From Gemmatimonadota bacterium (lineage in GTDB: Bacteria; Gemmatimonadota; Gemmatimonadetes; Gemmatimonadales; Gemmatimonadaceae), in contig JARIEX010000009.1 of assembly GCA_031127095.1 (NCBI GenBank), positions 1 to 47,863 of the forward strand: 47,863 nucleotides of DNA. Reading direction: 5' to 3'. How positions within the stretch are numbered: position 1 is the first letter of the stretch; the number at the start of each line of letters is the position of its first letter. Under the pieces are notes generated by a model. That model searched no databases. It worked only from the letters and a program-made list of their open reading frames with translations, and was not told where the DNA came from. A program made the translations under genes and the position numbers. Positions 1 through 47,863 of the stretch are shown one piece after another.

Positions 1-1604
1 TTCAGGATCGTGGTCGTACGGTCATGCTTGACGGTGCGTTGCTCGTCATTCTTGACCAGCGTGGTCAGATCGAACTGTGCCTGCTGATAGAACAGCTCCT
101 TGCCCTTCGTATCATCGAAGCGGAGTTCGTTGAAATCCTCGGCGCCGCCCTTGAGGGTGGACTTGGTGCGCACCCCGCTCTGGTTCTTGCTGTCGGGGAG
201 CGGCCAGGGGTGGCGGTTGGCGCTGTTGTACAGGCTGCCCGTGATAATCGGATTGTCCGGATTGCCGTCGAGAAATTCGACGATGACCTCGTGTCCGATG
301 CGCGGGAGAAAGACGCTGCCGAACTGCTGCCCGGCCGACCCCGACGCCACGCGGACCCAGCAGGCATGCTTCTGATCGAGCTCATGGTCCTCGTCCCACT
401 TGAAGACCACCTGCACACGTCCCCATTCGTCCGTGAAGATCTCGTCGCCCGGCGGACCGACCACGACCGCGGTGTGCGACCCACCCACTCTCGGCCACGG
501 TGTGATCCGGGCAGGGCGGTACGGTGTCTTGGCCGGAATGCCACGAAAGCTGTTCTGGTACCAGACGCTTGGCTCAGCCCCTGAGAAGTAGTCGCCGTTG
601 CTGCCACGGTGGTGCACGGCGGTGATCACGAGCTCGCCGCTCATGCTTTCGTTGCTGTTGCACACCGTGGTGACTTTGGCGCCCGGTTCGAGACCGACGG
701 CCGTGCTGGTGCCTAGAAACACCTCGGCATTCACCTCGGCGAGCTCCTGTCGCAGGCGTGAATACGTCTTCGCATCCGTGGGGAGCTTGCTGGGTGCCGT
801 GCCAGGTTCGTGCTGCGATCCAATCTGCTGGTCGAATAGGTACGCGGTGGTCTTGGCGGGCGGCGTGAAGGGGCCCGACGAACTCGTGGTATCGTGCACG
901 TTCTTCTGCGCGAGGAACTCGCTGGCGGTGCGCAGATGTGTACTGGCCACGAACGGGTTGGCGTCGACGCGCAGCGAGGTGAGCTGGAGCTGGCCGGCTT
1001 GCCCCCGTCCCTCGTGGAGTTTGTCGACGCCCCACGCCACCTTGGCTGACGCCACACTGTCGCTCCACACCAGTTGGGCGTTGCCGTTCAGATGATCGAA
1101 GCGGAACCACACCCCCTCCTGCTCCATCAGCCGGGCCGCGCAATGCCAGCGGCTTTCACGATAGCGGAAGCAGGCCGGCCGCAGATCGAGGGTGCGCGTG
1201 AGCTTCCACGCGAAGTCCATACCGGTGAACAGCCGATCGACGACCTCCCGTGCCGACATCTTCTGAAAGATCTCGAAGCCTTCGTCGAGCGACAGCACCC
1301 ACTGCGGAGGCCGGATCTCGAGCTCGTACGACACCAGCCCCTGCACGGAGCGGCTGCCGCGCTGGAGCCGGCTCACCACGCCGTAGATCGTGCGGTCGGT
1401 ACCGTCGGGCAGCCGCAGGGAGAGCGATACGCTCTTGAGGAGCAGATCGCTGGCCGTGATGTCATCCCGCTCGCTGAGCGCGATCACACGGAAACAGAAC
1501 AGGGTGGACAGACCCTCGTCCCCCTCCCAGTCCTGCAGCATCAGCGCGTCCTGCCCCAGCGGGGTCTTGAGCCGGAACGGGCGATCGTCCTGTGACCATG
1601 TCAT
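1..1604 (-). CDS. tssI/vgrG: VgrG/TssI spike protein of the T6SS, 3' part outside window
   Basis: This is the trimeric spike that caps the Hcp tube and carries effectors. The ORF track misses it because the frame has no stop inside the window; I translated it by hand from the minus strand. It starts MTWSQDDRPFRLKTPLGQDALM, with GGAGG about 8 nt upstream of the ATG, which supports this start. About 534 residues are visible. The early part matches the phage gp27-like region (RLMEQEGVWFRF). The later part matches the gp5/OB-fold region (WGRVQVVFKWDED, CWVRVASGSAGQQFG, IGHEVIVEFLDGNPDNPIITG), followed by the typical SGVRTKSTLKGG and FNELRFDD segments. It is the last visible gene of the leftward T6SS operon, about 36 bp after clpV. 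Any C-terminal extension or adjacent PAAR or effector gene would lie beyond position 1, so the cargo is unknown. Confidence 0.95.
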   Translation of the reverse strand, partial: MTWSQDDRPFRLKTPLGQDALMLQDWEGDEGLSTLFCFRVIALSERDDITASDLLLKSVSLSLRLPDGTDRTIYGVVSRLQRGSRSVQGLVSYELEIRPPQWVLSLDEGFEIFQKMSAREVVDRLFTGMDFAWKLTRTLDLRPACFRYRESRWHCAARLMEQEGVWFRFDHLNGNAQLVWSDSVASAKVAWGVDKLHEGRGQAGQLQLTSLRVDANPFVASTHLRTASEFLAQKNVHDTTSSSGPFTPPAKTTAYLFDQQIGSQHEPGTAPSKLPTDAKTYSRLRQELAEVNAEVFLGTSTAVGLEPGAKVTTVCNSNESMSGELVITAVHHRGSNGDYFSGAEPSVWYQNSFRGIPAKTPYRPARITPWPRVGGSHTAVVVGPPGDEIFTDEWGRVQVVFKWDEDHELDQKHACWVRVASGSAGQQFGSVFLPRIGHEVIVEFLDGNPDNPIITGSLYNSANRHPWPLPDSKNQSGVRTKSTLKGGAEDFNELRFDDTKGKELFYQQAQFDLTTLVKNDEQRTVKHDRTTTIL

Positions 1605-1640
1605 GCGTACGTCCTCCGGTCGCGTCGATTCACCGGCGCC

Positions 1641-4316
1641 TTACGTTGTTGCGCCGTCGGTCACGTGCTCGTACGTGAAGTCGCCGTCGTCGGCCACTCC
1701 CACGCGCAGGGCGTTCGGGCGAATCCCTTCGGCCATCGCCGCCAGCAGCATGCGGGAGATTTCCGGCAGCAGCGTATTGCTGAGGATGTTGTCGACGTTG
1801 CGGGCGCCACTCTCGACTTCGGTGCAGCGCGCAGCGACCTGTGCGATGAGCGTTTCGTCGTGGCGCAGCTCGAGCCGGTGCGTCTCGCGCAGGCGGCGTC
1901 CGATCTTGCCGACCTTGAGGCGCACGATCTGCTTCAAGTTCTCGTCACGCACCGGATAGTAGGGCACAATCACCATACGTCCCAGGAACGCGGGCTTGAA
2001 GACTGCATCGAGTTCCGGCTTGAGCGCCTTCGCCATGGCATCCGGGAACGGCATCGTCTCCGGATCGGCGGTGAGCTTCATGATCGTCTCGGTGCCGGCG
2101 TTGGTGGTGAGGATGATGATCGTGTTCTTGAAGTTGATCTCGCGGCCTTCGCCGTCATCCATGACGCCCTTGTCGAACACCTGGAAGAACAGTTCGAGCA
2201 CATCCGGGTGCGCCTTCTCCACTTCGTCGAGCAGCACAACACTGTACGGACGCCGGCGCACGGCTTCGGTGAGCACCCCGCCTTCGCCGTAGCCCACGTA
2301 GCCCGGGGGCGACCCCTTGAGCGTGGACACCGTGTGCGCTTCCTGGAACTCCGACATGTTGATGGTGATGATGTTCCGTTCGCCACCGTACAGCAGATCG
2401 GAGAGCGCCAGCGCCGTCTCGGTCTTGCCGACGCCGCTGGGGCCGACGAGCATGAACACGCCCTTCGGCTTGTTCGGATCCTCGATGCCTGCCTTCGACG
2501 TGCGGACGCGGCGCGAGATGTCGATGAGCGCATGGTCCTGTCCGATGACGCGCGCGCCAAGGTGCTTCTCGAGCTCGAGCATGGTGCCGAGTTCGTCGCT
2601 CATCATCTTGCCCACGGGGATGCCGGTCCAGCCGGAGATCACTTCCCCGACAATGGACGCATCGACGAACACGCGCATGAGCGGCGTCTCACCCTGTAGC
2701 GTTTCGAGCTCGGCGCTGAGGCCGTTCAACTCCGCACGCAGTGCGTTGGCCGCGGTCTGGTCGGCATTGTCTGCCTCGGCGATGAGCGCATCGCGCACGC
2801 CGAGGATTTTCTCTACGAGCGCTTTCTCGCTGCCCCAGCGTGCTTCGAGCGCGGCCAGCGTTTCCTGCACCTGCGCACGACGCGTGGCGAGTTCGGCGAG
2901 CCGTTCCTTGTGGTCCGCTCCCGCCACCTGCTCGCGGGTGAGCACGCGATCCTGCAGCGCGATGTCGTCCAGCGTGCGTCGGGCGTCTTCGATGGGTCCG
3001 GGCGTGGCGGTCTGACCGAGGTTGAGGCGCGCGCAGGCGGTGTCGAGCACGCTCACGGCCTTGTCGGGGAGCTGCCGGTCGGGGAGGTAGCGGTGCGAGA
3101 GCCGCACGGCGGCTTCCATGCCGCTGTCGAGGATGCGCACGGCATGGTGCTTCTCGAGCGACGGCACGACGGCGCGCATCATGACGCAGCACACGTCTTC
3201 GGTGGGCTCATCGACCTTCACGAGCTGGAAGCGACGCGAGAGGGCCGGATCCTTTTCGAAGAACTTCTTGTACTCGCTCCAGGTGGTGGCGGCGATGGTG
3301 CGCAGTTCACCGCGGGCGAGGGCCGGCTTGAGCAGGTTGGCCGCGTCGTTCTGGCCGGCGGCGCCACCGGCGCCGATCATGGTGTGCGCTTCGTCGATGA
3401 AGAGAATGATCGGCGTCGGGGAGTTCTTCACCTCTTCGATCAGTCCCTTCAAACGGTTTTCGAACTCACCCTTCACACCCGCGCCGGCCTGTAGCATGGC
3501 CAGGTCGAGCGAGCGCAGCGACACGTTGCGCAACGGGGGTGGGACATCGCCTTCGGCGATGCGGCGCGCGAAGCCTTCCACAACGGCCGTCTTGCCCACG
3601 CCGGCTTCGCCGACGAGGATCGGATTGTTCTGCCGTCGCCGCGTCAGGATGTCGACCACCTGCCGGACTTCGAAGTCGCGTCCGAGCACGGCGTCGATCT
3701 TGCCGGCCTTGGCGTTGGCGGTGAGGTCAACGGTGTACTGATCGAGATTCGGGGTGCGTCCGCCGGCCTTCGGGGTGCCGCTGCCGCTGGAGGCGCTGGC
3801 GCTCGAGGCCGCGTTGTCGATGGCGCCGAGTTCGGCGGCGGCTTCGCTGGACGGTGCCGTGATCGTCACGAAGTCCTTCTTCAGCACATCGGCCGGAATC
3901 TTTTCGAATTCCTTGCTGATGTCCTGTGCCAGACGCGCCAGTTCGCCGACGCTGAGCAGGGCCAGCAGGGCATGGCCGGTGCGCACACGCGGGGCGCCGA
4001 ACTCGACCGAGCCCAGCAGCCACCCTTCGCTGAGCATCGAGACGAGCGACGGGCTGAGGCTGGGCGTGCGGGCATTGCCCGTTTTGATGCGGTCGAGGGC
4101 GCGCGCCAGGTCATCGGCGAGCCGCGAGCGGTTGATTCCGAAATGCTTCAGGATGGCGGCGAGATCGCCGTCGTTGTGGTCGAGCACTTTGACGAGAAAG
4201 TGTTCGATCTCGACGTCGTAGTTGGTGCGCGACAGGCAGAGCCCGGCGGCCGCTTCGACGGCGCTTCGGGTGGGAGCGTTGAGCTTGGCGATCAGGCCAC
4301 GCAGGTTCACAGCCAT
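1641..4316 (-). CDS. tssH/clpV: ClpV/TssH, AAA+ ATPase that disassembles the T6SS sheath
   Basis: This cytoplasmic hexameric unfoldase pulls TssB/TssC apart after contraction so that subunits can be reused. The 891 residues match the normal ClpV length. In order there are a Clp-N repeat domain (about 1-150), a first AAA+ module with Walker A GEAGVGKT (236-243) and Walker B LFIDEAH (about 306-312), a shortened ClpB-type middle region (about 450-560), and a second AAA+ module with GPSGVGKT (about 625) and VVLLDEVEKAHPDV. The pore-loop segment GSPPGYVGYGEGG is intact, so both ATPase sites look functional. A low-complexity Ala/Ser linker (AASSASASSGSG) lies near residue 170. The gene sits between tssG and vgrG in the leftward operon. 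The same operon encodes TagJ, a known ClpV partner. General ClpB chaperone identity is unlikely given the context and the N-domain. Confidence 0.96.
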   Translation of the reverse strand: MAVNLRGLIAKLNAPTRSAVEAAAGLCLSRTNYDVEIEHFLVKVLDHNDGDLAAILKHFGINRSRLADDLARALDRIKTGNARTPSLSPSLVSMLSEGWLLGSVEFGAPRVRTGHALLALLSVGELARLAQDISKEFEKIPADVLKKDFVTITAPSSEAAAELGAIDNAASSASASSGSGTPKAGGRTPNLDQYTVDLTANAKAGKIDAVLGRDFEVRQVVDILTRRRQNNPILVGEAGVGKTAVVEGFARRIAEGDVPPPLRNVSLRSLDLAMLQAGAGVKGEFENRLKGLIEEVKNSPTPIILFIDEAHTMIGAGGAAGQNDAANLLKPALARGELRTIAATTWSEYKKFFEKDPALSRRFQLVKVDEPTEDVCCVMMRAVVPSLEKHHAVRILDSGMEAAVRLSHRYLPDRQLPDKAVSVLDTACARLNLGQTATPGPIEDARRTLDDIALQDRVLTREQVAGADHKERLAELATRRAQVQETLAALEARWGSEKALVEKILGVRDALIAEADNADQTAANALRAELNGLSAELETLQGETPLMRVFVDASIVGEVISGWTGIPVGKMMSDELGTMLELEKHLGARVIGQDHALIDISRRVRTSKAGIEDPNKPKGVFMLVGPSGVGKTETALALSDLLYGGERNIITINMSEFQEAHTVSTLKGSPPGYVGYGEGGVLTEAVRRRPYSVVLLDEVEKAHPDVLELFFQVFDKGVMDDGEGREINFKNTIIILTTNAGTETIMKLTADPETMPFPDAMAKALKPELDAVFKPAFLGRMVIVPYYPVRDENLKQIVRLKVGKIGRRLRETHRLELRHDETLIAQVAARCTEVESGARNVDNILSNTLLPEISRMLLAAMAEGIRPNALRVGVADDGDFTYEHVTDGATT

Positions 4317-4374
4317 GACAACTCCGTCAGCAGAGGGTCGAACGACGCGAGAAACAGTGAGACAGCGGCACAGA

Positions 4375-5400
4375 TCAGCATAGAGTCAATTGTACGTCAT
4401 CCGCATCGCGCACGGCTGGCTTCGTGCGGAGCCAGCTGCCGAACCCGAGGGCGGGCGTATCGCGTGCGCCGAGCATGGTGCCGGGCACGTGATCGTGCGC
4501 GAGTACGAGCTGCGCTTCGACCCCGACGTGATCGTCGGCGTAGAGGCGCGCCAGGTGGCGCAGCGGCTCGTGGGCCGGTCCGCCGGGGAGAAAGCCGTCG
4601 AACTGGGCGCGCGTGAGCGGACCGAGCCGGAGCCGGACGCGCGACATGGGATCGTAGATGGCGTTGCCGATCACGCCGGCGCCGAGGCGGCCGTCGTCAT
4701 CGTCAGCGCCGATGCACTGTTGTCCGCCGTGAGGCAGCGCTTGCCACGCCCCGACGAACTGTTCGATTTGCGCCGGGACGCCGAAATAATCGCTGACGAG
4801 TTGCGCCATCCCCACCGCGGGGCGTGCCCGCAGCGCGAGCAGGCCGGCGTAGAAGGCCAGCGACGCAACCGGAATGGCCGACGCACGCTGGACAGCCGGT
4901 GTGCCGAGGCCAGCCACATCGAGCAGGTGCGACCGCAGACGATCCTCGGCACCTCGCTCGGCGGCCACGGCGGAGTGGTGCCGTTCCCACGCGCTGTAGA
5001 ACAGCGAGATCGCGCGATGGTGGAAGAGATCGAGAAAGTCGCGGAACGCGGTGTCGCGCGCGCGCGTGCGCTCGGCGGCATGCTGTGTGTACAGGTGCGG
5101 CAGCACCCCCTGCGGTCCGGTCAGTCCGAGAAAGCGCACCGCGAGGCGGGCGGGCTCCACGACCGACTGGGTGTGCGGATCCCGCTCGGGAATCGCGATG
5201 GACGCGATCTCGGACGGCGGGAACGCCAGCGAGGGGGGGACGCTGATGCGCACCACTTCGCGGGCGGGATCGTCCCACCCCCCGACGGCGGCGCGTTCGG
5301 GGTAGAGGCGCATGAGCAGCCGCATCACCTGCACGAACTCGAACCCCGTGCCGTCCCGGTCGAGGGCGTCTTCGAGGCGCTCGCGCGCGGTGGTGGTCAC
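4375..5400 (-). CDS. tssG: TssG, baseplate wedge protein
   Basis: TssG forms the baseplate wedge with TssF, TssE and TssK. The product has the family landmarks: LEDALDRDGTGFEFVQVMRLLMRLYPE near the N-terminus, LGLTGPQGVLPHLYTQHAAERTRARDTAFRDFLDLFHHRAISLFYSAW in the centre, and a C-terminal region with LRLGPLTRAQFDGFLPGG. I prefer the GTG at 5400 (VTTTARERLED...) over the upstream ATG at 5433. The GTG gives a 4-bp GTGA overlap with the tssF stop, typical of translational coupling, and discards an Arg-rich prefix (MARARRLAGIA). The result is about 341 residues, normal for the family. After its stop there are about 58 bp before clpV with no obvious gene. Confidence 0.93.
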   Translation of the reverse strand: MTTTARERLEDALDRDGTGFEFVQVMRLLMRLYPERAAVGGWDDPAREVVRISVPPSLAFPPSEIASIAIPERDPHTQSVVEPARLAVRFLGLTGPQGVLPHLYTQHAAERTRARDTAFRDFLDLFHHRAISLFYSAWERHHSAVAAERGAEDRLRSHLLDVAGLGTPAVQRASAIPVASLAFYAGLLALRARPAVGMAQLVSDYFGVPAQIEQFVGAWQALPHGGQQCIGADDDDGRLGAGVIGNAIYDPMSRVRLRLGPLTRAQFDGFLPGGPAHEPLRHLARLYADDHVGVEAQLVLAHDHVPGTMLGARDTPALGFGSWLRTKPAVRDADDVQLTLC

Positions 5401-7238
5401 AGCAATGCCCGCCAGCCGGCGCGCGCGGGCCATTCGACGACGGGGCGGCGGCGCTGCCGCGAGCGCACGGACACCCGCGTGAAGCTGTTCATCGATGTGT
5501 ACAGCGCGAGGAAGCGCTCGAGGACGCTGGCCACGAGAAACATGCCTCCACCGGCGAACTGCTCCTCGTCGAACTCGAGGTCGATCTGGCGCCCGCGCGC
5601 GAAGGCGGTGCCGTGCGGCGCGGTCACGCGGGCAAACGCGGCTTCGCTGCGCACGCCCACCAGCCCGTCGATCTGCCGTTCGGCGCTGAGCGTGTTGCTC
5701 ACGTTGTGCAGGCGCAGCAGCTCCTGCAGGGCCTCGGGGGAGCCATCAACCAACGACAGGTGATTGAGGGACAGCGACGAGATCATGCGCCACAGCAGCG
5801 CTTTCCCCAGCGCAGGCTGGACGGACTTCGTGGGGTTCACGACGCAGGCGATGCGATGAAGCGGTCCGCCGCTCACCAGTTCGAAATCGCCGCGCTCATC
5901 AACGCCGAACGGTAGCCGCTGCGGGAGGTCGCCGTTGAAGCAGGTGACGTGCAGCGACGCCACGTCGACATCCGGCGTGCGCAGCTCACCCGAGAGGTCG
6001 GACAGGCTGAGGAACAGGTCGGTGCCGCGATCGGTGCGCCACAGCGACGGGCGACGGGCGACGCGCCAGAATACGTCGTCATCGGCGCCCGAGACGTCGT
6101 GGCGATGCGAGTACAGCGGTGCCACGTCGCGGGGGGCCTGCTCATCGTGCTCGACGAGCGTGACCCGGTTGACCGACCAGACTTCGACCTCCAGACGCCG
6201 CCGCGCGTCGGCGATGACTGGATACTCGTACGACCGTTCGGTGAGCAGAATCGGTTCGGCCGACTGCTCGAACAAATTGACGGCTGGCGTGGCGTTCGTG
6301 CGGAAGCTGCGTGGCGAGAGGCCGAGTTCCAGTCCCTGCCGTCGTTCCGCGCGCTCGAACGGGGTGAGGAGGAAGGAGACCTCGACGCGATCGGTGGCAC
6401 CGACGGCGCGCAGGGCCGCGCCGAATCCCCGCACATCGACGAAGTGGAATTTTTCGGGAAAGGCAAAGAGCTCGAGGAGCAGACTGAATCCCGCGAACGT
6501 CCGCGTGGGATGCGGCAGCATATGCTCGTCGGGGCCGAACCCGACCGGCGTGATGCAGCCGGCCGGGAGGATCGCCGGCGGCTGGGACGGCGTGTCCGGA
6601 TTGCGGATGGACACCTGCGCGACGTTGTTGGCCAGCAGCTCATAGAGCGTATCGGCCACACTGGAATCACCGGCGAGATGCAGGCGCAGGGCATCCATCG
6701 TGATGTCCTGCAGCCTGACGCCCTCGAAGGCGCGGATCTCCAGCTGGATGGCACCGACCGCGTCGCGCGCCCGGGCACCGCCGACGCGGTCGGCGGACGT
6801 CCAGCCGGCCTTGGTGACCGTGAGCGGCCACAGTGTGGTGTCGTAGACCGTGCGGAAACTGCACGGGACGCCCTGCACGGCGCGAGAATGCAACCGGCTG
6901 CCGCGCGGGACACGGAACCCGTCGGGGAGGCGTCCCTGGGCCGGATCGAGGGGCATGTCGACGATGCACATCGACGGTAGCGGCCGTACGAGCTGCGGGT
7001 GCAGCATTTCGAGCAGCGCTTCGGAGATCTCCGGAAAATCATCGTCGAGGCGCCGGTGTACGCGCGCCGTGAGGAACGCGAACCCCTCGAGGAGCCGCTC
7101 GACGTGCGGATCTTCGGTTTTGCTGGCTTCGAGCTGCAGGCGTGACGCGACCTTCGGGTACCGCTGCGCGAATTCGGCGCCCAGCTTGCGCAGGTACGTG
7201 AGTTCGCGCTCGTAGTAGAGGAGCAGATCGTCCTGCAT
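5397..7238 (-). CDS. tssF: TssF, baseplate wedge protein
   Basis: TssF pairs with TssG in the T6SS baseplate that docks on the membrane complex. The 613 residues are of family length. Recognisable features are the N-terminus LLLYYERELTYLRKLGAEFAQRYPKVASRLQLEASKTEDPHVERLLEGFAFLTARVHRRLDDDFPEISEALLEMLHPQLVRPLPS, and in the middle FHFVDVRGFGAALR and PVIADARRRLEVEVWSVNRV. The C-terminus has LLWRMISSLSLNHLSL followed by a basic tail. The start codon overlaps the tssE stop by one base (TGATG), and the stop overlaps the tssG GTG. The three baseplate genes are therefore almost certainly co-translated. Nothing looks broken. Confidence 0.95.
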   Translation of the reverse strand: MQDDLLLYYERELTYLRKLGAEFAQRYPKVASRLQLEASKTEDPHVERLLEGFAFLTARVHRRLDDDFPEISEALLEMLHPQLVRPLPSMCIVDMPLDPAQGRLPDGFRVPRGSRLHSRAVQGVPCSFRTVYDTTLWPLTVTKAGWTSADRVGGARARDAVGAIQLEIRAFEGVRLQDITMDALRLHLAGDSSVADTLYELLANNVAQVSIRNPDTPSQPPAILPAGCITPVGFGPDEHMLPHPTRTFAGFSLLLELFAFPEKFHFVDVRGFGAALRAVGATDRVEVSFLLTPFERAERRQGLELGLSPRSFRTNATPAVNLFEQSAEPILLTERSYEYPVIADARRRLEVEVWSVNRVTLVEHDEQAPRDVAPLYSHRHDVSGADDDVFWRVARRPSLWRTDRGTDLFLSLSDLSGELRTPDVDVASLHVTCFNGDLPQRLPFGVDERGDFELVSGGPLHRIACVVNPTKSVQPALGKALLWRMISSLSLNHLSLVDGSPEALQELLRLHNVSNTLSAERQIDGLVGVRSEAAFARVTAPHGTAFARGRQIDLEFDEEQFAGGGMFLVASVLERFLALYTSMNSFTRVSVRSRQRRRPVVEWPARAGWRALL

Positions 7239-7729
7239 CAGCCGGCGTCGTCCACCGCGTAGGTACCGCTCGCGATTTCCAAGACGGTGTCGAACACGAT
7301 GCGCTCCGGGCTGGGATCCATGCGGAGCGTGGCTTCCACGGCGAAGCGCACCTGCGGCGCCTTGACCTGATCGGCGTCGAGCAGCCGCACCGCGACATTC
7401 ATCAGGCGCGGCTCGAAGCGGCGCACCGTGTCGGCGATGTCGTCGGTCAGCTGCTGGCGCCCTTCGCCCGTCGCCATCGAAATCCCCGAGGTATCGGGGA
7501 GTCCGAACTCGTGCACCGACCGGCGCAACTCCGGGTGCGCCGCGGACACGGGGACGATACTGCGGCGTGTGTTCAATAGATCCTGCACGTCGCGCTGCAC
7601 CGCCATGCGGAAGGCCTTGGTGGAGGCCTCCCGCGACACGGCGCGATCGGCGCTGTCCCGTGGGTCCTCGTCGGTCAACCGATCGAGGAGTGACGGCTGG
7701 ACGGTGCGATCGAGTTCAGTGCGCGACAT
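7238..7729 (-). CDS. tssE: TssE, gp25-like baseplate protein
   Basis: TssE is the small lysozyme-fold (gp25-like) baseplate protein from which sheath polymerisation starts. The 163 residues include the family N-terminal signature PSLLDRLTDEDP, a central FRMAVQRDVQDLLNTRR helix, and a C-terminal RRFEPRLMNVAVRLLD...RFAVEATLRMDP segment typical of GPW/gp25 domains. It lies between tssA (17 bp upstream) and tssF (1-bp overlap). It is somewhat longer than minimal gp25 proteins at its N-terminus, with a charged DEDPRDSADRAVSREAST stretch. Confidence 0.93.
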   Translation of the reverse strand: MSRTELDRTVQPSLLDRLTDEDPRDSADRAVSREASTKAFRMAVQRDVQDLLNTRRSIVPVSAAHPELRRSVHEFGLPDTSGISMATGEGRQQLTDDIADTVRRFEPRLMNVAVRLLDADQVKAPQVRFAVEATLRMDPSPERIVFDTVLEIASGTYAVDDAG

Positions 7730-7746
7730 GTCGGTGTGTGTCCCGC

Positions 7747-9612
7747 TTACCGCGACTGCAGGGCCAGCGCCTGCATCGGATCGAGCCGGCAGATGCGCAG
7801 GTACAGCTCGTAGCGCTGGTTTTCGTCACCGCCGGTGCGGTCGAGGACGCGGCAGAGCAGCGCCATGGGCTGCGCCACGAGCGGACCCGATTCCCACTGT
7901 TCGAGGGTGCGCTCGTCGATGGTCTCGACGAGTCGCTGCAGGATGGGCTGCGCGACGGCATCGAGTCCGGCTTCGACCATGACGTAGGCAATCTGCGTCT
8001 GTCGCACGAACCGTCCGCGCGGTGACTGATCGCGGGCGAGTTCGGCCATAAGCACTTCGATCGCGCGGGTGGGGCGTCCCTGTGCGAGCTCGCCGCGCGC
8101 CACGTCGAAGGCATCGCGCGGGCGCGCCACGGCGGGGCGTCGGACGGCGCGTCCGCGCGAAAAGCCGCCTTGATGTGCCGCGGCGGCGTCATCCTGCAGC
8201 GCGTCGCCCAGCAGGTCGGCGCCATCGGTCGGCTCGGAATCGGGGTGCTCGCTGTCCTCGGTTTCGACGGCATCGGGGGCGGGGATGAGGCCGTCGGCCT
8301 CGAGCCACGCGCGCGTCTCCTCGTTGGCAGTGGGCGTATCGTCCATGAGCGTCATCCGGGGAAGCTGCGGCAGGGCACCGAGCAGCGTGCGCAGTTCGCT
8401 GCGAATGGCGGCGGCGACGGCATCGTGGCTGCCACCGAGGTGGGTACAGGCGGTGAGCACATAGCGCTGCAGGTCCAGCCAGCCCCGTCCCGGGGCCGTG
8501 GCCATGAGCATTTCGGACTGCTCGAGGAGGTCACTCCACTTGCCGTCGAGGAGCAGGGCCTTGAGGCGGGCCCGGATGGCGGTGGGCGGTGCTTCGAGCA
8601 GTTTCGGATCGACATCCGGGGCAGCCACCCGCAACTCGCCCCACCGGAAGCCGCGCACGAGCAGGTACGGGGCCGGGTTGGCACCGTCTTGGGCGCGCAG
8701 CCACTTGGCCACGACCCCGACGCGCTGCGCGGCATCGGCCCGACTGACCGGTTCGGCCGTGAGCGGACCGCTCTCGTCGAGGGCCGCACCGCCCGCGGCG
8801 CCGTCCGTGTCCGCGTCCTCCTCGGGGACGTCGGGATCGGGGTCGGCTTCGAGCTTGGCCGCCAGCAGGCCGGCGGCATAGCGTCGCATTTCGTCGAGGC
8901 TGTTCCGCATCGCGTTGAAGGCCGGCGCATCCCGCCCGAACCGCTCATCCGACGATTTCTCGAGCGCGTTGAGGGCGGCCATCGTTGCGTCGAGATCGGC
9001 CATGACGGTCCGTACGGCCACCTTGCCGACTCGCTCGGTCGCGGCATCGACCGCTTCCGGCGTGACGCGTCCGAGTTCGACGGCTTCGGCCCGTCGCGTG
9101 CGCTTGTCGCTCTCCTGCTCGGCGTCCGCTTCGCGGGGAATCTCCCGCGCGCTCAGGATGTCCTGGAAGGAGATGCCGAGCGGGCCGAAGGCCACCATGC
9201 GGAGCGGGATGGTCAGCTTGGCGCCGATCCACTCCACCGGTCCGATGCGCAATTCGATGTCGTCGTCTTCGGGCAGCGGATGGACCGTGTCCCAGAACTG
9301 ATCGAGTAGCCCCTGCAGCACACCGAATCCGGCGGCGAGTCCGTTGACGCCCTCGCGCTGCAGCAGCGCCTCGGTGAGCCATGCGGCGAGCTGCAGGTCT
9401 TTGGTTTCTTCCGCCAGCAGCTTGCTGGTGCCGGCGATGACCGTGGGCCAGTCGGCGAGCTTGCGGTTGACGACGCCGGGGAGATCCAGGTCTTCGCGGC
9501 GTGCTTCCTTGATGGCATCGACGCGGGCATCGTAGCGCAGATCGGCGCCGGATGGCGCGTCGGCGTTGATGGGCTGGAGCAGACGCGCGACGAGCTCGGT
9601 GTTGACAGGCAT
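7747..9612 (-). CDS. tssA: TssA-type protein with ImpA N-terminal and VasJ-like C-terminal domains
   Basis: TssA proteins prime or cap tail-tube and sheath assembly. The ImpA_N domain is clear at the start (LVARLLQPINADAPSGADLRYDARVDAIKEARRED...DWPTVIAGTSKLLAEETKDLQLAAWLTEALLQREG). The C-terminal part (EVLMAELARDQSPRGRFVRQTQIAYVMVEAGLDAVAQPILQRLVETIDERTLEQWESGPLVAQPM) resembles the VasJ-type C-terminus. The acidic linker between them (DPDVPEEDADTDG) looks flexible. The ORF track begins at a TTG (9672). I chose the ATG at 9612 because the domain starts right there (MPVNTELVARLL), but 9663 is also possible, and none of the candidates has a strong ribosome binding site. The length is about 621 residues, among the longer TssA forms. 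Confidence 0.9.
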   Translation of the reverse strand: MPVNTELVARLLQPINADAPSGADLRYDARVDAIKEARREDLDLPGVVNRKLADWPTVIAGTSKLLAEETKDLQLAAWLTEALLQREGVNGLAAGFGVLQGLLDQFWDTVHPLPEDDDIELRIGPVEWIGAKLTIPLRMVAFGPLGISFQDILSAREIPREADAEQESDKRTRRAEAVELGRVTPEAVDAATERVGKVAVRTVMADLDATMAALNALEKSSDERFGRDAPAFNAMRNSLDEMRRYAAGLLAAKLEADPDPDVPEEDADTDGAAGGAALDESGPLTAEPVSRADAAQRVGVVAKWLRAQDGANPAPYLLVRGFRWGELRVAAPDVDPKLLEAPPTAIRARLKALLLDGKWSDLLEQSEMLMATAPGRGWLDLQRYVLTACTHLGGSHDAVAAAIRSELRTLLGALPQLPRMTLMDDTPTANEETRAWLEADGLIPAPDAVETEDSEHPDSEPTDGADLLGDALQDDAAAAHQGGFSRGRAVRRPAVARPRDAFDVARGELAQGRPTRAIEVLMAELARDQSPRGRFVRQTQIAYVMVEAGLDAVAQPILQRLVETIDERTLEQWESGPLVAQPMALLCRVLDRTGGDENQRYELYLRICRLDPMQALALQSR

Positions 9613-9697
9613 TCCGTTCGGGTCGGTAACAGGGCCAGGAGAAACGCGCGTGCGGTGACGCATCGCGGACAACCGACGGCGTGACGCCGCGGCGCGG

Positions 9698-10405
9698 TTA
9701 CGACGCCGGGGTCAGGACCAGTTCGCGGATGTCGACCAGCGGGACGAGGCGATCGTCGAGGCGGAGCACCTTCTGACCGATCGGCGCGTAGTCACCATCC
9801 GGGAGTTCGAGCCAGTCGGTGGCGCGACCGAGGCGGAGATCCGCGTCGTCGAGGCGCCAGGCGGCCGGTGAGAGCGCGGGGAGGAGTACCTCGCCGAGCT
9901 CCATGTCCTTGACCGATCCGTTGGTGGCGATGCGGGCACTCAGCCAGTGCAGATCGCGCAGTTGGGCGGGTGGCTGAATCACGACCGACGCCAGGTGGGC
10001 GAAGGGAATCCAGAGATAGCGTCCGCCCCCGATGACTTCGAGGCGCGCCCCGATGCGGGGGTCGGCGTCGGCGATGGTCTGGAAGGGGACGCCGTTGCAG
10101 GTGCCCGACACCTCGGTGGCGGCCACCGAGGTCGGGAGATCGCCGGCGTCAAACATGTGCTCGCGCACGCGCTCCGACTGGAGCGCGGCCCGATACACCG
10201 AGGTGCCTGCCTCCGCCGATGGTCCGGCGGAGGCGAGGACGTCGAGCTGCTTGCCGGCGCGGTCGTACTCGCCGGCGAAGCTGAGGAGTTCAAAGAGGAA
10301 GCTACGGCGCTGCAGATCGGCCGGATTGGCCCGCAGCTCAAGACCGAGCTGCGTGATGGCTTCTGAGAGCTGCCCTGCCGCCAGCAGCGCGCGTGCGTCC
10401 GCCAT
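9698..10405 (-). CDS. tagJ: TagJ/ImpE family T6SS accessory protein
   Basis: This ImpE/SciE family protein (235 residues) is an accessory component that in other systems binds ClpV and sheath protein. The N-terminal half is TPR-like (ADARALLAAGQLSEAITQLGLELRANPADLQRRSFLFELLSFAGEYDRAGKQLDVL). The second half carries family-type strings such as GVPFQTIADADPRIGARLEVIGGGRYLWIPFAHLASV. It starts directly after the hcp stop (ATG at 10405, TAA at 10408-10406), so it is translated as part of the sheath-tube segment of the operon. Its presence beside ClpV suggests a sheath-recycling machinery with the TagJ adaptor. Confidence 0.9.
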   Translation of the reverse strand: MADARALLAAGQLSEAITQLGLELRANPADLQRRSFLFELLSFAGEYDRAGKQLDVLASAGPSAEAGTSVYRAALQSERVREHMFDAGDLPTSVAATEVSGTCNGVPFQTIADADPRIGARLEVIGGGRYLWIPFAHLASVVIQPPAQLRDLHWLSARIATNGSVKDMELGEVLLPALSPAAWRLDDADLRLGRATDWLELPDGDYAPIGQKVLRLDDRLVPLVDIRELVLTPAS

Positions 10406-10900
10406 TTACACCGTGGCCGTGCGAACGTCCCAGGAGAAGCCGGTGCCCTTGGACATCGCGCCCTTGCCGTCCTGCTTCATGTACTGGCCGGTGATCTTGC
10501 CGAAGGCGAGGGAGAGCGACTCGGTGGGGGAGTCGTCGCCGCCCGAGCTGCCCGACCACTGGATGCTCTCGACGTAGACCTCTTCGAAGTCATACTGCAC
10601 GAACGCTTCCTGCGTCCCGCCCGCCTTGCGGAGGATCAGCTGGGCCTTCTTGAAGTGCGTGCCGGTCGCGCAGGCCTGAAAGAGCGGGCCGGAGGCATTG
10701 TCCGACTTCTTCATGAAGTTGAAGGACGAGAGCGAGACCTTACCGGCGCCGCCGCCGCCGCCCTGCGTGCCCATCGAGGCGGGGTTGCTGGCTCCGAAGC
10801 TGAACGAAAAGATCTCCATCGGCTTGCCGTACGGCGCCTTGATCTTCGCCGTGGATTCGCCTTCGATGGTGTCGATAAAGAGGTACGCGTCAAACGCCAT
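10406..10900 (-). CDS. hcp/tssD: Hcp/TssD, T6SS inner tube protein
   Basis: Hcp hexamers stack to form the inner tube and can carry small effectors. The 164 residues show the Hcp1-family pattern: DAYLFIDTIEGESTAKIKAPYGKPMEIFSFSFGASNPAS, then KVSLSSFNFMKKSDNASGPLFQACATGTHFKKAQLILRKAGG, VQYDFEEVYVESIQWSGSSGGDD, and PTESLSLAFGKITGQYMKQ. A glycine-rich loop (GTQGGGGGAG) at about 44-53 lies where Hcp proteins vary. The gene lies about 117 bp downstream of tssC, the largest gap in the leftward operon, so extra internal regulation of hcp is possible; no convincing promoter or terminator is visible in that gap. Confidence 0.95.
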   Translation of the reverse strand: MAFDAYLFIDTIEGESTAKIKAPYGKPMEIFSFSFGASNPASMGTQGGGGGAGKVSLSSFNFMKKSDNASGPLFQACATGTHFKKAQLILRKAGGTQEAFVQYDFEEVYVESIQWSGSSGGDDSPTESLSLAFGKITGQYMKQDGKGAMSKGTGFSWDVRTATV

Positions 10901-11017
10901 GATCTGTCACTCCGGCAGAGGTGAGGAAACGTGGACTGAGAAGTTCTGCGGGTACGGTGCTACGGGTACCGCCCGCGGCGACCGGCGTGAGACCGGGCGC
11001 CGCGGTGCCGGTCGTGA

Positions 11018-12496
11018 TTACGCGGCCGCGGGCGGAAGATCCGCCACGAGGCGCATGGACACGGCGAGTTCGTCGAGCTGGAAGTGCGGCTTCATGAACG
11101 CAACGGCGCGGAAGACGCCAGGCTTGCCGGGCACGTCGACCACATCGATGCGGGCTTCGGAGAGCGGGAGCTTGGACTTGAGCGATCCCGAGGCGTTGCT
11201 CGGCGCGACGTAGTTCTGGATCCAGCGATTGAGGAACGACTCGGTCTCGGCGCGGGTGGTGTAGCCGCCGATCTTGTCGCGCATCATGACCTTGAGATAA
11301 TGCGCGAAGCGCGAGGTCGAGAAGATGTACGGCAACTGCGCGGACATGCGGGCGCTGGACGACGCGGCCGGGTCGTCGTACACCTTGGCCTTCTGGGCCG
11401 ACTGCACCGAGAAGAACGCGGCGTTGGCCGTTCCCTTCTGGTGTACGAGCGGGGCGAAGCCGAGGTCGGCGAGTTCCTTTTCGCGGCGATCGGTGATCTG
11501 CGTTTCGGTGGGGCACTTCATGGCGATCTCGCCGGCTTCGGTGCGGAAGTTGTGCACCGGCAGCCCTTCCACGAGTCCACCGCTTTCGACGCCGCGGATG
11601 GACGCCGTCCAGCCGTACATCGCGAACGCCTTGTTCACGTTGGCCGCCATCGCGTAGGCGGCGTTGCCCCAGCAATAGTGGTCGTGGTTGGTGCCGTCCA
11701 CGCGCTCTTCGTAGTTGAACGCCTCGATGGGCACCGTGGTGCTGCCGTAGGGTTCACGCATGAGTACACGCGGCGCTGTGAGCGCGACGTAGCGGGCATC
11801 GTCGCTGCTGCGGAAGCTCTTCCACTTCGCGTACTCGGTGCTGTCGAAGATCTTCGCGAGATCGCGCGGCGTGTCGAGATCCGCCCAGCTCTCGAGATTG
11901 AGCATCTCGTGCGACGCGGCGGTCATGAACGGTGCATGCGCCGCGGCCGCCACGTTGGAGATCTTCTCGAGCAGTTCGATATCCTGGCCGCTCCGGTCGA
12001 ACTGGTAGTCGCCCACGAGCGCGCCGAAAGGCGTGCCGCCGAAGACGCCGTACTCCTCTTCGTACACCTTCTTGAAGAGCGCACTCTGGTCGAATTCCGG
12101 GGCGCGCTGCAGGTCGCGCAGGAGATCCTTCTTGGAGACGTTGAGCACCTTGATCTTGAGCATGGTGCCCGTTTCGCTCTGCTTGAGCAGGTACTGCAGC
12201 CCACGCCACGAGCCCTCGAGCTTCTGGAACTCGGGGTGGTGCAGAATTTCGTTGAGCTGCAGCGAGAGGAGGTGATCGATCTGCGCGATGCGCGCGTTGA
12301 TCATCGTCTCGGTATCGCGATTGATGGTGATCGCGCCCTCGAGCACTTCGCTCACGAAGCGCTTCACCAGATCCTTGCCGCGCCCCTTGGACTCGGCGTC
12401 CTTGCCCATTTTGCCCTGCTCGACGATCTGGTCGAGCAGCGAGAGTTCGGCATCGGTCGTGACGGCCTGCGCGGCCGCCTTCTGTGCATCGGCCAT
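11018..12496 (-). CDS. tssC: TssC, large contractile sheath protein
   Basis: TssC, with TssB, builds the contractile sheath. The 492 residues match family length. Signatures include LNEILHHPEFQKLEGSWRGLQYLLKQSETG, KKVYEEEYGVFGGTPFGALVGDYQF, APFMTAASHEML, LMREPYGSTT, WGNAAYAMAANVNKAFAMYGW, GLPVHNFRTEAGEIAMKCPTETQITDRREKELADLGFAPLVHQKGTANAAFFSVQS, and LPYIFSTSRFAHYLKVMMRDKIG. All are typical of the VC_A0108-type family. It begins one base after the tssB stop, which is the usual coupled arrangement. Confidence 0.97.
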   Translation of the reverse strand: MADAQKAAAQAVTTDAELSLLDQIVEQGKMGKDAESKGRGKDLVKRFVSEVLEGAITINRDTETMINARIAQIDHLLSLQLNEILHHPEFQKLEGSWRGLQYLLKQSETGTMLKIKVLNVSKKDLLRDLQRAPEFDQSALFKKVYEEEYGVFGGTPFGALVGDYQFDRSGQDIELLEKISNVAAAAHAPFMTAASHEMLNLESWADLDTPRDLAKIFDSTEYAKWKSFRSSDDARYVALTAPRVLMREPYGSTTVPIEAFNYEERVDGTNHDHYCWGNAAYAMAANVNKAFAMYGWTASIRGVESGGLVEGLPVHNFRTEAGEIAMKCPTETQITDRREKELADLGFAPLVHQKGTANAAFFSVQSAQKAKVYDDPAASSSARMSAQLPYIFSTSRFAHYLKVMMRDKIGGYTTRAETESFLNRWIQNYVAPSNASGSLKSKLPLSEARIDVVDVPGKPGVFRAVAFMKPHFQLDELAVSMRLVADLPPAAA

Positions 12497-12497
12497 G

Positions 12498-13004
12498 TCA
12501 GCTCTCCAATCCGAGTTCAGCCTTGAGCTTGGCCATCTTGTCGGCGTCGCCCAGCGTGTCCTGCAGCACTTCGTCGAGCTTCTCGTTGGTCTGCAGATTG
12601 GCGCGCAGGTTGGCGAGTTCGGTGCGCAGCTCCAGCAGCTCGCGCAGCGGCTTCACCTGGCGGGCCACCTGGTCGGGCGAGAAGTCGTCCATGCTGCGGA
12701 AATTCAGTTCGATGCCGAGCTTGGGGGCGTCGGCGTCTTCACTGAGCTTGTTCTCCACCGAGAACTGGAGGCGCGGCTTCATGCTGGCCAGCGTCTCGTC
12801 GAAGTTGTCGGGGGTGATCTCGGCGAACTTGCGATCCTTCAGGCGCGGGAGCGGCTCCGCGGGGTTACCGCTGAAGTCACCGAGCACGCCCATGAGGAAC
12901 GGAAGCTCCTTCATTTCGATGGCACCGCCCGTTTCGACTTCGTACGAGATCTGAATGCGGGGCGGGCGGACGCGTTCGAGCTTCTTCTGGGTACTGTCAG
13001 CCAT
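12498..13004 (-). CDS. tssB: TssB, small contractile sheath protein
   Basis: TssB is the small sheath partner of TssC. The 168 residues include the characteristic N-terminus (KKLERVRPPRIQISYEVETGGAIEMKELPFLMGVLGDFSG), RLKDRKFAEITPDNFDETLASMKPRL, and ELNFRSMDDFSPDQVARQVKPLRELLELR. It is the first gene of the leftward T6SS operon and is transcribed away from tssK1. Its promoter must lie in the 208-bp divergent region that follows. Confidence 0.96.
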   Translation of the reverse strand: MADSTQKKLERVRPPRIQISYEVETGGAIEMKELPFLMGVLGDFSGNPAEPLPRLKDRKFAEITPDNFDETLASMKPRLQFSVENKLSEDADAPKLGIELNFRSMDDFSPDQVARQVKPLRELLELRTELANLRANLQTNEKLDEVLQDTLGDADKMAKLKAELGLES

Positions 13005-13212
13005 GCAACACTCCGGCGCGAATGGAACGGGGAGAGGGGGGGTAGCGGGTGTGAAACACTCCTCACCTAGTGTTGGCCACCGCTCGAAGAAATGTCAAGC
13101 ATTTGCAACGTTGCGTCTACGCAACAGTTTTGATGTTCTACGCCAATCGGGCGTGCGCACACACGCGGCGCCCGCCTCTGACGACCGGATCGCGGAAGGG
13201 ATACGTTACGGT
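13005..13212. promoter_or_regulatory. Divergent control region between tssB and tssK1, with GTTGC-type inverted repeats
   Basis: This 208-bp non-coding region separates the leftward sheath operon from tssK1. GCAACGTTGC (13105-13114) is a perfect palindrome. It overlaps a second perfect inverted repeat, GTTGCGT-CT-ACGCAAC (13110-13125), giving three adjacent half sites. On the minus strand a TTGACA matching a sigma-70 -35 box lies at 13098-13093, about 90 bp before the tssB start, though I do not see a good -10. The surroundings are AT-richer than the genes. That the repeats are an operator is inference. Confidence 0.5.
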
Positions 13213-14562
13213 ATGCGCCACTCACCGCCGGTACTTTGGACGAAAGGCGTCCTGTTGACGCCACAGCATCTGCAGGCGCAGGACCGACACCACGAGGAAG
13301 CCCTCGCGTTTCAGGTTGGCGCGCTGGCCTTTACCCCGTGGGGACTCTCCCACCTTGCGATCGACCTGGACGCGCTGGCCGGCGGCACGTTGGTCACGAC
13401 GGCGATCGCCGGCCGGTTTGCCGATGGCTTGCTGTTCGACGCGCCACTGGCGGGGGCGACCCCGGCGCCGAAATCGCTGACCGCCGCGTTCGGGCCCGAT
13501 CAGCCCACGGTGCTCGTGCACATCGCGGTGCCGGAGTATCGCCCCGGGGCCCGCAACGTGGCCCGCCGCGCGGACACTCAGGTGAGCGCGCGGTGGCTCT
13601 CCGACGAGCAGTTGCTGCGCGACGAGACGACGGGGCAGACGGAACGTCCGATCCAGGTGTCGCCGCCGTCGCTGCGACTGTTGCTGGAAGGGGAAAGTCT
13701 GGAGGGGTACACGGCGATGCCGATTGCGCGGCTGCGCCGGTCCCCAGCCGGTGACGTGAGCCTTGATGCCACGTTCGTGCCGCCGTTGCTCGATCTGTCG
13801 GCCAGTGACGTCATGATGGGGCTGATGCGTCGACTGACCGAGCGGCTTGGCGCGCGGAGCGCGTCGCTGTCGGGGAGCCGTCGGCAGCGGAATCAGGGGC
13901 TGGCCGATTTCACCGTGGCCGACGTGGGGAGCTTCTGGCTGCTTTATACGATCAACACGCATCTGCCGTCGATCCGCCATCTGCACGAAGTACGGCGCGG
14001 TCATCCTGTGGCGCTGTGGGAGGCGATGCTGGCGCTGGTGGGCTCGTTGTCGGCTTTTTCGACGAGTGGCGATGCCCGCTCGCTGCCCACGTACGATCAC
14101 CTTCGGCTGGGCGAAGGGTTTCAGGAACTGGAGCGCCGGCTATACGCGCTGCTGGATGGGGCGGTCGTCGATGCGGCCGTCGCTCTGCCGCTCAAGCCGG
14201 TGCGCCCCACACTGCATGCGGTCGCGATTGAGCAGACCACGTGGCTGGAGGCGCCGCAGTGGTTTCTGGCGGTCAGCGCTCCGGTGCGGCAGCAGGAGCT
14301 GATTCCGAAGGTACTGCAGGGGTGCAAGGTGGGGGCCGCGGATGTGGTCGACACGCTGATCCGTCAGGCGCTGCCCGGGATCGAGCTGGCCCATATCTCG
14401 TCGCCGCCGTCGGCGGTGCCGGTGAAACTCGACTTCCAATACTTCGCCATCCGGCAGGCGGGGAGCGCGTGGGACGCCATCGTGCGGGCGCGCAATCTGG
14501 CCGTGTACGTGCCGGCCGAACTGGTGGACGCGCGCTTCGAACTGGTGATCGTGCTTCGCTAG
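13213..14562 (+). CDS. tssK: TssK, first copy: T6SS baseplate-to-membrane adaptor
   Basis: TssK links the baseplate (TssEFG) to TssL/TssM. The real gene starts at the ATG of MRHSPPVLWTKGVLLTPQHLQAQDRHHEEA. The 86 residues before it in the ORF track have no similarity to the family and run into the control region. The N-terminal vW-G-LL-PQHLQ pattern is the family hallmark. Further landmarks are VADVGSFWLLYTINTHLPSIRHL, HPVALWEAMLALVGSLSAFS, LPTYDHLRLGEGFQELERRLYALL, and the C-terminal PVKLDFQYFAIRQAGSAWDAIVRARNLAVYVPAEL. The length is 449 residues. A second TssK gene follows 1.8 kb downstream, which is unusual. A GGAAGGG run lies about 12 nt before the ATG. Confidence 0.93.
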   Translation: MRHSPPVLWTKGVLLTPQHLQAQDRHHEEALAFQVGALAFTPWGLSHLAIDLDALAGGTLVTTAIAGRFADGLLFDAPLAGATPAPKSLTAAFGPDQPTVLVHIAVPEYRPGARNVARRADTQVSARWLSDEQLLRDETTGQTERPIQVSPPSLRLLLEGESLEGYTAMPIARLRRSPAGDVSLDATFVPPLLDLSASDVMMGLMRRLTERLGARSASLSGSRRQRNQGLADFTVADVGSFWLLYTINTHLPSIRHLHEVRRGHPVALWEAMLALVGSLSAFSTSGDARSLPTYDHLRLGEGFQELERRLYALLDGAVVDAAVALPLKPVRPTLHAVAIEQTTWLEAPQWFLAVSAPVRQQELIPKVLQGCKVGAADVVDTLIRQALPGIELAHISSPPSAVPVKLDFQYFAIRQAGSAWDAIVRARNLAVYVPAELVDARFELVIVLR

Positions 14563-14582
14563 GGGGGCTGCCCGCCGCGGAG

Positions 14583-14608
14583 CCCGCGGGACCTGTGGTC
14601 GCCGCGGG
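14583..14608. terminator. Likely bidirectional hairpin terminator between tssK1 and the Pro-rich gene
   Basis: CCCGCGG-GACC-TGT-GGTC-G-CCGCGGG can fold into an 11-bp stem with a 3-nt loop and one bulged G. It sits in the 55-bp gap between two convergent genes. There is no good U-run, so the call rests on stem strength and position. Confidence 0.5.
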
Positions 14609-14617
14609 CGGTCCCGC

Positions 14618-16159
14618 CTAGCTGGTGGGGATGGCCGGGGCGGCGACCGACGGGATGGCGGGAGCTGACGGGGCCGTGGGGACCGATGGGGCAACGGGAG
14701 CCGACGGGACCGGCTGCTGCAGCACGACCACCACAATGATGACCGCGATCAGGATGATGACGTTCAGGATCACGATGAGCGCCATCGGGATGCGGCGTTT
14801 CGCGGGGGCGGGGGCGGCCTCCGTGGCGGCGGGCGGTGCGGGTGTGGTGGGGACGACCGGTGCCGCCGCCTGACTGATCAGGCGGGTGAAATCACTGGGC
14901 CCCGCGCCGCCGGCCGGCGCTGCGCCGCCCATCGGTGAGAGGGGCGTACTCCCGCCCAGTCCGAACACCGGGGGCGGGAGGATGCCCGGGGGTAACGGGT
15001 GCGACGCCCCCATCGGCGATCCAGCGGGCGCGGCCGGGGTGATGGGCGTGGGTGGCGCCGCCGCCGTGATCGGCAACGGGGCCGCCGGCGTGAACGGGGC
15101 GGGCGCCGGCGGGTGTGGGGCGCCGAAGAGCGGCGACTGCCCGAAGAGCGGCGAGGGCGCGGGGGCGGCGGGGCTGGCCGGTGTGACGACGGGTGGCGCG
15201 AAAGGCGGTGGCACCGGAGCCGCCGGCCTGAAGGCGGGTGGTGCCGAGGCCGGTGGCGCGGCGAAGCTGGGTGGCGTGACGAGGCCGGGCGACACGGGCG
15301 ACGCCGGCATCGTCTGCGGAAGTGGGGCCGCGGTTGGTGGGGCCGAGAACATCTGGGTGAACTCACCCGGCCCGGATTTGGGGGCGATCGGGGGCAGCGG
15401 CGCGAGCGGGGGCATGGTCAGCGCCGGCACGAAAGGCGCCGGTGGAACATGACTTTCTGCCTTTATACTGAACGGATCATGCGCTGGTGATGGCGCTATT
15501 TCTGGCGTTTTCGGCACGGAGGGGGCGCCGAACATTTGCGTGAACGCGCCCGGTCCGGGCGGAGCCGGTGCCGGCGCCGGCGCGAGGACCGGCACCGGGA
15601 GTGGCGCCGCGGCGGCTGGTGGGACCGGCGCCGCCGGTGCGATGGACGCCGCCGGTGCGACCGGCACGGAGGGGGCGCCGAACATCTGCGTGAACACGCC
15701 GGGGGCGGCCGGTGCGGGCGGCGGGGGGAAGGCCGCCGGCGCGGGCGGGAGCGCGGGGGCCGGGGCCGGCGTCGCCACCGGGGCGGTCACCGGCATGGCT
15801 ACCGGCATGGCTACCGGGGCGGCTATCGGGGCGGCTATCGGGGCGGCTACCGGGGCGGCCAGCGGCGCCACGCGCGCCGCGAGCCACGCGGGGAACGACG
15901 AGAGCCCGGCCAGAAATTCTGTTACGATGGCGAAGCCGGAGGGCAACGTTGCCGTTTCGAGCACGCGGTTCCGGTCGGCCACGGGGAGCCGATCGATGAG
16001 GTGGCGGAGCTGCTCCACCTCGTCGGGGCCGGCCGCGTCGGCCAGATGCACCATGACCACCCGGCCGGTCGCGAGTTCCTGGGCATTGTGACTGCGAATG
16101 CCGTCGCCCACCGCCACGCACTTCAGCAGGCGGTACCGTGCACTGAAATCGTCGCTCAT
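14618..16159 (-). CDS. Pro/Ala-rich membrane-anchored protein with degenerate kinase N-lobe and FTQMF-type repeats
   Basis: I do not recognise a named family. The first 90 residues or so (RYRLLKCVAVGDGIRSHNAQELATGRVVMVHLADA...SGFAIVTEFLAGLSSFPAWL) follow the pattern of a Ser/Thr kinase N-lobe and align by eye with the PpkA-like kinase nearby (RYLVTDLLGEGGMG...AAIKVL...GTVYLAMEFIAG). The glycine-rich loop is degraded, the catalytic Lys position reads H, and no C-lobe follows. A long Pro/Ala region (about 95-440) carries four related motifs: GVFTQMFGAPSVP, GAFTQMFGAPSVP, GEFTQMFSAP and SDFTRLISQA (near residues 153, 203, 264 and 420). A single hydrophobic helix (IPMALIVILNVIILIAVIIVVVVL, about 465-488) and a short Pro-rich tail end the protein, so most of it should face the cytoplasm. 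Its place between the two tssK genes suggests a T6SS scaffold or regulator; that is inference. Confidence 0.7.
   Translation of the reverse strand: MSDDFSARYRLLKCVAVGDGIRSHNAQELATGRVVMVHLADAAGPDEVEQLRHLIDRLPVADRNRVLETATLPSGFAIVTEFLAGLSSFPAWLAARVAPLAAPVAAPIAAPIAAPVAMPVAMPVTAPVATPAPAPALPPAPAAFPPPPAPAAPGVFTQMFGAPSVPVAPAASIAPAAPVPPAAAAPLPVPVLAPAPAPAPPGPGAFTQMFGAPSVPKTPEIAPSPAHDPFSIKAESHVPPAPFVPALTMPPLAPLPPIAPKSGPGEFTQMFSAPPTAAPLPQTMPASPVSPGLVTPPSFAAPPASAPPAFRPAAPVPPPFAPPVVTPASPAAPAPSPLFGQSPLFGAPHPPAPAPFTPAAPLPITAAAPPTPITPAAPAGSPMGASHPLPPGILPPPVFGLGGSTPLSPMGGAAPAGGAGPSDFTRLISQAAAPVVPTTPAPPAATEAAPAPAKRRIPMALIVILNVIILIAVIIVVVVLQQPVPSAPVAPSVPTAPSAPAIPSVAAPAIPTS
15777..15860. repeat. Seven tandem copies of a 12-bp unit inside the Pro-rich gene
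   Basis: The units read accggggcggtc, accggcatggct (twice), accggggcggct, atcggggcggct (twice) and accggggcggcc. On the minus strand they encode the tetrapeptide series APVAAPIAAPIAAPVAMPVAMPVTAP. Copy number could vary in frame without breaking the gene. Confidence 0.85.
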
Positions 16160-16337
16160 GATCGGGGATAGCCGGAAGAGTGCACGGGAGCGCCGGAACG
16201 ACGCGATAACTGCCCCGCTGATGTATTGTTCAATTGTTCACGCGCCTCCGGCCACGCGCAATGTGTTGCCTGCATCGAGCCGGACGTGTGACGTTGCCCG
16301 ACGTGCGCTTTGCGACCTCGCTGCCCCCTCCGCTGCC
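16160..16337. promoter_or_regulatory. Divergent control region before tssK2, with a perfect 8-bp tandem repeat
   Basis: This is non-coding sequence between the leftward Pro-rich gene and the rightward tssK2-tssL-tssM block. It contains ATTGTTCAATTGTTCA (16225-16240), two exact copies of ATTGTTCA, an AT-rich patch that stands out in this GC-rich DNA. Its position suits a promoter or an activator site. I see no clear -35/-10 pair. Confidence 0.4.
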
Positions 16338-17759
16338 ATGCGCCTGACCTCACCGCCGTCCCGCCGCGTCGTCTGGGAAGACGGCATGCATCTCGCGCCG
16401 CAGCACTTTCAGGCGCAGCGCCGCTATCAGGAAGACCAGACGTCGCGGAGCTTCGACCTGCTGGTCCCGTTTGCGTACGGCCTCTCCGCCGTCGCCCTCG
16501 ATGCAGAGGCGCTGCAGAACGGCACGCTGGCGCTGCTGCAGGCCCGCGGCGTGCTCCCTGACGGGACTGTTGTACACAGCCCCGATGCGGACCCCGCCCC
16601 CGCCCCGTCGGGGCTCGCCGATCGATTTTCCCCCACGCGCGACGCGCATGTTGTGCATCTGGCGCTGGCGCACTGGCGCGCCGATGCCGCCAATGTCGAT
16701 GCGATCGCGACGCCCGATGATGCGTCCGATGACGTGTCCCGTGCGCGCGACGCCGGAACGCGGCGGCGTTTTCAGGCGATCGAACAGCTGGTCATCGACG
16801 AATCCACCGGGGCCGATCCGTTGCCAGTGCGCTTTGCGGCCCGCCAGCTGCAGTTGCTGCTGGACGACGAGGTCACGGACGACGTGGTCTCCCTTCCCGT
16901 CGGGCGCATCACACGCGATGGTCGCGGACATTTTCAAGTGGACGCCGCGTTCATCCCGCCGGTGCTGCAACTGGGCGCGAGCGAGGCGCTGCTGGCGTTG
17001 CTGCGCCGCACGGTGAGCCTGCTCGAGGCCAAGGGGAGTGCCCTCGCGGCCACGCTGGTCAGCGCGCCGTCCGGCGCGGTCGGCGGTGCCGCGGCGTATG
17101 TCGGCAACGAGCTGGCCACCCGCTGGCTGTTGCACGCCGTCCGCTCCGCCGACGCGCCGTTGCGCCATCTGCTGCTCACGCGACGGGCGCATCCGGAACG
17201 GCTGTTCCTCGAGCTGTCGCGTCTGGCCGGGGCGTTGTCGACGTTCGCGCTCGGCGGGCACCCCCGCGATCTGCCGTTGTACGATCATGACCGGCTCACC
17301 GACGTGTTCGCCGATCTCGAACAGCGGCTGCGCGCGCAGCTCGATGTCGTGCTCTCGGCCCGCGCGATCATCGTGCCGCTGCAGGCGACCGCCGATTTTC
17401 TGCATGTCGCGACGCTCTCCGATCCGCGCTGTTTCGAGCCCGGTGCCCGCTGGTTTCTCGGCGTGCGGGCCGATGTGGGCCGTGCGGAGCTGGTGGACCG
17501 CGTGCAGCGGCTCACGAAAACGTGCGCGAGCAAGTTCGTGCTGGAGCTGGTGCGTCGTGCGTTCAACGGCCTTGCCACCGAGCACGTCCCGTCGCCTCCC
17601 TCGGGGCTCGCGCCGAAGCCGGATCTCACGTATTTCGAGCTCACACTGGCCGGTCCGTGTGCGCTGTCGCTGACCGACAGCCGCGAGATCGGTGTGTACG
17701 TGCCCGATGCCCTCCCGGCGGCGTATCTGGAAGTCGCTGTGCTGCTGCCGTCGTCGTAA
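16338..17759 (+). CDS. tssK: TssK, second copy: T6SS baseplate-to-membrane adaptor
   Basis: This is the second TssK of the locus, 473 residues from the ATG of MRLTSPPSRRVVWEDGMHLAPQHFQAQRRYQED. The ORF track's longer start runs through the divergent control region. The family N-terminal signature (VVWEDGMHLAPQHFQ) is closer to the classical form than in the first copy. It shares the general pattern ATRWLLHAVRSADAPLRHLL, HPERLFLELSRLAGALSTFALGGHPRDLPLYDHDRLTDVFADLEQRL, ARWFLGVRADV and KPDLTYFELTLAGP...REIGVYVPDALP. It heads a rightward block, with tssL starting 23 bp after its stop. The two copies are clearly paralogous but diverged, so this is an old duplication or a retained second-system copy, not a recent repeat. 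Confidence 0.93.
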   Translation: MRLTSPPSRRVVWEDGMHLAPQHFQAQRRYQEDQTSRSFDLLVPFAYGLSAVALDAEALQNGTLALLQARGVLPDGTVVHSPDADPAPAPSGLADRFSPTRDAHVVHLALAHWRADAANVDAIATPDDASDDVSRARDAGTRRRFQAIEQLVIDESTGADPLPVRFAARQLQLLLDDEVTDDVVSLPVGRITRDGRGHFQVDAAFIPPVLQLGASEALLALLRRTVSLLEAKGSALAATLVSAPSGAVGGAAAYVGNELATRWLLHAVRSADAPLRHLLLTRRAHPERLFLELSRLAGALSTFALGGHPRDLPLYDHDRLTDVFADLEQRLRAQLDVVLSARAIIVPLQATADFLHVATLSDPRCFEPGARWFLGVRADVGRAELVDRVQRLTKTCASKFVLELVRRAFNGLATEHVPSPPSGLAPKPDLTYFELTLAGPCALSLTDSREIGVYVPDALPAAYLEVAVLLPSS

Positions 17760-17782
17760 CCCCACTGATTCGAGGAACACCC

Positions 17783-18502
17783 GTGTCTGCTTCGACCATC
17801 GGCGCGCCAGGGCGTCTGGCGCGTGCGCTGCAGGAGTCCCTCACCGCCGTCGTGCGGCTCCGGGCTGACCGTCAGCCCGTGACCGATGCGGCGGCGTTCC
17901 GCGGCCAGATCATCCAGCTGCTCACGCGCGCCGAACAGGAGGCGCTGCAGGCGGGATTCCCGGCCGCGGATGCGCGTCTGGCCATTTTTGCGGTGGTGGC
18001 CTTTCTGGATGAATCGGTGCTGAACACGCGCACCGCGGCACTCGCCGATTGGGCCCGTCGTCCACTGCAGGATGAACTGTTCGGTGGCCACATGGGCGGC
18101 GAGTGGTTCTTCCAGCATATCGACCAGCTGCTGGCGCGTCCCGACAGCCCCGACCTCGCCGATCTGCTCGAGGTGCATCAGTTGTGCCTGTTGCTCGGGT
18201 TCCGCGGTAAGTACGGCGCCGGTGACAACGGCCAGCTGCATGCCACGACCACGCGGGTGGCCGAGCGGCTTGGGCGCCTACGTGGCGCACCGGGTGACCT
18301 GGCGCCGCACTGGCGTCCCCCGACCGATCGCGTGGATACCACGGACCCGTGGCTGCGTCGTCTCACGATGGCGGCGATCGCCAGTGCGGCGCTGTTGGTC
18401 GTGCTCTGGGGCACGTACGCGTTTCTGTTACGCGGCGCCGCCGGCGACCTGCGTGCGCTCGCTCCGGTGGCCGTGGCCACCGGCACCGCTTCCGCCCGAT
18501 AA
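17783..18502 (+). CDS. tssL: TssL (DotU/IcmH type), T6SS inner-membrane protein
   Basis: TssL is a tail-anchored inner-membrane protein that joins TssM and the baseplate. I start it at the GTG (17783), preceded by GAGGAAC at proper spacing; the longer ORF would overlap tssK2 by some 240 bp. The cytoplasmic DotU domain shows FRGQIIQLLTRAEQEALQAGFPAADARLAIFAVVAFLDESVLN, WARRPLQDELFGGHMGGEWFFQHIDQLL, and EVHQLCLLLGFRGKYG. One transmembrane helix follows (LTMAAIASAALLVVLWGTYAFLL, about 196-218), then only about 25 residues. There is no OmpA-type peptidoglycan-binding domain, unlike extended TssL proteins. The length is 239 residues. Confidence 0.94.
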   Translation: MSASTIGAPGRLARALQESLTAVVRLRADRQPVTDAAAFRGQIIQLLTRAEQEALQAGFPAADARLAIFAVVAFLDESVLNTRTAALADWARRPLQDELFGGHMGGEWFFQHIDQLLARPDSPDLADLLEVHQLCLLLGFRGKYGAGDNGQLHATTTRVAERLGRLRGAPGDLAPHWRPPTDRVDTTDPWLRRLTMAAIASAALLVVLWGTYAFLLRGAAGDLRALAPVAVATGTASAR

Positions 18503-18516
18503 CTCCGGATCTTTCC

Positions 18517-21500
18517 ATGGCGTCTCGAAAGCCGTTCGTGCGGTGGGTGCTGGCCGCCGCCGTGCTGTTGGTGTTTGTGCTGGCGGTGGTGCTGATCGAG
18601 CGCACCGTGCGGCTCGATGTGCTCACGACGTGGGGGCTGCGCGTGGGGCTCGTGCTGCTGGGGCTGATCGCGGCCGGCACGATCTTGTGGTACCTGCGTC
18701 CGCAGGATGCCGAGCCGGTGTTGGATGCGGGTGACGACGTGCTGCTGGCGATCAGCGCCGCGCGCGCCCGGTTGCCGCGGGGGACGTTCTTCAACCGCGC
18801 GCTGGTGCTGGTGCTGGGCCCCTCGGGTGCCGCAAAGACCACGGTGGTCGCGCGGTCGGGCGGTGATCCGGAGTTGCTGGCCGGCGATGCGCCCGCAGCC
18901 GCGAGTGATGCGCCGGTGCCGACGAAGGCCGCCAACGTCTGGGCGATGCAGCAGGCGGTGATCACCGAACTCGGTGGCGCGCTGCTCACCGATGCCCCGC
19001 GCTGGGCGACGGTCGTGCGGGCGCTGCGGGCACCACGGGTGGCGGCGGCGGTTGGCAAAGGGGAGGCAGCCGCGCGCGCGGTGCTCCTGTGTGTGCCGTG
19101 CGATCTGTGCTACGCCGGCGGTAACGGGCAGCAGCTCGAGCAGCTCGCGCAGTCGCTGCGGCAGCGCCTCGCGGAAGCCTCCCGCGAACTGGGGCTGGCG
19201 GTGCCGGTGTATGTGCTGTTCACGAAGATGGATCGCGTCCCGCATTTCGAACCGTGGATCAGCGTCTTCACCAAGGACGAATTGCGCGCCCCGCTCGGCG
19301 CCACGCTCCCCTTCGACCCCGCGTCGAACAGCGGCAGTTACGCGGAGCGTCTCGCCCCGCGCCTCGATGCCGCATTCCGCGAGATCATCGATGTGGTCGC
19401 GGTGCGCCGTACCGACCTGCTGGGGCGCGACGGCGCGCTTGACCGCCGCTATGCGTCGTATGAATTACCGCGCGAACTGCAGAAGCTGCAGCCGTCGCTG
19501 ATGTCGTTCCTGCTGGAAGTGTGCCGGCCCACGCAGCTGGGGGCGAGTCCGCAGCTGCGCGGCTTCTACTTCACCGGCGCGCGGCCGGTGGTGGTGACCG
19601 ATGTGGCCCCGTCACCGGCGCGCGCGGTGGCGGCGGCGCCCGCGCCGACGGCGGCCGATGCCACCGGCATCTTCCGTCAGCCGGTTGTGGCGTCCTCGGC
19701 CGCCGGGTCGCCGTTGGCGGCCGCCTCCAGCAGCCGCAAGGTGCCGGAGTGGGTGTTTCTCGACCGCCTGCTGCGCGAGGTCGTGCTGGCCGACACCAGT
19801 GCGGCGGCGGTGGCACGCGGTGGGGTCGGCGTGCAGCGCACGCGCCGCGTGCTGTTGGGGTCCGCCACGGCGGCCGCGCTGCTGCTGCTGGTCGGCGTCA
19901 CGGCGTCGTGGCTTGGGAACCGCGCGCTTGGCGTGCGCGTGGCGGATGCGGCACGTGCCGTGGCCGCGTTGCCGGTCGTGCAATCGGCGCCGGGTACGAT
20001 CGCGTTGCCGTCGCCCGATGCGTTGCGTCGGCTCGAGGCGCTGCGGGCGCAGCTCGACACCGTGCGCCGGTACAACCAGGACGGTCCGCCGCTGCGTCTG
20101 CGCTTCGGCCTGTGGAGTGGTCCGGCGGTGTTCGAGGCAGCACGTCCGGTGTGGTACGCCGGGTTCCGCTCGCAGCTGTTCGCCGATGGTCAGCGCGCGT
20201 TGATCGATTCACTGCAGGCGTTGTCCGATACGCCGTCGCCGTCCGACGACTATGGCACGACGTACGCGCGGTTGAAGGGGTATCTGATCACCACCACGTC
20301 GCCCGATCGCAGTACGTCGGCGTTTCTGGCGCCGGTCCTGCTGGCGAGCTGGCAGCGCGGGGTGGCCACCGATGCCGACGTCACCGGTCTCGCGCGGCGG
20401 CAGTTCGAGTTCTACGCGAGCGAGCTCCCCACGTACAATCCGTGGCCGACCGCCGCCGATGCCGCGCTCGTGACGCAGGCCCGTGCGTTCCTGTCGCGCT
20501 TCACGGGCGGCGAGCAGATCTACGTGAGCATGCTGGCCGAGGCAAACAAGACGGTCCCGCCGGTGGCCGTGCCGCAGTCGCCCGGGGTGGTGACCGCCCC
20601 ACTCGAGGTGGCGGGGGCGTACAGCGCGAAGGGCGCCGCGTTTATGCGCGACGCGTTCCGCAATTCCGATCGCTACTTCCAGGGTGAGACGTGGGTCGTG
20701 GGCGACGCGACGGCGGCGAAATCGGTGGATCGCGTGGCGATCATCGCGGCGATCCGCGCGCGGTATGACGACGACTATGTGCGCAGCTGGCGCGCAGTGG
20801 TGCAGGGCACAACGGTTGCGCGTCCGCTGAACGTGAAGGATGCGGCGGGCAAGCTGGACGTGATCGCGGGGATGCAGTCGCCGCTGTTGCAGGTGCTGCG
20901 CACGGTGGCGGTGCACACCGACACCGATTCGAGCACCCGTGCCGTGTTCCAGCCAGTGCATGCCGTGACGCCGCCGGCGGTGGTCGACAAGTACGTGTCG
21001 GAGAAGAACCAGCCGTACATGGACGGCCTGCTCGGACTGCAGGGGACGTTGGCGCAGATCGGTAATCTGCCGCCGGCTGTCGATACCGCGTCCACGCTGG
21101 CGTTGGTGCAAGCAGCGCAGCTCGCCGGCGGTGACGTCACGAAAGCGCGCGTCGCGGCGAAGCGGGTCTCGCAGGGCTTCGATGTCAGCGCCGACGCGTC
21201 GGCGATGGCCGGTGCGGTCGAGCAGTTGCTGTTGGCGCCGATTGTCGGGGCCGAGGCGGTACTCAAGACGGTGGCGTCGGCGCGTCCGCCGGCGAAGCGT
21301 GTGGTGGTCGCGGCGGCCCCAGCAGCCGGCGGTGGCGGTGGTGGCGGCGGCGGGGCGGCCGAGGCGGCGGCGCTCAACGAGCGTGGTCGTGCCCTGTGTT
21401 CGCGCGTCGATCAGCTCACGTCACGATTCCCGTTTACCCCCGACGCCGCCACCGACGCCAGTCTGGCCGACGTGAAGGCGATTCTGGCGCCGGGGACGGG

Positions 21501-22059
21501 TGAGCTGTGGGTGCTGCAGCAGGAACGGCTGGCGCCTTATCTCGAGAAGCAGGGCAACGCGTGGGTGCCGAAGGGCGGCGGCAAGGTCGAGCTGTCGGCC
21601 AGCTTCGTGTCGTTCTTCAACCGGGCGGCGGAGGTTTCGGCGGCGCTGTTCGCCGAGGATCCCACCACGCCGATGGTGCGGTGGCTCGCGAGCGGGGTGA
21701 TCACTGACCGGACGCCGCTGATGATCCTGAAGAACAACGGCAAGGAAGCCCGCTTCGATCAGAAGTCGTTCAAGAACGAGGTGGTGTGGCCGGCCACGAA
21801 CGGGCGCGATGCGGAGCTGCAGGCTCAGTTCAAGAAGAACAAGCCGATCAAGGTGCGGGCGGCCGGTGGTGACTGGGCGATGTTCCGGCTGGTCTCGGCG
21901 GCCGACGCATTCGAAGGACAGAGCGTGACGTGGAATGCCACCGGCAAGGATGCCGAGCCGGTGATGGTGCGGTTCGAAGCGCTGCGCCGTGAGGCGTCGA
22001 ATGTGCTGACCCGCGGCTGGCTCGGTCGCATGAGCTGCGTGTCGCAGGTCACCAAGTAA
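18517..22059 (+). CDS. tssM: TssM (IcmF type), T6SS inner-membrane core protein
   Basis: TssM spans the periplasm and, with TssL, makes the trans-envelope anchor. I start at the ATG of MASRKPFVRWVLAAAVLLVF, 14 bp after tssL; the track's earlier start lies inside tssL. Two N-terminal transmembrane helices (about 9-28 and 41-60) are followed by a cytoplasmic NTPase-like domain with an intact Walker A, GPSGAAKTT (101-109), and VYVLFTKMDRVPHFE. A third helix (LLGSATAAALLLLVGVTASWLG, about 447-468) leads into a large periplasmic part. A Gly9 run (about residues 935-945) precedes the C-terminal domain (FVSFFNRAAEVSAALFAEDPTTPMVRWLAS...). The C-terminal region has beta-domain strings FDQKSFKNEVVWPA and GDWAMFRLVSAADAF. 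The length is 1180 residues. The C-terminal domain normally contacts TssJ, which is not encoded here. Confidence 0.95.
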   Translation: MASRKPFVRWVLAAAVLLVFVLAVVLIERTVRLDVLTTWGLRVGLVLLGLIAAGTILWYLRPQDAEPVLDAGDDVLLAISAARARLPRGTFFNRALVLVLGPSGAAKTTVVARSGGDPELLAGDAPAAASDAPVPTKAANVWAMQQAVITELGGALLTDAPRWATVVRALRAPRVAAAVGKGEAAARAVLLCVPCDLCYAGGNGQQLEQLAQSLRQRLAEASRELGLAVPVYVLFTKMDRVPHFEPWISVFTKDELRAPLGATLPFDPASNSGSYAERLAPRLDAAFREIIDVVAVRRTDLLGRDGALDRRYASYELPRELQKLQPSLMSFLLEVCRPTQLGASPQLRGFYFTGARPVVVTDVAPSPARAVAAAPAPTAADATGIFRQPVVASSAAGSPLAAASSSRKVPEWVFLDRLLREVVLADTSAAAVARGGVGVQRTRRVLLGSATAAALLLLVGVTASWLGNRALGVRVADAARAVAALPVVQSAPGTIALPSPDALRRLEALRAQLDTVRRYNQDGPPLRLRFGLWSGPAVFEAARPVWYAGFRSQLFADGQRALIDSLQALSDTPSPSDDYGTTYARLKGYLITTTSPDRSTSAFLAPVLLASWQRGVATDADVTGLARRQFEFYASELPTYNPWPTAADAALVTQARAFLSRFTGGEQIYVSMLAEANKTVPPVAVPQSPGVVTAPLEVAGAYSAKGAAFMRDAFRNSDRYFQGETWVVGDATAAKSVDRVAIIAAIRARYDDDYVRSWRAVVQGTTVARPLNVKDAAGKLDVIAGMQSPLLQVLRTVAVHTDTDSSTRAVFQPVHAVTPPAVVDKYVSEKNQPYMDGLLGLQGTLAQIGNLPPAVDTASTLALVQAAQLAGGDVTKARVAAKRVSQGFDVSADASAMAGAVEQLLLAPIVGAEAVLKTVASARPPAKRVVVAAAPAAGGGGGGGGGAAEAAALNERGRALCSRVDQLTSRFPFTPDAATDASLADVKAILAPGTGELWVLQQERLAPYLEKQGNAWVPKGGGKVELSASFVSFFNRAAEVSAALFAEDPTTPMVRWLASGVITDRTPLMILKNNGKEARFDQKSFKNEVVWPATNGRDAELQAQFKKNKPIKVRAAGGDWAMFRLVSAADAFEGQSVTWNATGKDAEPVMVRFEALRREASNVLTRGWLGRMSCVSQVTK

Positions 22060-22072
22060 GGGTGGATCAGCC

Positions 22073-22089
22073 GCTGCGCGCCGGTGGTG

Positions 22090-22103
<14 letters not shown>
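22073..22103. terminator. Perfect 11-bp hairpin terminator between tssM and the kinase
   Basis: GCTGCGCGCCG, a 9-nt loop and CGGCGCGCAGC pair perfectly. The hairpin lies 14 bp after the tssM stop and spans the stop codon of the convergent kinase gene (TAA falls in the loop), so it probably ends both transcripts. There is no strong U-run. Confidence 0.6.
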
Positions 22104-23910
<1,807 letters not shown>

Positions 23911-23977
23911 ACGACCTGAACGAAAGGGGGCGACCGACGGTATGTTCTGGGAATATCACCCTTCGGAGAATACCTGC

Positions 23978-24727
23978 ATGCTGACTACTACGCTCGCTCG
24001 CGGCTCCTTCCGGGCCATGGTCCTCGCCGCGCTCTCGCTGCCGATAGCGCTCGCCACGTCGGCCGCCACGGCGGCCGCACAAACTGCGCCGTCGTCACGC
24101 CCCACCGTTGCCGTGCTGTACTTCACGAACGGCGCGATCAGCAACAATGCCGACTACGCGCCGCTCAGCAAGGGACTCGCCGAGATGATGATCACGGAGC
24201 TCTCGGCGAACACCAACATCCGCGTCGTCGAGCGTGACCGCCTGCAGGCCTTGCTGGAGGAGCAGAACCTCGGTGCGAGCGGTCGCGTGGAGAAGGAAAC
24301 GGCGGCCAAGCTGGGCAAGACGCTGGGCGCGCTACACATGCTGATGGGGAGCTTCGTGATCGACCCGAAAGAGCGGATCCGCATGGACGTCCGGGCGATC
24401 AACACCGAAACGTCCGAGCTTGAATACGCGACGTCGGTGACGGGGAAAGCGGAGAATATGCTGGAGCTGCTCGCCCAGCTGGGCACGAAGCTGAACGCGG
24501 GGCTCAAGCTGCCGGCGGTGCCGGCGGGCTTTCAGGAAGGCGCGGCGGTGGGCGCGAAAGGGCCCAATCAGCTGCGCTCGATGATGCTGGTGAGCCGTGC
24601 GATCGAGGCCCAGGACCGCAAGAATCCCGCGCAAGCGGTGGCGCTGTACAAGGAGGCGGTGCAGGCCAACCCCAGCAACGCCCGGGCGAAGACGTTGCTG
24701 GCGTCGGCGGAGCGGACGGTGAAGTAG
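23978..24727 (+). CDS. Secreted CsgG/FlgO-like protein with C-terminal TPR
   Basis: The protein has a signal peptide (GSFRAMVLAALSLPIALATSAATAAAQ), then a CsgG-like domain (RPTVAVLYFTNGAI...YAPLSKGLAEMMITELSANTNIRVVERDRLQALLEEQNLGASGRVEKETAAKLGKTLGALHMLMGSFVID). It ends in one TPR-like pair (NPAQAVALYKEAVQANPSNARAKTLLASAERTVK). I chose the ATG at 23978 because CGGAGAA precedes it; 23942 is the alternative. There is no lipobox, so the product is periplasmic or loosely outer-membrane bound. It diverges from the kinase gene with only 67 bp between start codons, so the two may be co-regulated. It is a clear paralogue of the CsgG-like lipoprotein at 28469-29452. The precise function is unknown: CsgG itself is a secretion channel, but many such domains serve as envelope scaffolds. 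Confidence 0.8.
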   Translation: MLTTTLARGSFRAMVLAALSLPIALATSAATAAAQTAPSSRPTVAVLYFTNGAISNNADYAPLSKGLAEMMITELSANTNIRVVERDRLQALLEEQNLGASGRVEKETAAKLGKTLGALHMLMGSFVIDPKERIRMDVRAINTETSELEYATSVTGKAENMLELLAQLGTKLNAGLKLPAVPAGFQEGAAVGAKGPNQLRSMMLVSRAIEAQDRKNPAQAVALYKEAVQANPSNARAKTLLASAERTVK

Positions 24728-24753
24728 CGGATGCCCGCACCGTGGGCCGCACG

Positions 24754-24786
24754 AACGGGGACGTCGCATGATGCGACGTCCCCGTT
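24754..24786. terminator. Strong bidirectional terminator hairpin
   Basis: AACGGGGACGTCGCAT-G-ATGCGACGTCCCCGTT is a perfect 16-bp inverted repeat. As RNA it gives a stem of at least 13 bp with a CATGATG loop. It lies 26 bp after the CsgG-like gene and 4 bp before the stop of the convergent lipoprotein gene. It is one of the best-formed hairpins seen in the window. Confidence 0.75.
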
Positions 24787-24790
24787 TGCG

Positions 24791-27235
24791 TTATGGGTCG
24801 CGCCGCAGGGTGATCGGACTCGGCGGGGCCACGCCCACCGCAGTCGAGAAGAAGAAGCCCCCGAGGAACGAATTGTTCACCGTCACGACGAACGTGCAGG
24901 GCAGGCTGTTCTCGCCGCAGCCCCCTCCCGACCAGGCGCTGAATGCCATGCCCGGGTTGGGGACGGCGGTGACTGTGACCGTCTCGTTCACGGGGAGCCG
25001 GAACACGCACGTGGTACTGGTAGAGTCAGTGCTTTGCCGCGAGCACGTTTTGCTTTGCGTGGCCGACCGGAGCTCGAATCGGCCCGTGCCTCCGAAGATG
25101 CTCATCGTGAGGTCAAGGCCCGGCACGAACCTGGCGGTGACGGTGGCCGACGTGGTGGGACTGACGACACAGGTGGCGAGGAATTGCACGGTGGCGCATG
25201 CTCCGCCCCATCCCGCGAATGCCGCGTTGGCCAACGGCCGCGCGTTAAGGGAGAGTCGACCCCCGGCGGGAATTGGCGTGGTGCAGACGCCCGAGGCCGT
25301 GTTCCCGTTGATGGAGCACGCGATGGTGAAGTCCGGGGAGAGGACGCTGCCGTCGCTGGTGGAGTTCGTGGCGGCGGTGACCGTGAGGGTGTTGACCGCC
25401 GGATTAAAGGTCAGGCCCACGGTGGCGTTGGCGAGCAGCGTGAATTGGCAGCCCGGGGCGGACGCGGTGCAGACGGTTCCGGTGTAGCCGGCAAACGTGG
25501 ATGCGGTGCCAGGCTGGGCCAGCAGTGTCACCGACGATCCGAGGTCGAGCGTGATGCTGCAGGCGCGCGAGGTTTCGGCGGCGGTTTTCGTGCAGAGGGT
25601 GGTGCCGTTGACCGCGAGTCCGCCGGCTCCGGCGCCGGACATCATGACCTCGACGAGTCCCCGCTGCCGGGTGAAGGTCGCGCCGACGGCACGCGCCTGA
25701 TCCATCGTGATCGCGCAGGTGGTGACGATGCCGCTGCAGACGCCGGTCCAGCCGGTGAATGTGGAGAACGACGAGGCGACGGCGCTGAGTGTGACGATGG
25801 TGCCGAACGGCACACTGCTGCTGCAGGTGCCGGCGTTGACGGCGTCTGTGCGCGTACAGGCAATCAGCCCCGGGGCCGTGATGGCGCCATTGCCGGTGCC
25901 GGCGGGGGTGGCGGTGAGCACCACGGCCGCATCGAACCGCACGGCGGTGGCGCGGTTCGCGCTCATCACCACGGTGCAGGTGGTGCCGGTGCTGGTCGCG
26001 CAGTCACCGGTCCAACTTCGCACGCTGTTCGGTGCCGTTGCATTCGCGGTGAGTGTGATCGAGGTCCCGTCCAGGACACTCACGGAGCAGGTGCCGCTGG
26101 CGGTGCCGGCGGAGACGGCGCAATTCAGTCCTGCCGGACTGGTGATGGACCCGGCTCCGTTACCCGTGCCGGTCACGGTGAGGGTGCGGAAGGCGCGGAC
26201 GGACAGGCCGACGGTGCGTGCCTGTGACGTGGCAATGGTGCAACTGGTCCCGGTCGCCGCGCTGCAGTCGTTGGTCCAGCCGGCGATCTGGGACAGGGAG
26301 GCCGGCGTGGCGCTGAGCACGACCTGCGCATCGCCGGGGAAGGTGAAGGTGCAGGTACCGGACAGTGCGGCACCATTGATGGCGCAGTCGATGCCGGCCG
26401 GCGCCGAGCGAATGGTGGCTTGGCCGGATGTCCCGGTCGAGACGATGGTGATGGCGGCGGGCAACGGCACGGCGCGCACTGTCACGGTGGCGGTGCGACC
26501 CCCGCTTTCCGCGGTAATGGTGGAGCTCCCCGTCCCCACGGCGGTCACGAGACCGGCGGCGTTGACGGACATGACGTTGGCGGCACTGCTGCTCCACGTG
26601 ACCGTACGCCCCGTGAGCGGGCGCCCGGCGCCATCGGCGATGGTGGCGGTGAGCTGCATGGTGCGGGAGACCTCCATGCGCAGCGGCTGGCCGGTGGCGA
26701 CGACATTGGCGGCGGGCGGCGTAATGCTGATGGTGCCGACCTCGCGCAGGGCGACGGGCTGTGTCACCGTGCGCTGGACGCCCGGGCTGAGCGACAGGGG
26801 GCCGATCACCTGGCGGTCGACGGAGGCCCCGTCGAGGATCAGATCGACGTCGAGCCGGACCACGCATTCATCGGCGGCGGGGGCGGCCCCGCTGCTGCCG
26901 GCGCGCGCGGCGTCAGCGAGGCAGGGCGCGAGATCGATCGTGACCGGGACTTGCTGGGTGGCGACATCGCTGAGTGTCAGCGTCTGCGCACTCATGTCGA
27001 CGGCGGTGCCGCCCTGCCGGAGGTACTTGGCCTTGACGGCCAGCTGGACGACGGTGGCGCGGGAGGCGGAGATGGACGCCGAGAATGCGATGCTGGCGGG
27101 TGCGTTCGGGTTGGGGCTGGTGACGTCGGCGGGGTCGCTGCACGCCGCGAGGGCGGCGAGAAGGCCGAGGACAGGGACGGCGATCCGGCGGGGCGCGGAG
27201 CGACGCATGGGGATGAGGGGCATGAGGATGGTCAT
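24791..27235 (-). CDS. Large lipoprotein with Ig-like domain and six InlB-type Cys repeats
   Basis: This is a predicted cell-surface or outer-membrane-anchored lipoprotein of about 814 residues. The start MTILMPLIPMRRS follows the upstream gene by 7 bp and gives a lipoprotein signal ending in LLAALAAC (Cys about 32). A Big_2-like Ig domain follows (TISITPPAANVVATGQ...AAGLVTAVGTGSSTITAESGG). Then come about six repeats of 75-85 residues resembling the divergent InlB B-repeat, for example LTVTGTGNGAGSITSPAGLNC...GTCSVSVLDGTSITLTANATA...WTGDCATSTGTTCTVVMSANRATAVRF. Each repeat has two pairs of Cys, which suggests disulphide-stapled beta modules formed outside the cytoplasm. The role is unknown; adhesion or matrix binding is a guess. 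It is the last gene of the operon with the barrel protein and the CsgG-like lipoprotein. Confidence 0.8.
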   Translation of the reverse strand: MTILMPLIPMRRSAPRRIAVPVLGLLAALAACSDPADVTSPNPNAPASIAFSASISASRATVVQLAVKAKYLRQGGTAVDMSAQTLTLSDVATQQVPVTIDLAPCLADAARAGSSGAAPAADECVVRLDVDLILDGASVDRQVIGPLSLSPGVQRTVTQPVALREVGTISITPPAANVVATGQPLRMEVSRTMQLTATIADGAGRPLTGRTVTWSSSAANVMSVNAAGLVTAVGTGSSTITAESGGRTATVTVRAVPLPAAITIVSTGTSGQATIRSAPAGIDCAINGAALSGTCTFTFPGDAQVVLSATPASLSQIAGWTNDCSAATGTSCTIATSQARTVGLSVRAFRTLTVTGTGNGAGSITSPAGLNCAVSAGTASGTCSVSVLDGTSITLTANATAPNSVRSWTGDCATSTGTTCTVVMSANRATAVRFDAAVVLTATPAGTGNGAITAPGLIACTRTDAVNAGTCSSSVPFGTIVTLSAVASSFSTFTGWTGVCSGIVTTCAITMDQARAVGATFTRQRGLVEVMMSGAGAGGLAVNGTTLCTKTAAETSRACSITLDLGSSVTLLAQPGTASTFAGYTGTVCTASAPGCQFTLLANATVGLTFNPAVNTLTVTAATNSTSDGSVLSPDFTIACSINGNTASGVCTTPIPAGGRLSLNARPLANAAFAGWGGACATVQFLATCVVSPTTSATVTARFVPGLDLTMSIFGGTGRFELRSATQSKTCSRQSTDSTSTTCVFRLPVNETVTVTAVPNPGMAFSAWSGGGCGENSLPCTFVVTVNNSFLGGFFFSTAVGVAPPSPITLRRDP

Positions 27236-27242
27236 CGGCGGC

Positions 27243-28472
27243 TCAGAAGCGGGTAACGACGAGAACACCGACGGATCCACCGGAGAACGCCGTGGAGGGC
27301 GCCGCGGAATCGCGCGCCGACAGGCTGCCGGCCTGAGCCCGCAGATATGGCTGCCACGACAGGTTGCCGGCGCGTGCGATGAGTCCGAGGGTGGCGCCGG
27401 CGCTCATGACGCCCGTGGTCGCCAACCCCTGCTGGATCGACAGGCCGCTGTGCCAGCGTCCGTCGGCGGTGACCAGCAGGTCGAGGGCCGGTCGGAGCGG
27501 GACGCTGGTGCGCAGGCCGCCGTCGACGTAGTTCGCCGACGAACCGTTGACGGCGGTGCCGTCGCGCTCGTACTGCGAGCGGAAGCGATGGGAGGTCCAG
27601 AGCACGAGTTCGTTGACGCGCGGGGCGGCGAGCTGCAGTTGCAGGTCGCTGGTGACAATCGGGCCGAGGCGGACGGTGGCGAGCGGTGTGGCACCGGCGC
27701 GGGTGGGGTCGCGCAGTTCGTCGGCGTTGAAGCGATCCACGGCGCTGCTGAAACTGAGGCGATGCTGGCCGATGAGGCGGTCGAGGCCGATCGAGCCACG
27801 CAGGACGTTGCCGGGCTGGTAGTCGGTGGAGGGGGCGCCTGCGGTGAGGGCGGCGACGGGCTGGTACGTGCCGCGCTGCTCGTATGACCCGCCGATGGCG
27901 ACGGCCCAAGGGCCGAGCTGGCGCGCCACCACGATGCCAAGGGTGGCGGCGGGGCCACCGCCCACCGGCGGTGCGCCAAGGCCGAGGGCCGGCGCGGCGC
28001 TGGCCCGCAGGACGGTGAGGGCATCGCCTCCCAGTTCGGTCTGCCCGGTCGGCGCGTTGATGCCGGCGGTGAGGACGACGGCGTCGTCCAGCAGTCGGCC
28101 GGTTGCGCGGACGCGGACGTCGCTGACGCCGGAGAGGGTGAGCGTCTGCGGTGTGCTGCCGATGCGGGTCTCGGTGTTCAGGCGCACCGTGGAGTACAGC
28201 GACTGGATGTCGATCGTCCACTGGCTGCCGAGGGGGACGGCGAGCGACACGGGCACGGACAGCTGCGCGATGCTGCGGAGTCGCACCGAGTCGCTCCCGG
28301 TCGCACCGGGCTGCATGTAGCCGCTGCCGCCGAACCGGATGCCTTCGGCGGTCACCCCGGTGCCGAGGGCGGCGGTACCGACCAGACGGTCCTGCGCGTG
28401 GAGGACGGTGGGGAGCAGGAGGGCGGGGAGGGCGCGCGCGAGTGTCCGCGCCGTGGTCCGAATGGACATCAT
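27243..28472 (-). CDS. Outer-membrane beta-barrel protein, function unknown
   Basis: The 409 residues start with a signal peptide (TARTLARALPALLLPTVLHAQ). The rest is rich in alternating short strands (WTIDIQSLYSTVRLNTETRIG, VRVRATGRLLDDAVVLTAGINAP, LGPWAVAIGGSYEQRG, HRLSFSSAVDRFNADEL, LQLQLAAPRVNELVLWTSHRFRSQYE). The C-terminus SVGVLVVTRF ends in an aromatic residue, as in proteins handled by the Bam machinery. I do not recognise a specific family. Its ATG overlaps the stop of the CsgG-like lipoprotein (ATGA), and the InlB-repeat lipoprotein follows 7 bp later, so the three are one translational unit. Confidence 0.75.
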   Translation of the reverse strand: MMSIRTTARTLARALPALLLPTVLHAQDRLVGTAALGTGVTAEGIRFGGSGYMQPGATGSDSVRLRSIAQLSVPVSLAVPLGSQWTIDIQSLYSTVRLNTETRIGSTPQTLTLSGVSDVRVRATGRLLDDAVVLTAGINAPTGQTELGGDALTVLRASAAPALGLGAPPVGGGPAATLGIVVARQLGPWAVAIGGSYEQRGTYQPVAALTAGAPSTDYQPGNVLRGSIGLDRLIGQHRLSFSSAVDRFNADELRDPTRAGATPLATVRLGPIVTSDLQLQLAAPRVNELVLWTSHRFRSQYERDGTAVNGSSANYVDGGLRTSVPLRPALDLLVTADGRWHSGLSIQQGLATTGVMSAGATLGLIARAGNLSWQPYLRAQAGSLSARDSAAPSTAFSGGSVGVLVVTRF

Positions 28473-29452
28473 GGGCGTACCACCGTGATCACGATGATGC
28501 CTTGCGTGGTGGGGAACGACGGGTCGGTGGAGGTGGACACGGCGCGCGAGACGTTGGTGACCAAATCGAGCGGTCGGTTGAGGCGGTCGACGGCGGAGGA
28601 AATGGCGCGGTCGAGGGGGCGTACGCCGGGAATCGCGATGGGGTTGGCGGTGCCGACGGCGCCGAGCGCCCGTGATTCCGCGGCGCGGGTGCGCGCCGCT
28701 TTGAAATTCTTGTCGAGGCGATAGGCGTCGCGAAAGGCGCTGGCGGCGCCCCGGGCATCCCCTTGATAGCTGCGCTGTACGCCGCGGCCATAGGCCAGCA
28801 GCGCCGCGACGTTCTTGGTGGGCTGCTGCTCGATGGTGGCGCGCTCCCCGGGGGTGAGCGTGATCCCGAGTGTCTGGAAGAGTCGGAACACGAGTTCCTT
28901 CTCGGCGGCGAGGATGTCGGCCAGCGGTGCGCGGGCGTCGACCGCGGTGGTCACGGTGGCGCGTTCCACGTCGCCGATGCGTGCCCCAAGGCGGATGGTG
29001 CGTCCGTCGGGGAGCGGTTCGACGGCCCCGAACACGAGCCGCTCGGCGCTGACGAGCCGGCCGACGCGCGGTGCGGTGGACGAATCGACGCGTCCCGAGG
29101 CGGCGAGGTCGAGTTCGCGCAAGACGTCGCCGAGCCGCGCCCGTTCGACCACGGTCACGCGGGCACTGCGCGAGAGATCGGTGGACACGAGGTCGGCGAG
29201 CGCGAAGGCGAGCGGCGCCAGTGTCGTGTCGCTGCCGATCGAGGCAAAGGGCGGTACACCGATGACGCCACGGCGCATGCCATCGCTGACGCCGGCGGTG
29301 CGCGCTTGCTCATTGGCCATGGCGCGGGTCGCGGCGCTGTCGGCGGCGCTGACGGGACGTGGTGCCGCGGGCGGCCGGGTGCCGGCGCAGCCAGCGGTCA
29401 CCAGCAGCGCGAGCGCCCCGAGTGGCGCAGCGCGGAAGAGCGGAGTGATCAT
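28469..29452 (-). CDS. CsgG-like lipoprotein with TPR region
   Basis: The 327 residues begin with a lipoprotein signal (LGALALLVTAGC, Cys22). A CsgG-like domain follows (RGVIGVPPFASIGSDTTLAPLAFALADLVSTDLSRSARVTVVERARLGDVLRELDLAASGRVDSSTAPRVGRLVSAERLVFGAVE). A TPR-like segment (NVAALLAYGRGVQRSYQGDARGAASAFRDAYRLDKNFKAARTRAAE) and a Pro/Val-rich tail complete it. It is the first gene of the operon with the barrel and InlB-repeat proteins. CsgG proteins form outer-membrane secretion pores in curli systems. Here the TPR extension and lack of CsgA/B-like subunits argue for a different job, perhaps assembly or scaffolding of the surface lipoprotein. Confidence 0.8.
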   Translation of the reverse strand: MITPLFRAAPLGALALLVTAGCAGTRPPAAPRPVSAADSAATRAMANEQARTAGVSDGMRRGVIGVPPFASIGSDTTLAPLAFALADLVSTDLSRSARVTVVERARLGDVLRELDLAASGRVDSSTAPRVGRLVSAERLVFGAVEPLPDGRTIRLGARIGDVERATVTTAVDARAPLADILAAEKELVFRLFQTLGITLTPGERATIEQQPTKNVAALLAYGRGVQRSYQGDARGAASAFRDAYRLDKNFKAARTRAAESRALGAVGTANPIAIPGVRPLDRAISSAVDRLNRPLDLVTNVSRAVSTSTDPSFPTTQGIIVITVVRP

Positions 29453-29468
29453 GGCGGGGATCGGGAAA

Positions 29469-29496
29469 GTCAGACGGACGCGCGTCAGACGGACGC
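29469..29496. repeat. Two direct copies of GTCAGACGGACGC with 15-bp period upstream of the CsgG-like operon
   Basis: The exact 13-mer occurs at 29469-29481 and 29484-29496. It lies 17-44 bp upstream of the start codon of the CsgG-like lipoprotein gene, within a 154-bp gap behind the MFS gene. It could be a regulator site or simple duplication. Confidence 0.45.
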
Positions 29497-29606
29497 ACGA
29501 CGGAGGCGCGGCGCGTACGACCGCGCAGCCTGTTCGCTGCGAATGTGCCGTACGCCCGAGGGTGGGTCAAGCAACGAGGTGATGACGTGCCGGTCTCAGC
29601 GGTGCG

Positions 29607-30767
29607 TCAGCCGGGTGTTGATCTGGGGCGCGTGTGAATGAGCAGCGCGCCGGCCAGCGACACCACGGCGCCGACGAAGAACGGCATGGAGAGTGACGCC
29701 GCGCTCGCCACGCCGCTGGCGGCGAAGGGGCCGATCACGCGGCCCATGCTGGCCGCGCCCTGATAAGCGCCGAGCACGCTGCCGCGCTCGTGCGGGGCGG
29801 CGGCGGTGGCAACGAGTCCGCTCATGCTGGGATTGAACAGGGCGGACCCGACGCCGAAGATGCCGAGGGCGACCAGCAGGACGCCGATGGAGTGCGAGGC
29901 GGGGACACACCCCATCCCGATGGCGACGAGGACGGCGCCGGCGCGGGTGAGCGCCTGCGCGCCGAAGCGCCGCGTGAGGGGCCCGATGATACCGGCCTGC
30001 ACCACCACGGAGACCACGCCGACGAAGCCGTAGATCCACCCCAGCGTCCGCGGACCGACGCCCAGCCGGTCGGCCGTGAAGAGCGCCAGCGTGCTCTGGA
30101 AGAGGGCGACGGCGGCGACCACGATGATGGTGGCGATCAGCAGATCCCGGAGGACGGGGCGCGTGAAGAACGTGGTCATGCTCACGCGTTTCGTTGATTT
30201 CGCGCGACGTTTCTCGGGGGGGAGTGATTCCGGGAGTCGGAACAGCGTCAGGAAGAAGGCCACGAGCGAGAGCACCGCAGCACCGTAGGCCACGCGGGCA
30301 AAGCCGGCACCATTCTCGGGGTGGGCACCGGCCAGGAGGCCGCCGAGTGCGGGGCCGAGGATGAAGCCGACGCCGAACGCCGATCCGAGCAGGCCAAGCG
30401 CTTTGGGGCGATCGGCGTCGGTGGTGATGTCGGTGGTGTAGGCGTAGGCCGCCGAGATGTTGCCGGCGGCCAGTCCCGCGACGATGCGGGAGACGGCCAG
30501 CATTGCGCCGGTGGTGCTGAAGGCCAGCATCAGCGAGGCGGCGGTATTGGCCAGCAACGTGGCGAGCAGCACCGGGCGGCGGCCGATGCGATCGGAGAGG
30601 CTCCCCCAGATCGGGGCGCCCACCAGCTGTCCGAGTGAATAGAGCCCGAGGAAGAAAATGACCGAGGCCGGGGCCACGCCGACCTGTTCCGCATAGAACG
30701 GAAAGACCGGGATGATCATCCCGAACCCGATCAGATCGAGAAAGACAACGACGAAAAGTGTGAACAC
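29607..30767 (-). CDS. MFS drug-efflux-type transporter, TetA-like
   Basis: The 386 residues form about 12 hydrophobic helices. The protein starts with LFVVVFLDLIGFGMIIPVFPFYAEQVGVAP and carries the MFS motif A, GSLSDRIGRRPVLL, in the loop after helix 2. Both are typical of the DHA1 proton-antiporter group that includes TetA proteins. The central loop (PESLPPEKRRAKSTKRVSM) is basic and cytoplasmic. Substrate cannot be told from sequence, and resistance should not be assumed. It is divergent from the small unknown gene at 30816, with 48 bp between starts. The next gene downstream is the CsgG-like operon. Confidence 0.88.
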   Translation of the reverse strand: MFTLFVVVFLDLIGFGMIIPVFPFYAEQVGVAPASVIFFLGLYSLGQLVGAPIWGSLSDRIGRRPVLLATLLANTAASLMLAFSTTGAMLAVSRIVAGLAAGNISAAYAYTTDITTDADRPKALGLLGSAFGVGFILGPALGGLLAGAHPENGAGFARVAYGAAVLSLVAFFLTLFRLPESLPPEKRRAKSTKRVSMTTFFTRPVLRDLLIATIIVVAAVALFQSTLALFTADRLGVGPRTLGWIYGFVGVVSVVVQAGIIGPLTRRFGAQALTRAGAVLVAIGMGCVPASHSIGVLLVALGIFGVGSALFNPSMSGLVATAAAPHERGSVLGAYQGAASMGRVIGPFAASGVASAASLSMPFFVGAVVSLAGALLIHTRPRSTPG

Positions 30768-30815
30768 AGGGTCTCTTGGGGTGGCTGCGCCGCGGGCGGA
30801 AGAGAAGATTGGGGG

Positions 30816-31286
30816 ATGGCCGATGCTTCTGGCAATTCAGGACCCGATACGGCGCCCGATCGGGCGGCGCGCATTCTCGACGATCTGCAGGATGCGGTGC
30901 AGCGGATGCACGTGCTGGCGCAATCGCCCCGCGTCGTGCTGGCGTCGGGTGCCCGTGATCAGGGGGCCCGGCCGATGGCGTGGCAGGCGCTGTTCGAGCG
31001 CAGCTTCGGCGTCGATCTCCCCGCGGTGTGCTACCGCGGCGCGCCGGCATCAGCGCTGCGCACGGTGCTCACCACGGGCTGCGACCAGGCACCGACGCTG
31101 GAGGACGGATGGTCGCATCCGCGGCTGCGCGAGGCGATGATGGCGGGTCCGGTAATCCAGGTGTTCCGGGTGGACCGGCTGCCGGATGCTGTGGCGCACG
31201 CCCTGCTCGGGGTGATTGTTTTTGAGGAAGACGGCCTGCAGTTGGCCGGCGTGCGGGCCCTCGTGCGCGCGCTCGGAGTTTCCTGA
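30816..31286 (+). CDS. Unknown small cytoplasmic protein
   Basis: The 156 residues (MADASGNSGPDTAPDRAARILDDLQDAVQRMHVLAQSPRVVLASGARDQGARPMAWQALFERSFGVDLPAVCYRGAPASALRTVLTTGCD...) match no family I recognise. There is no signal peptide or membrane helix. The N-terminal third looks helical; the rest is mixed. Codon use fits neighbouring real genes, and the frame is the only long one on this strand with a sensible composition. It lies between the MFS gene (divergent) and matB (42 bp downstream), so it may be co-transcribed with matBC. Expression as a real gene is likely but not certain. Confidence 0.6.
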   Translation: MADASGNSGPDTAPDRAARILDDLQDAVQRMHVLAQSPRVVLASGARDQGARPMAWQALFERSFGVDLPAVCYRGAPASALRTVLTTGCDQAPTLEDGWSHPRLREAMMAGPVIQVFRVDRLPDAVAHALLGVIVFEEDGLQLAGVRALVRALGVS

Positions 31287-31328
31287 CGCGCGCTTGACCG
31301 AGCGGGGGGGCGGGGTACCTTGCGCGCC

Positions 31329-32807
31329 ATGTCACTCCTTGCCCTCTACGACCGGTCGTTGCTCGGCCGCGCCGCGTCCCCCGCGCTGGACTGTCTCGAT
31401 CCATCCGGCCAGCCCCTCGCGCTGACGTTCGGTGCGCTCGAAGCGCGCAGTAACCGGATGGCGCATGCGTTGCGCGCGCGTGGCGTCACGGCGGGCGACC
31501 GGCTCGCGTTCTATCTCACGAACCGGGTCGAGATCATCGATCTCTGGCTGGCGTGTCTCAAGCTTGGCATCATCGTGGTGCCGGTGAACGTGCTGTATCG
31601 CGAGCGCGAGATCACGCACATAGTGGGCGACGCGGAACCGGTGGCGGTGGTGACCACCACCGCCCAGCAGGGCGATCTGCCGGCCAGCGCGGTGTCCTGG
31701 AGTCTCGAGGCGCTGGTCGCCGAGGCCGCGCCGCAGCCGTCCGACCGGATCGCGGTGCAGAGTGTCGCCGATACCCCGGCGGCGCTGGTGTATACCTCAG
31801 GAACGACCGGTGCCTCGAAGGGGGCGGTGCTGACGCACGGTAACTTCGCGGCGAACGCGCTGGCGCTGACCAGTGCGTGGGAGTTCACCAGCGACGACCG
31901 GTATCTCGCCGTCCTGCCCTTGTTTCATGTGCATGGCCTGGGCAACGGCCTGCATGTGTGGCTGCTGAGTGGATGTCACATGCGGCTGGCGGAGCGGTTC
32001 GAGCATGAGCACGCGGCCGAGTGGTTTGACACGTACCGTCCGACGGTGTTCTTCGGTGTGCCGACGATGTTCGTGCGGATGCTGGAGATCGCCGCGGACC
32101 GCGCGACCGCCATCGGTGCGCGCACGCGTTTGTTCGTGTCCGGGTCCGCGCCGCTGCCAGCCACGGTGCTGGAGGCGTTCCGCGAGCGTTTCGGTCACGT
32201 GATTCTCGAGCGGTACGGGATGACGGAAACGCTCATGAACGTGAGCAATCCGTACTACGGTGAGCGGCGTGCCGGGACGGTGGGCTTTCCGTTGCCGATG
32301 ACGTGTGTGCGCATCGTGGACGAAGCCGGCATCGATGTGCCGGATGGCACCAGCGGTGAGCTGTGGGTGCGCGGTCCGAACGTGTGCAACGGGTACTGGC
32401 GCCGTCCGGAGGCGACGGCGACGGCGTTTGCCGACGGCTGGTTCCGTACGGGAGATGTGGGGGTGCGCGCGGCGGACGGCTACATCACGCTAGAGGGGCG
32501 TCGCAGTGACCTGATCATCTCGGGCGGTTTCAACATTTACCCGCGTGAGATCGAAGAGCTGCTGGCCGAGGTGGCGGGGGTGATGGAGGCGGCCGTGGTC
32601 GGCGTGAAGGACGCGGTGCGCGGTGAAGTGCCGGTGGCGTACGTGGTGTGCGATGTCGCGGTGAATCTCGACGCGCTGTCGCAGCATGTGCGCTCGCAGC
32701 TGGCGTCGTTCAAGGTGCCGCGCGGCTTCGTGCGGGTGGACGCGTTGCCGCGGACGGCGCTGGGCAAGGTGCAGCGTCATCTGCTGCCGCCGTGGACGCG
32801 CGCATGA
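31329..32807 (+). CDS. matB: Malonyl-CoA synthetase-like AMP-forming acyl-CoA ligase
   Basis: This enzyme is predicted to activate malonate with ATP and CoA. The 492 residues have the ANL-superfamily motifs: YTSGTTGASKGA (about 154-165), RYGMTET, GELWVRGPNVCNGYW, FRTGDVG, GRRSDLIISGGFNIYPREIE, and a C-terminal RTALGKVQRH with the adenylation Lys. The segments LPLFHVHGLGNGLHV and RYGMTETLMNVSNPYYGERRAGTVGFPLP are typical of MatB rather than long-chain FadD. The ATG at 31329 is better than the TTG at 31320 used in the track. The next gene, 25 bp downstream, is a MatC-type carrier, which strengthens the malonate assignment. A related short-chain dicarboxylate is the main alternative. Confidence 0.85.
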   Translation: MSLLALYDRSLLGRAASPALDCLDPSGQPLALTFGALEARSNRMAHALRARGVTAGDRLAFYLTNRVEIIDLWLACLKLGIIVVPVNVLYREREITHIVGDAEPVAVVTTTAQQGDLPASAVSWSLEALVAEAAPQPSDRIAVQSVADTPAALVYTSGTTGASKGAVLTHGNFAANALALTSAWEFTSDDRYLAVLPLFHVHGLGNGLHVWLLSGCHMRLAERFEHEHAAEWFDTYRPTVFFGVPTMFVRMLEIAADRATAIGARTRLFVSGSAPLPATVLEAFRERFGHVILERYGMTETLMNVSNPYYGERRAGTVGFPLPMTCVRIVDEAGIDVPDGTSGELWVRGPNVCNGYWRRPEATATAFADGWFRTGDVGVRAADGYITLEGRRSDLIISGGFNIYPREIEELLAEVAGVMEAAVVGVKDAVRGEVPVAYVVCDVAVNLDALSQHVRSQLASFKVPRGFVRVDALPRTALGKVQRHLLPPWTRA

Positions 32808-32832
32808 GGATGCCGGCGGCGCGGAGGGCGGC

Positions 32833-34077
32833 GTGAGTCCCGCCGTGCTGTCGCTGGTGGCGCTCTTGGTGGTGGTGGCCGCCAGTCTCACGTCGCGGGT
32901 GAATGTCGGGGTGCTGGCCGTGGCACTCGCGTGGCCGATCGCGCTGTTCGCGGCGGACTGGAAAGTCGAGCAGGTGATGGCGGTGTTCCCGTCGTCGCTG
33001 TTTCTCACGCTGCTGGGCGTGACGTTGCTGTTCGGGATCGCGCAGGCCAACGGGACGATGCAGGCCGTGACGCAGCATGGTGTCCGGATGCTGCGCGGCC
33101 GGTCGGCGCTGTTGCCGCCGTTCGTGTTTCTGCTGGCGTGCCTGATCTCGACCAGCGGTCCGGGCGCGATTGCCACGACCGCGCTGCTGGCACCGCTGGC
33201 GATGGGCATTGCGCACCGGGCAAAGGCTCCGATCCTGCTGATGGCGTTGATGGTCGGCAACGGCGCCAACGCTGGCAATCTCTCGCCGATCAGCGCGATC
33301 GGCGCGCTCGTGCAGACGCTGATGGCGAAGGCCGGGCTGAGTGGCCACGGCGGCGAGGTGCTCGCGATGAACTTTGTGGCGCACGCGATCGTGGCGATCG
33401 CGGCGTGGGCGATGTTCGGCGGACCCGCGATGCTGCGTCATGGGCGGGTGGACGTGGACGAGGCAAGCGCACCGCTTACCCGTGCGCACTGGACCACGCT
33501 GGCCGTCGGGGTGGCGTGGGTGAGCGCGGTGCTGCTGCTCAAGCTCAATCCCGGACTCACCGCGTTCGGCGCGGCGGCGTTGCTGGTGTTGCTGGGGATC
33601 GGTGACGATGCGGCCATGCTGAAGCAGGTGCCGTGGCCGGTGCTCGTGATGGTGTGCGGGGTGAGCGTCCTGATCGGGGTGTTGGAGAAGACCGGGGGGA
33701 TGGATCTGTTCACCAGCCTGCTCGCGCGTCTGGCCACGCCGGGGTCGGTGAACGGCGTCATCGCCGGGGTGACGGGGCTGATCTCGACGTACAGCTCGAC
33801 GTCAGGGGTGGTGTATCCCGCGTTCCTGCCGGCGGTGCCCGGGCTGGTGGCCAAGCTGGGCGGCGGCAACCCGTTGCAGATCGCCATCAGCATCAACGTG
33901 GGCGCCGCCTTGGTGGACGTGTCCCCGCTGTCCACCATCGGGGCGCTGTGTATCGCGGCGGTGCCGGCCGGGTACGACAGCCGTCAGCTGTTCCGTCAGC
34001 TGCTGCTGTGGGGATTCGCGATGACGATCGTCGGGGCGCTCTTCTGTCAGTTCGTGGTGCCGGTGTTCATCGCCTAG
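32833..34077 (+). CDS. matC: MatC-type dicarboxylate (malonate) carrier
   Basis: This is an inner-membrane carrier of 414 residues with about 11-12 hydrophobic segments. It resembles the MatC_N/ion-transporter family (LTSRVNVGVLAVALAWPIALFAADWKVEQVMAVFPSSLFLTLLGVTLLFGIAQANGTMQAVTQ; LMVGNGANAGNLSPISAIGAL; a matching second-half loop INVGAALVDVSPLSTIGALCIAAVPAG). The two SPxSxIGAL-type motifs in opposite halves suggest an inverted-repeat substrate site. I start at GTG 32833, after GGAGGGCGGC; the track's start lies inside matB. With matB it would import and activate malonate. No malonyl-CoA decarboxylase (matA) is present in the window. Confidence 0.82.
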   Translation: MSPAVLSLVALLVVVAASLTSRVNVGVLAVALAWPIALFAADWKVEQVMAVFPSSLFLTLLGVTLLFGIAQANGTMQAVTQHGVRMLRGRSALLPPFVFLLACLISTSGPGAIATTALLAPLAMGIAHRAKAPILLMALMVGNGANAGNLSPISAIGALVQTLMAKAGLSGHGGEVLAMNFVAHAIVAIAAWAMFGGPAMLRHGRVDVDEASAPLTRAHWTTLAVGVAWVSAVLLLKLNPGLTAFGAAALLVLLGIGDDAAMLKQVPWPVLVMVCGVSVLIGVLEKTGGMDLFTSLLARLATPGSVNGVIAGVTGLISTYSSTSGVVYPAFLPAVPGLVAKLGGGNPLQIAISINVGAALVDVSPLSTIGALCIAAVPAGYDSRQLFRQLLLWGFAMTIVGALFCQFVVPVFIA

Positions 34078-34150
34078 CCCATGCGGCGTCGAGGATGGGG
34101 GGTCATGCCCTCGTCCCCTCGCCTTGTCGGAGGCACGCCGTAGACTTGGA

Positions 34151-34177
34151 GCACCCGGTTCCCCGTGGACCGGGTGC
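34151..34177 (+). terminator. Hairpin terminator after matC
   Basis: GCACCCGGT and ACCGGGTGC form a perfect 9-bp stem that can extend through TCC/GGA with a bulge. It is followed by gtcgtatttcc. It lies 73 bp after the matC stop and before the WYL gene pair, separating the two units. Confidence 0.6.
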
Positions 34178-34210
34178 GTCGTATTTCCTGACCCTCTGCC
34201 GTGCATTGCA

Positions 34211-35305
34211 ATGGCTGCCGCCGATAAACTGACCCGCTGGCTCGATCTTCTCGCGGCGCTCCTCCGCCGGCGAATGGCCGCCACGTTTGCCGAATTGCGG
34301 CAGGACGTGCCCGGATATGCCGGTGGCGCGGTTGACGAAAAGAGCGTGGGGCGCACCTTCGAGCGCGACAAGGATGAACTTCGCGCCTTCGGCGTGCCCA
34401 TTGAAACGGTGCAGGACAGCGACGGCGGTGAGTCGCGGTACCGGCTGCGGCACGACGCGTTCTACCTGCCGCTGCTGGCGCTGTGCGAATCGCGGCTGGT
34501 GCCGGAAGTGGAACTGCGCACGATTCCGCGTCCTGCGGGGATCGGCTATCAGCTGCTCCCTGTGCTCGCGATCACGCCGGACGAATGCTTGATGCTCCGG
34601 CGGGCTGCGGCGCGGGTGCGCGCGCTGGGCAACGCAACGCTCGACGACGATGCGATGCGTGCCATCCGCAAGCTGGAGCAGGATGTGGGGCTGCTGCCGA
34701 TCGGCGAGCCCTTGGTCGCGGCGGTGAAGGTGCAGGCCAGCACCTTCGACGTGCTGCGCGAGGCGCTCACGCTGCGCAAGCGCGTCACGTTTACGTACGC
34801 GGGCATGAGCGCCGCGGCGCCGGGTGAGCGCACCGTGGAGCCGTACGGCCTCGTGTTCTTAACGGGACACTGGTATCTGGTGGCGCACGATCCGGCCCGG
34901 CAGCGGCTGCGGCAGTTCCGTCTGAGTCGCGTGTCCCGTGCCCGCTGCGAGCACACGCGCAAGCAGCCCGACTATGTGATTCCGGATGACTTCGACCTCG
35001 AGCGGCATGCGGCCTCGCGCCAATCGTGGGAGCTGGGCGACGAGGACGCCGTGATGGTGGTTGTCGCGTTTCAGGGGACGTCGGGGCAGGTGCAGCAGGG
35101 GATGCAGCTGGGGCAGCCCGCCCCCGAGGACGGCCAGCGCCTCTTTTCCGTGCGCCGTCGCGATCCGTTCCTGCGCTGGTTGCTCACCTTCGGCGGCGAC
35201 GCCACCGTTGTCGCGCCGGTGGAGTGGTGCGAGCAGTGGCGTGCCCTCGTGCAGGCCACCCTGACGGCACAGCGTGCCGTGCCCGTTCGCCAGGAGGTGG
35301 CATGA
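34211..35305 (+). CDS. WYL-domain transcriptional regulator, PafB-like
   Basis: This is a 364-residue regulator with an N-terminal winged-helix region (KLTRWLDLLAALLRRRMAATFAELRQDVPGYAGG...VGRTFERDKDELRAFGVPIETV) and a WYL ligand-sensing domain (LREALTLRKRVTFTYAGMSA...RTVEPYGLVFLTGHWYLVAHDPARQRLRQFRLSRVSRA). A C-terminal WCX-like extension follows. The ATG at 34211 follows the hairpin region; the longer ORF would cover it. The stop overlaps the next gene's ATG (ATGA). The layout matches PafB-PafC pairs, which respond to DNA damage in actinobacteria, but no Pup-proteasome gene is in the window. Confidence 0.87.
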   Translation: MAAADKLTRWLDLLAALLRRRMAATFAELRQDVPGYAGGAVDEKSVGRTFERDKDELRAFGVPIETVQDSDGGESRYRLRHDAFYLPLLALCESRLVPEVELRTIPRPAGIGYQLLPVLAITPDECLMLRRAAARVRALGNATLDDDAMRAIRKLEQDVGLLPIGEPLVAAVKVQASTFDVLREALTLRKRVTFTYAGMSAAAPGERTVEPYGLVFLTGHWYLVAHDPARQRLRQFRLSRVSRARCEHTRKQPDYVIPDDFDLERHAASRQSWELGDEDAVMVVVAFQGTSGQVQQGMQLGQPAPEDGQRLFSVRRRDPFLRWLLTFGGDATVVAPVEWCEQWRALVQATLTAQRAVPVRQEVA

Positions 35306-36303
35306 CCAACGCTGACGACCGCCTGCAGCGTCTGCTGTTGGCGTTTCCGCTCATGGCTGACGAGCCGCGCCTGACGTTGGACCAACTGGCGGCCCGCGTG
35401 GGCACCGACGCCAAGACCCTCGCGAACGATTTCGCCTGTCTGGACCGGGACGATACGCCGGCCGGTTTTGTGGACGCGATTCAGCTGTTCGTGGGCGATC
35501 AACGCGTGTCCATGCGCTCCGCGCACTTCAAGCGGCCCATGCGACTCACGCGACCGGAGCTCGCCGCGCTCGAGCTCGGGCTCGGGATCCTGCAGCAGGA
35601 GCTCCCCGTGGACGAGCAGCATCTGGTGCGTGGCGTGCGGGAGCGATTGCGCGACACCGCGGCGCGCCCGGTGGACACGGTGGTCGATCGGCGCAAAGCC
35701 GCGGGGGAGCCGTCGGTGCGTGCGGTCGCGGTCGAGGCCGCGCGCGATGATGAATGGACGGCCGTGGCGGTGCTGCAGCGTGCGATGGAAACGCATCGGG
35801 TGGTGGAGCTGGCGTATCAGCGGCCCGACGACGCGCACCCCTCGATGCGGCGGGTGCATCCGTACGCCATGGTGCGGGCGGATGCGAACATCTACCTCGT
35901 GGCGTACTGCGAGCGCGCCGTCCAGCGGCGGGTGTTCCGTCTCGATCGCGTGACCGAAGCGGTCGAGACCGAGCAGTCGTTCGCGCGTCCGTCCGATTTT
36001 TCCGTGGACGCCGTGTTACAGCAGGGGCATGTGTTCGTGCAGGATGCCCCCGCCCCCGAGCATCTGGAGGTGCGCTACAGTGCCACGGTGGCGCGCTGGA
36101 TCGCGGAACGGGAGTCCGGGGTGGCACACCCCGACGGATCGTTCGTGGTGCGCTACCCGCTGGCCGACGAGGCGTGGGCCGTCCGCCACGTGCTCCAGTA
36201 CGGTCCCGACGCCGTGATCGTGGGGCCGGAGCGACTGCGCGAGCAACTCGAACTGGTGCTGCAACGCCTGTTGGCCCAGCTTCCGGACACACAGACCGCG
36301 TGA
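35302..36303 (+). CDS. WYL-domain transcriptional regulator, PafC-like
   Basis: This is the second WYL protein of the pair, 333 residues. It starts at the ATG overlapping the previous stop, with AGGAGG 5-6 nt upstream. The HTH region (DRLQRLLLAFPLMADEPRLTLDQLAARVGTDAKTLANDFACL) resembles PafC. A middle region (MRLTRPELAALELGLGILQQEL) and WYL domain (LQRAMETHRVVELAYQRPD...RRVHPYAMVRADANIYLVAYCERAVQRRVFRLDRV) follow, then a WCX-like C-terminus. It probably forms a heterodimer with the upstream partner; that is inference from gene coupling. Targets are unknown. Confidence 0.87.
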   Translation: MTNADDRLQRLLLAFPLMADEPRLTLDQLAARVGTDAKTLANDFACLDRDDTPAGFVDAIQLFVGDQRVSMRSAHFKRPMRLTRPELAALELGLGILQQELPVDEQHLVRGVRERLRDTAARPVDTVVDRRKAAGEPSVRAVAVEAARDDEWTAVAVLQRAMETHRVVELAYQRPDDAHPSMRRVHPYAMVRADANIYLVAYCERAVQRRVFRLDRVTEAVETEQSFARPSDFSVDAVLQQGHVFVQDAPAPEHLEVRYSATVARWIAERESGVAHPDGSFVVRYPLADEAWAVRHVLQYGPDAVIVGPERLREQLELVLQRLLAQLPDTQTA

Positions 36304-36333
36304 CGGCCCGTACGTGGGGACGCGTGCCGCCGC

Positions 36334-36705
36334 TCAGTCGTCGTCGCGTCGGCTGGGGATGACGATCCAGCTGAGCACGGTGCTGAGCACGCTCACCAGC
36401 AGGGCACCGAGCACCGCGGCGCCGAAGCTGCTGATGTGGAACGCGATGTCGAAGCGGGCGGCGAGGGCGCTGGTGAGCAGCAGCATGCCCGCATTCAGCA
36501 CGAGCGTGAAGAGTCCCAGCGTGAGGATCTGGATCGGAAACGAAAAGAACGACAGGATCGGGCGCACCAGCGTGTTCACGACGCCGAACACCAGCGCGAG
36601 CCCGAGCAGGCCTTGCCAGTTACCGGTGTAGTCGATGCCATCGATGAACCGGGCCGCGCACCAGAGGGCGACCGCATTGACCAGAAGTCGAAGGAGCAGC
36701 GTCAT
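36334..36705 (-). CDS. Small membrane protein of the phage-holin-4_2/YvlD family
   Basis: The 123 residues form four hydrophobic helices with the family pattern MTLLLRLLVNAVALWCAARFIDGIDYTGNWQGLLGLALVFGVVNTLVRPILSFFSFPIQILTLGLFTLVLNAGMLLLTSALA. The C-terminus SWIVIPSRRDDD is charged. The ORF track shows a 283-residue version that starts far upstream; its first 160 residues are Arg/Pro-rich shadow of the PLD gene. Despite the Pfam name, these are chromosomal inner-membrane proteins, not phage lysis genes. Function is unknown. Its ATG is only 8 bp from the ATG of the divergent PLD gene. Confidence 0.85.
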   Translation of the reverse strand: MTLLLRLLVNAVALWCAARFIDGIDYTGNWQGLLGLALVFGVVNTLVRPILSFFSFPIQILTLGLFTLVLNAGMLLLTSALAARFDIAFHISSFGAAVLGALLVSVLSTVLSWIVIPSRRDDD

Positions 36706-36713
36706 GCTGCAAC

Positions 36714-38087
36714 ATGACTGACGCGCGCCCGCCGCGCGAGGTGCGGGCGTACCGGGCGTGGGGTGCCGCACGGCATCTGGCGGGAGGCGTGCGCGATCCG
36801 GCTTTCCGCGATCTCGTCCAGCGCATCGACGGTGGCCCGTTGCACCGCTGTCCACCCGTGGTGCTGCTGGTGGATGGGGCCGAGGCGTTCCGCGTGATGA
36901 TGCAGGCCATCGATGACGCGCGCGAGGAGGTGCTGCTGGAGACCTACATCCTGCGCGACGACACGTTGGGCACCTCGGTGCAGCAGGCGCTCGTGCGCGC
37001 CGCCGCCCGCGGCCTGCGGGTGTGCGTGCTGGCCGACGCGGTGGGTTCGATCGGGACCGACGACGACTTCTGGCGGGGGCTGACCGATTACGGCGTAACC
37101 GTGCGGCTCTTTCACCGCGTGTGGCAGCATCCGCTCGAGATGCTGCGACGGGATCACCGCAAACTCCTGGTGTGCGATCGCGCACTCGCCTTTACCGGGG
37201 GCATGAACGTCGGCACGGAGTACGGGTCGTCGATCCTGCATCACGAGGGCGCGTGGCGCGACACGTTCGTGCAGGTGGAAGGGTCGGTGGCGCGTGAACT
37301 GGCGGCCGTGTTTGCCGAAGGGTGGGACCGCGCCCGCGGACCGGCGCTCCCCGGGTTGGAGTATGTGAGCTGGGCCGAGTTGGACACGACGCCGTCGCTG
37401 CAGCTGCGCGTGCGGCCCCCGGCCTTTCCGTTGCCATTCGCGCTCCCGCACGCGGTGCAGCGCCAGTTGGGGCGGCGGCGCGACCGGCGTCGTGGCCGCC
37501 TGGTGCGGCGTGTGATCGAGACGGCCACCCCCGACGATCGCGCCGTCCTCGTGCTCGACCCCCGCCCCGGTCGTGGTCAGCGCGAAATGCTCGGCGTCAT
37601 TGCCGCGCTGCTGGGCGGCGCGCGCGAGCGGTTGTGGATTACCACGCCGTACTTTGCCCCACCCACGCGCGCGCTGTCGCTGCTCACCGCGGCGGCACGC
37701 CGTGGCGTCGATGTGCGGCTGCTGCTGCCCAGCGCACGCACGGACGTGCCGATCGTGCGGCACGCGGCGCACGGCGCGTACGCCACGCTGCTGGCGGCCG
37801 GGGTACGCGTGTTCGAGTATGAACGTGCCACCCTGCACGCCAAGACAATGGTGGTGGACGGCTACGCGTCGCTGATCGGATCGTCGAATCTCGACTTCCG
37901 GTCGTTCTGGTTGAACGCCGAGTGCAACGTGCTGGTGCTCGACGGCGCGTGCGGAGCGGCCGTGGACGACACCTTCCAACAGGATCTCACCACCAGCCGT
38001 GAGATCACCGCCGCCGCGTGGCGCGCACGCACCATGCCGCACCGGCTCCTCGATGCGGTGGCGCGCGGGATGCGCTGGGCCCTCTAA
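36714..38087 (+). CDS. Phospholipase-D-type cardiolipin synthase, ClsB-like
   Basis: The 457 residues have two HKD motifs: HRKLLVCDRALAFTGGMNVGTEYG (His near 147) and HAKTMVVDGYASLIGSSNLDFRSFWLNAE (His near 375). Both His-Lys-Asp sets are intact, so it should be active, joining phospholipids to make cardiolipin. No N-terminal transmembrane helices are present, which is like ClsB and unlike ClsA. The first 60 residues are basic. The divergent gene starts 8 bp away, so the promoter of each must lie inside the other's coding sequence unless a later start is used. Confidence 0.9.
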   Translation: MTDARPPREVRAYRAWGAARHLAGGVRDPAFRDLVQRIDGGPLHRCPPVVLLVDGAEAFRVMMQAIDDAREEVLLETYILRDDTLGTSVQQALVRAAARGLRVCVLADAVGSIGTDDDFWRGLTDYGVTVRLFHRVWQHPLEMLRRDHRKLLVCDRALAFTGGMNVGTEYGSSILHHEGAWRDTFVQVEGSVARELAAVFAEGWDRARGPALPGLEYVSWAELDTTPSLQLRVRPPAFPLPFALPHAVQRQLGRRRDRRRGRLVRRVIETATPDDRAVLVLDPRPGRGQREMLGVIAALLGGARERLWITTPYFAPPTRALSLLTAAARRGVDVRLLLPSARTDVPIVRHAAHGAYATLLAAGVRVFEYERATLHAKTMVVDGYASLIGSSNLDFRSFWLNAECNVLVLDGACGAAVDDTFQQDLTTSREITAAAWRARTMPHRLLDAVARGMRWAL

Positions 38088-38282
38088 AACTCGTGTGCCG
38101 GCATGTGCTGTGCGGGATTCCCCGACAGGGCGGACCGAACTCCCCGATAGAGCGCGGCCGCAGAACAGGCGACCATTGTTCCGTGCCGGTTGCTGCGCGG
38201 AACTGACTCCCTGGAGAGTCGGTGTGTCCGTGCCGATGGCACAGTCCGCCCACTGCGCCTGCTGCTCGAGGATTTTTCGGCC

Positions 38283-39203
38283 ATGATAGTATCTGCACCC
38301 GACGCTGGGTCGCCTCCGGACGTGGTACCCGACATTCCGAACGGGCCGGTCCTGCTGGCGTGCGACAGGGCGCCCGCCTCCAGCGAGGCGCTGTGCAACG
38401 CCGGACGTCTCGCCGCGGCGGCGTTCGGTGGTCCGCTGCAGGTGCTGGGCGTGTGTGAACCCACCCCCGGCGTCGCCGCCGGCATGGACGTCTTGCCGGT
38501 GCCGGCCGGACTCGATGAAGCCCGTCGCGTGGCGATGGTGGACGATGTGCAACGGGCGATTGCAGTGGCAGCGGCCGGCGACCGGTCATGGCCGGTCGAG
38601 GTGGTTCTTGGTTCGCCGGCGCGGACACTGGCGGCGGAAGCGGCCCGGCGTCACGCGTCGATGCTCGTGATGGGGATCGGGCGACACAATCCGCTGGATC
38701 GCCTGTTCGGTACCGAGACCACGCTGGCCACGTTGCGGGAATCGCCGGTTCCGGTGCTGGCGGTGGGGCCGAGTTTTCCCGCCATGCCGCAACATGCGGT
38801 GGTCGGGATGGATTTCAGTGCGGCGAGCGTGCAGGCTGCCCGACTCGCCGCGCGGCTGATTGCCCCGGAGGGACGGCTCACCCTCGTGCATGTCCGTCCG
38901 CGCTTCGAACATCCATCCACCGACTGGCAGCTGTGGGACGCCGACTACGGCCGCACGCTGCCGTCGCTGTTCGATCAGGTGCGCGCGCAGCTCGATGCGC
39001 CCGACACGATGCTGGTGGAAACGGTGACGGTGCGCGGTGACCCGGCGTCGTCGTTGCTCTCGTACATGCAGCAGTCGCAGGCGGAATTGCTTGCCGTGGG
39101 CACCCAGCGCCATGGCTTTCTGGAGCGCCTCGTGGTGGGCTCCGTGGCCACGCGTGTGCTGCGCGCGGCGCGACGCGGCGTGCTGGCGGTCCCGGCGGCG
39201 TAA
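38283..39203 (+). CDS. Tandem universal stress protein (two UspA domains)
   Basis: The 306 residues form two UspA domains. The first spans about 20-155 (GPVLLACDRAPASSEALCNAGRLA...MLVMGIGRHNPLDRLFGTETTLATLRESPVPVLAVGP) and the second about 165-305 (HAVVGMDFSAASVQAARLAARLIAPEGRLTLVHVRP...ELLAVGTQRHGFLERLVVGSVATRVLRAARRGVLAVPA). Both have the ATP-binding-type G-x2-G-x9-G(S/T) region in variant form (GIGRHNPLDRLFGTETT; GTQRHGFLERLVVGSVAT). The ATG at 38283 follows GAGG; the 195-bp gap before it, after the PLD gene, holds a small GACTC-CCTGGA-GAGTC hairpin but nothing I can name. Confidence 0.88.
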   Translation: MIVSAPDAGSPPDVVPDIPNGPVLLACDRAPASSEALCNAGRLAAAAFGGPLQVLGVCEPTPGVAAGMDVLPVPAGLDEARRVAMVDDVQRAIAVAAAGDRSWPVEVVLGSPARTLAAEAARRHASMLVMGIGRHNPLDRLFGTETTLATLRESPVPVLAVGPSFPAMPQHAVVGMDFSAASVQAARLAARLIAPEGRLTLVHVRPRFEHPSTDWQLWDADYGRTLPSLFDQVRAQLDAPDTMLVETVTVRGDPASSLLSYMQQSQAELLAVGTQRHGFLERLVVGSVATRVLRAARRGVLAVPAA

Positions 39204-39242
39204 CACGCCGGCCGGCGGCACACACGCCACCGGTGACGACGG

Positions 39243-40256
39243 CTAGAACATCCGCACGTTGATGTAGCGCTTGGGATTGCGGCGGACGTCGTTTACGAGC
39301 GCGCGCAATTCGCGTAGCAGTGAATCACTTTGCTGATACAGCGCGGGATCGTTCACCAGCAGGCCGAGCGTGCCGCGGCCGCCGTTCACTTTGGCGAGCA
39401 CCGAATCGGCGCGCGCGGTGGCGCTGGCCAGTCGTCCTTCGGTGCGATCGAGCCCCTCGGCCACGGCACGCAGCCGCGAGGTCGCTGCAAGCAGCTCCCG
39501 GGCGGCCGACTGCGAGTTCGCCACGATCTGCTGCAGTTCGCCGCGGCTGGTGGCCGAGTCAATGCGGCTCGAGAACGCATTCAGATTGGCGGCGGCCGCG
39601 TTGACCGTGGTGAGTCCCCGTTGCACATCGCCACTGATGCGGTCGAGATTTTTGGACTGCTGCTGTACGGTGATCGCCAGTTCGCCGGAGAGCGTGGCGA
39701 AGTTGCGGATTGATTCGCGCAGTTCACGCGCGGCCTGATCGTCGAACGCCACCTGCACGCGGTCGGCCACCTTGGCCACGTCGCCGGCGATGCGGCCGGC
39801 GACTGAGGTGAGCTGCGCGATGTCGGGGAGCACGGCACCGGCGAGGGTATCGCCGGTGGTGCGTGCTTCCGCGATGGCCGCGCGCAGTTCGCGGTCGGCC
39901 GGTACGCCTGCGGCATCGGTAATCGTGGCCTGCCATTCCCCGAACAGACTCGACGCCGTGAGGAGCACGACAGGATCGGCGGGGAGGTCGATGCCGCGCT
40001 CCATGCCGAGCCGGAGTACCACCCACCCGCGCTCCCCCAGCGCGATCGATTCGATCTGCCCTGAGCGGACGCCGCGGATGACCACCGGATTGCCGAGGGC
40101 CACCCCGCCGACGTCGCGGGTGCGGGCGACGAGGTGCCGGGTCTTCCCGCTGAGATCGGCCTGCTTGAGCCAAAGCACCGTACCGATGAGCACGATGGTG
40201 ACCACCAGCACGGTGGCGCCCACCACGAAATCGCTGACGCGTCGGGACGTGGTCAT
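39243..40256 (-). CDS. MCE/MlaD-type phospholipid-binding protein
   Basis: The 337 residues comprise one N-terminal transmembrane anchor (FVVGATVLVVTIVLIGTVLWL), an MCE domain (about 38-115: LVARTRDVGGVALGNPVVIRGVRSGQIESIALGERGWVVLRLGM) and a long helical tail. The tail has repeated heptad-like segments (NFATLSGELAITVQQQSKNLDRISGDVQRGLTTVNAAAANLNAF...), likely a trimer- or hexamer-forming coiled coil. The C-terminus has the GTLGLLVNDPALYQQSDSLLRELRALVNDVRRNPKRYINVRMF ending common in MlaD-like proteins. Such proteins carry lipid between membranes with an MlaE permease, encoded 32 bp upstream here. Confidence 0.9.
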   Translation of the reverse strand: MTTSRRVSDFVVGATVLVVTIVLIGTVLWLKQADLSGKTRHLVARTRDVGGVALGNPVVIRGVRSGQIESIALGERGWVVLRLGMERGIDLPADPVVLLTASSLFGEWQATITDAAGVPADRELRAAIAEARTTGDTLAGAVLPDIAQLTSVAGRIAGDVAKVADRVQVAFDDQAARELRESIRNFATLSGELAITVQQQSKNLDRISGDVQRGLTTVNAAAANLNAFSSRIDSATSRGELQQIVANSQSAARELLAATSRLRAVAEGLDRTEGRLASATARADSVLAKVNGGRGTLGLLVNDPALYQQSDSLLRELRALVNDVRRNPKRYINVRMF

Positions 40257-40288
40257 GGCGAAGTGTACATGGTGTAGTCCGGTCTACG

Positions 40289-41125
40289 TTAGCGGATGGT
40301 CCGGCCGGTGAGCCACACGAGCGCCCAGAAGGCATCGAGCACGAGAATCATCACGGCGGATACCACGACGGCGCGCGTTGCACTGCGCCCCACGCCCTGC
40401 GCCCCGCCTTGCGTGTTGAGCCCGGCGCGGCAGCCGATCAGCGCCACCGCGGCGCCGAAGCTCGCCGATTTCACGAGACCGTAGCGCACGTCGAAGTCGG
40501 TGAAGAAAATGCGGACGCCTTTGAGAAACTGGGGCGTGGTGATGTCGAGTAACGCGAGCGACGCGCCCCATCCCGACAACAGCCCGACCAGCATGGCCAC
40601 TCCCACGACGATCGGAAACATCAGGGTGGAGGCGAGCACCCGCGGCACCACGAGATGACTCATCGGATCGAAGGTGAGTGTCTCGAGGGCGTCGATCTGT
40701 TCGGTGACGCGCATCGTGCCAAGTTCCGCCGCGATGTTGGCACCCACGCGGCCGGCAAGCGCGAGTCCGGTGAGCACCGGGGCCAGCTCGAGCGTGATGG
40801 TCTTCTGCACGAGCGTGCCGACGAAGTACGGCGGGACGAGGTCGCCGACGGAATAGCTGGCCAGCAGGGCCAGCACGATGCCGGTGAAGAGCGCGATGAA
40901 GATGCCGATGGGGAGTGATTCCACCCCCAGGATTCGGGCGTGGAGGGAAAACTCGGGCATCCACGTGGCGGTATCACCGGCGGCCCGCGCGGTGGCCATC
41001 ACGAAGCGCCCGCCGCCACCGATCTGCTCGAACAACGAGCGCGTGACGCGCCCGACGGCGGCAATGGCGCGCCGTCCGGCGCCGTGGGCCGCGTGTGCGG
41101 TGGGGTCCGTGGCGGGAGCTGTCAT
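40289..41125 (-). CDS. mlaE: MlaE-type ABC transporter permease
   Basis: The 278-residue permease matches MlaE/YrbE: FALFTGIVLALL-type helices, GTLVQKTITLELAPVLTGLALAGRVGANIAAELGTMRVTEQIDALETLTFDPMSHLVVPRVLASTLMFPIVV (the conserved EQIDAL coupling helix), and VKSASFGAAVALIGCRAGLNTQGGAQGVGRSATRAVVVS. The ATG at 41125 overlaps the stop of the DUF4010 gene (ATGA); 41131 (MGM) is an alternative, and the 372-residue track version is shadow at its N-terminus. It needs an MlaF ATPase, and none is encoded between mlaE and mlaD or elsewhere in the window. Confidence 0.92.
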   Translation of the reverse strand: MTAPATDPTAHAAHGAGRRAIAAVGRVTRSLFEQIGGGGRFVMATARAAGDTATWMPEFSLHARILGVESLPIGIFIALFTGIVLALLASYSVGDLVPPYFVGTLVQKTITLELAPVLTGLALAGRVGANIAAELGTMRVTEQIDALETLTFDPMSHLVVPRVLASTLMFPIVVGVAMLVGLLSGWGASLALLDITTPQFLKGVRIFFTDFDVRYGLVKSASFGAAVALIGCRAGLNTQGGAQGVGRSATRAVVVSAVMILVLDAFWALVWLTGRTIR

Positions 41126-42405
41126 GCCCATCCGATCCAGAGTCCCACGCCGCTGCCAGCGGCGAGGGCACCCAGGCCGATCGCGACGCGGGAACGGTAC
41201 TGGGGCGCCCCCAGCGCGAGCGCCATGGTGCACTTGAGCGCCGTGTTCGACAGTACGCCGATGCCGATCGCCGTGGCTGCGGTCGCGACGTGGCCGGGAT
41301 CGGCCCCGTAGCGCGTCATCGAGACGGTGAGGGCGTCCACGTCGGTGAGGCCGAGCAGCGTGGCGGACACCAACACACCGGTGGTGCCCACCGTGGACTG
41401 GACCCACGCAATGGCCGTGAGCACCACCTGAAAGGCGACGGCCATCTGGAGCGAGGAGACGAGGCCGAGCGGATTCTGTCCCGCGTCGGGCACGGTGGTC
41501 GCATGACTCGTGGGGTGCTCGCGCGATTGGCCGGCCCGCCAGATGCCGACGCCGATGAGCGCCAGTCCGGCCACGAATGGTGGGAGCAGGATGGGGACCG
41601 CGGCGCGCGCGACTGCTGGCCTCAGCATGGCGGAGATGACGAAAATGCGGGGCAGCAGCACCGTGCAGGCCGCGACCACGCCGAGGGCGAGGGGCACCGC
41701 GAGGGCGGGGTCGGTGCGGCTGCGCCGGCTGAAGGTGAGCGTGACGGCCGTTGACGACACCAGTCCGCCGAGCAACCCCGTCACGCCGAGTCCACGGGTT
41801 TCGCCGATCACGCGCCGCGCGATGTAGCCGGCGAAGTTGAGTCCGGAAAAGAGGAGGACCACCGTCCAGAGCTGCCGCGGCTGGAATGACCCGTATGGGC
41901 CGTAGGCGCCCGCTGGCAGCAGCGGCAGGATCACAAGGGCCAGCACCGCAAACTGGAGCGCGGCGCGCAGTTCATGCGCCGCGACACGCCGCAACACGGT
42001 GTGCAGCGTGGACTTCTCGGCCAGCAACAGCACGCACACGGCCGCCGCCGCGCTGGCTTCCGATCGGTGCCCCAGCCCCGACGTGGCCCCCATAGTGGCC
42101 ACGAGGATGGCGGCCACCTCGGTGGTGCCGTCGGTGGTGGTGCCCGGGCGACGCAGCGCGGCGGTGTAGGCCGCGATCGGGAAGAGCGCTGCGGCGGCGA
42201 GGATCACGGCGGCGAGCACCGGCTGCCCGTCGCGGAGAAACCACCCGCCGAAGCCCCCGATCACCCCGAGTAACGTGAACGTGCGGACCCCGGCGAAGCG
42301 TCCGTCGGGGCCGGTGGTGTGTCCCGACCATTCCCGCTCGACGCCCACCGCCAGTCCGACGAGCGCGGACACGAGGAGGTCCAGGGCGAGAGGCAGATCA
42401 AGCAT
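41122..42405 (-). CDS. MgtC/SapB plus DUF4010 membrane protein
   Basis: This is an inner-membrane protein of 427 residues with about 11-12 hydrophobic helices. The N-terminal part (LALDLLVSALVGLAVGVEREW...RFAGVRTFTLLGVIGGFGGWFL) matches the MgtC/SapB region. The rest (LRAALQFAVLALVILPLLPAGAYGPYGSFQPRQLWTVVLLFSGLNFAGYIARRVIG...GLLGGLVSSTAVTLTFSRRS) matches DUF4010. Function of this fusion is not known; MgtC alone has roles in Mg2+ stress and virulence in other bacteria. Its stop overlaps mlaE, so it is translationally coupled to lipid transport. It is divergent from the ArsR-fusion gene. Confidence 0.85.
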   Translation of the reverse strand: MLDLPLALDLLVSALVGLAVGVEREWSGHTTGPDGRFAGVRTFTLLGVIGGFGGWFLRDGQPVLAAVILAAAALFPIAAYTAALRRPGTTTDGTTEVAAILVATMGATSGLGHRSEASAAAAVCVLLLAEKSTLHTVLRRVAAHELRAALQFAVLALVILPLLPAGAYGPYGSFQPRQLWTVVLLFSGLNFAGYIARRVIGETRGLGVTGLLGGLVSSTAVTLTFSRRSRTDPALAVPLALGVVAACTVLLPRIFVISAMLRPAVARAAVPILLPPFVAGLALIGVGIWRAGQSREHPTSHATTVPDAGQNPLGLVSSLQMAVAFQVVLTAIAWVQSTVGTTGVLVSATLLGLTDVDALTVSMTRYGADPGHVATAATAIGIGVLSNTALKCTMALALGAPQYRSRVAIGLGALAAGSGVGLWIGWA

Positions 42406-42490
42406 TCCGGCAATGGTAGCACGGCCACGCGGTGGCGACAGGGGCGAATCCCCGACTTGACCGTGGGAACCGCCCTCGGTTTGCGGGGGC

Positions 42491-42525
42491 TATCCTTTCA
42501 TCCGGATACCCGGATATATTATCCG
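42491..42525. promoter_or_regulatory. Likely operator of the ArsR-methyltransferase and ahcY unit
   Basis: CGGATA-TAT-TATCCG (42511-42525) is a perfect inverted repeat that ends one base before the ATG. TCCGGATA (42501-42508) and TATCC (42491-42495) add further half sites in the same phase. The AT-rich centre could also be the -10 region. Arrays like this are typical of ArsR-family operators. Autoregulation is inference. Confidence 0.7.
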
Positions 42526-42526
42526 A

Positions 42527-43507
42527 ATGACGTCGCCCCGCCTCGCCATCCACGACCATATGGTCGAGCTCGCCGATGCCACCCGGTGTCGGTTGCTGGG
42601 CGCGCTGGAGCGGCAGGAGCTGACGGTCGGGGAGCTCGCCACCGCCCTCCAGCTCCCCCAGAGCACGGTGAGCCGGCATCTCAAGATTCTGGCCGACGAG
42701 CACTGGATCGCTTCGCGGGCCGAGGGAGCGAGCCGCTGGTACCGCCGCAATCCGGGGCTCGACGCCGACATGCGCGCGCTCTGGGAGCTGGTGCGGACGG
42801 CGATGGGCAGTACGCCCGCGACGTTGCAGGACGCAGCCCGCATTGACGCGGTGATCGCGGCCCGTCGCGCCGGCACGCAGGCGTTCTTCGCCACGGCCAG
42901 CGCCGAATGGGATGCCCTGCGTGACCGCATGTTCGGTGCGCGCGCGGATGTGAGCGCCGCCCTGGCGCTGCTGGACGACGCCCTGGTCGTGGGCGACCTG
43001 GGCTGCGGCACCGGTGCCCTGGCGGCGGCGCTCGCCCCACACGTGGCGCACGTGTACGCCGTGGATGCGTCGCCGGCCATGCTGTCAGCGGCGTCCTCGC
43101 GCCTCGCGGGGTGCCACAACGTCACGCTGTCCGAAGGCACGCTTGAAGCACTGCCGTTGGGCGATGCGTCGCTCGATGCCGCGGTGCTGATGCTCGTGTT
43201 GCACCATGTGGCCGACCCGCTCCGCGCATTACGTGACGTGCGGCGCGTGCTGCGCCCCAACGGCCGACTGCTGATCGCCGATATGCGTCCGCACACGCAG
43301 GAGCGCTACCGCGAGCAGATGGGCCACGTTTGGCTCGGCTTCGATCCGCTCGAACTCACGGCGTGGCTGCACGACGCCGGTTTTACCGCTGTCCGGTATG
43401 TCCCGTTACCGGTGGATCGCGATGCCACCGGCCCCGCGTTGTTCTCCGCCACGGCACGCTGCGCCGTGGATGTCCGTTCCGACTCTTCCCACAGGAATCA
43501 CCCCTAG
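42527..43507 (+). CDS. ArsR-family regulator fused to a SAM-dependent methyltransferase domain (SahR-like)
   Basis: The 326 residues combine an ArsR winged helix (about 10-85: MVELADATRCRLLGALERQELTVGELATALQLPQSTVSRHLKILADEHWIASR) with a class I methyltransferase fold (VVGDLGCGTGALAAALAPHVAHVYAVDASPAML...LPLGDASLDAAVLMLVLHHVADPLRALRDVRRVLRPNGRLLIADMRPH). Fused regulators of this form beside ahcY resemble SahR, which senses S-adenosylhomocysteine; I expect the domain to act as a sensor rather than an enzyme. No metal-binding Cys pair of classical ArsR is seen. The ATG sits immediately after the palindrome, leaving no room for a ribosome binding site, so the mRNA may be leaderless. ahcY follows with no gap. 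Confidence 0.87.
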   Translation: MTSPRLAIHDHMVELADATRCRLLGALERQELTVGELATALQLPQSTVSRHLKILADEHWIASRAEGASRWYRRNPGLDADMRALWELVRTAMGSTPATLQDAARIDAVIAARRAGTQAFFATASAEWDALRDRMFGARADVSAALALLDDALVVGDLGCGTGALAAALAPHVAHVYAVDASPAMLSAASSRLAGCHNVTLSEGTLEALPLGDASLDAAVLMLVLHHVADPLRALRDVRRVLRPNGRLLIADMRPHTQERYREQMGHVWLGFDPLELTAWLHDAGFTAVRYVPLPVDRDATGPALFSATARCAVDVRSDSSHRNHP

Positions 43508-44998
<1,491 letters not shown>

Positions 44999-45035
44999 GA
45001 GCGCGGTGGTCGCGGTCCGTGATGGCTGTGCCAAT

Positions 45036-45065
45036 GCGGCGTCGCCCCACCCGGGGCGGCGCCGC
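45036..45065 (+). terminator. Hairpin terminator after ahcY
   Basis: GCGGCGTCGCCCC-ACCC-GGGGCGGCGCCGC forms a 13-bp stem with one G-U wobble and a 4-nt loop, 38 bp after the ahcY stop. No strong U-run follows. Confidence 0.65.
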
Positions 45066-45158
45066 GTTCGTCATGGTCCGCCGGTATACGGTCGGCCGGC
45101 CCGCGTCGCCGGCGCTCATGACCACGAACAACACACGGCGTCGCTGCTAGCTTTCCGC

Positions 45159-45974
45159 ATGGTCTCTTTCCGCTCGCTGTCTGCCGCTGCGCGCGCCTCC
45201 GGCGTGGTTGTCCCCGCCGTGTGGTCGACCGTGCGCCGCCGTGCCGTGCTCACGGCTTTCGCGCTGGGGCTCGGCGCGATGGGGGCGCCGCTCCCCGCGC
45301 AACAGCCACCGGCGGTACCGGAACCGGTGCTCATTGCCCCGGGGGATAGCACGCTGCGCAGTGGTCGCCTCACGGCCGACACGGCGCGTTTTGCGCTGAT
45401 CGCGTATCGCGGGACACAGCAGCAGCAGATCGGCAGCGTGATCGATGTGATCCGGTTCGAGATGCGGGGCGACGTGCCGGTACTGCACCGTGTGCTCACG
45501 GTGCAGCGCGGCATGGCGGCGCTGATCGATTCCACGATCACCGACGCCCGCACGATGGCGCCGCGCAATCACCGTACCGTCCAGCCGCAGCGCCGCATCG
45601 CGCTCGAGTTCACCGGCCGCCGCGTGAAAGGATCCCTCGGTCCAATCGATGTGCCGTCGCTGCCCATCGACACGACACTGGCGGTGGCCCCGTTTGACTC
45701 GGGGAACTGGGACCTGCTGGTACGCACTCTGCCGCTGGCAAAGGGGTACGCGGCCCGGTTTCGCGTATACGACACCGACAGCGGACTGCGGGAGTACCGC
45801 ATCGCGGTGACCGGGACCGCCACGGTGCTGGGCGAAGCGGCGCACGTGGTGATTTTTACGCTCGCTCCGGGGCGCGAGTCGGTGGTGTGGATCAGCACCA
45901 CATCGGGGCAGGTGCTCCAGGTGGAGACGATGATCGATGCCGAGACAATGCTGCGGCAGGTCCGCCAGCGCTGA
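45159..45974 (+). CDS. Secreted protein of unknown function, DUF3108-like
   Basis: The 271 residues from ATG 45159 begin with a signal-like segment (RRRAVLTAFALGLGAMGAPLPAQQ). The earlier start in the track lies across the ahcY terminator. The mature part (LRSGRLTADTARFALIAYRGTQQQQIGSVIDVIRFEMRGDVPVLHRVLTVQRG...PFDSGNWDLLVRTLPLAKGYAARFRVYDTDSGLREYRIAVTGTATV...ISTTSGQVLQVETMIDAETMLRQVRQR) is rich in beta-strands. It resembles periplasmic DUF3108-type proteins by eye. There is no catalytic motif I can point to. It is not clearly linked to its neighbours. Confidence 0.7.
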   Translation: MVSFRSLSAAARASGVVVPAVWSTVRRRAVLTAFALGLGAMGAPLPAQQPPAVPEPVLIAPGDSTLRSGRLTADTARFALIAYRGTQQQQIGSVIDVIRFEMRGDVPVLHRVLTVQRGMAALIDSTITDARTMAPRNHRTVQPQRRIALEFTGRRVKGSLGPIDVPSLPIDTTLAVAPFDSGNWDLLVRTLPLAKGYAARFRVYDTDSGLREYRIAVTGTATVLGEAAHVVIFTLAPGRESVVWISTTSGQVLQVETMIDAETMLRQVRQR

Positions 45975-46071
45975 CGGGGACGGAGCGGCGACCGCGACTA
46001 TTGTGTGCCCGCGACCGTCGTCGTACCATCGGGCGGTCACCCGGCCCCTTTCGCTCTCCCCGGACTCCTCC

Positions 46072-47863
46072 ATGAAAACTCGGCTCGTTGCCCTGCTGCT
46101 CTCCAGCGTCGTGTCGCTTCCTGTGCTCGCGCAAGGCAAGCCGACGCTCACGCCGTCGGATTACGGACGCTGGGAATCGTTGACCGCGGCCCGCCTGGCA
46201 CCGCACGGCGGTTGGTTGGCGTACGGCGTGAACCGGGTGAACGAGGAGAACGAACTCCGCGTGCGCGGGGGCGCCCGTGACACCACGATCGTCATTCCCT
46301 TCGGCGTACAACCGCAGTTTGCCGCCACCTCGCAGTGGGTCGCGTATCTGGTGGGGGTCGCCCCCAAGGAGCGCGACCGTCTCGTGAAGGAGAAAAAGCC
46401 GGTGCGCACGGCGTTCGGCGCGCGGAACCTGATGACCGGCGACTCGCTCACGGTGGCCGACGCGAGTGCCTTTGCCTTCAGCGCCGACGGGCAGTTCATG
46501 GCGGTCACGAAGTACGCCGCCGAGGGGAAGAAGAGCTCCGACGTGGTGGTGCTGTCGCTGGCCACCGGCACGCGCCTGGTGCTCAACAACGTGACCGAGC
46601 AGGCTTGGTCGAGCCGTGGCGCGCAGTTGGCGTTCGCGGTCACGGTGGATGGTGGCGCGGGCAATGCGCTGCAGTTGTTCGATGGCCGTGTCGGGGCGGT
46701 GCAGGTGCTCGACGCATCCCTGTCGGTGTATCGTGGCATCGCGTGGCGCGCCAACTCCAGTGATCTCGCGGCGCTGCGTTCGGTGAGCGCGAAAGAGTTT
46801 GCCGATACCGCGCACACGATTCTCGCGTGGCGTGATGTGGGCGGTGCCGGCGCATCGGCACCGCGGATCCTCGACGCCAGTGCGGTGCAGGCCGTACCTG
46901 CGGGATTTCGCGTGGCGGACTATCGTCGCCCGTCGTGGTCGAAGGATGGCCGCACACTCTACGTGGGACTGCGCCAGCGCGAGCCGGTGGCGGCGCTGCC
47001 GAAGAAGAGTGAGGAGAAGGTGTCGGATGTCGAGATCTGGCATCCGAAGGATGTGCATGTGATTCCTGAGCAGCGCTCGAGCGAACAGCGTGACCTGCGC
47101 AGCACACTGCTGGCCCGCTGGATACTCGACACACCGCAGGTGATGGTCTTGAGCACGAACGTGGCCGAGCAGGCCACGGTGCTCGACGGCGATCGCTTCG
47201 CGACGGAGACCGACCGCACGCCGTATCCCTTCGGGCAGATGTTCGGCCGACGTGACCTCGATGTGTACCGGATCGACGTGACCACCGGCGCGCGCACGAC
47301 GCTGCTGACGAAGATCCGTTATTCGTTCGGCGGTGACCCGACCGGCCGTCGTCATGTGTGGTTTGACGGGCGTGACTACTGGGCGGTGGAGGTTGCCAGT
47401 GGCACGCGAACCAATCTCACGGCGCGCCTGGCCGCGGGCCGCGTGGACTTCGTGGATCGTGAAGACGATCACCCCATGGATGTGCTGCCGCCGATCGGCA
47501 CGCCGTTCTGGTCAAAGGACGGCAACACGCTGCTGGTGAATGGTGCCTACGACGTGTGGGAGCTGGCGCTCGACGGCTCGGGCGGTCGCATGCTGACCAA
47601 CGGCGCACGGGCGGGACTCGAATATCGCGTGGTGTCGTTTGCCGGATTCGGCGGCACGGTGGCGGAGCGGGCGGTGGATCTGTCGAAGCCGGTGTATCTG
47701 TCGCTGTACGGCAAGCGCAGCAAGCAGAGCGGCTACGCGCGGCTCGCGAACGGGACGGTGACGACGTTGACCATCGGCGATGCGCAGTACGCCGCGCTGG
47801 CGAAAGCCGACAGCAGCGACACGTACCTGTACACGCGCCAGCGCTTCGACGAGTCGCCGAACG
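46072..47863 (+). CDS. Secreted S9-family (prolyl oligopeptidase-like) peptidase, 5' part
   Basis: About 597 residues are visible before the window ends. A signal peptide (MKTRLVALLLSSVVSLPVLAQG) is followed by a beta-propeller region typical of S9 peptidases (LTPSDYGRWESLTAARLAPHGGWLAYGVNRVNEENELRV; AFAFSADGQFMAV; RRPSWSKDGRTLYVGLRQR; PFWSKDGNTLLVNGAYDVWELALDGSGGRMLT). The alpha/beta-hydrolase domain with the Ser-Asp-His triad would lie beyond position 47863, so activity cannot be checked. The start is clear from the signal peptide, though a pyrimidine-rich stretch (ctcctcc) instead of a ribosome binding site precedes it. Confidence 0.85.
   Translation, partial: MKTRLVALLLSSVVSLPVLAQGKPTLTPSDYGRWESLTAARLAPHGGWLAYGVNRVNEENELRVRGGARDTTIVIPFGVQPQFAATSQWVAYLVGVAPKERDRLVKEKKPVRTAFGARNLMTGDSLTVADASAFAFSADGQFMAVTKYAAEGKKSSDVVVLSLATGTRLVLNNVTEQAWSSRGAQLAFAVTVDGGAGNALQLFDGRVGAVQVLDASLSVYRGIAWRANSSDLAALRSVSAKEFADTAHTILAWRDVGGAGASAPRILDASAVQAVPAGFRVADYRRPSWSKDGRTLYVGLRQREPVAALPKKSEEKVSDVEIWHPKDVHVIPEQRSSEQRDLRSTLLARWILDTPQVMVLSTNVAEQATVLDGDRFATETDRTPYPFGQMFGRRDLDVYRIDVTTGARTTLLTKIRYSFGGDPTGRRHVWFDGRDYWAVEVASGTRTNLTARLAAGRVDFVDREDDHPMDVLPPIGTPFWSKDGNTLLVNGAYDVWELALDGSGGRMLTNGARAGLEYRVVSFAGFGGTVAERAVDLSKPVYLSLYGKRSKQSGYARLANGTVTTLTIGDAQYAALAKADSSDTYLYTRQRFDESPN

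Follow-up and report, generated by a model that had tools for sequence, protein, structure and literature searches.

A lipoprotein–barrel gene pair found across Gemmatimonadota and its candidate modular surface lipoproteins

Results

A three-gene locus in a Gemmatimonadaceae genome

The window analysed here is a stretch of 47,863 nt from a Gemmatimonadota bacterium (Gemmatimonadaceae; GCA_031127095.1, contig JARIEX010000009.1), numbered along the forward strand. Three consecutive ORFs, all on the minus strand, were read at 24791-29452; they encode a CsgG-fold lipoprotein (CSGG_A), a predicted outer-membrane barrel (BARREL) and a third protein that is a candidate surface lipoprotein (Table 1). 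By direct sequence reading, the stop of CSGG_A and the start of BARREL overlap in an ATGA at 28472-28469, and 7 bp separate the BARREL stop from the ATG of the third gene (27235). The positions, overlap and gap described in a first-pass annotation of this DNA were thus borne out.

Table 1. Features of the module and its neighbourhood in the window.
Feature	Position	Strand	Evidence
CSGG_A, CsgG/TPR lipoprotein	28469..29452	-	PF03783, AF2, Foldseek, tail conservation
BARREL, signal peptide and predicted outer-membrane beta-barrel	27243..28472	-	AF2, Foldseek; no Pfam match of its own
Third protein, surface-lipoprotein candidate	24791..27235	-	Pfam, cysteine pattern, start 7 bp past BARREL stop
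NDOM, N-terminal domain common to third proteins, with conserved CLAD...C cysteine pair	26726..27142	-	18-row alignment
CSGG_B, second CsgG-fold/TPR protein, convergent to the third gene	23882..24727	+	PF03783, E 1e-18
Ser/Thr protein kinase, N-terminal zinc ribbon, apparent TM segment and C-terminal region past it	22090..23910	-	PF00069, E 1e-42
Type VI secretion cluster, neighbour and not a required part	3..22059		Pfam; first ORF from sequence and BLAST

CSGG_A has a CsgG-type domain and TPR helices

CSGG_A carries a lipobox (TAGC), a domain of the CsgG/TolB-N/LpoB/PelC type and TPR-type helices. Its Pfam match to PF03783 is above the cut-off (E 7e-9) and covers only profile positions 40-98 of 210. 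In the AF2 model (pLDDT 76), the core is confident and the last 59 residues are disordered. Foldseek matched the fold to the TolB N-domain, GNA1162, LpoB, CadC, FlgT, PelC and CsgG, with E-values of about 2e-3 to 4e-3 and a TMt of 0.53-0.59 for PelC, while a profile search of PDB sequences returned mostly TPR proteins. The extreme C-terminus is a hydrophobic strand ending in RP that is kept in 29 of 30 homologues, though the linker preceding it varies; we infer that this tail may dock on BARREL.

The CsgG matches at the Pfam and fold levels would also be compatible with CSGG_A being a true CsgG-type pore, with BARREL as its assembly factor. In a profile alignment of E. coli CsgG with the CSGG_A family, however, the insertion at the first CsgG membrane hairpin is absent from the family, and at the pore-hairpin sites nothing longer than short turns is modelled (the second CsgG hairpin being judged from the model alone). 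Since the family lacks this insertion, CSGG_A as a curli-type pore was rejected. The closer fold matches are moreover the non-pore domains of TolB, LpoB and GNA1162, and the pore alternative, already disfavoured, is highly improbable. The description of the gene product as a CsgG/TPR lipoprotein stands as regards its (partial) CsgG domain, lipobox and TPR helices, but does not extend to a curli-type channel, the pore hairpin being missing.

BARREL is a predicted outer-membrane barrel outside the Omp85 group

The AF2 model of BARREL, computed with 50 relatives, reached a pLDDT of 89.6 and a pTM of 0.84. It has about 16 strands, an approximate number as the secondary-structure string gives no exact count, starting at residue 35, with a helix (149-158) inserted between strands and a C-terminal phenylalanine. 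Among its best 50 fold matches were FadL, OmpG, FapF, CymA, BcsC, AlgE, PelB, COG4313 and OprB, at TM-scores of about 0.4 and with porins and FadL ranking alongside export barrels; the match to PelB (9h80 chain M) had a TM of about 0.45, porins being among the matches too. This list limits the function of BARREL rather than fixing it, export barrels and porins not being separated by the model comparison. Searches of PDB sequences with the BARREL and NDOM profiles gave no usable match.

The first-pass annotation had called this a Bam-type barrel. The model upholds an outer-membrane barrel, whereas a Bam or Omp85 identity was rejected: BARREL has no POTRA domain, nor room for one with strands from residue 35, no Omp85 Pfam match occurred in 50 family members, and BamA, FhaC and TamA were absent from the best 50 fold matches. 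The weak Pfam matches seen among the 50 members were to generic barrel families, in one member to Phenol_MetA_deg (E 0.001). That match, together with the transporters FadL, CymA, COG4313 and OprB among the fold neighbours, speaks for the main rival reading of the locus. In that reading the pair would transport small molecules or polymer, as a channel or as an uptake or efflux complex, and the third lipoprotein would take a separate route to the surface and serve there as an accessory (lid, receptor or adhesin).

The third protein combines a common N-terminal domain with interchangeable passengers

The third protein has its lipobox cysteine at Cys32, and Pfam assigned to it a Big_2 domain (1.4e-5) and six stretches of Flg_new_2/divergent InlB B-repeat (1.8e-16). 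Its 27 cysteines are accounted for by one in the lipobox, one pair in NDOM and two pairs in each of the six repeats. The Ig domain and the six or so disulphide-type InlB-like repeats proposed earlier were thereby confirmed, with the number of four-cysteine repeats being exactly six. An odd cysteine total, found in 15 of 16 homologues, fits with one lipid-modified cysteine plus disulphide pairs.

In an 18-row alignment of third proteins, NDOM follows the lipid-modified cysteine, spans about 140 residues and holds two invariant inner cysteines. The passengers C-terminal of it differ between proteins, being InlB repeats, RCC1 propellers or tectonin/Rax2-like propellers. Of 395 genomes, 41 contain NDOM, at 53 places in all. 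Coordinate comparison put 43 of the 53 within about 5 kb of a CSGG_A-BARREL pair on the same contig, and two more sit at contig ends matching a broken pair; for about a fifth of NDOM genes, the assemblies show no neighbouring BARREL. Two genomes have NDOM and no detected BARREL (G270, and G024, a weak match). At one locus (L199 2-8554, G173:C40), four NDOM lipoproteins with different passengers surround a single CSGG_A-BARREL pair.

Third genes in families f2 and f3 also encode Big_2, and once a cohesin domain, while hhalign detected no homology between their N-termini and NDOM. In one f2 genome (L072 7953-9365, G043), the lipoprotein gene after BARREL carries Big_2 and cohesin and is followed by two very large ORFs.

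The lipoprotein–barrel pair predates the third gene and is more widespread

Members of the BARREL family were found in 164 of 395 Gemmatimonadota genomes, representing 68 of 138 genera. A script placed a CSGG_A gene directly upstream of BARREL at 66 of 68 testable loci; at the remaining two the genes were adjacent on inspection. The junction is often a 4-bp overlap in relatives as well. The pair is conserved in five families and in several genomic settings. In many Gemmatimonadaceae, the family to which the window belongs, it precedes yebC-ruvC-ruvA-ruvB; it lies near rho in family f2 and near T6SS in the window's genus (the yebC, ruv and rho names were read from sequences). Conservation across families and in such differing settings indicates that the two genes are kept together, not merely co-inherited with their neighbours. 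The lipoprotein–barrel pair constitutes a so far unnamed, phylum-wide Gemmatimonadota family.

A scan of genome contigs with the single protein gave no match, and with a close alignment it gave 15 loci, whose titles all read Gemmatimonadetes, Gemmatimonadaceae, Gemmatimonas or Roseisolibacter. The only match in a plasmid collection was Gemmatirosa kalamazoonensis.

The BARREL tree, obtained by a quick search and with counts that are not independent events, contains a split (SH-aLRT 100) between 26 barrels, none with NDOM, and a clade of 43 barrels, nearly all with it. Thirty-three of the 43 were labelled with NDOM; of the remaining ten, most represent NDOM loci in short or truncated form (e.g. 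L206, L136, L207, L209, L204), L080 being the one clear exception. Barrels with propeller-type passengers group together. The first-pass annotation had named rare adjacency of the orthologues as grounds for refutation, and its idea survived this test: CSGG_A and BARREL are adjacent almost always, and the third gene follows almost always in one of the two clades. Its notion of a self-contained three-gene system thus holds for adjacency, but the third gene is younger and less widespread than the pair.

The clade without NDOM often adjoins yebC-ruvCAB or rho, and an entire pair clade with no third gene again suits the transporter alternative. Taken alone, however, that alternative leaves unexplained both the common NDOM with interchangeable passengers and the tracking of NDOM by one BARREL clade, and we consider it unlikely, though the most serious of the rivals.

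CSGG_B and a transmembrane kinase belong to the module neighbourhood; a T6SS is not required

The neighbourhood adds to the three genes CSGG_B, whose true start probably lies downstream of the GTG, and a zinc-ribbon Ser/Thr kinase with a TM segment read from sequence. Both accompany the module widely, in relatives with and without a T6SS, and belong to its neighbourhood. In most of the window's genus an M48 peptidase gene lies divergently upstream of the module (e.g. L063 11001-12365), whereas it is absent from the window. At another locus (L099, G023:C241), a CSGG_B-like gene adjoins genes for a caspase-domain (Peptidase_C14) protein and a DUF4407 protein.

The neighbouring T6SS cluster looks complete by Pfam, with VgrG, TssH, G, F, E, A, ImpE, Hcp, TssC, TssB, two TssK, TssL and TssM; the VgrG assignment of the first ORF rests on its sequence and on BLAST matches to phage-hub-like proteins. 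The two TssK genes differ from each other (13213-14562 and 16338-17759, both on the plus strand), and exactly two are present in all ten genomes with strong TssK matches, including two of another family (G054, G058). Between them lies a 513-residue ORF (14618-16159, minus strand) in the stretch of highest G+C, with no Pfam match. A second, atypical contractile cluster, with a T6SS-iii-like sheath (PF17541), a diverged TssK and a ClpV-like ATPase, is located near CsgG-fold or BARREL genes of the module in three genomes (L068, G008; L088, G019; L069, G055).

The module might accordingly be an accessory of contractile injection systems, such as an outer-membrane replacement for TssJ or a target-binding surface factor. 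In all eight genomes of the genus with an intact TssK, it lies on the TssK contig within about 30 kb; the TssJ lipoprotein (PF12790) was absent from the window's genome and 30 relatives (31 searched), TssL and TssM being present in the cluster; and another module copy adjoins the T6SS-iii-like cluster in G008 and G019. Several genus members and most other genera nevertheless have the module without an intact TssK, and adjacency within one genus probably reflects shared ancestry. We regard this role as improbable, and rejected the T6SS as a required part, since members of the genus lacking TssK keep the module.

Discussion

Comparison with known outer-membrane systems

A CsgG-family lipoprotein at the outer membrane is also found in curli secretion (CsgG, CsgE, CsgF), which differs from the module in having a pore hairpin and no separate barrel; neither CsgE/CsgF nor curlin repeats were recognised in the window or in the inspected loci, where flanking genes of relatives were mostly judged by eye. 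The periplasmic domains of LpoB, TolB (N-domain), GNA1162, FlgT and CadC have the fold of the CSGG_A core, whereas CSGG_A combines this fold with TPR helices in one protein and its gene is linked to that of a barrel. The functional-amyloid exporter FapF, a barrel that exports a polypeptide, is among the top fold matches of BARREL without matching it in sequence, and no CsgG-fold partner of FapF is known.

The nearest working analogy for mechanism is PelBC, in which 12 lipoproteins form a ring beneath a 16-stranded barrel plugged by a helix (PMC12141448). Like PelB-PelC, the Pseudomonas Pel exopolysaccharide exporter (PDB 9h80), the module combines an ABP-fold outer-membrane lipoprotein, a barrel of roughly 16 strands into which a helix is inserted, and periplasmic TPR elements. 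The agreement is only partial: the module has its TPRs on the lipoprotein, whereas those of PelB are on the barrel protein; a surface lipoprotein is co-encoded; and there is no sequence match. The PelC-like fold of CSGG_A and the presence of PelB, BcsC and AlgE among the BARREL fold matches could alternatively point to a Pel- or cellulose-like polysaccharide export complex, the repeat lipoprotein then binding matrix or carbohydrate at the surface. Inspection of the loci, with flanks mostly judged by eye, revealed, however, no polysaccharide synthase, deacetylase or hydrolase gene next to the pair, and there is little probability that the module is such a complex.

For the logic of the cargo, the nearest analogy is Slam (type XI secretion, T11SS), where a TPR-bearing barrel acts with a lipoprotein that has separate targeting and effector parts (PMC8406197). 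Both comprise a TPR element, an outer-membrane barrel and a co-encoded surface lipoprotein (a candidate one in the module) with targeting and acting parts. The module does not belong to Slam by sequence, no DUF560/SlipAM (PF04575) match having been found by Pfam in 50 BARREL family members; its TPR and barrel are encoded by separate genes, and its common cargo domain is N-terminal, whereas that of Slam is C-terminal.

A possible split apparatus for export and display

Gene order, conservation, the common NDOM and its link to one BARREL clade are observed, and the folds are predicted. Interchangeable passengers behind a common NDOM are as expected for dedicated export or display. On these grounds, and by analogy with the two systems above, we tentatively favour, at somewhat less than an even chance, a reading of the module as a split, PelBC- or Slam-like lipoprotein-plus-barrel apparatus that would export and display proteins at the outer membrane. 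Lipidated CSGG_A would form a periplasmic ring or collar there, as PelC does, with its TPR helices receiving cargo and its conserved C-terminal tail possibly pairing with BARREL. The roughly 16-stranded BARREL would be the conduit and its inserted helix the plug. In one BARREL clade the substrate would be the co-encoded lipoprotein: NDOM would serve for recognition or anchoring, and the C-terminal region, made of InlB repeats in the window and of propellers elsewhere, would be the interchangeable domain on display at the surface. CSGG_B and the transmembrane kinase may sense or regulate assembly.

Several points weigh against this export reading. With 16 strands, the barrel would be a tight fit for a folded protein of 80 kDa, so that passage would have to be unfolded. 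In one of the two clades the pair lacks such a neighbouring cargo gene, so that it must have at least one other role. The fold matches of BARREL are unspecific, and some NDOM genes, about a fifth, lie away from any BARREL in the assemblies, with two NDOM genomes lacking a detected one.

More speculatively, and with more doubt than for the apparatus itself, the locus could represent an undescribed diderm protein-export pathway: a phylum-conserved, two-gene translocon, watched by a transmembrane kinase and made of an ABP/TPR lipoprotein and a non-Omp85 barrel, in which one clade is specialised for surface lipoproteins with NDOM as their export domain and with exchangeable display domains. A literature search among open-licence papers found no description of such a module.

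The crossing of the outer membrane by large lipoproteins is understood in few systems, the best studied being Slam/T11SS, described across Proteobacteria. If the proposal is true, Gemmatimonadota would have solved the problem a second time and independently, through a phylum-wide lipoprotein–barrel pair whose modular cargo co-evolves with it. NDOM would then be a handle for predicting cargo and possibly for displaying chosen proteins, and cultivated Gemmatimonas relatives appear to carry the module, which makes the idea testable.
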